A stretch of 64,000 nt of DNA, taken from assembly GCA_023374045.1 (NCBI GenBank), contig CM041779.1, forward strand, positions 144,585,485 through 144,649,484, given 5' to 3'. A program made the position numbers and the translations under genes. The notes beneath the pieces are model-generated. The model made no database searches. It was not told the DNA's origin and saw only the letters and a list, made by a program, of their open reading frames with translations. This document shows positions 1 through 64,000 of this stretch, one piece after another. How positions within the stretch are numbered: position 1 is the first letter of the stretch; each line of letters opens with the position of its first letter. Origin of the DNA: Limonium bicolor. Taxonomy: Eukaryota; Streptophyta; Magnoliopsida; Caryophyllales; Plumbaginaceae.

Positions 1-992
1 GGGAGAATTCTGCTGTGATAGGGAGTTTTTGTGGAATTTTTTTGTGTGAGTTCATCAGACCAGAATTCTACCACACCAATCGAGAGTTTGAGGTTGTCCA
101 ATCTGACATGAATTTCTTGGTTTATAATCTGTTTAATGTGTGTTTCAATGTGAACAAAAACCTCCAGAGATTGCAGAAATTTCTCCATATCATTTTCTAT
201 TTCGAGCACATGGCCAAACTTGCTGGCTACGGTATGGACGTTTCCTTCTGACCAAGCATGAATTGGGAAGCCTCTGAGGGTGATGCTTGTGACTCTGGAT
301 TCTAGTTGATCTTCAGGCCTCCATTTCCTAACATCCCAAGTCAGGTCTCTTCGTGGCCTACTTTCAATGAACATGGAGAGATCGTGGCTATGTTTAAAAG
401 CTACTACAAACTTGTGTCTTGATAAAGCTAGAATGCTTGTGATGAAGCTTGCCCACAGCGTCAGCTCTTTTTCCATTTCATTAGAGTTTGTCTGGATACG
501 GGAGAGTATGATGGCGCTCTTGCTTAGGGTCTCCATGATGTGGTTTGGTTCTTCTAGCAAGAACTCTTCAGCTTGCTCACACACAAACATGGATGGTCTT
601 TGTCGTGGATCGTATTCCCTGGTTTTTAAGGTGTTCGAGTTTGTTGCTGGTTGGGGTACGCACATCCTCCAAACTTGCGGGTGGGATTTCTGGGGAAGAG
701 TACGTTTAGGTTTCGCCAGGTTAGTGGAGATTTTGTTGCCGTCCAGGATAAGGCCATTACACCGTGAGATGGCGTAACTCTCCTCCTGAGCGTCTCGATA
801 TTCTATGAACCCATATCTTGTTTTGGATGCGAGACGGAGGGTTCTAGGGGTTCGAATTCCGACGATTCTACCAAAGGGGCTGAACGCCTTTCATAGAGAT
901 GTAGTCGTAGAGGAGGGGCTTAGGCCATCGATGAACACAGTGGACAAGTGCCCAGTCATCAGTTGGAGTCGAGAGGGATTTTGTCCTGACAT
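1..992 (-). pseudogene. LINE ORF1-like protein relic (RRM + DUF4283), truncated by window edge
   Basis: Reading the minus strand from an ATG at 992-990, one frame runs to the window edge, interrupted by one TGA at 893-891 where the fold expects Trp (SL*KAFSPFGR). The first ~100 codons form an RNA recognition motif: VFIDGLS (RNP2-like) and TRYGFIEYRDAQ (RNP1-like). A linker with EYDPRQRPSMF follows, then a DUF4283-like block containing LTWDVRKWRPEDQ, ITLRGFPIHAWSEGNV and FGHVLEIEND. RRM-bearing ORF1 proteins are known from plant L1-type LINEs (BNR family of beet), where ORF1 binds the element RNA. No ORF2 is visible because the element continues off the left edge. It could instead be a host gene derived from a LINE, but the nonsense codon argues for a dead copy. 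Confidence 0.7.
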
Positions 993-1084
993 TATAACAT
1001 AATGTTATAGAAGAAGTTAGGAACAACATTTTCTGAACTATCTCAAACTTGACAAACTCACAGATCATTTCAGACAACAATCAT

Positions 1085-2090
1085 CAATCTTGGGCCTCTT
1101 TGTAGTGATCCTTCCAATGAATCTTGGATGCATTAACCTATTGGCAAAAACTTTGATCTTGATATTTTATTCGACATCATCAATCTCTACCACCTGTTTG
1201 TGGAACCTTCCATTACTCTTTGACTATTTCTCTCTTCAACAACTTAATGTCCAAGAGCTTGATGGTCTCCTTCTGAACCTTTTTGCTAGTAGCAAAATAC
1301 TCCACAATCAATTGTTTGAAGTTGTTAATAGATTGGGAAGATCTGGTTAAGATCTCACTCAAAGATCTCTCAGTCAGTGTCCACGGGAATAATTTGCACA
1401 GAGCCATCAAGTTTATTGTGTTCATGGCAAACATTAACTTTTGCATGTGCTGAGGGGGAGCCCTAGTTGACGAAGTGCGACGATAAGTTGGCTTTCCGGA
1501 TCTTCTCAGTAAATGAATACAAACTCTAGTCGAGGGCATCTTTGTCATCATTGCCTGAAGTGGTTAAGAGCTTCTTTTTCCTTCAAATACTTTAGGAAGA
1601 GTCGTTTCTTCACAATGTTTCAATGCTCTCAGTCGTCTCATTGATTGTTTATCAGTATTCGAGATCACTCTGCATCAGCTCTGGTTGTAGTTTCTTATTA
1701 CTCTTAACGATTTCCTCAGTTATTGACTATTTGAGATCCTCGAGAGACTTTTCAGATCATCCTTGGAGACATATTCTCCCTGAATTACACACTTCCTTGT
1801 TATTGGTGTGAATATTATTTGTTAGAGTCTCAACTACTGGCAATTTTCATTTCGTTAAGTATCTTGTTATATGTTATGAAAACTTTGAATATAAATCTTT
1901 GAATCCATGCATGGTTGTGGTTGCCGTTTTTGTTGTTCGTTTCCCATAAACAACACCGTAATTTAATGGTGTTATCCTACACAGGCACTTCTCCTTAGGT
2001 TCCAGAAGGGATCTTAGGTCTGACCTCCAGTTGCTAAGGGATTTGTCCAATAAGTCTGTTGTTTTTCTATTGATCATGCTCATTCCTGCC
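1085..2090 (-). pseudogene. Degenerate Ty3/gypsy-type gag fragment
   Basis: On the minus strand the stretch 1551-1213 reads ALCKLFPWTL, SINNFKQLIVEYF and ATSKKVQKET in order. This is the pattern of the plant Retrotrans_gag domain (short Phe-rich helix, then SI-x-SF-x-x-L, then a basic KKV stretch). Just downstream the usual next block can be read only by changing frame (KEYVERFHKQVVEIDDVEYKI near 1215-1150), after which stops accumulate. The 2083-1874 stretch upstream is open but I do not recognise it. No protease, reverse transcriptase or LTR is attached, so this is an isolated, frameshifted relic between two LINE remains. The assignment rests on motif order only. Confidence 0.5.
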
Positions 2091-2267
2091 TATTCACTTA
2101 TATTGATTTGAGTTACCTAGTTCAGTTTAGTAAGTTAGAATCTTAAAGTGAAACTTGAGACCAGATGTATACAGGGTTGAACCAAGTTGACCTACTTCCA
2201 TTGCTTGCATTATCACTTTCTTTTTTTGGTCAGAAAAAGGGAGGGCGGGCCTCATATTATTTCAGAA

Positions 2268-5200
2268 TTAAGGACATTGTTCATCTTCCAGCATATGAAA
2301 AATGTAGGAAGGAGGAGACAGCAGCTCGTACATACCCTGGGATCTGTGAATCCCAAGCTTTGCTAAACTATCTGCTATTCTATTTGAAAGTCTAGAATTA
2401 AACACAACTTTCAGATCCCAATCAGGGTACAACATATTATGACACTCCATAATAATAGGACGGATCGACAGGTGATCAGGGTAACTGTGGAAATAATCAA
2501 CCAGCAATGATGAATCTGAGCAGATGGTAACATGCTCCAACTTCTTCTCCTTTGCGAATTTAATTGCTGTCTGTAGGGCCAAGGCTTCAGAGTGCAGGAT
2601 GCTTCTTCTTCCAAAAGACTTGATGAAGCCAGCAACCCATCTACCCTTATGGTCTCTAACGATCCCCCCAGCCGCACCATTACCTGCAGCCAAATTAAAA
2701 GCTCCATCAATATTGATTTTAAAATGACCTTCCTCAGGGGGGGTCCAACACCTCCTCCTCTGGGGCCGATTATTGCCAATAACCTGTGACTGCACCGGGA
2801 AGACCGAATCCTCCACTCGCCTTATTTTGGTCTGTTGGGAGACAGCAAGAACAACCTGTCTAAAAGGGATGAAAATATCATTCAAATTCTGAAAAAAATT
2901 TATGTTCCTCCAAATCCAAAGAGTGTAGCAGACTGTAGAGAAAATAACAGAGTTACTCCCCTTCATAAGGAAACTACCTGACCGAATTATATTGTCTGAT
3001 AACCAGGACATCAAATCCTTACCATAAAAGGAAGAACAACTAGCTTGAGGGAGAATCATGTCCCATATCCTCTTCGCAATGTGACAGTCACGAAGAATAT
3101 GTAAAACCGATTCATGCTCCCCACAATAATGACACGAAGCATCCCAGGTCAAACCCATCTTAACTCTTCTTGAGTTGGTCATGAGTTTGTTATGGCATAC
3201 TTTCCACAAGAATAACTTGATTCTCTCCTGAATCTGCAAACGCCAAATACAGCTAAAGATACTTGCACTGTTATTTCCCGATTTGGACGCACTACAGTTC
3301 AAGTTCTGCTTTGACAAAAAACAATAAGCTGAACTTACACTATAGCTGCCATTGTTTTCTAAACTCCAATGAATATAATAATTCTCATAGTCAGAAAAAA
3401 CAGAAAAGCCATTAATGGAGTTTAAAAGATCGGTAGAAAGATACTTATCAAACTTGTCCCACAACCACCCTGTATCATCAGACCAGTAATCAGCAACAGA
3501 CATCTGCAAAAGCTGGTTAGGAACATCACAAATAGCACGATCCAGAAGATTCTTGTTATCAACCCAGGAGTCAAGCCATAATTTAATAAGTTAACCATTA
3601 CTCACAGACCAACCGAGACCACCCTGCACCAGATTTGCACAGCTTTGTATATTTTTCCAATTGACCGAACCTCTACTAGACTTAGGATTAGGATACTTCC
3701 TGAGGAGAACCTCTTTACAGAAGCTATGACCCTTACTGACTAGATTCCAGATATTTTTGCCAAAACAAGCGTAGTTCATGAGCTTGGCTTTCCTGATTCC
3801 TAATCCCCCATCAGATTTTGATTTACAGATGGTATCCCATCCAACATCATGCAGTCTTCTATTATCCTCATAATGACCCCACTAGAAGTCCCGACATAAC
3901 TTATCTATTTTCTCACAGATTCTGTTTGGGATCAGTTGACATTGCATTGTATAACTTGGAATGGAAAATAAACAGCTTTTAACTGAGCAAAGTCTTCCAG
4001 CCATGGAAAGACTATTACACTTCCAACCAGCTAGTCTTTTCCTAATTTTAGAAAGTAATTCGTCATGGTTCAAATCACTATTTTTATCCTGCTTGAGAAA
4101 GACTCCTAGATACTTTCCAAACTTTTTAGTGATTGGCATACCTGATTCCATACCCAAAATTCTAGCCCTTTCAGGACTAAGGTTCTTGGAAAGCAAGATT
4201 TAAGATTTTTCTAAACTTAAGCTTGCCCGGAGGCCCTGCAAAAATCATTTAAACAGGCACACATTATCCTAACTTGATTGGGAGTAGCTCTTCCAAACAG
4301 GACTAAGTCGTCCGCAAAGAAGCAATGTGAGATGGCAATCCCCTTTTTCCCCAGTGTAACAGGTTTCCATTCCTTCCTATGGACACTATTACAGATGACT
4401 TGAGACAGCCGCTCCATACATAAGACAAAAATATAGGGGGACAAGGGGTCCCCTTGCCTAATTCCCTTCCCCGCAGAAAAGGACTCGGAAAGGGAACCAA
4501 ACCATGAAATCTGGAAAGTGACTGAGGATATACAGTTCATAATTAGCAGTCTTAAACTATCAGGGATACCAACAAATAAAAGAGTTTCATTAATGAAAGA
4601 CCAAGATAATCTATCATATGCTTTGGCTAGGTCTATTTTCATGGCTAAACATCCATCCACAGCTTTGGTATTTTGCATGAAATGTAAGACTTCCTGAACC
4701 AAAATAATGTTTTCAAAAATGTTCCTTCCAGGAACAAAGCTACTTTGACTATCTGAAATCCATTGAGACATAAAAGGCTTTAACCTTTTAGAGATAACTT
4801 TTGTGAGAATCTTATATTGCACCTGGCAGAGAGATATGGGCCTAAATTGATTTACAGTAGTGGGGTGGTCCACCTTAGGAATAAGGGTGATAATAGTTTG
4901 GTTAATCTTAGGGTCAATCTGATGGGTTCTAAAACTCTCTCTGATAAACCCCAACACACTAGGTTCAACTAAACTCCAAAATCTCTTATAGAAAGCAACT
5001 GGGAACCCGTCTTTACCAGGTGCTTTAAAAGCACTCATGCTACTAACAGCTCTTTTGACTTCATCACTATCGACTTGTCTAGCTAAATTGTTAAAGCTCT
5101 CCAGATCAAGGGGACTAAAATCATTGCCTAAATTAACCCTGACTAGGTTCTGCTCCGCACTGAAAAGATCCACAAAATAAGAGACCAACAATTGCTTGAG

Positions 5201-6349
5201 ACTAGACTCATTAGAAATCCATTCACCATCAGAATTCAAGAGTTTAGAAATTCTATTATGGTTTCTTCTAAGCTTGGTTCTAGTATGAAAGTACTTGGTA
5301 TTTCTATCACCCAGACGCACCCATTGGTCCCTAGACTTCTGTTTCCATAGAGTCTTATCCCTCTGCAACCACAAATCAAGCTCCTTAGTCAATTTAATTT
5401 CAAGACCAACCAGGTGGTTCCCTCTACCAGAGTCAATAGCACACTGAATACCCTTGATCCTAGCCATGAGCCTCTTTTTATTCAATGTAATATGGCCAAA
5501 CACCTCCATGTTCCAGTTACTTAAATGACAACTAAGAAGATTGATAGACTCACTCAAATCAGAATTCACAATAGTTAGCCATAACAGTTTTATAAAACTC
5601 AGGATGAGAATCCCAAGCTGCCAAGTATTTAAACAGTCTCTGATTGGAACCAGTATAAGGTTTAGGGCGAAAAACAAACAAAGATGGCTATGGTCAGAAG
5701 CAAATCTAGGGAGGATATCAACATAAGCTTCAGGAAACAGTTTATTCAATTCAACCGTGCTCACAACCCTATTTAGTTTGGTGCAGGCTTTACCATTAGA
5801 CCAAGAGAATTGATTTCCTACTACATGAATATCAAGAAGGCCCCTCCCATGAAACCAACTAGAAAACTTCCTATCAATTCCAAAATTTTTCCGATTAGAA
5901 CGGTTTCTGTCAGAAGGGAAAAGAGTAGCGTTGAAATTGCCACCAACTAACCATGCAATGTCATCCCTAGGCTGGATATTATTCAGGGCTAACCAAAGAT
6001 GATCTCTAATGCTAGCAACAGGTCTACCATAGACCGCAGTAAACAGAAAAGAAATACTACCCTCCCTAATCTCATAGTGAACAAATTGAGCATCACTCCC
6101 TAAAATCCTAACACTAATGTGATTCTTCCAGAGAACCCAAATCCCACCACTAAAACCAGAAGCATCAACACGGAAAACATTATCAAACCCTAATTTTCCA
6201 CACACAGCATCTGTAACATTACCACTGATTCGAGGTTCCACAATAACAAACAAACTCGGGTTATGAGTTCTAATCAACTCTCTCATAGCTCTATGGAAAT
6301 TAGCCTTTAGCGCACCCCTAACATTCCACAAAATAAAATTGTTCAACAT
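2268..6349 (-). pseudogene. LINE ORF2: endonuclease, reverse transcriptase, zf-RVT and RNase H, frameshifted
   Basis: The first part (6349-4217) reads an APE-type endonuclease (ILWNVRGA start, VEPRISG, FSWSNG, FASDHSHL) and then a reverse transcriptase (FKAPGKDGFP, ISLCQVQYKILTKVI, KIDLAKAYDRLSW, GIRQGDPLSPYIF, FADDLVLFG). A frameshift near 4205 shifts the rest into another frame, which has premature stops at about 4203, 3881 and 3590. That frame encodes the thumb region, a zf-RVT domain (CIWRLQIQERIKLFLWKV, CHYCGEHESVLHILRDC) and an RNase H-like domain (KINIDGAF, SEALALQTAI, CSDSSLLVDYF). The endonuclease catalytic GDFN motif reads GGNFN (Asn138), and a later D reads N in LNRVV, so the nuclease looks inactive as well. 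It is the replication enzyme of the element, now dead. Confidence 0.92.
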
Positions 6350-6373
6350 AAGATAAATAAAAAAAGGAAGGGG

Positions 6374-7870
6374 TCACGTACCATCACCACTCAACCGTGG
6401 ACCTTTATTGCGTCGAGAAGCCGCCTTCTGAACTGAAACCCGATTCTGGCTTAGGGTTGATGCGGGATCCGGCCCCAAGTTGCCACTTCCATCGATATGC
6501 GGCAAAACTTCTGAATCCTCTTCCCCTAATGGTAAATCATTACCTTTTTTATTAATCTCCATGGGGGCTGAAGTCGAAGATTGGCCTAAACCCGACTTGA
6601 GTCTTGTCTTAGATCTGCTCCCCCCATCAACTAAAGCTCTGGAATTCGAACTAGGCGGCTGATTACCACCGCTTGTTTGATTAGGGGCGTGAGCTAGCTT
6701 CTGGGATTCCTCGATACGAATCGCCTCTTGCGGTCCCAAAAAGTCCCGCTTCTCTTTCGACGGCTTCGCCTTGACACCAGATTGTGTCTCATCCTCTAAC
6801 TCAAGCACCTTGAAACTAGGTTTTGTAAAAACGTCACGTTTCTTTGGATTCTCTTTATTTGGGACCGGTTTTTGGAACTTCCGAGATAAGTTCCTTTTCT
6901 TGGGAACCATCCAATCACCATATTCCTTGACAATATGGTTGACCTGAGACACATTATTTTCTCTGACCAATTTAACACCCTCCTCTTGACAAACTTGCCC
7001 ATCCCCTTCCTGAAACGGGCACGACTCATTCTTGTGACCATAGCAGCCGCATTTGAAGCAAACCATATGCAGTCCCTCATACTCCACCTTCATGATATGA
7101 CGCCGGAATTTATACTTCGCCAACAGAGGCTTCGTGAGATCAACTTCTATTGCAACCCTAGCAAGCCGAGACTTCCCGAACAGAGAAGGTGAGAGATCAA
7201 TTTTCTTTACCTTTCCAACTTTCGCCTCAACCAAAGATAGAAACTCTTCGTTGTAGTATTCATTAGGTAAGTCTGAAAATCTAACCAATACTTCCAAAGA
7301 AGATGAAGCCTCAGTGTTGGGGTTGAAATTTGGTCGCCACCTCCTTATCGACAGATAATGATCCATAACAGGCCATGGGCCTTCCGTCAAGACAAAATTA
7401 AGGTCTTCTTGATTATTGAACGTGACCTTGAAAAAACCATTCGAGAGGCCGTCCATGAAAAACTCTCCTTGGAGATTCCATCTAGCTCTGAGTCTATCTA
7501 AAAGAATATGCATTGGAAGGGATTTACCCAGAAGCTTCACAATAAGCGCGTTTCTCCAGGGAAGCCTGTATTTGAACTTTTGTTCCTTAGTTAGGCAGAT
7601 TGACGGACATTTGGGATCTTCCTCGTCCATCTCATCCGCATCATCATCAGAGATACCATCATACAAATCTTCAACCTCCTGGGATCTAGCCTCTGCGCCA
7701 TCCCCAGCAATTGCTTCTTTGAATGTCATGACAGCATCACCAACTATAATCTGTTGATTCGACTCTTCAGTCTCCCGAAATTCGCCTGAATTGTGAGCTT
7801 TCTTGGCTACTTGGCGCGCTTCCTCAAATTTCTCAATAATCGTGCTTGTCTTCCCCGACGGAATTTCCAT
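6374..7870 (-). CDS. LINE ORF1 protein: DUF4283 plus CCHC zinc knuckle
   Basis: An open frame of 498 codons runs from ATG at 7870. Residues 1-90 are acidic and hydrophilic (a run of Asp/Glu near residue 75-85). Residues ~91-265 form a DUF4283 domain with the hallmark segments RARWNLQGEF, LTEGPWPVMDHYLSI and LEVLVRFSDLPNEYYN. A zf-CCHC_4 knuckle follows at ~271-284 (CFKCGCYGHKNESCP: C-x2-C-x4-H-x4-C). The C-terminal ~200 residues are low-complexity, rich in Lys, Ser and Pro. Such proteins coat LINE RNA and accompany it to the insertion site; that role is known for the family, not shown here. The stop lies 24 bp before ORF2, as in plant L1 elements. The frame is intact although ORF2 is not. Confidence 0.85.
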   Translation of the reverse strand: MEIPSGKTSTIIEKFEEARQVAKKAHNSGEFRETEESNQQIIVGDAVMTFKEAIAGDGAEARSQEVEDLYDGISDDDADEMDEEDPKCPSICLTKEQKFKYRLPWRNALIVKLLGKSLPMHILLDRLRARWNLQGEFFMDGLSNGFFKVTFNNQEDLNFVLTEGPWPVMDHYLSIRRWRPNFNPNTEASSSLEVLVRFSDLPNEYYNEEFLSLVEAKVGKVKKIDLSPSLFGKSRLARVAIEVDLTKPLLAKYKFRRHIMKVEYEGLHMVCFKCGCYGHKNESCPFQEGDGQVCQEEGVKLVRENNVSQVNHIVKEYGDWMVPKKRNLSRKFQKPVPNKENPKKRDVFTKPSFKVLELEDETQSGVKAKPSKEKRDFLGPQEAIRIEESQKLAHAPNQTSGGNQPPSSNSRALVDGGSRSKTRLKSGLGQSSTSAPMEINKKGNDLPLGEEDSEVLPHIDGSGNLGPDPASTLSQNRVSVQKAASRRNKGPRLSGDGT

Positions 7871-8099
7871 GCTTCTCGACTGGGATTGATTGTAAAACGG
7901 AAAAGAAAAGAAAACCTAGGGCAAGGCGGACACGAGATGTGTCTACCGACTACAATAGGCTACACTCCAAACGTTGTGATTTATATTCTATTTATAGGCG
8001 CCATTAGACAACTTCACCTGGCTATGTTTCTGCACCTGACCCTGAAAGATCTGAACCTAACCCAAACCAACTGACACAAATGACCAAGTATGCAAATGC

Positions 8100-8400
8100 C
8101 CGTAAAATGTAATAGAATAAAATAAGCAACCTTCTTGCGTCTCACAATTTTTTTTAAAGAAATTATTATTTCCGTTCTTTCTTGACCGTCATTCTTATTA
8201 TTTGAGCATGTCATTTGACTTCATTATTTAAAATATAAGGCAGTATAATTTTACAAATCTAAGTTTTGTAATTAATTCCTTACGTGATAAAACTATATAT
8301 CGTAGAACTAGGTGTAAAATTATTTTATCTTATATGTGTAAATACTAAATGAAAAACGTGTCAAAAAGCAAACATGACGACCAATGTGGGACGAAGGGAG
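8100..8400 (-). mobile_element. Stowaway-like MITE remnant (one terminus visible)
   Basis: The plus strand ends CAATGTGGGACGAAGGGAG followed by TA at 8401-8402. Read on the minus strand this is TA-CTCCCTTCGTCCCACAT, which resembles the CTCCCTCCGT terminus of plant Stowaway (Tc1/mariner) MITEs with their TA target duplication. The ~300 bp to its left are AT-rich and non-coding. I could not find the matching terminus on the left, so the element may be truncated or interrupted near the LINE 5' end. The left border given is a guess. Confidence 0.4.
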
Positions 8401-8402
8401 TA

Positions 8403-8619
8403 TGATTTGAATCTACTCCCAATATAATCATGCTTTTAGGCCCCATTCTTTTACGCGATTATGGAAATAAGTTTATTTGATCAATTTACTTTTTTCTCTC
8501 TGTATGTTGTCATATCATTTTTTTTACCTTTTCTCGTACCTTTTTTTTTCTTTTTTTCTAATCTAGCAGCTGGCAACTGACATCAGTTATGAGGTTCAAC
8601 TTTACAAAAGAATGGGCAA
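8403..8619. other. AT-rich flank, no gene seen
   Basis: This stretch between the Stowaway-like terminus and the left inverted region of the MULE is AT-rich with pyrimidine runs at 8490-8560. No coding potential or recognisable motif was seen. The exact outer tip of the MULE may lie within its last 50 bases. Confidence 0.4.
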
Positions 8620-8915
8620 CCACGAGACAATCACCTACATCATGTGACAAACTGGGTTAAAAAGGAAACAACATTTTATTTTTGTCCGGACTAAGGAACA
8701 AACCTTCTTTTTTTTGTCCGGATTAAGGCACAAATGTTTTAAGTTTAGAGATAATAAGGAAACCCATTAATTGGCTGTTAATTTTCATGTCAAAGTTATC
8801 TTTAATAATCATTATTCACTAATTATTTGAACTTAGAAAAATAAAAAATAAAATAAAAATGGAAGTAGAAAAGTTGCGGTAACTACTTACTGTTCTCTTG
8901 TACAAAACAAAAAGA
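8620..8915 (+). repeat. Left terminal inverted region of the MULE
   Basis: This block matches the reverse complement of 55450-55690 over most of its length, with indels. It starts with ACTGGGTTAAAAA-type sequence and ends with GTAACTACTTACTGTT. The left copy contains a small internal duplication of a TTTTGTCCGGA-TTAAGG-ACAAA unit (about 8683-8740) of which the right copy has one. Long terminal inverted repeats of a few hundred bases are typical of MULEs. Confidence 0.75.
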
Positions 8916-9771
8916 ACACTTGCAGAATAGGGAATTGTGCGTGAATCAAAACAGCGAAGCGATTTCAGTATGCTATTCTCAATTTCTTCTACATTTGTCC
9001 AACTTGGTGAAATCCAGAAATCTGTTGGATGCTCTCCTGTCCATAGATATTGCCATATACCGTCCTCCTAGATGTGTTTTCAAATTGCTTTCTGATATGA
9101 TTTTGGTTTTCAATCTGTTTCCTTGTCTCCTCTGCAGTTTTGAAAAATTGGTGAAATCGAGCGGACGAGGAACGAAGGTATTCAATATAGTAATTACAAC
9201 TTGCAGGTATTTACTCATCCTTGTTCGTTTTTCTTTACAGTAAAGGTATTTAATCTAGTAATTACATCTTCATGATTCAATTTACTAAAATAATTACTAA
9301 TTTTCATAGTGTAATTTACAAAAAAACTAGCTTTTCTCTAAAAGAATATTTATATGTTCTTTATGGTTTCCATGTTTCCATATATTTTTGATATATGCCG
9401 TTTCCACATCTGGTGCAACATAGGTTGTAGACACCGGACAAGTCACCACTGATGAGAAAATTTTAATCTGTAATTTTTTTGTGCCAACAAAGAACACAAG
9501 TTACCAGCTTTATTAATGAAGATGAACAGTTAGTTACTTCATGGCTGAATGGATTACATGAAGAAGAAATAACTATTTTTAGGTCACAAAATGATACAAA
9601 TAGATATGATGCTATTTCTACACTGCCTAATAATTGGTATTTCTCTCGCGACGATATTCTTGCATCACATAATAGACCATTGTTATTGTTGAAGTTAACA
9701 TGAGCTGATATGATTCAAAACTTGAGAATATCTTATTTTGTGATTGATACGGTTGTTATGTTTTATTTGTA
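8916..9771 (+). other. MULE 5' region with a short unassigned open frame
   Basis: This is probably the promoter, leader and first intron of the MULE transposase gene. A 74-codon open frame at 9479-9703 (containing SWLNGLHEEE and STLPNNWYFSRDD) could be an upstream exon. I recognise no domain in it. It is followed by an intron-like stretch ending TTTATTTGTAG before the next coding block. Nothing else is supported here. Confidence 0.35.
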
Positions 9772-11010
9772 GTGGTTCACAAATCGATGGAAAGGAAAAT
9801 AATGTTTTAATCAAGGAGGGAGATAATGAAATTTTGAGTGATGACGGTTTTAGCACCGATGATGAAAAGCTTCAGGAAGTAAGACAAAATGTTAGAAGGG
9901 TTCGGATATTGGAAAGCAAAGCTATTGGATATAAAGGACATGAGGCCATAGATTCAGAAGAGGAGTACTGGAATGAAGAATACCCACCGAGCCCACCTCA
10001 ATACAACTCAGAAGAAGAACTTGTTGCTGACATAGAGGGAAGATCAGCTATTGTTGAACCAGTCTTCCAGTTTTCAACAACAAGGCTAGAGCGGATCAAA
10101 TTCAAGTAGAGATTGGTATGCAATTTAAGGACAATCATGAATTTAAGAATACAATTGATGATTATGCTATCACGAATGGTTACGATCTCAGGTATACCAA
10201 AAATGCTTTCAAACATTGTAAGCTAATGTGATGGACTGAGTGCGGAAAATAGACCATGTCAATGGTTTATTTCAGCTTCATGGATGCAAAAGAAAAAGAG
10301 CTTCCAAATAATTAGCTTAGGGCCTGAGCATATATGTAAATGTGCCATGCATAAGAATCAAAGGTTAAGTGCTAAGTGGCTTGCAAAGCACTATGAGGAA
10401 AGAGTCAAATTGACTCCAAGTTGGCATGTGAGAGAGTTTAGAAGGACTATATGGGCTGAGCTGAGGTTATATGTTTCACTCGATACTTGCAATAATGCAT
10501 TAAGAGCATGCAAGTACAAGTTAGAGGGGATTTTAGAGATCATTTCAAACTGCTTTGGGATTATACCGGGAGATCACGAGAGCTAATGAAAATAACTCGG
10601 TTTATCTCATCTTGAAAGAAGGAAGTAATGCATTTCAAAGCATCTACATTTACTTTCATGCCTTGAAGCAAGGATGGAAGCATGGTTGCATACCAGTCAT
10701 AGGTTTTGATGGTTGCTTTCTAAAGGTGACGCAAGGATGAAACACAATTTGTAAAACACACTTTCTCAACTAGTTTTTGTTGTAAATGTTATTTGATCAC
10801 ATATGATTTTTCTTGAATGTTACAAGGATTTTTGGAAGGGAAAATCCTTTCAGCCGTGGGTATGGATGGTAACAACCAAATGTATCCAGCTGCATGGTTG
10901 TGGTGTCGAGAGAAACAAAAGATACATGGACATGGTTTCTACAACATGTCATTACAGATTTGGAGTTAAGGGAAGGTCAAGGTCTGATTGTGCTAAGTGA
11001 TAAGCAGAAG
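9772..11010 (+). pseudogene. MULE transposase, N-terminal and catalytic part
   Basis: The acidic N-terminus (9772-10109) contains DSEEEYWNEEYPPSPPQYNS. A MuDR DNA-binding domain follows (VEIGMQFKDNHEFKNTIDDY, then MQKKKSFQIISLGPEH, RLSAKWLAKHYEE), then the start of the transposase core: FHALKQGWKHGCIPVIGFDG with the first catalytic Asp, AVGMDGNNQMYPAAW, WFLQHVITDLELREGQGL and VLSDKQK. These blocks lie in at least three frames, separated by stops (TGA near 10229, TAG near 10246) and one apparent intron (donor after CFLK near 10722). A second donor, AAG/GTAACT at 11010/11011, opens the intron into which the 24.9-kb LTR element inserted. The protein family cuts and rejoins MULE ends; this copy cannot do so. 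Confidence 0.85.
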
Positions 11011-12775
11011 GTAACTAAGTGTTTAGGATTTGCTTTTTTGTATATGTAAAACCCCTCTTTCCAGCTCTAATTTTTTTTCTTTTATTTCTATTTCTCACAA
11101 CGGAAGACTTACAAAGCTAGTCGGGGTGCTACCGCCACACCCATACTCACTGTGGATGCTAAGACTTATTACCATTTACCACCACTATACCAAACTAAGT
11201 TGAAACTTTTAAACTCTTATATATTTTCAAAATCCAACCATAAACTTTAACAACTTATACATCCATAAACTATCATTTTCTTTCAAATCTCATTACTAGT
11301 TACACAAGGAGTTTAAATCTATTACAACTGAATTTATAGGAAATGCTACATCGCCTTCTAACTTCAGTCTGTAGTCCCCTTTAGCTCCACTCTCTCTGTA
11401 ACTTCTTAACCTGTTCCTGTGGTCAGTCATACAATCACAGAGAAAAGACCACAGGGCATTAAGCTAAAATCAGCAAAGTTGAGTAATTCTTGCCACAACA
11501 TGTAAAATACATTTTATCTTTGTAAAACTCCAAGTATACAATACCATAGCAACACAGATATAAAGGTAGCAAGATCCAGCAAGTTCCATGACAAATACCA
11601 AGTTCCACCACACGTACAACATCCAAGAAATCCAATGGCCATATGCCCGAATTTATAGAGTCCGACCTCTTCTACTTCTACCTCACCCCATGTCCTTAAG
11701 TGCGCACACCCCATATAGATCATCAGCCTATAAAGTAGATCATGATATCTTACCTACAATACATTGGTAGTGGGGAAAATTAGTGGCTGGCCTCCGAGGG
11801 CTCATTAACTTGTAATACCAAGTTCCATAGTCATTACCAAGTGCTTAGGATGTCTAACCACGTCCTTAGCCATATTAAAACATCCACATAACATACCAAG
11901 AAGATCAAAGCATATAACCACAATTAAATAAACAATAACCATGTTAAAGCACTTATAATTAACCTTTAAGATACCTTTAAAACAAATCCATATTTAAGGT
12001 CTTACCTCTGTGTAACTTCGACCTACCTTTATACCAATACAATAGCATCGTATGAGTAAATAGCCATGAAATCAAGGCAAGATACCACCGTAAACATCCT
12101 CATAATTTTAATAGAAAGCAGAAAGGTCTTAAAGCATGTTTTTAGCTTTTATCTCACCTTTAACTCATCAAAACTCAACTTGTGAACTCATCCACGAACT
12201 GAAATATTAAGAGTGATAAGTATTCATAATTTCCAGCACAAAAACCACAGATTTTACTACGAAAATCATTCACACAATTAGAACCAAAAAGCACAAATTT
12301 TACCAGAATTAACACCGAATTAACAAGGGTTGTTCACCCAGATTCCCAGACATTATTCGGTACTACCATATGTAAAAATCACCACAAAGAAGTCTACTTT
12401 CGAACCATGAAAATAGTTAGAAGATATTCACTGCATAAACTGTCGAAACAAACCGAAACAGAAACTGTCGCCAGAATTGACACTTAAGGAAAGAATTGTT
12501 GTACACAAGAACTACCTGGCTCCTTCTTGCCATAACATTTTGTCACGATTTAGGTACTTCACTAGGCTAAAAGGGAACTCCAATACCTTCCAAGAACTTG
12601 CCCAAGAACACCTTGAAAATCCCTCACTTCTACTCGGTTTCAGCACCTCCTTGGCGTCGGTTTTGGAGCTCTTGGCTGGCTGGCTTGCTCTACCTCTTAG
12701 CTCGAGTTTCTTTGTGTTAGAAGATGTTTAGGGAAGTATATTGGTGTGAGAGGAGAATTACAGGTCGTGGGTGCT

Positions 12776-12783
12776 CTATATAG
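12776..12783 (-). promoter_or_regulatory. TATA-like box in LARD-1 3' LTR
   Basis: CTATATAG lies just upstream (minus strand) of GAGCACCCAC. The same place in the other LTR has TATATAAGAGCACCCAC. Conservation of the TATA core in both LTRs and its position before a shared GAGCACCCAC suggest the RNA start lies ~25-30 bp further along the minus strand. Confidence 0.5.
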
Positions 12784-13189
12784 TCCAGGAAAAGGTTACT
12801 TAAGCTAAAAGGAAAGCTTTCTTAAGGTGACACCTCTCATGGCACCATCTCTTCTCCTATTGGCTAACACTTTGGCTGAATATTTAAAGTATTTTGTGGC
12901 TAGTATTTATAGGATGGAGGCGGCAGCAATGATGGGCTGAAACAAGCATTTATTAGAATTAAATGTGCATTAATGTGGCCAACCATCTAAGGCCATGTTT
13001 GGCATGATTAGGACGCCTTCCCTAAGGCTGTGTTTAGCTAGGTGGTCTAAGGTTACTTCATTGAAGAAAGGTCAAGATAAATCTAGCTAAGGCCTTATTA
13101 TTGACGCCACTTATATGTGTAATTGCATAAGACACGTTTCTTCATGTGAGGGAAACCTAATACGTTTCTTCATGAGATGGTTTCCTAAA

Positions 13190-13330
13190 TTTTCACACAT
13201 ATGTTTCTTGATGAGTGGGTTTCCTTCCTAAGAGGGTTTCCTTCCTGAGTGGGTTTCCTTCCTAAAGGGGTATCCTTCATGAGAGGGTTTCCTTCCTTAG
13301 AGGGTTTCCTTCCTGAGGGGGTTTCCTTAA
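13190..13330. repeat. ~18-bp minisatellite (GGGTTTCCTTCCT unit)
   Basis: Imperfect tandem copies of a GAGGGTTTCCTTCCTAA-like unit occur here, about seven in this LTR. A shorter, differently arranged array of the same unit occupies 35350-35455 in the other LTR. Confidence 0.75.
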
Positions 13331-13454
13331 ATTTTTACACCAATGATCATGTGACACCTATTAATGATTCTAGATATTCTAATGTTTAAATGTCCAAGCA
13401 GAAGTTGATTATATGAAAAAAAAACAACTAAGCACCTCAAACACATGCTGACCT

Positions 13455-13535
13455 CCAAGTAGGTTGCCACCTCGTGCTTACCTCAACTAGGTCACCACCT
13501 CGTGCTTACTTCAACTAGGTCACCACCTCGTGCTT
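13455..13535. repeat. 27-bp tandem repeat (CACCTCGTGCTTAC unit)
   Basis: Three units of a CCACCTCGTGCTTAC-TCAACTAGGTCA pattern are present. The corresponding place in the other LTR (35590-35692) has four units, so the LTRs differ by one repeat. Confidence 0.8.
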
Positions 13536-13750
13536 AACAAGTTGTTTTTGGTGTATCTCAAGGAGAAAAGTAATAATGATGAAGTAAAACTAACTATGGG
13601 AGCATTTCCGGCTACTAGGGTTTTACCGGGTCTACTGTGGTTTCCAAGGTTTTCCATCTCTGGTTACTATGGTTTCCAAGATCGTTTCTGGGACTTAGGG
13701 TTTTTAGCATTTCCGGGACTTTAGGGTTCCCTCATATTTGGGGTATTTCA

Positions 13751-14367
13751 TCCTCCACTCCTTACACAAGGCTTCGTCACCGAAGCTTAAGCTTACCACA
13801 AGACTCAGTAATACCACAAAACACTTTAGCCACCAGTGCAAAAATTTCACTTATGCCATAAATAACATTATCACATATAATAATGATTCTAAATAACTTA
13901 ACCTAAAACATGTTTCCAAGATTTCATACATACCAAAGCACATATTACCAAGAAATCATCAAACAATTAATTTCAGTTATGTCTAATTACTATTTCAGTT
14001 TTATTTTAGGCTCTCCCCTCCTTAAAAGAAAGTTTCTCCTGAAACTTAATAACTAACCTCAACCAAAAGATGTGGGTGTTTGTTCCCTCATTTCACTCTT
14101 TAATTCACAAGTGGCTTCTCCACACCACGCTTCCGATGCGTTACTCTGATTTCTACTCATGCTAAGTGCTAAATCCTTTAGGGTTTCAAGCTGGCCCCTT
14201 TTGGCCTCCCTTCCTGTGTGGTCACCATTCTACACACATATATCTTAGTCATAAAATCATAAACAATCAAGTATTCAAACATTCAGTCAAACATTCACAA
14301 AAAAAACATTCAGACAATAGTCACCTATCATTTCCCCGATCTATAACCTATTGCTCTGATACCAAAC
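13751..14367 (-). other. LARD-1 internal region, coding-free
   Basis: 617 bp lie between the two LTRs. It has no open frame resembling gag or pol. It contains the purine tract at its left end (minus-strand GGAGTGGAGGA), small TA-rich stretches, and at its right end the primer-binding site for initiator methionine tRNA on the minus strand. Confidence 0.8.
14353..14364 (-). promoter_or_regulatory. Primer-binding site, tRNA-iMet (LARD-1)
   Basis: The minus strand reads TGGTATCAGAGC, the classical complement of the 3' end of plant initiator Met tRNA, three bases inside the 5' LTR end. It fixes the element orientation as minus. Confidence 0.88.
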
Positions 14368-15982
14368 AGTAACACCCCACTTTCCAGCTCTAATTTTTTT
14401 TCTTTTATTTCTATTCTCACAGCGGAAGACTTACAAAGCTAGTCGGAGTGCTACCTCTACACCCACACTCACTGTGGATGTTAAGGCTTATTACCACCAC
14501 TATACCAAACTAAGTTGAAACTTTTAAACTCTTATATATATTTTCAAAAACCCAACCATAAACTTTAACAACTTATACATCCATAAACTATCATTTTCTT
14601 TTAAATCTCATTACTAGTTACACAAATAGTTTAAACCTATTACAACTGAATTTATAGAAATTCTACATCACCTTCTAACTTCAGTCTCTAGTCCCATTTA
14701 GCTTCACTTTCTCATGTAACTTCTTAACCTGTTCCTGTGGTCATTCATACAATCACAGAGAAAAGACCACAGGGCATAAAGGCAAAGCAAAGCTGAGTAA
14801 TTCTTGCCACAATATGTAAAATACATTTTATATTTGTAAAACTCCAAGTATACAATACCATAGCAATACAAATATAAACATAGCATAATCATAGCAAGAT
14901 CCAGCAAGTTCCATAACAAATACCAAGTTCCACCACAAGTACAACATCCAAGAAAACCAATGGCCGTATGCCCGGATTTACAGAGTCTGAACTCTTCCAC
15001 TTTACTCAATGCCCATACGCCCGGATTTATAGAGTCCGACCTCTTCCACTTTTACCTCACCCCATGTCCTTAAGTGTTCACACCCCCTATAGATCATCAT
15101 CCTATAGAGTAGAGTAGATCATGATGGCTTACCCACAATACATTCGTACTGGGGAAAAATCAGTGTCTGGCATCCGAGGGCTCATCAACTTGTAATACCA
15201 ACTTCCATTGTCAATACCAAGTGCTTAGGATGTCCAACCATGTACTTAGACATATTCAAACATCCAAACAACATACCAAGAAGATCAAAGCATATAACCA
15301 CTATTAAATAAACATTAACCAAGTTAAAGCACTTATAAATCACCTTTAAGATAACTTTAAAACAAATCCATATTTAAGGTCTTACCTCTGTGTAACTTCA
15401 ACCTACCTTTATACCAATATAATATCATCATCTTATGAGTAAATAGCCACGAAATCAAGGCATGATACCACCGTAAACATCCTCATAATTTTAATAGAAA
15501 CCAGAAAGGTCTTAAAGCATGTTTTTAGCTTTTATCTCACCTTTTCAAAACTCAACTTGTGAACTCACCCACGAACTGAAGTATTAAAGAGTTATAACTA
15601 CATCATTTATAGCACAAAAACCACAGAGTTTACTCACGAAAATCATTCACACAATTAGCTCCAAGTCAAAACACAAATTTCACCAGATTTAACACCGAAT
15701 TAACAAGGGTTGTTCACCCAGATTCCCAGACCTTCTTCGGCACTGCCATATGTCAAAATTACCACAAATAATTCTACTTTCGAACCATGAAAAGAGTTAG
15801 AAGAGATTTACAGCATAAACTGCCGAAACAAACTAAAACAGAAACTGTCGCCAGAATTGACACTTAAGGAAAGAATTGTTGTACACAAGAACTACCTGGC
15901 TCCTTCTTGCCATAACATTTCACCACGATTTAGGTACTTCACTAGGATAGCTCCAATACCTTCCAAGAACTCACCCAATAAC
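14368..15982 (-). repeat. LARD-1 5' LTR, distal fragment
   Basis: Homologous to 11045-12600 of the other LTR. The terminal dinucleotide next to the primer site is altered (plus AGTAACACCCC instead of TGTAACACC). The fragment ends at 15982 with ATAAC, the target duplication made by the 18.8-kb element. The sequence resumes at 34746. Confidence 0.88.
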
Positions 15983-16380
15983 TGAAATACCCCTACTTAA
16001 TTAAACATGATTTAAATATATAATTTACTACATTAAGGTATGAACGAACGGTTAAATAGTAATACGGTCACGCACTTATATACATACGTATGTATGCACG
16101 TATGTATAACGTTACCCTATTATAACGTTGTACACATAACTAGTAATGCGACATGATGATATAGTCGCATGGGTACTTGCAACCGAAATCATATAACTAA
16201 AACACGACAAATAAAATGGTTGTACCCGTATATGGGTATAGTTAAAAACGTGACATAACGAAATAGTAGTATATATATATGTACATATAACTACTAACGT
16301 GACATGTTAATACAAGTCACTTATATGCAAGAAATAGGCATAACAAGGCTGGAAAAATAAAATAAAAGAGCAACTATGCT

Positions 16381-16447
16381 CTAGCCAGGATTTGAACCCG
16401 AGACCCTTCGTAACAATCCCGAAACCTTAACCGATTGAGCCGCTGTC
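16381..16447 (-). other. tRNA-like segment (A box and B box) in LARD-2 5' LTR
   Basis: The minus strand reads GGCTCAATCGGTTAAGG (A-box-like) and, ~30 bases on, GGGTTCAAATCCTGG (B-box and T-stem-like). A T-rich tract (TTTTATTTTATTTTT) follows downstream, as at a Pol III stop. The T arm can pair, while D and anticodon arms are poor, so it is not a functional tRNA gene. It is either an old SINE head captured in the LTR or an internal Pol III promoter. Confidence 0.6.
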
Positions 16448-17849
16448 GAATTCAGTATTGTACACTCACGAATTATATCAAGTAGCAAAGCTACCCACTT
16501 ATTCCACACTGAACTACTACTCTACTACCGAACTGTCCCTAAACTCCAATTTCAACTACCGAACAGAACAAGTAAAGAATTACTCAACAGTGTGCTGTTC
16601 TTCCCCCATGCTGATGCATGTCTCGGAAGTAATACCCGACACCCTCTGTTCCACCAGTATGGGCACTGCCTATTAAAGAAACTCAACCTTCTCAATTCCC
16701 TCTACATGCAACTCGGTCTTGGCATGCCCAGAAGCTCGTTGATACCCACTGTCCACTGGCGCAAGATTCTGGAAAAATTCTGGAGTTAGTTGACACAGAA
16801 CAGCTAGGTGAATGGGTAATCAACTTCTCTTCTCCATCCTCGTACTTCTGAGTCCGAAAGCTTCTACTCCAGCTTCTAATTCTTCTTGATGCTTGCCCGG
16901 TGATGGGTGCTGCAATCCAGGAAATTTGAAACAGCACGGTCAGGAGGAAAACGCAGGAAATCTCCCCATGCTCCCCTGATTTTCTTTTCACAAAACGGTA
17001 ATGCCATTTCCCTCCATGTTTGTCTGTTCACCTTGCTCTATCAGTTTGTTTCTCTCTTGGTAAGCCTGAAACGATGTCACTCATGAAACCTGTACCTCTT
17101 GATTCCTGACTCAAGGTCTTTAACTCTTTTACATCTCTGAATGGGTGCTGTTCAGGCTCCTGAAAATCCGGAACAGATCAGTCCAGAAGACCATCAAGTA
17201 TGATATCTAGAGATCCTGGAATGGAACAAGTCCTCTGCAAAAAAAAAAGGAACTTCTAAGGGTAAGACCATGAAACCAGGAAATTCTGGTTGAATAACTC
17301 TTTCATTCTTCTGTCCTCCTGTCCGAGATTCTCCAGTTGCTTAACTCATTTCCTCTTCAGGCGCTGCTTGACTCCGCCAGGAATTGTAACTCATGAAGAG
17401 TGTACCAAGATCCCATGCATGACAACTCAATTCTGTTTCAACAATAAGAAACACAACCAGGTAGATCTCCTAGCAGTTTACTCATGATTTGTTACCTGTG
17501 TTAACCGGCCTGCTCACTCGAGAGAAAATTTCCTCAGCTGCGCTCGAGTGACCAAGAAGTTGAAGTCGCATTGGCACCAAAGGATTAGTCAAAGAGGAAC
17601 GGTTGAGACACTCAACTGGTGAGCTAACTCTAACCTGAAACTATTACCAGAAAACAAGACCAAACGGTCAAGTTCAACTATTGAGTATTTTGAATGCAGT
17701 AAAGGTTGCTTCTTTTGTAGATTATTTATGAACTTAAATACAGCTGGTACACTACTAACCTAGCTAAGTCATAAGCACGCTAGGGAAAACTAAGGAAAGG
17801 AGTTAGATCACAGAAACAAACAACAGGAGAGAGAGCTTGCATCAATGCA

Positions 17850-20340
17850 TGACAGCAGTTTCAGTTTCCTTTTGGGTTCTGTATAAAATGTTTCAGAAAC
17901 GTAGTCAGGTTGCTTAAGGGTTTGGTTTTGGGACTGTTCACGATTTAGATTTGATGATATACTTAGTTAGTAGGAACCAGATCCATTAATGAAACGGAAA
18001 AGACAGAATAAAATAGCAAAAGAGAAACCTGTAATAGTTCCTCAGTCTATCAGATTTTCAGTGTTTCAATTTATTCCTCAAGCTTCCTTCCACTTCGGTA
18101 TTAAAGCATTTCAGAAGTTTTAACAGATTTGCCTTGGGGTTTTGGAGTTAAAACTGAGTTAAAACATGTAACTGAATAACTCAACCAACAGAAGAAACAG
18201 GAGCTAGATTAGCTAGGAGAAAATGCAAAAGTTGCATATCAGTTTTGGGTCCCTGGGTGTTCTGTACAGACATGTCCAGTGGGGCATTCTTGGTTGCCTT
18301 GGGTTGTCTTAAAACAAACAAAGTGTTAAACCTTACAGCTAAGTAGACAGATGGTTTGGGCTAGAAAAAAAAAAAAAAAGAACAAACTGGTAAACCAGAC
18401 AGAAAAGAGCCTGTCAGGTCCCTGGCTCGATTTATCCTAGTTTCAGAGTATGGATTTTGTTTTTCAGGAATGTTACCCAAGTAGTTCTGACCTGAGATGG
18501 GTTAAACACCTCGAATAAACATCAACTAAGCATTCAAGGAAATTTAGAAAGAATTAGAGTTAGGGTAGATTAAGAACAGGAAGGGCACCATGAGAAAGAA
18601 ATGTAACAGAAAGGAAGACAGATAATAATTCCTGTTTGTCTGTTTGTATATCAGTTTCAGATTTTCTGTTTCTGTGGTGTAGGTAGCCTTAGTAACTCTA
18701 ACTCAGTATCTTAAATTGGGGGAAGTATAAACTGTATTGAAACTCCTAACTGAGAGTAAATAAACTGGAAAAATTAAGGAATCAGGTGGCACGTTGCAGA
18801 GAGAATCCACCAGTTTCACATTCCTGTTTCTTCTTCTGTAACAACCTAGGCTAGTTTCTGTTTTAGGAATCCAGATTTCAGTAACACCGACAGTGTTGTC
18901 CTAATTCATCTGTAAACCTAGGAACCCCTAAACATCAAGATAATGATGAGAACCAACTAATACCTTGGGGCTGAGATCAGAAGAAGAAGGAAAAAAACTG
19001 GTGTAAGAAGGAACTCAAAAACCTGAAATTTTCACTTCTGTGTAATTGGTTTCCAGAAGCTTTGTAGATGCTAAATTGATAAGCTGAGTATCCTAAGAAC
19101 TCTATAACACATTACATTAAGAGTGATGAGCTGGGGAAAAAGTTCAGGAACCAGGGGACACGAGACAAGGGAATCAGTCAACTTTACATGTCTGTTTTCG
19201 GTAACAGAATAGCCCAGCTTCTGAGTGGAGAGTTTTCTGAGAAATGTCCTGAATGATTGAGGAATTGTTGTGAGGTAAAGTCAGAGTAGACCGTTAGCTG
19301 ATTGGGTAACTAATTCGGAGGAAAAGGGAGTTAAATGAGTGAACTATAAGAGAAACAGAAAAGTAGAGAAACACCAGTTTCAGATTTCAGTTTTATCCAG
19401 CTTCAGTTTCCTTTCCAGTTCAGTGGTTAATTATTTCTACATCTGTAACAAGCTGTTTTGGGTTGTTCTTAAATTTAAAGGCCTGATAAGATGTCAACTG
19501 AGTGGATACAACAGCTATGAAGGGTTGCAAATAAGTTTAGCAAACAGGCAGAGAGCAAACTAAGAGAAAGTGTTAGTTCCTGACTGTAGTTCAACTTCAA
19601 AATTTCATGTTTCTGTATAACTCTGTTACAGAAGATAAAAGGGTTGCAATGGTTTGTTAAGAGTTTAATACTATACTGAGACACATAAATGAATCGTTAA
19701 GTAAGTGGGGGAAGGTTAAGAAATGATTTAGGTGACAGAAAATAAAACAACAGGAATAAGTTGCAGCAGTGCCAATTTCATTTCAGGTTCTTTATGTCTT
19801 CTGTCTGAAGGACTTCCAGGGTGGTTAACCTTGATAAATTGGGTCTGTGTCAAAGATATATGTTTGATAGCACACTTGACCAAGTGGGTAGACAACCCCT
19901 ACAAAGTAGCAATGAGATTAAAGAAACAGAAAGAAAGTAACAGGAAGGATAAACAACAGTCCAGGAAACCAGTTTCTGTTTTGGTTTCAGTCTCAGAATT
20001 TGCCATCTCTGTATAACTAGGATGCAGGGAGTATAAGTGGATGGCATTGAGTGATTAAAAGAGCTTAAAACCAAACTAACTCGTGAGACTGATATGTGAA
20101 GCATATGGAAACCGATCAGAAGACTGAGCAAGGGCTTGAAGAAAAGATACATGAACAATGTTTCAGTTTATTCCAGAAGCTGAACTGTTTCTGTAAGTGA
20201 GCAGAACAGATTGTTTGTGAGTGTTGGAGAGAATTAATCTTGAACCTAAAATACTTCTAAGAGGATGGATTAGACTGATACATTCATTAGGTATTTGGAA
20301 ATCAACTTAATTACCAAACAGATACAAAAAAAAAGATATA
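17850..20340. repeat. Degenerate tandem array, period about 190 bp, in LARD-2 5' LTR
   Basis: About 12-13 recurring modules can be followed. Each has a purine-rich part (AAACAGGAA, AGAAAG types), then a pyrimidine-rich CAGTTTCAGATTTC / CCTGTTTCTGTAAC-like stretch, then a G-rich part (AGTGATTGAGG, GTTTGGG). Starts of the CAGTTTCA-like parts fall near 17852, 18045, 18222, 18465, 18650, 18815, 19190, 19375, 19590, 19775 and 19965. Units are strongly diverged. Confidence 0.5.
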
Positions 20341-22042
20341 CTACGAAGGCATGAACTTCAGATTTCTGATGTCATGTTTTCTTGCTGTTCAATTAAGTTA
20401 CAGTGAGTGGTTCAGTTGTAATGCAAACTTGGGTCTTCAATCTATAATTAATATGGTGAGTTTGAGGTGTGAAAGGAAATTTGATGTACATATATACATA
20501 TGTAACCAATAATTAAACAAGTGTGAAAAGACCTTAGGTCATATCTTACCACAAGGTTTCCGATTTTATAAAATAAATATCTACAATATATTATAAGTTA
20601 TGTGGTAGTTCTGTGAGAGATGAAAGTATATAATAAAGGAGCTCAAATGTGACACATGTGTATATTATTTTCGATACGCTCCTAAGTTGCCAAGCCACAT
20701 GTAATAAAGTCTAGTGACACATAAAATATCGTACCGTATAACATTATAGAACAAACGTAACACAAATAATATTATGTGGCTAAAGATGTAGTTATTCAAA
20801 CTGTTATGCTAAACGCATACATACAAAGATAAACACGTATCAAGAAATAAAGTTATACACTATAGTTAGAACGACATAAAATACTAAGGTTAGTATAGGA
20901 CCTTGGTTTGATAAGTAAACCCTAGTGAAGTATCATAAGTGTATAACGTAACGTTTCATGCTCTAATGTAAACTGAGAATTAACTCACACAACGCGTAAG
21001 GAGTTATCAAATATTAACAACGATACTTTAACTAGTAACAAATGTTAAGGTCTGGGGGCCCCACCCCCCCCATTTCAAATATTGTTCGGGAATACCGAAT
21101 TGTGCTGTCATGTGGATTGACGCTTAGTGTTCCTTGTATTACTAGATCGCATTTCCGACGTACGCGCTCGAAAGCTCTAGTGGTCTGCACTGCACGAATC
21201 TAGACAACGGTGTACGGTATGTAATGGGATTTGATCCGAGTTGTCCTGAGGAATTCCTCGGGCTCGGATTTGTTTGATAAATAACTTGTGTGAATGTATG
21301 TATGTGGTGTATGTATGTGATGCATGTGTATGATGTGTAGTTATGTTCATTGCATTATTTATTTATGCACGAACGTCCTACGGGACTAATACTACGTCGA
21401 CTATAGATCGACTTATACAAAACTACATATGCGAAATGTGTGATTGTGACCACTGTTGCTTGACTTAATACGCTAAGTATTACAAGTACGTAGTTATAAC
21501 CTAAGTAAAATACTTAGGAACGGGACACGACATTGTCGGTCTCTAGAGCTTTGACTCAAACGTGAATGTTACCTAGAATAATTCTAGGCATGCGTAAGAC
21601 CCATAGGGCAGCCAACAAATTAAGTGATGTACTCCATAACAAAAATGTAACTGACTATCTAACTAACAAAGCTAACAGTGGAGTGTAAATGAATGTGATG
21701 TTGTACCTTAATCCAGACAGTCACTGGCTGCTGGTCGCGCGTAGAGATCTCTTGGGATATCCCGTATCGGGTTTTCCCTAGTTAAATCCTGATCGAGCCT
21801 AGATAGATCGTCAGGCGGAGTGTGCTACCGTTGGCACCAGGCCCTTGGCCACCTAAATGGACGCCTTTACAAAGGCAAAGTGAATAAGTCCCAGAGTCTT
21901 CGGATGATCAGGGCAGTGAGCACCTTTGTGTACGTGGGACTACTGTCCAAGTGAATATATTTCGGGTTGTCCTAACTGACGCCCGACTGTGCTAACCTAA
22001 ACAAACAATATGTGAAGGCCCAGAGGGCCGAGTGATATACTA

Positions 22043-22150
22043 TGTGATGACGTTAATATACGATGAATGAGTTCATACTATGTGATGATGTTAAACGATG
22101 AATGAGTTCATACTATGTGATGATGTTAATTTACGATGAATAAGTTCTCA
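22043..22150. repeat. ~36-bp triple tandem repeat near the LARD-2 LTR end
   Basis: Three copies of ATACTATGTGATGA-GTTAA...GATGAATGAGTTC. The middle copy is 3 bp shorter here than in the 3' LTR (34100-34195). Confidence 0.8.
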
Positions 22151-22700
22151 ATGCCATTGTATTGTATGATGTATGACAGTAATGTGTATATCCATATATG
22201 ACTGTTTGGATTGGATGAATGATTATATAATCATGCATGCTGTTACAGTAGTTGTTATACCTGTAAAATGACAAGCATGAAATCAATCTAATATCAAGAT
22301 GGTTAAAAATGACAAGTGACCAATAGGGTCCAGATCCGGCATACTCAGCGTCTATCGCTGATACTACACTTATTGTGCAGGTTGCTGAACACGTTGAAGC
22401 CGAAGTGCGGGATTGGGTAGTTAGGACATTGTGAGATTTGGATTATGTTTAGATGCTCATAGTAGTTGTGCTTTTGATACCTAGATAGAAATGTAGATGG
22501 TATCTCGTTGTCACTGCGGATTGTATTCTTATGTTTAATTTTGTTAAGATGTTGTACTGCTACATCACTCGCATGGGCGAGTGGTGGCAAGTAACACCCA
22601 TGTGAGTGCTATTAATGTAATTACTTCCGCTGTGAGACGCCTTTAATTCCTGTTCACGTGAGCGACTATTACGTAATTGTTATGAGGGGTGTTACAAAAG

Positions 22701-22712
22701 TGGTATCAGAGC
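22701..22712 (+). promoter_or_regulatory. Primer-binding site, tRNA-iMet (LARD-2)
   Basis: TGGTATCAGAGC, four bases after the 5' LTR end GTGTTACA. The layout GGGGTGTTACA-AAAG-TGGTATCAGAGC is typical of chromovirus-type plant gypsy elements. Confidence 0.93.
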
Positions 22713-25700
22713 GGAGTACCGCTCTGATGACGAGATACTAGGTTAAGACAGTGAGCTTAGGATTTGGGAAACTTGGGAAAACGTTTGTGAGGTACGAAAC
22801 GCCTGTGTCTTAATGGAATTATGTGTTGGCAGAGCCTTTGGCCTGCAGGTGCTAGCCCTTGGGGGCACACCAATGAGTTGATTGTATTATGGTGCGTTAT
22901 TGAGAAGACGGACGGTAATACCGACATCTAGTGGTGGCGTGAGCCAGGAAGCTGGCCATGGGCATAAAGGCCCGGGAATATTACCTCTGTTAAGAACCAG
23001 CTGGGAGCTCAGCCAGGAGGAAACACAAACGTCATGAGTACGTTGGCGACAGTCCACTTTCATGAGGAAGTTTAGTACGAACTACACCACAGTATCCCTC
23101 CCGCTACAACCCAATGAATATAATACAATGGAGAAATCTAATCCCCGGATATAGGGAAGAGGGCTACCAAGCCCGAGAGACCGTCTAGACACACTCGCAG
23201 CGAATAATAATTCCTGCTCCTGTGACATCAACACGACCTCAATGCCATACCTCCATTGATGACCAAGCACTGTATCAATAGGCACTGCCAGAGGCGAGCA
23301 CCACTACTACAACGTCGTGGAAAGGATCACCCAAGAACATCGGGGCAAGCGGACCGGGAGCACCATGAACTCCGCGAGACCGTCGCCCGTAATGAGACCT
23401 CTAACCACCAACTGTAAAAAGAAACTATCTTAAAAACGTGGAAAAATTTTATAAGTATACCGCCCTGTTGTGTTCAAACTCCAATCCTAGAATTGTGTAC
23501 ACACAATACAGTGACGCTAGGACCTTGTCGTGACGACACATCTGGAGAAACAAATTTCGAGCGTTTATGCTAAGGTGAGCCTAACGTAAGAGGAGACTTG
23601 GATAAGGTAATGACAATGTCTTCAGGAAAATTTCCCAAATCCAAATATCTGCTTATTCATGAACAACCTTTCTAACAGTACTTAAACAACCAATGCAGCC
23701 GTGAGACAAATAAGTCGGAAACCGACAACTCTACTTGCATGGTGCGCTTGCAACAGCAAGCGCTGATTTGAACAATGTACCAATAATTTCGTCTACCCCA
23801 CGCACTTGCCACTGCAAGTGCTGCAAATAATTACCACTGCAGATACCACTGCCATTATCATACAAACGAATACCGTAAACTGCGTAGACCTATGGTACGA
23901 CACCATGGCTACCAATAATCACCAAACAATGGTACACCTCTAGTATAAACTACATAACTGCAATTGTTACAATAAATCTCTAAGATACGAGGCCTACAGC
24001 CTCTGAAGGACCCGACGAGTCCGAATAACGCAATGAAAATGGCACACCAGCCCATTACAATTATAACTATTAAGCAAAACGAGTCAAATGACACAGGCTG
24101 AGAGCCAAGATAACGTAATTTAGTTAACAAACCATTAAATGGCTGAATTGGAAGTGGACGGTGAAACCTGATTCCCGGGGATCAAGGGAAAACCAACCAC
24201 GAATTGGGGTGAAAGGTTAGTGCAACACTGGTGCTGATCACACCAGAGTCGTATGACTCCTGAAACTCTTCACAAGTTGCCAACATTAATTATAGTAAGG
24301 AAAAACAAAACTGCAGTATTCTAATTACAAACAACTAACAAAGGAAACTTGCGATTAACTACTACGTTATATATATGTATTAGATCATACAAATAAAACT
24401 ATGAGGAGAATGCGATCGTATAACGATCGCTGCCATACAATATCCAACTATATCGTATGGGCAGTATTTATATTATCCACTTATATTCATATCTCATGAT
24501 TTACTCTCCTATATTATAGGACACATTTTCATCATCAACTTAATGTAAGATGATTATTTGAGTTGACGCATTATATCATGCAATATATACTAAGAACTTT
24601 ATCTTAATATCTTGTCACATTTCGGGGCAAAATTTAAAATTCCTAAGGTTTCAATTTTATACTAACTTTAGGTGATAAATTCCGTTTTCTCATTACATAT
24701 ACTATAACCCATACTTTTAATAAAAACTATATTATTGCCAAAAAGCTTATACATCAAAAAAAAAAATTTGTCACTCTTATTTCCATCAACTAATAATATC
24801 TACCATATAGATCCTGTGCAGGGATTAATGAAAATATGCAAAAGTTCAATCTACCTCTGCCATTCTATGAGCCTCTTCCGTTTTGCGTATGTCACCGCCA
24901 CTCCCGTTGGCAGCATCCACTAATTCGGAACTTAATTTGAACACCATATTTCGACCCGAACGTTTTCGGGATTCCCATTACAGTATTGCCACATATTTAA
25001 CAAAATACTATACATATCATATTTAATCTTATAAACTTATAGTTCACTAACTATATGTACGTGTTCACCAACCAATGATGAACATAAAGAAATTGGTGAA
25101 ACGTATTAGTCCACAGAAAGACCAAGAGTGAAAAGAACAATTCTACCGTAATACGGACATTACCAATACCTTCGCAACAATGAACGCGAATCAACGCTGA
25201 ACGCGTGAATAACTACCACCTTTGAGCACCACCTTTACCAAGGAGTGCCATATATTGTTATGTACGATTGCAACTAATCAACATCAGGATTAAATTAAGA
25301 TGTATTATCAATATCATACCGATTATGAAACAAATTCTAAGTAGAAGAAGGGCTACCGCCATGGGCGTCCCGCCATGTAAAGAAAACGATAAGTATCGAT
25401 ATATGTTAAAAACATGTCGTTCACAGTTGTGACGACTGTCGGTGATGAACGAATGTTCAAATTAAAATTATGGCAAACACTTAACCAAACGCTAAATAGC
25501 GCGGGTACGCAAGTACCTAATGTACAAATAAAAGGCATAAGCTCAGGAGGCCGGGAACACTGACTCCAACTACCTTTCTAGGTACACTACTAAATAGTAA
25601 GATCAACGTTAAAATAACGAAACAAGGAAGCTGCGGTACACACTATAAGCAATACAAATAACAATGATGAATTACTAACGGGCGCCATACCGCGCAACCG

Positions 25701-28004
25701 AAATATAAATAACTGCAGTTACAAGTAACTAGCACTAAACAATAAGTAACAACAAAGACATTACTTACTAGCTGAATAACGAGCATGTAATGCTAATCAC
25801 TAATGGTGATAAATGTTTAGTCCTAATGGACAAACCAAATCTTATGAGAAATAGCATACCCTTTGTGGATGCAGTACCATCAATGAGAATAGTTGGAAAG
25901 ATGAAGAACCAAGCTGCTCAAACAATCATGCAATCTACAATACACCCAATTAAAAGGGAGAGGGAAACACATATAAATACTCAAGTGTGAGAACCTACCC
26001 TACGCCGTATCGGGAAGCATAGGGAAGATATGATAATGATTAAACCTAGAGGAAATAATTATGTATATACTCATGGAAATCGAGATGGGAGAACTGACAT
26101 TGCTACCTCAGCACCAATATTACATAAACCGAGTACAACCATACAGACGAATCAACGTTTAACGTTCAACTGGTTACCAACCAAGTGCTACCACTAACAT
26201 GTTACTAAGGACATGAGTCTAGAGAACAAAAATAATGTTCCAACCACCTCACCACCATACTGCCAGAACATTAGAAACTACAACAAGATAACCGACATTG
26301 CGGACCAATCAACATCAAGCTACAACAAGGACATCCATCAAAAGGGAGGTTGACAATAGAATACTTCGCAATAGTCGTGTAACAGACGCTACCAGTTTAC
26401 TAAACGAGACATGGGACGACCGCACTCCAATAGGAGCATGTGGGCCTGACAGACTTATTTATAGGTTAGTCAGGTAAGTAGTAATGTATCAGTACGGTAC
26501 CCCATGCATGTCGACAAGTAGTGTTAGGAACACGAGAAGTAGTCAACTCCGTACTACGGACAGTGATGCAGATTACCTCGAAGATGGACGAGAAGAACCG
26601 CAGTTAACCAACGGGCTAGAGAAACCAAGAACCTACAACACAAAGTAGCAGACGACACACACTAAAGACAAGGAGACCCTTCAGAGATGACGAAGCAAAC
26701 GACAGACACAAGAAACCACTATATAAGGATCATGCAAGTTCTTGCAATCCAGAGGAATCTACCAAATGATGTGAACATAAACGCGTGACTACACAATGAT
26801 AAGAAACAAGCTAAGTGCTAGCAGATACCTTAAGAAGGAATAATGGACTTGGAATGTACCACTCACATGATGATTCACTCGTCTTATCTGTTTGACTCTT
26901 TAGGTATTAGCTGCTGAGAGTTTACGCCTCTGCACTCTGTAGGACTGAGTGTTTTGGTATCGCACTTGTGCAGTTATTAATCTAGTAGAAATACAGAAAG
27001 ATGCAATGGATACCAACAAGAGTGTGTATCCAAGAACTACAACAATGTATTACTCTGCAACAAACGAATGTATGCTAGTGATCCAAATAAAAGATTACAC
27101 AGTAATGAAAAGAGGGAAATTGAGCCTATGTTTATGGGTCTGCACCTCATACTGAGCGAGTGGGCCCATTAGAACGAACTTGGGAGAGAGCACAAATACG
27201 TGCCTCACCCTTTATACATATTTAAGAGCCGAAGGGGCTAGAGTCATACCTGTCTCTCTGATATGAGAATAATCTACTCCAAAGGTGAAAACACCACATG
27301 AGAGTTAGAGAACTCTATGAGAGTCAAGTATCCAGCGCTCCTTGTGGAACGGCTGTTGAATACTTGTGGGGTACGGGGGCGTAACCCTTTTTAAGGGGGG
27401 TAGAGCCTCTTGACTGTGCACATGTTTGCACTAAATTCTGTTATTTCGTATGCGGGTCATACAATAGTTTGTGGATATGCGGGGCATACGATGTTGTTTG
27501 TTGGACGTTGTTTGTGATGTGTTTGTTCAGTTTGTTGGTATTGTTTGGTACGCGGGGCGTACGTGGTTGATTTGTTTGTGTGAAATTTGCACTTGTGGTA
27601 TGTATCTTATGAAATAATTGTTGAAATGATGTGTCTACGTCCATGAATGTAGTACTGTTCTGTATGATATGCGGAATATATATATTTATAGTACCTTGTA
27701 GATTGATTACACATAGTATAGTCTGGATACAAAATAAATCCTTAGATTTGGAATGTGTAATGATGCCATGGTGTGGACACCTCTGGGAGGTTGTCAGGAT
27801 TGGTAGAACTGATAGGAAATGATGGTGCTGATGGATCGCCTATGTCCATATACGTTTGAATTAACGCCACAAGTGATGGCTATGTGCTGTATAAGTGCAA
27901 TACAATGTGTATAAATGATATATCACATAGATATACATTATGGGGTTATATGGGTAGTTTAATACACCTATTTAAATAAAGCGACTTCGGGACGAAGTCT
28001 TTTT

Positions 28005-28016
28005 AAGGGGGGTAGA
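28005..28016 (+). promoter_or_regulatory. Polypurine tract (LARD-2)
   Basis: AAGGGGGGTAGA directly precedes the 3' LTR start (TTGAAATACCCC at 28017). This is the expected site for plus-strand DNA priming. Confidence 0.85.
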
Positions 28017-28415
28017 TTGAAATACCCCTACTTAATTAAACATGATTTAAATATATAATTTACTACATTAAGGTATGAACGAACGGTTAAATAGTAATAC
28101 GGTCACGCACTTATATACATACGTATGTATGCACGTATGTATAACGTTACCCTATTATAACGTTGTACACATAACTAGTAATGCGACATGATGATATAGT
28201 CGCATGGGTACTTGCAACCGAAATCATATAACTAAAACACGACAAATAAAATGGTTGTACCCGTATATGGGTATAGTTAAAAACGTGACATAACGAAATA
28301 GTAGTATATATATATGTACATATAACTACTAACGTGACATGTTAATACAAGTCACTTATATGCAAGAAATAGGCATAACAAGGCTGGAAAAATAAAATAA
28401 AAGAGCAACTATGCT

Positions 28416-28482
28416 CTAGCCAGGATTTGAACCCGAGACCCTTCGTAACAATCCCGAAACCTTAACCGATTGAGCCGCTGTC
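28416..28482 (-). other. tRNA-like segment in LARD-2 3' LTR
   Basis: Identical to 16381-16447 in the 5' LTR: A-box-like GGCTCAATCGGTTAAGG and B-box-like GGGTTCAAATCC on the minus strand. Its presence in both LTRs shows it was part of the element before insertion. Confidence 0.6.
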
Positions 28483-29884
28483 GAATTCAGTATTGTACAC
28501 TCACGAATTATATCAAGTAGCAAAGCTACCCACTTATTCCACACTGAACTACTACTCTACTACCGAACTGTCCCTAAACTCCAATTTCAACTACCGAACA
28601 GAACAAGTAAAGAATTACTCAACAGTGTGCTGTTCTTCCCCCATGCTGATGCATGTCTCGGAAGTAATACCCGACACCCTCTGTTCCACCAGTATGGGCA
28701 CTGCCTATTAAAGAAACTCAACCTTCTCAATTCCCTCTACATGCAACTCGGTCTTGGCATGCCCAGAAGCTCGTTGATACCCACTGTCCACTGGCGCAAG
28801 ATTCTGGAAAAATTCTGGAGTTAGTTGACACAGAACAGCTAGGTGAATGGGTAATCAACTTCTCTTCTCCATCCTCGTACTTCTGAGTCCGAAAGCTTCT
28901 ACTCCACTTCTAATTCTTCTTGATGCTTGCCCGGTGATGGGTGCTGCAATCCAGGAAATTTGAAACAGCACGGTCAGGAGGAAAACAGCAGGAAATCTCC
29001 CCATGCTCCCCTGATTTTCTTTTCACAAAACGGTAATGCCATTTCCCTCCATGTTTGTCTGTTCACCTTGCTCTATCAGTTTGTTTCTCTCTTGGTAAGC
29101 CTGAAACGATGTCACTCATGAAACCTGTACCTCTTGATTCCTGACTCAAGGTCTTTAACTCTCTTTTACATCTCTGAATGGGTGCTGTTCAGGCTCCTGA
29201 AAATCCGGAACAGATCAGTCCAGAAGACCATCAAGTATGATATCTAGAGATCCTGGAATGGAACAAGTCCTCTGCAAAAAAAAAAGGAACTTCTAAGGGT
29301 AAGACCATGAAACCAGGAAATTCTGGTTGAATAACTCTTTCATTCTTCTGTCCTCCTGTCCGAGATTCTCCAGTTGCTTAACTCATTTCCTCTTCAGGCG
29401 CTGCTTGACTCCGCCAGGAATTGTAACTCATGAAGAGTGTACCAAGATCCCATGCATGACAACTCAATTCTGTTTCAACAATAAGAAACACAACCAGGTA
29501 GATCTCCTAGCAGTTTACTCATGATTTGTTACCTGTGTTAACCGGCCTGCTCACTCGAGAGAAAATTTCCTCAGCTGCGCTCGAGTGACCAAGAAGTTGA
29601 AGTCGCATTGGCACCAAAGGATTAGTCAAAGAGGAACGGTTGAGACACTCAACTGGTGAGCTAACTCTAACCTGAAACTATTACCAGAAAACAAGACCAA
29701 ACGGTCAAGTTCAACTATTGAGTATTTTGAATGCAGTAAAGGTTGCTTCTTTTGTAGATTATTTATGAACTTAAATACAGCTGGTACACTACTAACATAC
29801 CTAGCTAAGTCATAAGCACGCTAGGGAAAACTAAGGAAAGGAGTTAGATCACAGAAACAAACAACAGGAGAGAGAGCTTGCATC

Positions 29885-32385
29885 AATGCATGACAGCAGT
29901 TTCAGTTTCCTTTTGGGTTCTGTATAAAATGTTTCAGAAACGTAGTCAGGTTGCTTAAGGGTTTGGTTTTGGGACTGTTCACGATTTAGATTTGATGATA
30001 TAGTTAGTTAGTAGGAACCAGATCCATTAATGAAACGGAAAAGACAGAATAAAATAGCAAAAGAGAAACCTGTAATAGTTCCTCAGTCTATCAGATTTTC
30101 AGTGTTTCAATTTATTCCTCAAGCTTCCTTCCACTTCGGTATTAAAGCATTTCAGAAGTTTTAACAGATTTGCCTTGGGGTTTTGGAGTTAAAACTGAGT
30201 TAAAACATGTAACTGAACAACTCAACCAACAGAAGAAAACAGGAGCTAGATTAGCTAGGAGAAAATGCAAAAGTTGCATATCAGTTTTGGGTCCCTGGGT
30301 GTTCTGTACAGACATGTCCAGTGGGGCATTCTTGGTTGCCTTGGGTTGTCTTAAAACAAACAAAGTGTTAAACCTTACAGCTAAGTAGACAGATGGTTTG
30401 GGCTAGAAAACAAAAAAAAAAAGAACAAACTGGTAAACCAGACAGAAAAGAGCCTGTCAGGTCCCTGGCTCGATTTATCCTAGTTTCAGAGTATGGATTT
30501 TGTTTTTCAGGAATGTTACCCAAGTAGTTCTGACCTGAGATGGGTTAAACACCTCGAATAAACATCAACTAAGCATTCAAGGAAATTTAGAAAGAATTAG
30601 AGTTAGGGTAGATTAAGAACAGGAAGGGCACCATGAGAAAGAAATGTAACAGAAAGGAAGACAGATAATAATTCCTGTTTGTCTGTTTGTATATCAGTTT
30701 CAGATTTTCTGTTTCTGTGGTGTAGGTAGCCTTAGTAACTCTAACTCAGTATCTTAAATTGGGGGAAGTATAAACTGTATTGAAACTCCTAACTGAGAGT
30801 AAATAAACTGGAAAAATTAAGGAATCAGGTGGCACGTTGCAGAGAGAATCCACCAGTTTCACATTCCTGTTTCTTCTTCTGTAACAACCTAGGCTAGTTT
30901 CTGTTTTAGGAATCCAGATTTCAGTAACACCGACAGTGTTGTCCTAATTCATCTGTAAACCTAGGAACCCCTAAACATCAAGATAATGATGAGAACCAAC
31001 TAATACCTTGGGGCTGAGATCAGAAGAAGAAGGAAAGAAAACTGGTGTAAGAAGGAACTCAAAAACCTGAAATTTTCACTTCTGTGTAATTGGTTTCCAG
31101 AAGCTTTGTAGATGCTAAATTGATAAGCTGAGTATCCTAAGAACTCTATAACACATTACATTAAGAGTGATGAGCTGGGGAAAAAGTTCAGGAACCAGGG
31201 GACACGAGACAAGGGAATCAGTCAACTTTACATGTCTGTTTTCGGTAACAGAATAGCCCAGCTTCTGAGTGGAGAGTTTTCTGAGAAATGTCCTGAATGA
31301 TTGAGGAATTGTTGTGAGGTAAAGTCAGAGTAGACCGTTAGCTGATTGGGTAACTAATTCGGAGGAAAAGGGAGTTAAATGAGTGAACTATAAGAGAAAC
31401 AGAAAAGTAGAGAAACACCAGTTTCAGATTTCAGTTTTATCCAGCTTCAGTTTCCTTTCCAGTTCAGTGGTTAATTATTTCTACATCTGTAACAAGCTGT
31501 TTTGGGTTGTTCTTAAATTTAAAGGCCTGATAAGATGTCAACTGAGTGGATACAACAGCTATGAAGGGTTGCAAATAAGTTTAGCAAACAGGCAGAGAGC
31601 AAACTAAGAGAAAGTGTTAGTTCCTGACTGTAGTTCAACTTCAGAAATTTCATGTTTCTGTATAACTCTGTTACAGAAGATAAAAGGGTTGCAATGGTTT
31701 GTTAAGAGTTTAATACTATACTGAGACACATAAATGAATCGTTAAGTAAGTGGGGGAAGGTTAAGAAATGATTTAGGTGACAGAAAATAAAACAACAGGA
31801 ATAAGTTGCAGCAGTGCCAATTTCATTTCAGGTTCTTTATGTCTTCTGTCTGAAGGACTTCCAGGGTGGTTAACCTTGATAAATTGGGTCTGTGTCAAAG
31901 ATATATGTTTGATAGCACACTTGACCAAGTGGGTAGACAACCCCTACGAAAGTAGCAATGAGATTAAAGAAACAGAAAGAAAGTAACAGGAAGGATAAAC
32001 AACAGTCCAGGAAACCAGTTTCTGTTTTGGTTTCAGTCTCAGAATTTGCCATCTCTGTATAACTAGGATGCAGGGAGTATAAGTGGATGGCATTGAGTGA
32101 TTAAAAGAGCTTAAAACCAAACTAACTCGTGAGACTGATATGTGAAGCATATGGAAACCGATCAGAAGACTGAGCAAGGGCTTGAAGAAAAGATACATGA
32201 ACAATGTTTCAGTTTATTCCAGAAGCTGAACTGTTTCTGTAAGTGAGCAGAACAGATTGTTTGTGAGTGTTGGAGAGAATTAATCTTGAACCTAAAATAC
32301 TTCTAAGAGGATGGATTAGACTGATACATTCATTAGGTATTTGGAAATCAACTTAATTACCAAACAGATACAAAAAAAAAGATAT
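29885..32385. repeat. Second copy of the ~190-bp degenerate array
   Basis: Carried by the 3' LTR. It matches 17850-20340 with small indels only. Differences between units within one LTR far exceed differences between the two LTRs, so the array is older than this insertion. Confidence 0.5.
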
Positions 32386-34745
32386 ACTACGAAGGCATGA
32401 ACTTCAGATTTCTGATGTCATGTTTTCTTGCTGTTCAATTAAGTTACAGTGAGTGGTTCAGTTGTAATGCAAACTTGGGTCTTCAATCTATAATTAATAT
32501 GGTGAGTTTGAGGTGTGAAAGGAAATTTGATGTACATATATACATATGTAACCAATAATTAAACAAGTGTGAAAAGACCTTAGGTCATATCTTACCACAA
32601 GGTTTCCGATTTTATAAAATAAATATCTACAATATATTATAAGTTATGTGGTAGTTCTGTGAGAGATGAAAGTATATAATAAAGGAGCTCAAATGTGACA
32701 CATGTGTATATTATTTTCGATACGCTCCTAAGTTGCCAAGCCACATGTAATAAAGTCTAGTGACACATAAAATATCGTACCGTATAACATTATAGAACAA
32801 ACGTAACACAAATAATATTATGTGGCTAAAGATGTAGTTATTCAAACTGTTATGCTAAACGCATACATACAAAGATAAACACGTATCAAGAAATAAAGTT
32901 ATACACTATAGTTAGAACGACATAAAATACTAAGGTTAGTATAGGACCTTGGTTTGATAAGTAAACCCTAGTGAAGTATCATAAGTGTATAACGTAACGT
33001 TTCATGCTCTAATGTAAACTGAGAATTAACTCACACAACGCGTAAGGAGTTATCAAATATTAACAACGATACTTTAACTAGTAACAAATGTTAAGTCTGG
33101 GGACATAGTACTAGGATTTCAAATATTGTTCGGGAATACCGAATTGTGCTGTCATGTGGATTGACGCTTAGTGTTCCTTGTATTACTAGATCGCAGTTCC
33201 GACGTACGCGCTCGAAAGCTCTAGTGGTCTGCACTGCACGAATCTAGACAACGGTGTACGGTATGTAATGGGATTTGATCCGAGTTGTCCTGAGGAATTC
33301 CTCGGGCTCGGATTTGTTTGATAAATAACTTGTGTGAATGTATGTATGTGGTGTATGTATGTGATGCATGTGTATGATGTGTAGTTATGTTCATTGCATT
33401 ATTTATTTATGCACGAACGTCCTACGGGACTAATACTACGTCGACTATAGATCGACTTATACAAAACTACATATGCGAAATGTGTGATTGTGACCACTGT
33501 TGCTTGACTTAATACGCTAAGTATTACAAGTACGTAGTTATAACCTAAGTAAAATACTTAGGAACGGGACACGACATTGTCGGTCTCTAGAGCTTTGACT
33601 CAAACGTGAATGTTACCTAGAATAATTCTAGGCATGCGTAAGACCCATAGGGCAGCCAACAAATTAAGTGATGTACTCCATAACAAAAATGTAACTGACT
33701 ATCTAACTAACAAAGCTAACAGTGGAGTGTAAATGAATGTGATGTTGTACCTTAATCCAGACAGTCACTGGCTGCTGGTCGCGCGTAGAGATCTCTTGGG
33801 ATATCCCGTATCGGGTTTTCCCTAGTTAAATCCTGATCGAGCCTAGATAGATCGTCAGGCGGAGTGTGCTACCGTTGGCACCAGGCCCTTGGCCACCTAA
33901 ATGGACGCCTTTACAAAGGCAAAGTGAATAAGTCCCAGAGTCTTCGGATGATCAGGGCAGTGAGCACCTTTGTGTGTACGTGGGACTACTGTCCAAGTGA
34001 ATATATTTCGGGTTGTCCTAACTGACGCCCGACTGTGCTAACCTAAACAAACAATATGTGAAGGCCCAGAGGGCCGAGTGATATACTATGTGATGACGTT
34101 AATATACGATGAATGAGTTCATACTATGTGATGATGTTAATAAACGATGAATGAGTTCATACTATGTGATGATGTTAATTTACGATGAATAAGTTCTCAA
34201 TGCCATTGTATTGTATGATGTATGACAGTAATGTGTATATCCATATATGACTGTTTGGATTGGATGAATGATTATATAATCATGCATGCTGTTACAGTAG
34301 TTGTTATACCTGTAAAATGACAAGCATGAAATCAATCTAATATCAAGATGGTTAAAAATGACAAGTGACCAATAGGGTCCAGATCCGGCATACTCAGCGT
34401 CTATCGCTGATACTACACTTATTGTGCAGGTTGCTGAACACGTTGAAGCCGAAGTGCGGGATTGGGTAGTTAGGACATTGTGAGATTTGGATTATGTTTA
34501 GATGCTCATAGTAGTTGTGCTTTTGATACCTAGATAGAAATGTAGATGGTATCTCGTTGTCACTGCGGATTGTATTCTTATGTTTAATTTTGTTAAGATG
34601 TTGTACTGCTACATCACTCGCATGGGCGAGTGGTGGCAAGTAACACCCATGTGAGTGCTATTAATGTAATTACTTCCGCTGTGAGACGCCTTTAATTCCT
34701 GTTCACGTGAGCGACTATTACGTAATTGTTATGAGGGGTGTTACA

Positions 34746-35922
34746 ATAACACCTTGAAAATCCCTCACTTCTACTCGGTTTCAGCACCTCCTTGGTGTCG
34801 GTTTTGGAGCTCTTGGCTGGCTGGCTGGCTTGCTCTACCTCTTAGCTCGAGTTTCTTTATGTTAGAAGATTTTTAGGGAAGTATATTGGTGTGATGGAGA
34901 ATGTCAGGTTGTGGGTGCTCTTATATAGGCAAGGAAACTGTTACTTAAGTTAAAGGAAAGTTTTCTTAAGGTTACACCTCTCATGACACCATCTCTTCTC
35001 CTATTGACTATCACTTTGGCTGAATATTTAAAGGTTATTTTGTGGATAATATTTCTAGGATGGAGGCAGCAGCAATGATGGGCTGAAACAAGCATTTATG
35101 AGCATTAAATGTGCAGTAATGTGGCCGGCCATTTAAGGCCATGTTTGGCATGATTTGGACACCTCCCCTAAGGCTGTGTTTGGCTAGGTGGTCTAAGTTT
35201 ACTTCATGGTGAAGAAAGATCAAGATAAATCTAGCTAAGTCCTTGTTCTTGGCAGCACTTATATGTGTAATTGCTTAAGTCATGTTTCTTCATGTGAGGG
35301 AAACCTAATATGTTTCTTAATGAGAGGGTTTCCTAAATTTTTCACACATACATTTCTTCATGAGTGGGTTTCCTTCCTAAGAGGGTTTCCTCTTGAGAGG
35401 GTTTCCTTTCTAAGGGGGTTTCGTTCCCGTGAGGGTTTCCTTCCTGGGGGGTTCCTTAAATTTTCACACCAGTGATCATGTGACACATATTAATTATTCA
35501 GGATATTCTAATATACAAATTTCCAATCAAAAGTTGATTATATGACAAAAATACCTATGCACCTCAAACACATGCTAACCTCCAAGTAGGTTGCCACCTC
35601 GTGCTTACCTTAACTAGGCCGCCACCTCGTGCTTATCTTAACTAGGTCACCACCTCGTGCTTACTTCGACTAGGTCACCACCTCGTGCTTAACAAGCTGT
35701 TTTTGGTGTATCTCAAGGAGAAAAGTAATTATGATGGAGTAAAACTAACTATGGGAGCATTTCGGCTATTAGGGTTTTACCGGGTCTCCTGAGGTTTCCA
35801 AGGTTTTCCATCTCTGGTTACTGTGGTTTCCTAGATCATTTCCGGGACTTTCGTTACTTAGGGGTTTTAGCATTTCCGAGACTTTCAGGAATTTAGGGTT
35901 CCCTCATATTTGGGGTATTTCA
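34746..35922 (-). repeat. LARD-1 5' LTR, proximal fragment
   Basis: This resumes the LTR after the insertion with the second ATAAC copy (34746-34750) and continues to the element end at 35922. It carries a TATA-like TATATAA on the minus strand (34927-34921) and the minisatellites at 35350-35455 and 35590-35692. It is followed by the GTATA duplication. Confidence 0.88.
34921..34927 (-). promoter_or_regulatory. TATA box in LARD-1 5' LTR
   Basis: The minus strand reads CCTATATAAGAGCACCC. This is the promoter-bearing LTR of LARD-1, but it is now separated from the LTR end and interior by the 18.8-kb insertion, so it can hardly drive a useful element RNA. Confidence 0.55.
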
Positions 35923-35983
35923 GTATACACTTCCTTGAGTATATAATGTGAAACTAAAACTATTCATTAACTTACTTGTTCGG

Positions 35984-36745
35984 GGTTTAATAAATGCAAT
36001 TTCAAACAAATTACCTGATGCTAAGCATAGATGTTGTGCTTGAAATGTCTATGCTAATTTTAGAAGGAAATTTGGGGGCTTGTAGTATATATCTTATTTT
36101 TGGTCAATGACGAATGCAACCACTCCTAACATGTATGCTGATACGCTGAAAAAATTGAGAGAGTTTTACCCTAGAGCTGCGAATGATTTTGAGAGTAGAG
36201 ATCCAACTGAATGGTCCAAGGCATGGTTTAGTGTCAATAGTTGTTGTGATAGTGTTACGAACAACATCACTGAAGTGTGGAATGTGTCAATAATTGAGGC
36301 TAGAAGATTTCCAATTTTAGGTTTGTTGGAGCAATTTAGAGAAGCCCAATTTAAGAGAATGAATGCTATAAGGAAACTCTTTGATGAAAAGGATATAAAT
36401 GTTTGTCCTAGGATCTTGAAGTTTCTTGCTACAAAAGAAGAAGAGGCTGGAAAGTGGTCATGTTTATACACTGGAAGGGATGAGTATGAGGTGAAATGTA
36501 GTTCAAACTCGTTACATGATAAATATATTATAAGCATAGAGTCTAGAACATGCAGTTGCAGATCTTGGCAATTGAGTGGGATTCCTTGTGTTCACGTAAT
36601 TTGTGCAATTTGGGAAGTGAGGGACAAACAAGAAAACTATGTTAGTGACTGGAATAAGAAAGAGGCAAACATGATAGTCAATGCATTGAGATGCTCAATA
36701 GACCAAATGAATGGCCCAGGCAAAGGAAACCACAAGTTGAGTGTC
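35984..36745 (+). pseudogene. MULE transposase, C-terminal part with SWIM zinc finger
   Basis: After the intron occupied by LARD-1 the reading resumes with GLINAISNKLPDAKHRCC, a TGA at 36041-36043, NVYANFRRKFGG, then an open frame from 36107. The open frame contains YADTLKKLREFYPRAANDF and a SWIM zinc finger, CSCRSWQLSGIPCVHVIC (36551-36604, C-x-C-x(n)-C-x-H). It ends in NEW-type sequence QMNGPGKGNHKLSV, where a TRIM element interrupts it at 36746 (TSD GTGTC, 36741-36745). The stretch between VLSDKQK (11010) and GLINAI fits consecutive MULE exons. The continuation of the protein is found inverted at 45936-45560. The splice acceptor before GLINAI looks damaged (TTCGG instead of CAG). Confidence 0.87.
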
Positions 36746-37255
36746 TGTAACACCTCATATGAGCAACTGTCCAACAACCTAGATCCCAAGCCATCCGGGC
36801 TTGAAAACTAGCCACTTTAGGCCCCGAATCCTCACTTGGGCTGAAAAGTGGAAGGTCTGTTGTTGTAGTCAACCCATGTGTTTACATATAAGGAACTCAC
36901 AATACTACTCATATCCCGATGTGGGATGGGGTATTACATACTCCCCCACTCAAAGAATGTGACGTCCTCGTCGCAAGCCTAATATCCAAGTCCCATGGAC
37001 CTCCTCGGTAGGTGTCGGGTTACCCATCCCGACACAGTCCCGAGTCCGCTCTGATACCATTTGAAACACCCCATATGAGCAACTGTCCAACAACCTAGAT
37101 CCCAAGCCATCCGGGCTTGAAAACTAGCCACTTTAGGCCCCGAATTCTCACTTGGGCTGAAAAGTGGAAGGCCTGTTGTTGTAGTCAACCCATGTGTTTG
37201 CATATAAGGAACTCACAATACTACTCATATCCCGATGTGGGATGGGGGTATTACA
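36746..37255 (-). mobile_element. TRIM element, copy 1 (minus strand), with mismatched flanks
   Basis: Two ~194-bp LTRs (36746-36938 and 37062-37255) enclose a 123-bp interior. On the minus strand each LTR starts TGTAATACCCC and ends GGGGTGTTACA (the right copy ends GGGGTGTTTCA). A tRNA-iMet primer site TGGTATCAGAGC lies at 37059-37048, and a purine tract GAGTGGGGGAG at 36951-36941. No coding capacity. The left flank is GTGTC and the right flank AACGG, so there is no target duplication within this copy; each matches a flank of the second TRIM instead. Confidence 0.92.
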
Positions 37256-39065
37256 AACGGAGTCCAAACGAAGAATCTAGAGCCGGTCAAAATTCGCAAG
37301 TCAAATACACACGTCCGTGTGTTGTCCGTGTGTTGTCCTTGACTTGTCCGCATAACAAAGGGTGGACAGGGGTAGGACACAACACACGTCTGTGTGTTCT
37401 CCGTGTGTTGTCCTTGACTTGTCTGCATAACAAAGGGTGGACAGGGGTAGGACACAAACGTGTCCGCCCAACTTTACCCGGACGTGGCTTGTGTCCGCCC
37501 AACTTTACCCGGACAAGAGCAAATGTGTCCACCTAGAAATGGCTGGACACAAACGTGGACATGAGCCGTCCGCCTAGAAATGGCTGGACACAAACGTGGA
37601 CACGGGGAGGACGTGTGTAAATACAACGCAGATCCAGAAATTAACGCGACAGTTTTCTTCTTCGCCGACTGTCTTCCCCAAGTTGCTTCTTCCTTTGCGG
37701 CGCCTACAGACATGTCGAACTGCTTTTTCAGCAATATCAGGCGCCTGCCGACAGTTACTCACGCGGTGTTCCCTCTGTCTTCTTCCCCTTCCTTTCTTCT
37801 ATAAAACCCACGCTGCTCTGCTCAAATAAATCATCCCTTCCTGAATCCAAATTAGACTTAGACCACCGTTACAGACAATCGACCACATTTCCACACCTAC
37901 GATCCATTCCATCCTCTTATCTCCCACTTCTCCATTTTATTTTCATTCTTCATTCCACCACGAAGCAGAAGCAGTATAAGAAGAAGAGAAGAAAAGGGAG
38001 CTGGAGCAGAAGCGAATCGCAGTCCAGTCTCCGCCGGCAGTCTCCAAAATAATGGCTATCTCTGCTTTCTTTTTATTTCTGTTAATGTCTGAGTGATTTT
38101 ACTCGTATCCTAGGACGGGGTTTGACCCCAAATAATTCAGACTTATTATTAATACCAAGTTTGCTTATAAATATTTGTTTTGTCTCTCTAAATTATTAAA
38201 TGCTTAAGAACTGATCATTTTTATGCATTTACGGTTTCTCTTATTTCAATGATTTTGTAAATCTGAGAATAGACCACAAAGAAAGACAAACGTTAGATAT
38301 TATCTCCTTGATTAGCAGATAAAATCCATCGCTGTTATTAAAAGAATTCTTGCTTAATGCTAATTAATGATTTTAGACTTTTTCTGATTGTAAAAAGTCT
38401 ACTTAATTAATTTAGAGTTATCTTTATCTATGATTTAGGAAGGCCACAAGATAAATTCTTAAACAGACAAATAAGAGCAAATTAGGATTATAATTAATGT
38501 CTGTACTTAAATAAATATTTATCACCTGTTTCACTTATTAAACTTGTTTTAATTCCTTTCAGCAAATATTGTTAAATGCTTAGCGTGACAAACTACTGCA
38601 TTTATTTGGTAACTATCAACATATGATTTTGAGATAGTCAAGGTACCACAAAGGAATTAACCTTGGTATTTACACTCCGGATTGAGCAGGAAAATACTAA
38701 GGCTATTAATAAGAGTTCGTAACTGACAATTATTAACTCTAATAGACAATAAATATTTGAGACAGGATTATAAAATTGTTTAAGTAATTTAGGCAATTCC
38801 CCCTATCCTAGGATACCTTTTTCCATCCATTTACTTTATTTTACTGTTTTTATTATTTCTGCACTGATCCTAAAAATCAAGCTTGCCTCCGGCTAAACCC
38901 CAATTTACATTTTATGCACTTTTATTTATCTTTTTGTACATTTACTAAACTGGATAATTAATTAGACAGTTGCGAAGTCTCTGTGGATACGACCTTGTTG
39001 TACTACAAAGATTGGGTTCACTGCCCATAGTTAGCAAGATAGTTTAACTACTATTTTGCCCAACA
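37256..39065 (+). repeat. Inner element 5' LTR, distal fragment
   Basis: Begins with AACGG, the TRIM-made duplication, and matches 41483-43328 of the 3' LTR. It lacks a 38-bp stretch present in the 3' LTR at 41984-42021. It contains a ~94-bp tandem duplication (37304-37460) and two shorter repeats of CGCCTAGAAATGGCTGGA. The TATA box lies at 37800-37806, and the LTR ends CAACA at 39065. Confidence 0.9.
37800..37806 (+). promoter_or_regulatory. TATA box of the inner element 5' LTR
   Basis: TATAAAA within TTCTATAAAACCCACG, preceded by a pyrimidine-rich stretch. The same sequence occurs at 42061-42067 in the 3' LTR. Start of transcription expected ~30 bp downstream. Confidence 0.6.
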
Positions 39066-39071
39066 AGTTTT

Positions 39072-39089
39072 TGGCGCCGTTGCCGGGGA
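39072..39089 (+). promoter_or_regulatory. Primer-binding site of the inner element (tRNA-Asp type)
   Basis: TGGCGCCGTTGCCGGGGA, six bases after the LTR end CAACA. I recall this sequence as the primer site of Athila/Tat-type elements, complementary to Asp tRNA. Confidence 0.8.
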
Positions 39090-39198
39090 CTTCGGTTCAA
39101 CTATCTGGTTTATTATCTGTTTAGTTTTTTCTTTTATTTCCGTATTTACCCTTTTGTGTATAAATTTTTGTTTCTTTTTTTTAAGGTACTTAATTCTG

Positions 39199-40047
39199 AT
39201 GGATGATCACTACGATCAAGCAGGAGATTGGTATGGTTACCCCTATGGCGCAAAGGACTACAATCAATGGAGTGTCTGCCAAGAGTGTGGAGGAGACCAT
39301 GAAAGTTCCCATTGTCCTACGGTTGCAATAGAGAGAGACAACACCATTTTAAGGGAAATGATGGCAAATTTTACCTCAAAGTTTGAAAGTATCCAGCAAA
39401 GAACGCTAGATCAGATCGAACGCATGGAACAACCGCTTCAACAACTGAATGAAGTGGTTCATGAGGAGGAACAACATGTTGAGGACATAAGCTACTCTCC
39501 ACCTCCTCTCCTATTCGAATTAGAGAATCCATCACCAAACAACTATCAGCTTGATTATGGAGACAACCCCTCAGAAGAGAGTTTCTCTTTGGACTTCATG
39601 GAGTTTCCTCCCTCTGAAGTCCACTACTATTTCCCCTCCTTCTCCATGCTTTACCCAGAAGATGAGGGTAGATACATCCTCAACCTTGAGAAGGAGGAGA
39701 TACCGCCTCCCTCCGAGCCATCAGAAGAGAGTGCTATAATCAATTTCAAGGAGCCACTTCCCTCTGACGTTGATTACCATCAAGGCTCTTACCATAAGCC
39801 TCAACAACAAGAGGAGGATTTTTACATCTTCCAATTTGAGGAAGCAAAACCAATCACACCTGGTCTCCTGTTAGAACTACGCTACCGACACTACCTCCTC
39901 AAACACCAGGTTTTGTGGAGTATTCATTTTCCTATTATATTTGTCGAAGTAACGTTTTGTTTTGATCCAGGTGGTTTGCTTTTAATTACTGCCAACCTCG
40001 TTTTCCTGGCAGAGCTGTTGTCTACTTATATTTTTGATCCAGGATAA
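39199..40047 (+). CDS. Gag-like remnant protein of the inner element, acidic, with one zinc-knuckle-like motif
   Basis: 282 codons from ATG at 39199 (MDDHYDQAGDWYGYP); an in-frame ATG at 39154 exists but lies in leader-like sequence. Near residue 30 is CQECGGDHESSHC (C-x2-C-x4-H-x4-C), the form of the Athila gag zinc knuckle. A short coiled-coil-like helix follows (NFTSKFESIQQRTLDQIERM), then a long acidic Pro/Glu/Ser-rich part with repeated EEE, PPP and FEE motifs and a hydrophobic C-terminal ~60 residues (LLKHQVLWSIHFPIIF). No gag matrix or capsid block and no protease or polymerase. The same C-terminal sequence recurs in the outer element at 43550-43670. It may be a truncated gag retained in a non-autonomous lineage; function unknown. 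Confidence 0.6.
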   Translation: MDDHYDQAGDWYGYPYGAKDYNQWSVCQECGGDHESSHCPTVAIERDNTILREMMANFTSKFESIQQRTLDQIERMEQPLQQLNEVVHEEEQHVEDISYSPPPLLFELENPSPNNYQLDYGDNPSEESFSLDFMEFPPSEVHYYFPSFSMLYPEDEGRYILNLEKEEIPPPSEPSEESAIINFKEPLPSDVDYHQGSYHKPQQQEEDFYIFQFEEAKPITPGLLLELRYRHYLLKHQVLWSIHFPIIFVEVTFCFDPGGLLLITANLVFLAELLSTYIFDPG

Positions 40048-41270
40048 CGAAGCGGGCGTCTAGCCAAAGACGTTAAAGAAGGGCAGCTTCCCGGGAGGCA
40101 ACCCGGATGAACTTTTATTTTATTTGCTTTTATGCTCTTTTAATTTTCAGGTTCTCTTTAAATTTTGTTTTTGCTAAACCTTAACCCCGTTTGTAGTATG
40201 GTTGCTTCTAGTGTCTTATGCAGGTGCAACTTCATGTCTACACTGCAACCAAGCTACGCTACTTGAGGCTGAAGCTCAAGTGTGGGGGAACTCCTATAAC
40301 ACTAGCAAAAATAATCTCAGGGGAGTACCAGTTTCTTTAATTACGCTTTTATTTAAATAAAAACTGCAGAGGAGCGTTTATGTGCTTAAATGATTATTCG
40401 TGACTTTGTGTTCTCTCTATTTTATCTGATGACCGAAAAGGTCTTCTGAAACCTTCCCTTGTTTTTCTGGTGGACAATGAGGACATTGTTCAATTTAAGT
40501 ATGGGGGAGTGTGCCCTTTTCAGTGATATTTTATGCTTAAATGCTTAATCTCTCTGCTAATCTTGCGTTTGTCCAAATTCAATATCGTGGACCCTTTATA
40601 TGTGGGTTGTTCTCTTTAAGAATAAATACTGTTATGAATTGTGGGATAAATGGTATAAATGGTACAAATTTTAAAATTTTGATTACTTTTGAGGAGCATT
40701 TTTATGCGGTGTGACCAAATGATCTGAAATTGATGAATTTTTATTACTCAGGGGTTCCTTCTATCTTCTTTCTTAGGGATTGCTAAGGGGTGCTTCTCTG
40801 TCAAAAAAAATATTTATACAAAAAAATAAATAAGGGACTTGCGAGACACCATTGGTAACCAACAAAGATAGTTGAGTGTTCTTAAATACAAAGGCTTAAT
40901 GCCTACATATTATTTTCTCATCTCTTATGCAAAAGTGAAACAAATGCATAATTCTATTTTTCCTTTTGTTTTCTCCTCAATGCCCATTCTTGAGAGAAGT
41001 TGACCATGGTAAAAGTTCTCAAAGTCACCTTAACTAAGAAGCATTGAAGTACTCCGGATCATACCCCGAAACTCTAATTTTTATTTTTACCCTGAGTACA
41101 CCTGTGCCACCAGCAGTTGATGGATCACACTCCTCGAAAAGTTTAAAGATCATGTACTGTTCACTTGTTTATCCTACCCTTCATAATAATATTTGTTAAT
41201 ATTGAGCATTCCCTACTTGCTTGGGTACATGGTTTTGCTTGAGGACAAGCAAAAGGTAAGTGTGGGGGTG
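40048..41270 (+). other. Inner element 3' non-coding interior with three purine-tract-like motifs
   Basis: Starts with GAAGCGGGCGTCTAGCCAAAG and CGGGAGGCAACCCGG, a conserved block also present at 43760-43815 in the outer element. Three AAGTRTGGGGG motifs lie at 40278-40288, 40497-40507 and 41258-41268; only the last abuts the 3' LTR and acts as the polypurine tract. Each is preceded by a GAGG-rich stretch; in the last this is GAGGACAAGC. Nothing coding was seen. Confidence 0.75.
41258..41270 (+). promoter_or_regulatory. Polypurine tract of the inner element
   Basis: AAGTGTGGGGGTG immediately before the LTR start TGATAAGTG at 41271, preceded by GAGGACAAGCAAAAGGT. Typical of plant Athila/Tat-type elements. 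Confidence 0.85.
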
Positions 41271-43328
41271 TGATAAGTGTCTAAATGAGCATGTTTTATG
41301 GGTGTATTTCATATATTATATCAGCACTTTTCTGCTCATTTCTCACTTATCGTATGTTTTTCCTCTAGTTTATGTTTTATTGGTTATCTCACAAATTTAT
41401 TGGTTAAAACATGAGGAAAAACCAAGCTAGGAGCAAAGTACACGAAGAGACGAACGCATAGACGCAAACGGCTCGAAAAACGGAGTCCAAACGAAGAATC
41501 TAGAGCCGGTCAAAATTCACAAGTCAAATACACACGTCCGTGTGTTGTCCGTGTGTTGTCCTTGACTTGTCCGCATAACAAAGGGTGGACAGGGGTAGGA
41601 CACAACACACGTCCATGTGTTGTCCGTGTGTTGTCCTTGACTTGTCCGCATAACAAAGGTGGACAGGGGTAGGACACAAACGTATCCGCCCAACTTTACC
41701 CGGACGTGGCTTGTGTCCGCCCAACTTTACCCGGACAAGAGCAAATGTGTCCGCCTAGAAATGGCTGGACACAAACGTGGACATGAGCTGTCCGCCTAGA
41801 AATGGCTGGAAACAAACGTGGACACGGGGAGGACGTGTGTAAATACAACGCAGATCCAGAAATTAACGCGACAGTTTTCTTCTTCGCCGACTGTCTTCCC
41901 CAAGTTGCTTCTTCCTTTGCGGCGCCTACAGACATGTCGAACTGCTTCTTCAACAATATCAGGCGCCTGCCGACAGTTACTCACACATTCTGCCGCCCCC
42001 AATCCATTACTGAAATTGCTCACGCGGTGTTCCCTCTGTCTTCTTCCCCTTCCTTTCTTCTATAAAACCCACGCTGCTCTGCTCAAATAAATCATCCCTT
42101 CCTGAATCCAAATTAGACTTAGACCACCGTTACAGACAATCGACCACATTTTCACACCTACGATCCATTCTATCCTCTTATCTCCCACTTCTCCATTTTA
42201 TTTTCATTCTTCATTCCACCACGAAGCAGAAGCAGTATAAGAAGAAGAGAAGAAAAGGGAGCTGGAGCAGAAGCGAATCGCAGTCCAGTCTCCGCCGGCA
42301 GTCTCCAAAATAATGGCTATCTCTGCTTTCTTTTTATTTCTGTTAATGTCTGAGTGATTTTACTCGTATCCTAGGACGGGGTTTGACCCCAAATAATTCA
42401 GACTTATTATTAATACCAAGTTTGCTTATAAATATTTGTTTTGTCTCTCTAAATTATTAAATGCTTAAGAACTGATCATTTTTATGCATTTACGGTTTCT
42501 CTTATTTCAATGATTTTGTAAATATGAGAATAGACCACAAAGAAAGACAAACGTTAGATATTATCTCCTTGATTAGCAGATAAAATCCATCGCTGTTATT
42601 AAAAGAATTCTTGCTTAATGCTAATGAATGATTTTAGACTTTTTCTGATTGTAAAATGTCTACTGAATTAATTAAGAGTTGTCCTTATCTATGATTTAGG
42701 AAGGCCACAAGATAAATTCTTAAACAGACAAATAAGAGCAAATTAGGATTATAATTAATGTCTGTACTTAAATAAATATTTATCACCTGTTTCACTTATT
42801 AAACTTGTTTTAATTCCTTTCAGCAAATATTGTTAAATGCTTAGCGTGGCAAACTACTGCATTTATTTGGTAACTATCAACATATGATTTTGAGATAGTC
42901 AAGGTACCACAAAGGAATTAACCTTGGTATTTACACTCCGGATTGAGCAGGAAAATACTAAGGCTATTAATAAGAGTTCGTAACTGACAATTATTAACTC
43001 TAATAGACAATAAATATTTGAGACAGGATTATAAAATTGTTTAAGTAATTTAGGCAATTCCCCCGCTATCCTAGGATACATTTTTCCATCCATTTACTTT
43101 ATTTTACTGTTTTTATTATTTCTGCACTGATCCTAAAAATCAAGCTTGCCTCCGGCTAAACCCCAATTTACATTTTATGCACTTTTATTTATCTTTTTGT
43201 ACATTTACTAAACTGGATAATTAATTAGACAGTTGCGAAGTCTCTGTGGATACGACCTTGTTGTACTACAAAGATTGGGTTCACTGCCCATAGTTAGCAA
43301 GATAGTTTAACTACTATTTTGCCCAACA
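41271..43328 (+). repeat. Inner element 3' LTR (complete)
   Basis: 2058 bp from TGATAAGTG to CCCAACA. It is complete, unlike the 5' LTR, which is cut by TRIM-2/TRIM-1 and the inversion. It differs from the 5' LTR by a 38-bp extra stretch (41984-42021), a few substitutions and small indels. TATA box at 42061-42067. Confidence 0.93.
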
Positions 43329-44130
43329 AGAGGCACCAGTTGTGGACAATTTCATAGAGGATGAAGAGATTGAAGCGTCTACCGTAATTGTTTGCCAGAA
43401 CGAATTTTCTGTTGAGCCTCACCAACCGGAAGAGGATGCTTATATCCTCGGATCTGAGGAGAAAATCCCACCACCAGTTCGTCAGCAATTTCAATCTTGC
43501 CTCCAGGAGCCTCAACAACAGGAGGAGGACGTTTAAGTCCTCAAATTTGAGGAAGAAGAATCATCATCACCTGGTCTTCTGATAGAACAACGTTACCGGC
43601 AATATCTCCTCAAACACCAGGTTTTGTGGAGTATTTACTTTCCTATTTTATTTGCCGAAGTAACGCTTTGTGTTTGATCTAGGTGGTTTGCTTATAATTG
43701 TTGCCCACTTCGTTTTCCCGACGAAGCCGTTGTCTACTTTTACTTTTGATCCGGGATAACGAAGCGGGAGTCTAGCCAAAGACTATAAAGACGGGCAGCT
43801 TACTGGGAGGCAACCTAGTGGTTAAATTTATGTTTTTGTTTTCTGGTTTTATTTTTGTTTTTCTTTCACTTAGAAGCGGCAATGGTGTATGTGCTTCTAA
43901 TGCAACGCTTTCAGCGTTATATGGTAGTTTTGTGAGTATGTGCAGGTGAAACTCTTTATGGTGTTTGATGTTCTCCAAGGCTGGACACTTGCTTGAACGC
44001 AAGTGTGAGGAACGATGCTACCCCCATTGTTTAAGCTTAAGTGTGAGGAAAGGAACCTTCCTCAATGGTCTCGTGATCTTGGATAGAAGGCCCAACGCCA
44101 ATACAAGGATAAAGAGAAAAGTATGGGGGA
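43329..44130 (+). pseudogene. Outer Athila/Tat-like element: C-terminal gag-like remnant and 3' interior
   Basis: The frame EAPVVDNFIEDEEIEAST through QQQEEDV stops at a TAA (43534-43536) and continues in frame as VLKFEEEESSSPGLLIEQRY and LLKHQVLWSIYFPILFAEVT. This parallels the C-terminal part of the protein at 39199-40047. It is the downstream half of the frame at 47255-46671 (minus strand), split by the inner element and then inverted. The conserved block GAAGCGGGAGTCTAGCCAAAG and GGGAGGCAACC follows at 43760-43815. A purine tract AGTATGGGGGA lies at 44120-44130. Confidence 0.7.
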
Positions 44131-45546
44131 TGAAAACAATTGTGCAAAAAATGGATAATTATGCAAAGAAAAGAAAAGTTCTTAATGCTGAATGTTTGTA
44201 ATTTTCTTATTTTGATCATGAGTGTGTGGTGTTGAAAGGTATTGCGGAATATGGCATTACTTTATGCATATATATGTACATGTACGTGGCTCACGCATAG
44301 GATTATCAATTTGCATACAACATGCAATCTTATTCACGTGCCGAAGTTCAGCACTATTCTATGCAACAACACATGGTTAATTGATGATTAATCATTATGG
44401 AATCACGACAGTGACGAGCTACATATTATACACTTGATGTGAAGTTGATAAATAACCACATGCACTCATGGAAGCTTATTGTTTACGCTGCAATTCATTC
44501 ACGGTACATATCATTGTGAAGATAAGCAACACTTTATTAATAGAATTTTGCTGGCTGCTACTATAAAACTGAGGAGAATTAGGGCTATAGAGAGGATACG
44601 CCCAGCCCCAGAGGTTTAACGCCTCTCTTCATCCTTCATACACCACCACCACCACAGTTCATACACCAACAACCACACATCCGTATTCCACCATTGTTGC
44701 ACCGACGTGAAGACGAAATCGGAGCAGGGAAACGGAGGCAACTTGCTAACTGGAGTTTTCTCTACCCTTTCTCTTATTTTGTGTAATGTCGTTCTTTGTT
44801 ATTTCTGTTACTTTTAGAGACATGTTAGCGTAGTTAGTTTAGCTCCCCGGATTGGGGTGGCAAACCGGATCTTTATATTTATTTTGTAATCTTTTCACTA
44901 TTTCATTAATGCAGTAGTTTAATTTCTGTTCTTCATGCGCTTTAATTCTCTGATCAATTATTAAAGCTATCTTTGTAGTTTTCTAATCAACACGCGAGAG
45001 CTAAGATAGATAACAAGACATAGGAAGTTAAACCTGATTAGCGACTAGAAGTGTTATCCCGCCTATAGGTTAATCGGTCTGAAATAGAAACTGTTCTTTA
45101 TGCGATTAGTTGTGTCCGGATTAGAGCATTAGTCTGCTGCTAGTTCTAGCAACTGGTTAGGATTCGTTAGATTTAGTCGTTAACGAATTAATTATAGTTT
45201 CTAAGTTTGTTGCAAAATTAAGGAAGAGTTTATTAATAGACTAGAAAGTGCAGGTTTGCAGAACAATCCGGGGTGCTTTCTTATATTTAGAGTTTTAATC
45301 TTTATTTATTTACTCAGTTTATTTTAATTGTTTTGGTATTTTATTATTTTATATTGAGTCAGTAATTTAGTTAAATAGAGAAAACCCTAAAAAATTGACA
45401 TTTTCCTGTTTCCTTAGTTTAGTTTCTCAGTTAGTTAATAAATTTTCAACTAATTGAACGAGGTCCCTGAGATCGGCAACACCCACTTAATTCACTATTC
45501 CGCAAAACAATAGGTACACTGCCCATGTAGATGACTAGCAGTAACA
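44131..45546 (+). repeat. Outer element 3' LTR (inverted with the segment)
   Basis: From about 44298 on it matches, in opposite orientation, 49025-47770. The first ~165 bp (TGAAAACAATTGTG...) do not match the start of the other LTR (TGATAAATGCGAAAT at 54988 on the minus strand) apart from GTGGCTCAC-CATA just before the shared part. A TATA-like CTATAAAACTG lies at 44562-44572. The end is taken as CAGTAACA at 45546. No target duplication was found against the flank at 54989. Confidence 0.75.
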
Positions 45547-45559
45547 TTAGAGCTAGCTT

Positions 45560-45936
45560 GGCTTGCATCCAAATAAATAGAAATATGGCTGGAAAATATA
45601 TTTGTGCTCCCCGGCATCAATAGATCTTTGTCCTCTTCCTCGACCCCCATGTCCTCCACTGGTATTTTTACCACTTAATGCCTAATATAATCAATCACAC
45701 AACGTCATTTGTAAGACAAAAGACTAAATAAAATTACAATACAACATTGAAACATACCCTTTCCTTCATTGTTAGTGATGAAGCAACATTAGAGCACTTC
45801 AATTTGTTGTGTCCAGAAATTCCACATCTTCTACAAACTTGTAGTTGTCCTTTTCTAGATACCTTTAAATTCTTAACAGGTTCACCCAACTCGCTTCTTC
45901 TCTGTCTCGGCCTCCCTTGCCAAATCTTTAATGGTG
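45560..45936 (-). pseudogene. MULE transposase C-terminus with zinc knuckle (inverted fragment)
   Basis: On the minus strand the frame reads PPLKIWQGRPRQRRSEL, then VCRRCGISGHNKLKCSN, a CCHC zinc knuckle (C-x2-C-x4-H-x4-C). These are the standard last blocks of SWIM-type MULE transposases, after the SWIM finger. A donor-like GTATGT follows TMKER. A second piece after TATATTAG reads ALSGKNTSGGHGGRGRGQRS, a Gly/Arg-rich tail. The fragment begins exactly at TRIM-2, and its first bases GTGTC duplicate the last bases of the plus-strand MULE part at 36745. It therefore belongs to the same gene, turned over. A one-base frame difference remains at the join. Confidence 0.85.
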
Positions 45937-45941
45937 GACAC

Positions 45942-46452
45942 TGTAATACCCCCATCCCACATCGGGATATAAGTAGTATTGTGAGTTCCTTATATGTAAA
46001 CACATGGGTTGACTACAACAACAGGCCTTCCACTCTTAAGCCCAAGTTAGGATTGAGGGCCTAAAGTGGCTAGTTTTCAAGCCTGGATGGTTTAAGAGCT
46101 AGGTTGTTGGACAGTTACCCATATGGGGTGTTACAAATGGTATCAGAGCGGACTCGGGACCGTGTCGGGATGGGCAACCCGACACCTACCGAGGAGGTCC
46201 ATGGGACTTGGATATTAGGCTTGCGACGAGGACGTCGCGTTCTTTGAGTGGGGGAGTATGTAATACCCCCATCCCACATCGGGATATAAGTAGTATTGTG
46301 AGTTCCTTATATGTAAACACATGGGTTGACTACAACAACAGGCCTTCCACTTTTAAGCCCAAGTTAGGATTGAGGGCCTAAAGTGGCTAGTTTTCAAGCC
46401 TGGATGGTTTAAGAGCTAGGTTGTTGGACAGTTACCCATATGGGGTGTTACA
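45942..46452 (+). mobile_element. TRIM element, copy 2 (plus strand), with mismatched flanks
   Basis: LTRs 45942-46135 and 46259-46452 (194 bp each, almost identical) start TGTAATACCCC and end GGGGTGTTACA. The interior is 123 bp with primer site TGGTATCAGAGC at 46138-46149 and purine tract GAGTGGGGGAG at 46246-46256. It is the same family as 36746-37255 but in the opposite orientation. Flanks GACAC and CCGTT do not match each other, only those of the other copy. Non-coding. Confidence 0.93.
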
Positions 46453-46665
46453 CCGTTTTTCGAGCCGTTTGCGTCTATGCGTTTGTCTCTTCGTGTACTT
46501 TGCTCCTAGCTTGGTTTTTCCTCATGTTTTAACCAATAAATTTGTGAGATAACCAATAAAACATAAACTAGAGGAAAAACATACGATAAGTGAGAAATGA
46601 GCAGAAAAGTGCTGATATAATATATGAAATACACCCATAAAACATGCTCATTTAGACACTTATCA
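46453..46665 (-). repeat. Inner element 5' LTR, first 213 bp (left outside the inversion)
   Basis: On the minus strand this reads TGATAAGTGTCTAAATGAGC onward to GGCTCGAAAAACGG, matching 41271-41483 of the 3' LTR. It is followed at 46666-46670 by CCTCT, the reverse complement of the AGAGG duplication. It was separated from its continuation (37256 on) by TRIM insertion and inversion. Confidence 0.92.
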
Positions 46666-46670
46666 CCTCT

Positions 46671-47745
46671 ACCGGCTCACGGATAGGTGCAGGAAAAATA
46701 TCTTTGAATACTAGTTACTCCTCATGTGTTGGGGCTGGAGAGGGAGGGGGAACACAAATTGTTAAATATTTTCTCCACATCTTCTTCATATAACAGCTTC
46801 CTGATAGGTTTCTCCATCTCTTCAGCAGAACTCGTAGCCTCAAAAGTATCTGGCTCGAATCGATCTTCACTCCTTGGAGTCACCACTGGAATCTCTTCTA
46901 GCAGCTCAGCCTAACTCAAGAGAAATTTGTCTAGCCCCTGTGTAGATTGTTGTTTGTTCTGATTGAAATAATAGTATCCCAACTGATCTTCTTTGTACTG
47001 CGTAGAAGTCTGCTTAACCTCCCACCAATACGGTTCTCGAAAAGATTGAGGCTGTGGTGGTTGGTAGTAACTTTGCCGCATGTTCTGATTGAGAATATGA
47101 TATCCCAGCTGATCTTCATTGTACTGCGGCTTATTCTGCTGAACTTCCCACCAGTAAGGTTCTCGATTAGATTGCTGAGGTGGTTGGTAATTCTCAACCA
47201 ATCTTTGATAAGAAGATATCTCCTCCTGCATACGCTTCAATTCCACTTCTGCCATCTATCTTCTCACCTCATCCTTGCCGCTCTTTAGCGTCAAAAAATT
47301 AGCCTATCAAAAACAAAAATAAAAAGCAAAAGTACAACAAAACTAGAAATAGAAAAGAAGCCAAAAAACAAAATTAACTAAATATAATAACAAAGAAAAA
47401 CAAAATACAATTAAAAGAGAATTGCTAAAATAAATAACAAATAAATAAAATGAAATAAAAAACAAAAAATAAATAATAAATAAAAACAAAAATAATAAAC
47501 AAAGAATAAATAAGAAAAAAAATGAAAATATAAAACAAGAGCTACGCAAATCAAATGAAATGAACAAAACTGTATGCTACATAATGAAATTAAACACTTA
47601 TCTAGAAGTTAAATAAATACGTCCTGATTAAAACAACTAAAACGAAATTAATGAACTAATTAAAAAACTAAATAGATAAGTAATAAAAAACAATACAAAA
47701 ATCTCAAATAAATTAAATAAAACTGTTAATTAACCGTGTCAGAGG
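46671..47745 (-). pseudogene. Outer Athila/Tat-like element: interior and N-terminal gag-like remnant
   Basis: On the minus strand, from the primer site (47763-47746) there is ~450 bp of A/T-rich leader. An open frame 47255-46911 follows (MAEVELKRMQEEISSYQRLV). It contains two tandem ~43-residue repeats with REPYWWEVQQNKPQYNEDQL and REPYWWEVKQTSTQYKEDQL. After a stop at 46911 the same frame continues AELLEEIPVVTPRSEDRFEP to about 46740. The frame runs into the AGAGG insertion site of the inner element, and its downstream half is at 43329. No known domain; Gln/Tyr-rich. Confidence 0.6.
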
Positions 47746-47763
47746 TCCCCGTCAACAGCGCCA
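47746..47763 (-). promoter_or_regulatory. Primer-binding site of the outer element
   Basis: The minus strand reads TGGCGCTGTTGACGGGGA, a two-base variant of the inner element's site. It lies six bases after the LTR end TGCTACA (47770). It fixes the outer element's original orientation as minus. Confidence 0.78.
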
Positions 47764-47769
47764 AAAACT

Positions 47770-49025
47770 TGTAGCAGAAATATGTGACTATCTCTACCTA
47801 GGCAGTGTACCTATCGTTTTGTGGAATAATGAATTAAGTAGGGGTTGTCGATCTCAGAGACCTCGTTCAATTAATTGACAATTTATTAACTAACTGAGAA
47901 ACTAAAGTAACGAAACAGGAAAATGTCACTTTTTTAGGGCTTTCTCAATTTAACTAAATTACTGACTCAATAGAAAAATAATAAAATACCAAAACAATTA
48001 AAATAAGCTGAGTAAATAAATAAAGGTTAAAACTCTAAATATAAGGAAGCACCCCGGATTGTTCTACTAATCTTCAGTTTCTAATCTATTAGTAAACTCT
48101 TCTCTAATTCTGCAATAAACTTGGAAACTATAATTAATTCGTCAACGACTAAGTCTAATGAATCCTAACCAGTAGCTAGAACTAGCAGCAGACTAATGCT
48201 CTAATCTGGACACAACTAATCGCATAAAGAGCAGTTTCTATTTGAGACCGATTAACCTATAGGCGGGATCACGCTTCTAGTCGTTAATCAGGTTTAACTC
48301 CCTATATATCTTGTTATCTATCTCAGCTCTTGCATGTTGATTAGAAAACTACAAAATAACTTTAATAATTGATCAGAGAATTAAAGCACATGAAGAACTG
48401 AAATTAAACTACTGCATTAATGAAAAATTGAAAAGATTACAAAATAAATATAAAGATCTGGTTTGCTACCCCAATTCGGGGAGCTAAACTAACTACGCTA
48501 ACATGTCTCTAAAAATAATAGAAATAACAAAGAACGATATTAAATAAAATATAAGAAAGGGTAGAGAAAACTCCAGTTAGCAAGTTACTTTCGTTTCCCA
48601 GCTTCGATTCAGTCTTCACGCCGGTGCAACAATGGTGGAATATGGATGTGTGGTTGTTGATGGATGAACTGTAGTGGTGGTGTGAAGGATTGAAGAGATG
48701 CGCTAAGCCTCTAGGGCTGGGCGTATCATCTCCGTAGCCCTAATTCTCCTTAGTTTTATAGCAGCCAGCAAAATTCTATTAATAAAGTGCTGTGTTTTAT
48801 CTTCACAATGATATGTACCGTGAATGAAGTGCAGCGTAAACAATAAGCTTCCGTGAGTGCATGTGGTTATTTATCAACTCCACATCACGTGAATAATATG
48901 TAGCTCATCACTGCCGTGATTCCATGATGATTAATCATCAATTAACCATGTGTTGTTGCATAGAATAGTGCTGAACTTCGACACGTGAATAAGATTGCAT
49001 GTTGTATGTAAATTGATAATCTTAT
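47770..49025 (-). repeat. Outer element 5' LTR, main fragment
   Basis: Matches the reverse complement of 44298-45546. It contains CTATAAAACTAAGG (TATA-like, minus strand, about 48763-48750). It is interrupted at 49025, where a 5.8-kb unit inserted with duplication CTTAT (49021-49025). The first ~148 bp of the LTR are found beyond that unit at 54841-54988. Confidence 0.88.
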
Positions 49026-49927
49026 TGTAGACACCAAAAATTCTCACCCCATAAAGCAAAATCCAAAATAATAAATAAAATAAGAAGGGTCATCGCCTTT
49101 CTTTTTAAAACGTATCAACGTGCGTGCCAAAACAAAACCATCATTTTATGACAAAATTCTCAAATAATTTTTTCAAAGCATTTCAAAAACACGATTTTCC
49201 GAAAATGAATTTCCAAACGACAATCCGGTTTTAAACCCATCCTTTTTGTCCCATTGCCTATTTGCTTACCTATTCAGTTTTCTTTTATTTTGTTACTTCT
49301 TTATTCTATTTTTTGTTACAATTGTCTTGTAGGATTTACTTTTATTATTTTGTAGTATTATTTCTATCATTTTATGCCCTTTATGATTTCTATCAGTATA
49401 CCTCATTTGTTGCTTATTTGATTAAGCTTCCTCTTATCTTATCTTATTATACTTGTTTAATCCAATCTTATTTTCTGCTAGTTGTACATATATAATTCAA
49501 CTTCCGTTTTTATTACATTCGCTTGTATTTTAACCACCATTTATTAGCATTATTTCATTATTTTATGTACTATTACTAATTAGCGCTTTATGATTGTTAT
49601 TATTTAGTATTATTTTGTTTATTCCATCTTATTTTACTACTACTCGCGTGTACCTAATTCAATTTACAGTTTCATGGCATTCAATTGTATCTCCATTATA
49701 CTAGTGTTATTTCATTATTTCATGTACACATTATTATATTATTTCATCCGTTTGTATTTAGTCACGTTTTATACTTTAATATTTTGTGTTCTATAGTTTC
49801 ATGCCTTTCAAGAAGAAACAATTCATTTTACTGCATATTTCCATTTCAAATGTTAGTGTTTTTAAAGATTTCCTTCTAGCTCAGTCACAGCTCTAGTATT
49901 GTTTTCCATGTATGAATATTGAATTTT

Positions 49928-50000
49928 GATATAGTTTAACTGGTTAGAGTGTTCACTTGGGAACTTGCAGATCTTGAGTTTGAAACTTGCAACAAGCCGG
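49928..50000 (+). other. tRNA-like segment 1 in the 5.8-kb unit
   Basis: TAGTTTAACTGGTTAGAG (A-box-like) is followed 26 bases later by TTGAGTTTGAAACTTGC (B-box-like), spacing as in tRNA genes and SINE heads. Arms pair poorly, so a functional tRNA is unlikely. Confidence 0.5.
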
Positions 50001-50087
50001 GTGTCATTTTATTTTTCCCTTTAACTTGGACGAGAGCTTTAGTTTTATTTCTCGCAGAGATATATTGAGTTTTGTTCTCGCATAGTC

Positions 50088-50145
50088 GGTAAGTGTTGGT
50101 ATGGAGAAGAGTAGACACTCGGGTTCGATACTCTATAAGAGCCAA
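50088..50145 (+). other. tRNA-like segment 2 in the 5.8-kb unit
   Basis: CATAGTCGGTAAGTGTTGG is followed by ACACTCGGGTTCGATACTC, the latter a good B box (GGTTCGATAC). It lies ~130 bp after segment 1. Confidence 0.5.
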
Positions 50146-52539
50146 AATCCTAGTTGTTTTGTATATCTCGTCCAAGTCTCCAACTTGACCCGGGTCAAAC
50201 CCGACACAAAAAGAAAAAACAGTAAACCCTAGTCAACATGTGTCCTAAAAATACCATAACCTCTACTTATAAAATAGCAAGACATCAAACCCTAAAATAA
50301 GGAACAGTAGCCGTGACCGCCACCACCTTCCTTGTCGATCGATCTCCGGAAACAATAGCCGACACCAATCCCTGAACGATCGCTCTTCTTCCTCACAACT
50401 TCACACAATAAGCACGAAAGGAGAATTCCATTTATCTGCTACTACGATCCATAGTATACGCTACCACCTTCATCCACGATTCTCCTTCCAGAAAACCAGG
50501 CCTGTCTTCCCCGAATCATCTCCTCTGTCCATTACACCTATTTTTCTCTCGACCTCACTCCCCCACCTTCCTCTCTTGGTCAATCTTCCTTCAACAAAAG
50601 AAAAACAAAGGTGGATCTCTCCATCGTCCTCTCTCTCATATCCATCCCCTGCTTCTTCCTCACGATTGAGTTCTTCTTATCCTCCATTCCCGAAGCAAAA
50701 TAAATTCTGGCCGCCTCTACCCTCTTCGATCGACCTCAAACAAAAAACCCAGAAATCTCACACCCATAGCAAACACGAAACCCACGCCACCTGCAAGTCG
50801 AACGCTGGCCTAGATCGAACCAAGACCCAGAGAGGGACATCCCGCACCGTCACTCCCGTCACGAGAAGCGTCGAAGATCATCGATTACTGCTCAAAGCTT
50901 TTGCATCAGCTTCCTGCTCCAATCTCTGCATTTTGTTCTCTCAAGTGCCCTAACCGGGCACTTTCGACAGTCACCGACAGTCTTATCCCTAAAATATGGT
51001 GGTGAAATCCTGAATCTCTATTTCTCTGGCTATATCTCTTTGGTAGTTCGATCATACATTTTATTGATTATTCTGGTATTGCCTGGAAAAACTTGTTTGA
51101 TTTGAGCAGAAACGAGTTATCTTTGTGTACTTTGAGTTCCATTCTTGTTCGCTTTGAGCAATTACCGGGCTTCTATGATTTCGGTTTTAAATTCAAGTCT
51201 AGTATCGAAAAATCCTTTCCGGCCTTTGGATTTTCATTTCGATACCTAAACATTTTTCGTATCTGGATCTTTAATCCTTCACCGTGCGTTAAACTGTTGT
51301 TGGTTATGATTTGGATTTTATTGTCAACTGTAGTTGGTTTGGATTTTTGTCCATCTTGGCTTGTTGTCAACCTGCACAGGGCAGCGGTTGCTCTTCTTGT
51401 TTTGCCTTGCGTCTTGTTCCCAACTTGGGGAACCAGTTTGGCTCATTGCTAATGACGGAATAAGTTGCTGGATTAGTTAATGTGTTATCATGACTCATTA
51501 ATCTGCGTTTATTTGGCGGTAATCTACGGCCTAGCGTGATGGAATTGTTGCTAATCTCTAGTCTGTTTTCTCATAATCATTCGAGATGTTGGATCAATCC
51601 ATTGCTCATATCTGAAATATGTGGTTGCTTTCTCCTATTTTGTTTGTTGGGCTGGGTTCGAGCGCCTAAAAACTCTATGATCAATCTGTTTCATTTTATA
51701 CACTCATGAGTTTGTGGGCCTGATTAGTACATGGGCTATTGTGATTATTATATATATATATATTGCCTACTTTGATGGTTATGCTTTTACGGTTTTGTAA
51801 ATCTTTTGGACTAGGTTTGTTTGGGTCTTTGTAATTTTTAACCCAAACTTGAACTTACATTAAGCCCTAGTTATTACCCCTAGGATCCTTTCACTGACAG
51901 AAAAGCTTCGGATGAACTATCGCCCCACACCTAACGGGTCTCTGATTCGTTTCGTGGGGCAATAGTCTTCTATAGCTTCAGAAAACACCCAAATCATCCC
52001 TTACTATATAAGGCTAAAAATATTTTAAAAAACAACCCCTTAAGGCTATCTTAGGAGGGCTTAGGATGCGAAACCACCCCATGCCTAGCGGGTCTCCGAT
52101 TCGTTTCATGTAGGTGGGATCCCATCTGCCTTCAACTCACCTATAATCAAGAGTTAACAAACCAATATATCAATTCCTCTCAGTTTCTATCCCATTTCAG
52201 TAACAAAGTTTTGTTCAAAAAACCCAAATCAGCCCAAATTGAAAAGCCCACCTCGGCCCAAATCGAAAAACTCAAGTCAGCGCAAATCAAAAGCCCAAGG
52301 CCTAAATCAGGCCCAAAAATCAAATAAGGCCCATCTTCGGCTCATATCTAAAAATCCCATTCAAACTGTTTCAAATCAAAAGTCCAAGGTCCAAATCGAA
52401 GCCTAGTCAATCCAAATCAGCCCAAAATTCAACTCGGCCCAAAGCCCCAACTCTAGCCCAAATTTCTGGCCCAGAACCCGAAGCCCATCATTAGGCCCAT
52501 TAATCCAGCCCTCCTACTAAGCCAAAACTCGACCCATTT

Positions 52540-52865
52540 TCCAAACAAGGCCCAATTTCAGCCTATTTTCCAAACAAGGCTCAATTTCAGCCCAACTTCA
52601 AACAAGGCCCAATTTTAACCCAACTTCAAACAAGGCCCAATTTTGATCCAACTTCAAACAAAGGCCCAATTCCAGCCCAACTTCAAACAAGGCATAATTT
52701 CATCCTAACTTCAAACAAGGCCCAATTCCAGCCCAACTTCAAACAAGGCCTAATTTCAGCCCAACTTCAAATAAGGCCCAATTTCAGCCCAACTTCAAAC
52801 AAACCCAATTTCAACCTAACCACAAACAAGGCCCAGTTTCAGCCCAATCTCAAACTGACCCAAAA
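52540..52865. repeat. 28-bp minisatellite (CAAGGCCCAATTTCAGCCCA unit)
   Basis: About ten imperfect copies of a CAAGGCCCAATTTCAGCCCA-ACTTCAAA unit. The wider region 52220-53030 is built of looser GGCCCAA-containing sequence. Confidence 0.85.
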
Positions 52866-53659
52866 GCCCAAATCGGGCCCACTTTAATATAAAAGCCGAA
52901 CACGAGCCCAATTTGGCCCAAAAGCCCAAAGTAGGCCCAATTTGACCCAAAAGCCTAACTTGGCCCATTAAGCCCAACTCGGCCCACTAAACACAGGCTG
53001 GCCCATTACCCAATCCGGCCCAACTCAATCCCAAATTCAAACTCAATTCATACCAATCCAATTTATTTCAATTCAAATTCAAGTCAATTCAAAACCAAAT
53101 TTAATTCATCCAATTCATCCTCAATTTGTAAAGTCCATTCAAACTCCAAAATCAAAAATCATTTCAAAATTTTGAATAATCATTTTATTCAAATTTCAGC
53201 AAGTGTTCAAAGAAACCGTTTTGTGGAATTTTAAAGGAAAAACTCTTCTCACATCATAGAAAACTATTCTCAAAACGTAGAAAGTTCTTCTCACATATAT
53301 AAAAAGTTTTCTCCTAAAAACATTTCTCAAAATCAGTGTTTCTTTGTAGAGAATTCTGAACAACTTCAAAAGTTTTCTAACTTAGTTTTCAGACCCAAAA
53401 TAAACTGTTTTCGGGGAACAAGAAATGTCGAACCCCTTCAAAACATTTCCTTCCTGGTTAGACATCACTTGTCTCCCTCGGGATCACCCGCCATTTCACA
53501 ACAAAATGATTTTCCTCAACCATTTTCAAACATCGAACCCGAAAAACCCAGGATCTCCACTCAAACTCCAATTATCTCTCTCACACACACTCAAATCATC
53601 TTCAAAACTCCAAATCACTTCAAACTCATATCACCTCCCAAATTCCAACTTCTTTCAAA

Positions 53660-53945
53660 CTTCTAAAGTCTCATAGGCCTGAGCGCCTCACAGACTCAAA
53701 CATCTCAATTTCTCCACCATCTTAAGATTTCAAACGTCTCACAGACCCGAGTGTCTCACAGACTTTGTCATACCAATGATTCGAATGTCTCACAGATCCG
53801 AGCGTCTCACAGACTTTGACGTCTCAAGGTTTCAAACGTCTCACAGATCTGAGCGTCTCACACACTTTGATATCTAATTTCTCCCACCACCTGAATATCC
53901 TAAATGTCTCATAGACCCGAGCGTCTCACAGACTAACGTCTCAAA
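53660..53945. repeat. CGTCTCACAGAC repeat cluster
   Basis: Repeated GAGCGTCTCACAGACT and ACGTCTCACAGA-CCGAG motifs, about nine occurrences in roughly 70-bp higher-order units. Confidence 0.75.
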
Positions 53946-54840
53946 CCTAAAACTTCTCAAAACTCCGAACCCCTCTAAATATCAAACCATCAAAACCCCA
54001 AAGAAAGTCCAAAACCCAAAAAACCGTGAACTACGTAAGGTCTGATCTTAACATGAAGTTGAGTAAGTAGGTAGTCCATCTAGGGTGCGACCTCATTCCA
54101 AACAAAAAACCCTATCCCCTTCTGAGATGGCTCTCATATCTGTCAAACCACACGAACCTTCTTCGGCTCCACAAACTTCAAACCATCAGACTCCAAGTCT
54201 TTTCTATTCACTCAACCTCAGACTTTTCCCAAATCTTCATTCTATACTCATCCGAATTCACCAATTCCTCTTTTTGGCGCTAGCTTGGAAGAGAAAGCTC
54301 GCCTCATCCACGCTCTTTCTCTCTTCTTGTCCTAATCCTATCCTTGTGACCCTTTGAAATGAATATCTCTAAAAAGGTTTTGAAAGAAGGCAATCCCGAC
54401 AATTGGAGACCGAGGTTTCCTCGGGCACCAATCCGAAGTCGTGGTCGTTGCCACTTCCAAGGGGTGTATAACCCAGTGTGAACCCACACAGAATCTCTGA
54501 CATGACCAAATAAGTGCTATCCATAGGCAACAATTTTAGAGTCAACCAACGGTTCTTAGAACCCGATCTCCCTTCCTAGTTCTTTAGGTCAAACTAGGTG
54601 GCGACTCTAGTCAATTCCGCCCTTAGGGCATAAGTCCGCGTGGAGCCCATTGAGAGCGGTGTAGTGTTCACTAACACTCCCCATTAAGCTTTCTGGGAAA
54701 GACGGACAATGAAGTAGGTATTTGAGTGATGCCAGATAATGGGTTTTCACCCTCCACAGAATGGCATATTTCTTGGATCTCAACTTTTCAGTCAGACCAT
54801 TTAGATAAACCCCCCTCATACCAAAAAATCACCCTCCACA

Positions 54841-54988
54841 CTTATGTGTGAGCCACTCATAAAATGTATCAGTTCACATCAAAACATAAATTTACGAAAA
54901 TCATATGATAAGTGAGAAATATAGCATAAACTATTACAAATATGGGATGAATTATAGCCCTAAAAATAGATGTATTTCGCATTTATCA
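54841..54988 (-). repeat. Outer element 5' LTR, first 148 bp
   Basis: The minus strand starts TGATAAATGCGAAATACATC and resembles the start of the inner element LTR (shared ATTTCTCACTTATC, TTTATGTTTT). It leads into GTGGCTCACACATAAG, where the 5.8-kb unit inserted. The flank beyond, AGGAG at 54989, has no partner at the other end of the element. Confidence 0.8.
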
Positions 54989-55449
54989 AGGAGTTGCTGA
55001 ATTGATCTTGTAAATTCTGTCTTATGGGCAAAGATTGTAACCATTTTTTTGGGTATTTAAAGTACGTGATGACTATAGGTAGTTTTTTGCAAGCAATGAG
55101 CTAACCTGTGATCAATATGAATGAGTAGTCTTGTTGCATTGATAGTTTTTTTTGCAAGCAGTGGGTAAAAAAATAGCACTACTGTAGGTTCTATTTTCTT
55201 TACAGAATGAACATATGCGGCTGTATAGGATTGACACTCTACAAATTTCAGAACCTTGTTCTCTCTTTTCTCAATGGTGTATACAGGTTCTAGTATTTTC
55301 AAATATCGTATAAAGAAAAGAGCAATGAGATGGAGCAACCAGAGGATGAATCAGTCCTCTTCTGACCGTTCAGGGAACCAATTTGTCCAAGCAAACAGTG
55401 GTTAACATTTCTATCTCCATTTTTATTTTTGCGGTTTTGAGTTCATGTG
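54989..55449 (+). other. MULE 3' region, possible terminal exon
   Basis: MULE sequence resumes after the nested LTR elements. An acceptor-like TTTTCTTTACAG at 55193-55204 is followed by AATGAACATATGCGG. A short frame reads MRWSNQRMNQSSSDRSGNQF and stops at 55403-55405, polar like the tails of MULE transposases. Assignment is by position only. No other feature was seen. Confidence 0.35.
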
Positions 55450-55690
55450 TTTTTATTTTGTACAAAACAACAGTAAGTAGTTACCGCTTAACTTTTCTAT
55501 TTTATTTTTCTAAGTTAGTAATTAATTAATAATGATTATTAAAGATAACTTTGACAGTCAGGGAGTTTCCTTATTATCTCTACACTTAAAACATTTATGC
55601 CTTAATCCAGACAAAAAAACATTTGTTCCCAATGTTGATTGCTTTTTTTAACCCGTTTGGTCTACATCATGTATGGTGTCGTTTAAGTTG
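55450..55690 (+). repeat. Right terminal inverted region of the MULE
   Basis: The reverse complement matches 8620-8915: AACAGTAAGTAGTTACCGC, GATTATTAAAGATAACTTTG, TTTCCTTATTATCTCTA and TTTTTAACCCGTTTG are the mirror blocks. It ends close to the 3.5-kb TIR element at 55742. Confidence 0.75.
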
Positions 55691-56234
55691 ACGGTAGAAT
55701 AAAAATAAAAAAACAAGAGATTTAAGGTTGGATCGTTCTGGGCTTGGATCCCGTGACGGACATGATTCTTCCGTCCCTGACGGACAGAAGCGAATTTGAG
55801 TTGTGTGAGGAAAATCCATTATTTTATATAGTATTCAAATCTAGTACTGTCACTTATCTAGTCCGACTACTTGTATTTATTTTTGTTCATTCACCAAAAA
55901 GTTTCAATTCTTTCAAATACCCAAAAATCTATACTATATTGTTATATTATAATATTCCTTTTGTATTTGTTTAAGGTGCCTAAATAAGATAATTATTAAT
56001 ATGTATTAATAATGTAATAATTTTTTTCACGATGACTACACATGCTATTAGATAATATTTCTTTAGTCAAATAATATTGTTGTTTACGTATGTATGAAAA
56101 AATATAAATAAATACATGCCTTAACTAAAATAAAATTGTAAGAAACTAAATTAATATAAAAATACTAAATTTTAGATATTTATAATTCTTTAAAAGATTA
56201 AAAAGAACTACATAATTCTTTTAAAAACCCGCCA

Positions 56235-56480
56235 CAATAAACCTTAAAAATATGTTGGGTTAGTTGCTATAATATAAAGTACAGAACAAATTCTAAATAG
56301 ATTACCCTACCCCCAAAACACCCCAAACCCCACCCTAGGAAAGCTAAAAACATCGAAGATGTTTTTAGGGTTTGTGGTAGCCGGTTTAGGGTGTTACAAT
56401 ATAAAGTATAGAACAGTTTCTAAATAGATTACCCTAACCCCGCACACCCTAAAAAACCCTAAAAACCTGTCGAGTTAGTT
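56235..56480. repeat. Diverged ~135-bp duplication
   Basis: TTAGTTGCTATAATATAAAG and TCTAAATAGATTACCCTA recur after ~130 bp (56262 and 56390 regions) inside the 3.5-kb TIR element. CCCTAAA-like runs here are short and not telomeric. Confidence 0.6.
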
Positions 56481-56975
56481 GCTGCAATGTAAAAAATATA
56501 AATATTTTAAATATACTATGCTTTCTTAAATTGTGAGAGATTTAATCAAATGTCAATCTCTGGATGTGTGCAAAGAAGAAACTGCTGTCTATGTGGCACA
56601 GGGACTGAATGAAGAAACGACATTTGTTAAAATATAGGGAAACATGAGGATGAGATACATCTATAAATAAGATAATATTAATTATTTATTTAACAATAAT
56701 ACTACTAAAATAATTGCTAAAATCATCTTCTTAGATATAAATGTGAAAGTAAATCTACTGTTTAACTTGTTAATATTATCAAAATATAATACTAAATAAA
56801 GAAGTTTTTAAATATATAGTAATGTGGTAGTAATATACCACATATGATTTGTCCTTACTTTTAAATCCTATTGCAGTTAATGACGTAGATGTCATTTTTC
56901 GGTAAAATAGTAGTATAATATTAGATATTACCATATAGACTTATAAAATATACAACAATTTCCCGGTGTTTCCTC

Positions 56976-58560
56976 TTATCATTTATAAATGTTTTCATCA
57001 ATAGTTTAAAATGTGCACATGAAAGTTGATAAATGTTTTTAACACTAGGTTAAAGGTGTATCCATAATAATTGATAAATGGTTCCATAGAAGGTTAAAAA
57101 TGTATTCGTCACTATCTACAAACGTATCCATCACTGTCTTCAAACGTATTCATCGATGTATACAAACATATCCTACACTGTATACAAAAGTATCCATCAC
57201 TGTCTACAAACGTATCCATCACTGTCTACAAACGTATCCATCACTGTCTACAAACGTATCCATCACTGTCTACAAACGTATCCATCGCTGTATACAAATG
57301 TATCCTACACTGTATACAAAAGTATCCATCACAGTCTAAAAACGTATCCATCGCTGTTTACAAACGTATCCATCTTTGTATACAAACATATCCTACACTG
57401 TCTACAAAAGTATCCATCACTATCTACAAATGTATCCATCCATCACTGTCTACAAACGTATCCATCACTATCTACAAAAGTATCCATCACTGTCTACAAA
57501 CGTATCCATTACTATCTACAAACGTATCCATCACTGTCTACAAACGTATCGATCACTGTCTACAAGCGTATCCATCACTGTATACAAACATATCCTACAC
57601 TGTATACAAAAGTATCCATAACTGTATACAAACATATCCGTTGATAGCTAAAGATGCATCCATGATTGTGTATTATATGTTATTCTGTAGTGCAAAAAAC
57701 ATACACATGATCATTTATAAATGTTACCATCAATAGCTTAAAATGTACACATGATAGTTGATAACATTTCCAACACTGGGTTAAAAAGGTATCCATGCAA
57801 ATTGATAAATGTTTCCATAGAAGTTTAAAAAATGTACGTATTATCCATCACTATGTGCAAACGTATCAATCGATAGCTAAAGATGCTCCATGGTTGTGTA
57901 TTATAATCTGTAGTGCATTACACATGATCATTTATAAATGTTACCATCAATAGTTTAAAAATGTATACATGATAGTTGATAACATTTCCTTCACTAGGTT
58001 AAAAATTTATCCATGCAAATTGATAAATGTTTCCATAGAAGATCAAAATGTATTCATCATTATGTATAAACGTATCCATCGATAGCTAAAGATGCATCCA
58101 TAACTGCGTATTATATCTTCATCAATTGTGTAAAAATGTATACATGATATAAATGTTTCCATCAGTTGCGTAAAATGTGCAGATGCTAGTTGATAATGTT
58201 TCCAACAATAGCTTAAAATGTGCAGATGATATTTGATAAATGTTTTCAATAGTAGCTTAAAATGTACCGTGATGGTTGATGAATGTTTCCATCAAAAGTT
58301 ACAAAATGTATTCATAGTTGTCTACAAACGTATCCATCGATAGCTAAAGATGCATCCATAATCGCATATCGATACTTTCATTAGTGGCGTAAAAATGTAT
58401 ACATGATCATTTATAAAATTTTCCATCAGTAGTTTAACGTAGACATGATAGTTGATAAATATTTCTACCTTGGTATTAAAGCATATCCATGATAGTAGTT
58501 AAATGTTTGCCGAAACTATAAAATATTGTATCTACGAGAGTATTAAAAATGTCCTTCAAT
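56976..58560. repeat. ~220-bp higher-order repeats with an internal 22-bp minisatellite
   Basis: Units start with ATCATTTATAAATGTT near 56984, 57709 and 57926, with decayed units after about 58140 and 58400. Each contains AGTTGATAA, ATTGATAAATG, TATCCATC and GATAGCTAAAGATGC landmarks. In the first unit the TATCCATCACTGTCTACAAACG segment is amplified to about 24 copies (57103-57645). Confidence 0.85.
57103..57645. repeat. 22-bp minisatellite, ~24 copies
   Basis: Unit TATCCATCACTGTCTACAAACG with few substitutions. Because 22 is not a multiple of three, all three frames stay open in rotation and give long repetitive spurious open frames. Confidence 0.9.
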
Positions 58561-58561
58561 A

Positions 58562-59190
58562 GTTCAAAGTTTATCAAACTTAACTTTTTTGTGCATCACT
58601 TAGTAGTTTGAAACGTAAAAAAAATAGTACATATTTCATCAGAGTATACTCTTCTATATTAGTACAATATTAAGCTCATTTTTATAAATTTATTATTATT
58701 TATTTGTATAACTCCTATTTTTTTTGCTATACTATTTTTAAACTTTAATCATATATAAACAACTTTTAAGATTTAAAACTTATAATATTATAGAGCACAT
58801 ATTAATTATAGTTAAAAATTATTAATAATGTTTTGCTTATTATTCTTTATTATCATTTTTTACTAAAAGGAATTTATGTTAAGAAATGGTACCTTTAAAA
58901 TTTATATATAATAGTCATTAGAATGATGCTAAAAATTTATTACTTTATTTTTATATTAAATTTATTAAATCACATCAGCATTTTGAATTATAAAAAGAAT
59001 TTTAAAATTAAAAAAATTGATTGTTCACGTGACAGCTACTTAGTTATTTCTTCCATTCATGTATATCTCATGTATATGTTCACGTTGAATAATAACACCG
59101 TATCATAGTCATCTTTAGTCATTAAAAAGAACCGATCACCACTTACAATACATTTTTTTCATTCTTATCCGTCAGATTAAAATATCAAAA
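58562..59190. other. AT-rich interior of the 3.5-kb TIR element, no gene seen
   Basis: Very A/T-rich, with only short chance open frames (for example 58923-59108). No repeats or motifs beyond the right terminal repeat that starts about 59195. Confidence 0.5.
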
Positions 59191-59349
59191 TCTATCAATG
59201 GTGGGATGTGAGTCCGTCACTGACGGAAATTATGGTTCCGTCACCAACTCCCCTCGGATCGTTCTGGTGCATTGCTTATCTTCATACAATAATGAGTGAA
59301 ACCGAGCATGATGACTACTTTTTTTTATAAGATTATATATTGCAATCAT

Positions 59350-59839
59350 CCGGGCCGTCTCAATTAATTAGGGGGCTGTGCCAGTTCAAATAAATAATCG
59401 TAATATATATTAAATATTAAATTATGTACAAAAATGTAAATTAATTTAAATAATACTCATTTTTTATTAATAAATATCTAATAAAAGTAATTTTTTAGAA
59501 TAAATAATAAATATTTAATTATGATACAATTTTTTTAAAATAAAATTATTTATTATAGGATATAGTTGTAATATTTCATTTTAAAAGTAAATAATGTACC
59601 TATAGTATATTTATGTCAAGTTATTTATTATTGTATTAATTGTATGTTTTATGTTATATACAATAATAAAGTTCACTAATAAAATGTCATATTCTCATTT
59701 GTAATTTCTTACTTATAATTTTTTATATGAACTATTAATTAACTATATCTAAAAATATAACAAGACCCTTAAAAAATGGAAGCCCTGATAAGTGTGGGCC
59801 TGCATTGCCACCTGTGGCACACCCGCAGAGCCGGCTCTG
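59350..59839. mobile_element. hAT-like MITE, 490 bp, TSD GCAATCAT
   Basis: An 8-bp duplication GCAATCAT flanks it (59342-59349 and 59840-59847), the length made by hAT transposases. The ends are short imperfect inverted repeats: CCGGGCCGTCTC on the left, CAGAGCCGGCTC read inward from the right (9 of 12 alike). The interior is AT-rich and non-coding. The right end is GC-rich (CACACCCGCAGAGCCGGCT). Confidence 0.85.
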
Positions 59840-59847
59840 GCAATCAT

Positions 59848-60421
59848 GCAAGAAAAGCTAGTATTGCATATTAACCGAAAAAGAAAGTGGGGGTTAAATG
59901 GAAACTATAATTAAAGCACGTAATTCAAAACAAACTAGGTGGTCCACCAACTAACGCAAGTGCACAAGCTCCAATCCTCTTCCTTAACAAAAATTATTAT
60001 CCTTTTGTCAAAAAAAGCTGTAGTCCGAAAAACCAGCAATAATATTTCTCCTAAGAGCAAAGAAAAAGAGAAAAGAAAAATAATCCATTATCTTCCCAAT
60101 CGATCCTAATAATCAAGTCAACAAGTCGTCATCTTAACAACCAAAAGTAAATAATAAAAGAAGAATAGCAGTATGTACAGCAGCCAGCGACCGGGTTGAC
60201 ATGTGCAATGAATCAATGTTTGATCATTCGTCTTTCTCTACTAGGTGTGCCATTCGAAACTTTATCCTCCTCTTCCTTCCTTGTTCTGCTGCTTACCTTC
60301 TTCCGCTACTGCAGTGCTCCGCTCCGCCTATGCGTATTTGAATTTCTTTTATCATATCTCCAACTGCAGTTCACCTTCTCTCTCTATCCACAGGTTTGTG
60401 TCTTTCCATGTCATTTCTGCA
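59848..60421 (+). promoter_or_regulatory. Upstream region and probable 5' UTR of the receptor-kinase gene
   Basis: From about 60000 the plus strand turns purine-rich (AAGAGCAAAGAAAAAGAG), then pyrimidine-rich, as in a plant 5' UTR. TATCCACAG/GTTTG at about 60393 could be a splice acceptor of a leader intron. I could not place a convincing TATA box. Two upstream ATG frames (60196 and 60245) overlap the start and may be leader uORFs or intronic. The hAT MITE sits 0.58 kb before the start codon. Confidence 0.4.
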
Positions 60422-62396
60422 ATGAAGCAGTCTGCTTCTACAAACACTTTCCGGTCTCTGTTACTTCTGCTCCTTCACAGTGGATGCTTGCTGCTGATTC
60501 TGATTGCCGGTGCTTCCGATGCCCAAACCACTGCCCCCGCCGAAGGTTGCTCCTCTCTCTCTACCTCACTCTCCTCTTTCTCGCCTCGCCTGCCAGGCTG
60601 GCTCCTTGTCTGTCGCCGACCGGTGTCTCTTGACAGCGTTTAGCAAAGTACGGGCCGGGCCGTGCCGTGCCACCCGTATCGTATATGGACCGTGTTAGTA
60701 TTATGGGTCCATGGCCCACTGGTCAACTCCATCTTCCTGAACACTTCGTGCTGTGTTTGTCTTGAAAAAGCTCTAAGCTTTGTCATCGATTAGCTAATTA
60801 ATACTTCCCATTTTGGGTTTTGACAAGCTTTTTCAATTTAATATTAAAATATAGGATAAAATACTTTTATGAAACAAATTTTAATAACAATTATAGTTTT
60901 TCAGGATTCCATTCTAAAAACTAGATTTATAAATTATGTTATCTGAAATCAACCGAAAGTCCAAATACATTGGGAGAGTCTATTTTTTTTTTTTTTTGAG
61001 ATGAAGGATATTCAACTTGTGAATTTTGGTTAGAAGTTGTGAGGTTATACGATCAGATGACCTGGTCAAAATGGAATGAATGCTGGGGTTCTTACTTCTT
61101 ACATCAAACAGAACGAATGTTTTTGTTGTTTTTACTTGTATTCCTCATACCACCATGTTTTCTCTGATCATAATGATTGAGAATTTGGGGATGGAAATGA
61201 GCAGCGGCGGCATTCAAAGCGGTGTTCAAGCAGTGGGGAATAACCTCCAAGATCAAATGGAATTCGACAGACGAGCCCTGCTCCGGGGTGGCCTTGGGTG
61301 ATATAATCACCATCGACGATACCCAGTATGACCCCTTTATAAAATGCGCTTGCACGGATGGGAATGGCACCATTTGCCACATCACTGCCCTGTACGTTCT
61401 CTACTTTCTTATTTCCAACCTTCTGCCACAACACGCAACTCCATTTGGATAATAGATTAGTGCTGTTCTTTTTTATTTTCTGAAAGGATGTATATAGTTC
61501 TTGTGTATCCAAGGCTATCTTCATTTTTTGTGTTTTTCACTCTTATATGATGTAGAACACATTCTATTGCTCTGAATCCAAGCCCTTTACTATTTCACGC
61601 TTTCTTTACAGGAAAGTTTATGCACTGGATGTAGCCGGTCCAATCCCTGATGAGCTATGGAACTTGACTTACCTGACAAATCTGTATGCTTGATTTGGGA
61701 TTTTATTTTCCATACAAAAATATGCCTCAGAAAATTCGCTTGGTAAACTAAATAGTTGGTGTTTGACTCTACTGTTTCTAATGTCTTGCAGGAACTTAGC
61801 GCAAAACTACTTGACGGGATCTCTATCTCCATCTATCGGCAACCTGACTAGCATGCAGTACCTGTAAAATCATTCTCTTCATCTTAAAAACTTATAATGG
61901 TTTTGTGTTAGGAGGATGAGTGCTAACAGTCTAAGATCACATTTGGGTATCTTGAAGGAGTGTTGGCATCAATGCACTATCAGGAGAGTTGCCATCAGAA
62001 CTGGGAATGCTCTCTGAGCTAATAAATCTGTGAGTATCATCTTAATTTCACTGTCATCATGAAACACTTTGGGCTGTGTATGCTCCTTTAGATTTTTGTT
62101 TCCCTTTCACCCTTTCCGTGTGTTAACATTTCCCCTTCATTGTGGCTATAGAACATATTTTCATATTTCATCATTCTGTTACTGTTTCTGTATATATCTG
62201 TCTAATCGCTCTTTGGTCCTTACATATTGTCTTGTTCATGCCACCCTACTTTGGTGCACCTATATGCAAGCCACGGTGATAAATCACCAATACCTTTTAT
62301 GACATATCGCTTCTAATCCTGCAGGGGCATTGGAACAAACAATTTCTCAGGGTCCCTGCCTTCTGAGCTTGGAAATTTACCAAAACTTAAGGAAAT
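60422..62396 (+). CDS. LRR receptor-like kinase (LRR-VIII-2 / malectin type), first six exons, continues past window
   Basis: Exons: 60422-60545, 61205-61391, 61612-61683, 61792-61863, 61958-62029, 62325-62396, all with GT...AG introns. Exon 1 codes for a signal peptide (FRSLLLLLLHSGCLLLILIA, then GASDAQ). Exon 2 gives the N-terminal cap (FKAVFKQWGITSKIKWN, EPCSGVALGD, FIKCACTDGNGTICHITAL). Exons 3-6 are each exactly 72 nt, one leucine-rich repeat per exon: KVYALDVAGPIPDELWNLTY, NLAQNYLTGSLSPSIGNLTS, SVGINALSGELPSELGMLSE, GIGTNNFSGSLPSELGNLPK. This order and wording match the Arabidopsis At1g56130/At1g56140 family, whose later exons add more LRRs, a malectin-like domain, a transmembrane helix and a cytoplasmic Ser/Thr kinase; those lie beyond the window. 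It acts at the plasma membrane. No stops or frameshifts were seen. Confidence 0.92.
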
Positions 62397-62929
62397 GTGA
62401 GTTACAGACTCATCTACCATAATTATATGAATATGCCAGTTTCGCTGTCCTACTTTGTTTTCCTGATTTTTCTGAGTTACAACTATCCAAATTGTATGCT
62501 CGTTGGGTTCTGCTACTTCTAATGATGCATAATCATGGTGGTCCCAAGACGAGTGCATCTGGTAGTTTGAATTAAGGTCACTCATGATGGGGTGGTGAAG
62601 TTGTTGCTACTGAGAATCTAATGCTAAATGTTGCAGACTTTATTAAGCTACTGAGTTGTCTAATTCAGATTATTAAGCTAGATTGGCTTCTTTTGTGTGG
62701 CATACACTCAGTTTGAATAGCAAAACATAATACATTGCTATAGTTCAGTATGAGATACATTCCAGTAGGGTAGTTTGTATGTTTGTCATGGTTGTTTTTT
62801 TGCATATAAACAAGCTCTAAGAGATCCATTCATCATGGTTGTTTATAGGCTCATTTTGGTGTTATCAGTACATTTTTGTGTCATTTACCCTCAATCAGAA
62901 AATACCTTCTCAGCAAGAACTTCTGTATA
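62397..62929 (+). other. Intron 6 of the receptor-kinase gene, start
   Basis: Donor ATGTGAGTT at 62395-62403. Non-coding and T-rich, as expected for a plant intron. No exon 7 sequence is visible before the repeat that starts near 62930. Confidence 0.7.
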
Positions 62930-64000
62930 GACCTGGCAATTTGGGTCGATGGGTCGGGTTGATACCAACCGTAACCCAACCCTTTTAAAATATCATCAAT
63001 CCAACCCAACCCAACCCAAAAATGAAAGGGTCGGAAAATCATGACCCTAACCCAACTCGTTTAAAATCATTCAACCCTAACCCAACACACCCAACCCATT
63101 TTTTAAGCATACAATAATTTAGATGGATTAGGAGTAGAAATTAATAAAAAAAATCCAAAAACATTAGTGCTAGCTGGCACACTAATTAGGATGAAACAAA
63201 AGGAAGAGAAGTAATTTTGCTTAATCGACCCAACTTTAAATGAATTCCATGTTATGCGAAGAATCTAAAGTACTGCACCAATTTCTCATGAATAGAATAA
63301 CTCGTACTTTCATAAGTTTATTTTTATCAATTTGAGCCTAAAGCTGCACCTCTGTTGGGGAGAAATCATATCTAGATATGCACATGATCCTAGTGCCCTT
63401 AATAAAAAGGGGAACAAAAATGAAAATCTTCATTATGCGTTAGAGAAATATACTAAAGACAAATCTTCTAAAGTTAGAAATAATTTATAAACTGAGAGCT
63501 CAAAGCCTCAAACTATGACTGATAGTTTTAAAATAATTACACCTGTTTAAACTGAGTGCTCATGCCTGAGAAAAGTACAATCACAATTACTTAAACGTTA
63601 CCAATGGTTGAACAACTTTTATGCAGCACGCTATCCGCATTGCTGGCTTCAGAATTCACTAAGAGGTCTAGAAGCAAGATTCTACTTACAAAAAATATAT
63701 GTCGCCTACTTTTGTTCACCCTTCTAGATAATCTAAACATACATATGTTCTCAAAAATATAACGGTAGTGAGATTAAGAAAAACAAACCTTGGGTAGAGA
63801 TGAAGAGCGACATAGACATGAACAACGGCGTAGACAAGAAAGATGGATGTGAGTCTGCAAGACGAGAGCATTAGGGTTTTCAACATTATGTTAAGATTTG
63901 GTTGGGCCCTTTTGTTTGATATGCAGCTGGTTGGGTCGTCGGTTTACTTAAGATTGCTGGATATTATTAAAGGTTGGATAGTCCAACTGCACTTGGGCTT
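62930..64000. mobile_element. Probable transposon insertion in intron 6 (type uncertain)
   Basis: CCTGGCAATTTGGGTCGATG starts a GGGTCGGGTTG / CCCAACCC-rich block (62937-63100) of the kind found at the ends of common plant DNA-transposon repeats. A second block of this type (TTGGGTCGTCGG) appears at 63931-63943 near the window end. The ~800 bp between are AT-rich and non-coding. The element's other end and target duplication are outside or unrecognised. Confidence 0.4.

Follow-up and report, generated by a model that had tools for sequence, protein, structure and literature searches.

An 8.7-kb chromosome segment has been flipped between two TRIM elements, T1 and T2, that stand in opposite orientation in the window, the whole 64,000-nucleotide stretch of Limonium bicolor DNA analysed here. 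The inverted segment (37256-45941, unstranded) is bounded by the inward-facing 5' ends of both elements, and both junctions are base-exact, with complete 5-bp flanks and neither loss nor filler. T1 lies between GTGTC (36741-36745, +; the left copy of the site A duplication, read directly) and AACGG (37256-37260, +; one copy of the site B duplication), and T2 between GACAC (45937-45941, +; the second site A copy, inverted, of which 36741-36745 is the reverse complement) and CCGTT (46453-46457, +; the second site B copy, inverted). The flanks of T1 are thus exact reverse complements of those of T2 and match only crosswise: GTGTC is shared by T1 (3' end) and T2 (5' end), AACGG by T1 (5' end) and T2 (3' end). 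With the 5-mer frequencies of the window, both crosswise matches would arise by chance with a probability of ~1.9e-6. When the segment is flipped back, both target-site duplications return, a MULE pseudogene and a nested LTR element are made whole and a pair of outer repeats is restored, and paralogous empty sites at A and B agree with the restored order. The original prediction had described two opposed TRIMs with unlike 5-bp flanks, their crosswise-only pairing and a flip that gives back both duplications, the MULE and the nested element with its own duplication; all of this is borne out. A jump of the whole TRIM-8.7 kb-TRIM stretch as one composite unit is ruled out, because the flanks outside it, GTGTC and CCGTT, are unlike. 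The inversion is probably of recent date and may be polymorphic.

T1 (36746-37255, -; subfamily 'alpha') has its 5' LTR on the inner side (37062-37255) and its 3' LTR on the outer side (36746-36938); T2 (45942-46452, +; subfamily 'beta') has its 5' LTR at 45942-46135 and its 3' LTR at 46259-46452. The elements measure 510 and 511 bp with LTRs of 193-194 bp, and their 123-bp internal region holds no coding sequence. A PBS, TGGTATCAGAGC, which we take to be of the initiator-Met tRNA type, begins 2 bp past the 5' LTR (PBS-like stretches at 37038-37059, -, in T1 and 46138-46159 in T2), and a polypurine tract, GAGTGGGGGAGTA, precedes the 3' LTR. These dimensions lie within the TRIM limits given in the available part of PMC3532108 (total length <1000 bp, LTRs of ~100-350 bp). 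T1 and T2 are 93% identical (7% different), their LTRs differing by 0.5-3% within an element and by ~8% between the two. The LTR K values are 0.005 for T2, 0.012 for the nested LTR element and 0.027 for T1; the T1 pair carries five substitutions and one gap, the T2 pair one substitution. The 5:1 split has a two-sided p of ~0.22; at the age of the nested LTR, five or more substitutions in T1 have a p of ~0.086. Exact TRIM patterns had no match in the viral and genome contigs searched, and tRNA and Rfam scans of the 64,000-nt window found nothing.

Site A interrupts the MULE pseudogene, whose SWIM part (36086-36745, +; Pfam SWIM PF04434, E 2.9e-8, and homologues) lies left of the break and whose post-break part with the zinc knuckle (45690-45941, -; downstream bound approximate) lies at the far end of the inverted segment. 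Once the two parts are rejoined the reading frame is continuous, as it is in a Silene latifolia homologue. The last 400 bp of the left MULE flank have 25 other matches in the same genome (2.92 Gb). All 15 other genome matches of the right flank adjoin a left-flank match on the same strand, 14 of them base-exactly and one with 5 bp unaligned; the other 10 left-flank matches, which are diverged or incomplete, lack a right-flank partner. All six adjoining loci that were read, out of the 15, cross the predicted empty site A with a single GTGTC. Paralogs in the same genome thus show that the undisturbed MULE is continuous at site A.

Site B lies in an LTR of the nested element. LTR copy a is split into a 1.8-kb part inside the inversion (37261-39065, +) and a 213-bp part outside it (46453-46665, -; 99% identical to the start of LTR copy b). 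The internal region (39066-41270, +) starts with a PBS of the TGGCGCCGTTGCCGGGGA type and is followed by LTR copy b (41271-43328, +), which reads straight through an empty site B with a single AACGG at 41479-41483. The undisturbed LTR is therefore continuous at site B, as shown by a paralog in the same genome. The flip also brings together the element's own target-site duplication, of which AGAGG lies inside the inversion (43329-43333, +) and its inverse, CCTCT, outside it (46666-46670, +). A further repeat pair, absent from the original prediction, belongs to an older outer LTR-type element: a 1.24-kb copy inside the inversion (44297-45531, -) is 91% identical to a partner outside it (47793-49025, +), which is adjoined by a PBS-like sequence at ~47745-47770. 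The pair is inverted now and becomes direct once the segment is flipped; neither clean LTR ends nor a duplication was found for it.

A family scan gave 2655 first-look candidates in 2.92 Gb, of which the best 40 were scored. Exact 5-bp duplications, as expected of TRIMs, flank 28 of 39 T1-like and 31 of 36 T2-like other loci, and three more T1-like loci and one more T2-like locus have duplications with one mismatch. Multi-LTR arrays occur in the family (L020, L075, L097). Unlike flanks combined with near-identical LTRs were found in five copies (L003, L015, L017, L029, L037). L029 and L037 were dropped as repeats of the T1/T2 pattern, their target being locally continuous, and L015 was dropped as a composite element. 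In L015 a 9.5-kb LTR element and a TRIM share one duplication, CTTCC, which adjoins the 5' end of the former and the 3' end of the latter; TA joins their inner ends, and a paralogous empty site is present. The string TACA-TA-TRIM start occurs at six places in the genome (L015 and L104-L108): L104 and L105 are TRIM-TRIM joints head to tail, L106 and L108 are head to head, and upstream of L107 neither a TRIM nor an L015-type LTR was seen. The likeness of the outer flank of L005 to that of T1, which would make it a second site A copy, is due to chance, with 12 bp shared and nothing beyond.

Exchanged duplications are a sign that transposable elements have recombined. According to the part of the study of Galileo inversion 2z3 consulted here (PMC2775673), chimeric elements are expected in an inversion that such elements mediate. 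Inverted homologous copies at the breakpoints and exchanged duplications are both present at our locus, but neither T1 nor T2 is chimeric. At all 12 LTR sites with a two-versus-two split the states group by element (0/12 mixed), and at the 11 family-diagnostic sites T1 is alpha (11/11) and T2 beta (11/11), again with none mixed (0/11). L035, a copy with unlike flanks, served as a positive control and is a true chimera, beta at 6/6 diagnostic sites on its 5' side and alpha at 5/5 on its 3' side. The LTRs of L003, L015, L029 and L037 differ from LTRs elsewhere in the family by only 0-2 substitutions, so the absence of chimerism is uninformative there. Because T1 and T2 are unmixed, a crossover could have fallen only at their extreme ends; a mid-element crossover is ruled out unless both LTR pairs were homogenised afterwards. 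The room for a crossover is the outermost 29 bp at the 5' ends (element positions 1-29; 37227-37255, -, in T1, in conflict with no LTR site, and the matching 45942-45970, +, in T2) or 16 bp at the 3' ends, ~5-8% of exchange positions. An exchange there would leave no trace, and ectopic recombination is therefore a possible but unproven source of the inversion. The original prediction that the TRIMs drove the rearrangement thus finds partial support: every structural test run bears out the inversion and the position of its breakpoints at the TRIMs, and the proposed recombination between them is not matched by chimerism.

The crosswise flanks, the empty sites A and B and the recovery, on flipping, of the MULE, the nested element and the outer repeats all support the old order, and the most likely route from it, which we regard as probable, is an exchange between inserted TRIMs. 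T1 would have stood in the MULE at site A (GTGTC), and T2 would have inserted into the LTR of the young nested retroelement at site B (AACGG). The 8.7-kb segment would then have been flipped by reciprocal ectopic exchange between the two TRIMs. The exchange may have been resolved where the 5' LTRs begin with 29 identical bp or, with a poorer fit, in the 16 bp that close the 3' LTRs. Alternatively, a mid-element exchange may have been followed by LTR-to-LTR gene conversion in both TRIMs, a sub-case kept because gene conversion is predicted to be possible in 25% of plant LTR pairs, figures that are upper limits (PMC7251063, in the part available). Recombination does occur in this TRIM family, as the chimera L035 and the arrays L020, L075 and L097 attest, and the unequal LTR divergence of T1 and T2 mildly favours it. 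The 5'-end version fits the order of ages, since T2 (0.005) is younger than its would-be host, the nested LTR (0.012). This age argument is weak, because about one fourth of nested elements exceed their host element in LTR divergence (PMC7251063, likewise in part). T1 (0.027) looks older; site A, its would-be place, sets no such age limit. Against an exchange stand the lack of chimerism and the small share (5-8%) of exchange positions within the terminal identical runs. With 2655 first-look candidates in 2.92 Gb, the family also seems thinly spread, so that a close inverted TRIM pair would be uncommon to begin with.

LTR elements integrate from cDNA, and the inversion might, as a tentative and rather less probable alternative, have been made by retrotransposition itself: an alpha (T1) and a beta (T2) cDNA would each have bridged sites A and B, which lie 8.7 kb apart. 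T1 would have been joined by its 3' end at site A and by its 5' end at site B, and T2 the other way round, so that the segment was flipped at insertion. Such crosswise integration predicts exchanged duplications with two unmixed elements, as observed, and other copies look like products of two cDNAs used jointly, namely L015 with its one duplication and the TRIM-TRIM joints with TA. Ends of different molecules do share one duplication at each site, but a crossover after insertion gives the same pattern. Crosswise integration also requires that both insertions took place at one time and after the nested LTR had arisen; the five LTR substitutions in T1 and one in T2 speak only mildly against this (p ~0.22 for the split, ~0.086 for five or more in T1 at the age of the nested LTR). 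Its two-site version has no second example: no partner TRIM was found within ~20 kb of the unlike-flank copies L003, L015, L029, L035 and L037. We know of no described case in LTR elements, and literature searches for one yielded nothing beyond an unrelated review and general integrase papers, a negative that says little. Breakage and non-homologous joining that struck the TRIM ends by chance would likewise have left passive elements unmixed, but the base-exact junctions at element ends, with whole flanks and nothing lost or filled in, make it extremely improbable. Misassembly is an unlikely source of the inverted order. A segment can be placed backwards when similar TRIMs are joined, and inverted 0.5-kb repeats are well known for such errors; since T1 and T2 are 93% identical and unmixed, however, the false join would be confined, in both elements, to the first 29 bp from the 5' end or the last 16 bp before the 3' end. 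The same assembly separates a 6.7-kb repeat pair of 99.5% identity, the window contains no N and the contig spans 340 Mb, and we hold such an error to be very improbable.

The locus combines a base-exact inversion and exchanged duplications with distinguishable, unmixed TRIMs, in a genome that also holds a true chimera of the family. It shows that the mechanism cannot be read from exchanged duplications alone, and it offers a young, testable plant locus for separating post-insertion recombination from integration-time rearrangement of LTR elements. If crosswise integration were true, non-coding half-kilobase LTR elements would be direct rearranging agents at insertion, the LTR-element equivalent of DNA transposons in hybrid-end transposition, and L015-like LTR-TRIM fusions would have arisen in the same way, except that the second two ends were ligated together.

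A literature search for exchanged target-site duplications gave matches from Drosophila only. T1 and T2 resemble Wukong of maize and PbTRIM of ants, as described in the available parts of PMC4528315 and PMC3532108, in size, LTR length, PBS, PPT and lack of coding sequence, and multi-LTR copies, as in these accounts of TRIMs and their unequal recombination, also occur here (L020, L075, L097). Those parts describe no sequenced inversion with exchanged duplications, PMC3532108 stating the possibility only. The accessible account of Galileo 2z3 in Drosophila buzzatii (PMC2775673) is alike in its opposite copies at the breakpoints, exchanged duplications and recoverable original order. However, Galileo is a DNA transposon and T1 and T2 are LTR elements, and the 2z3 copies are chimeric, their repeats ~6% divergent within a copy and >99% identical between copies (PMC2775673), the reverse of T1 and T2 (0.5-3% within, ~8% between). 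The same account includes hybrid element insertion and reversed-ends transposition, in which the ends of two elements cooperate and rearrange the chromosome, as in the crosswise model; both processes, however, use copies already in the chromosome, and the published outcome of hybrid insertion is two identical copies (PMC2775673), whereas T1 and T2 differ by 7%.

Two TRIM elements of about 0.5 kb, T1 (36746-37255, minus strand) and T2 (45942-46452, plus strand), lie in opposite orientation at the ends of the segment 37256-45941, at the positions originally reported, and are 93.2% identical over 511 alignment columns. In element orientation both start with TGTAATACC and finish with GTTACA, and carry a primer-binding-like site (TGGTATCAGAGC) 2 bp downstream of the 5' LTR and GAGTGGGGGAGTA ahead of the 3' LTR. 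Their 5-bp flanks, GTGTC/AACGG and GACAC/CCGTT, agree solely crosswise, as reverse complements, and by the 5-mer frequencies of the window the probability of both matches arising by chance is ~1.9e-6. As the original prediction held, flipping 37256-45941 brings back both target-site duplications, makes the nested LTR element normal again (LTR a, 37261-39065 plus 46453-46665; internal region, 39066-41270; LTR b, 41271-43328), including its own AGAGG duplication (43329-43333; inverse copy at 46666-46670), and places the SWIM and zinc-knuckle parts of a MULE in a single frame. A Silene latifolia protein aligned across this MULE joint (34% over 277 columns), which is also covered by three partial, gapped homologues; this MULE is a pseudogene, in which a separate change of frame lies upstream of the TRIM site. 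The 1.24-kb repeats at 44297-45531 and 47793-49025, absent from the original prediction, are inverted now and direct once flipped, and represent weaker support for the inversion because a search of this pair for clean ends or a duplication found none.

The breakpoint within the nested LTR element (site B) is empty in the intact LTR b, which reads GCTCGAAAAACGGAGTCCAAACG with a single AACGG and no TRIM. For the breakpoint within the MULE pseudogene (site A), the left 400 bp and right 300 bp of flank were searched separately against the host genome, revealing 25 left-flank and 15 right-flank matches elsewhere. All 15 right-flank matches adjoin a same-strand left match (14 base-exact and one with 5 bp unaligned); the other 10 left-flank matches are diverged or partial and lack a right match. 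The six sequences inspected among these 15 all span the predicted empty site with a single GTGTC and show 87.5-90.6% identity to the flipped order over ~200 columns, whereas alignment with the presently assembled order stops at the break. Among the 16 right-flank places, the MULE halves are apart and opposed in the window only. The window (C4:144585485-144649484) is located on a 340-Mb contig of the 2.92-Gb genome (2686 contigs); it contains no N, and two 6.7-kb repeats that are 99.5% identical are resolved in it, from which we infer the use of long reads. For the assembly to have made the flip, it would need to have switched inside the outermost 29 (or 16) bp of T1 and of T2 alike. The inversion is real as assembled.

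The window harbors several other repeats. An 18.8-kb LTR element (15983-34746) has 6.7-kb LTRs that are 99.5% identical, an ATAAC duplication, the primer-binding site TGGTATCAGAGC and ends (TGAAATACCCC...GGGGTGTTACA) similar to those of the TRIMs; no open frame of >132 aa was found in 11000-36000. This element interrupts the right copy of a 2.7-kb direct repeat of ~86-87% identity (11046-13750, and 14369-15982 plus 34744-35922). A degraded LINE (2268-7915, minus strand) retains DUF4283/zinc-knuckle, endonuclease/reverse transcriptase and RNase H parts, its middle part being ~40% identical to its best-scoring relatives, and a tandem array of ~24 copies of a 22-bp unit (57098-57639) is open in two reading frames.

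The TRIM family was sampled from the best 40 of 2655 first-look candidates for the T1 query and the best 40 of 2290 for T2; three T2-like places already sampled were left out. Besides T1 and T2 themselves, this gave 39 T1-like and 36 T2-like loci, a set biased to close relatives, since only best-scoring loci were taken. In this best-scoring sample, exact 5-bp duplications flank 28 of the T1-like and 31 of the T2-like copies, three and one have duplications with one mismatch, and eight and four have unlike flanks. Among these 12 unlike-flank copies, three (L020, L075 and L097) look like multi-LTR arrays, judging by matches that overlap or by a flank made of internal region; L087 and L091 are a single insertion seen twice; the target is locally continuous at L029 and L037; L019 has an odd 3' end; L015 is composite and L035 chimeric; L003 and L017 are the last two. 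At another locus, L005 (C1:206953951-206957466), the TRIM outer flank has 12 bp in common with that of T1, beyond which there is no likeness; this is probably chance, and the locus was rejected as a second copy of site A.

The LTRs of T1 differ by five substitutions and one gap and those of T2 by one substitution; T1 and T2 LTRs differ from each other at 15-16 columns. Matched-duplication copies have on average 1.4 LTR differences when T1-like (range 0-6; 27 of 28 measured) and 1.7 when T2-like (range 0-9; 28 of 31 measured), and by these ranges the five and one substitutions are ordinary. Of 19 variable LTR columns, seven are single-copy changes and 12 are two-against-two; all 12 group by element, with none in a chimeric pattern. 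A crossover placed at element positions 1-29 or 495-511 is compatible with all 12 of these sites, and one placed anywhere else contradicts 1 to 12 of them; 5-8% of the positions where exchange could occur fall in the terminal identical runs, the figure varying with how long a stretch of homology is required. Eleven diagnostic sites, uniform in at least 90% of reference copies that we chose among those with matched duplications (12 of 28 from subfamily alpha and 16 of 31 from beta), classify T1 as alpha and T2 as beta at 11 of 11 sites each. By contrast with these unmixed elements, L035 (C7:128439520-128440280; unlike flanks GTGTC/TAGAC) is beta in its 5' half (first six sites) and alpha in its 3' half (last five). 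The test is thus able to detect a chimera, and T1 and T2 are not chimeric. No partner of L035 was found within ~20 kb.

Exchange between T1 and T2, either at the very ends of the elements or in mid-element followed by LTR conversion in each, is together the rather more probable origin. The mid-element route would require two long conversion tracts; as outlined in PMC7251063, 25% of the LTR pairs of plants were predicted to be possible cases of gene conversion, a figure given as an upper limit. Crosswise integration of two TRIM cDNAs is a less likely origin, at odds of the minor kind, for which the host genome offers partial precedents. In the composite L015 (L046-L049, C8:122243000-122282999), a CTTCC duplication is common to the 5' end of a 9.5-kb LTR element and the 3' end of a TRIM, the inner ends are joined via TA, the dinucleotide preceding the TRIM 3' LTR, and there is an empty paralogous site at a distance of ~9.4 kb. 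TACA-TA-TRIM start occurs at six places in the genome, L015 among them. At four of the others TA joins TRIM to TRIM, head to tail (L104 and L105) or head to head (L106 and L108), a structure suggestive of ligated cDNA ends, although each pair may be duplicates of one event; upstream of the TACA-TA-TRIM start at L107 there is neither a TRIM nor an L015-type LTR. However, crosswise integration requires T1 and T2 to be of equal age, and T1 appears older than T2 and the nested LTR element (K of 0.027, 0.005 and 0.012, respectively), with age differences that are not significant (p ~0.22 and 0.086). At substitution rates of 7e-9 to 1.3e-8 per site per year, T2 would be ~0.2-0.4 and the nested element 0.5-0.9 million years old, estimates based on few substitutions. 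If T2 was at site B before the flip, the inversion is younger than T2, and the old order may therefore persist in relatives.

The original prediction of TRIM-driven recombination is upheld in its inversion with exchanged duplications at TRIMs, and is opposed by the unmixed state of both elements. Among the titles found in the open-access literature, with subscription papers mostly outside it, none refers to an inversion at TRIMs in which duplications are exchanged. As outlined in PMC2775673, recombination between transposable elements is tested by exchanged duplications together with chimeric copies, and the repeats of Galileo at 2z3 are ~6% different within a copy and >99% identical between copies. 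T1 and T2 show the reverse of the pattern outlined there, their LTRs being alike within each element and unlike between elements.
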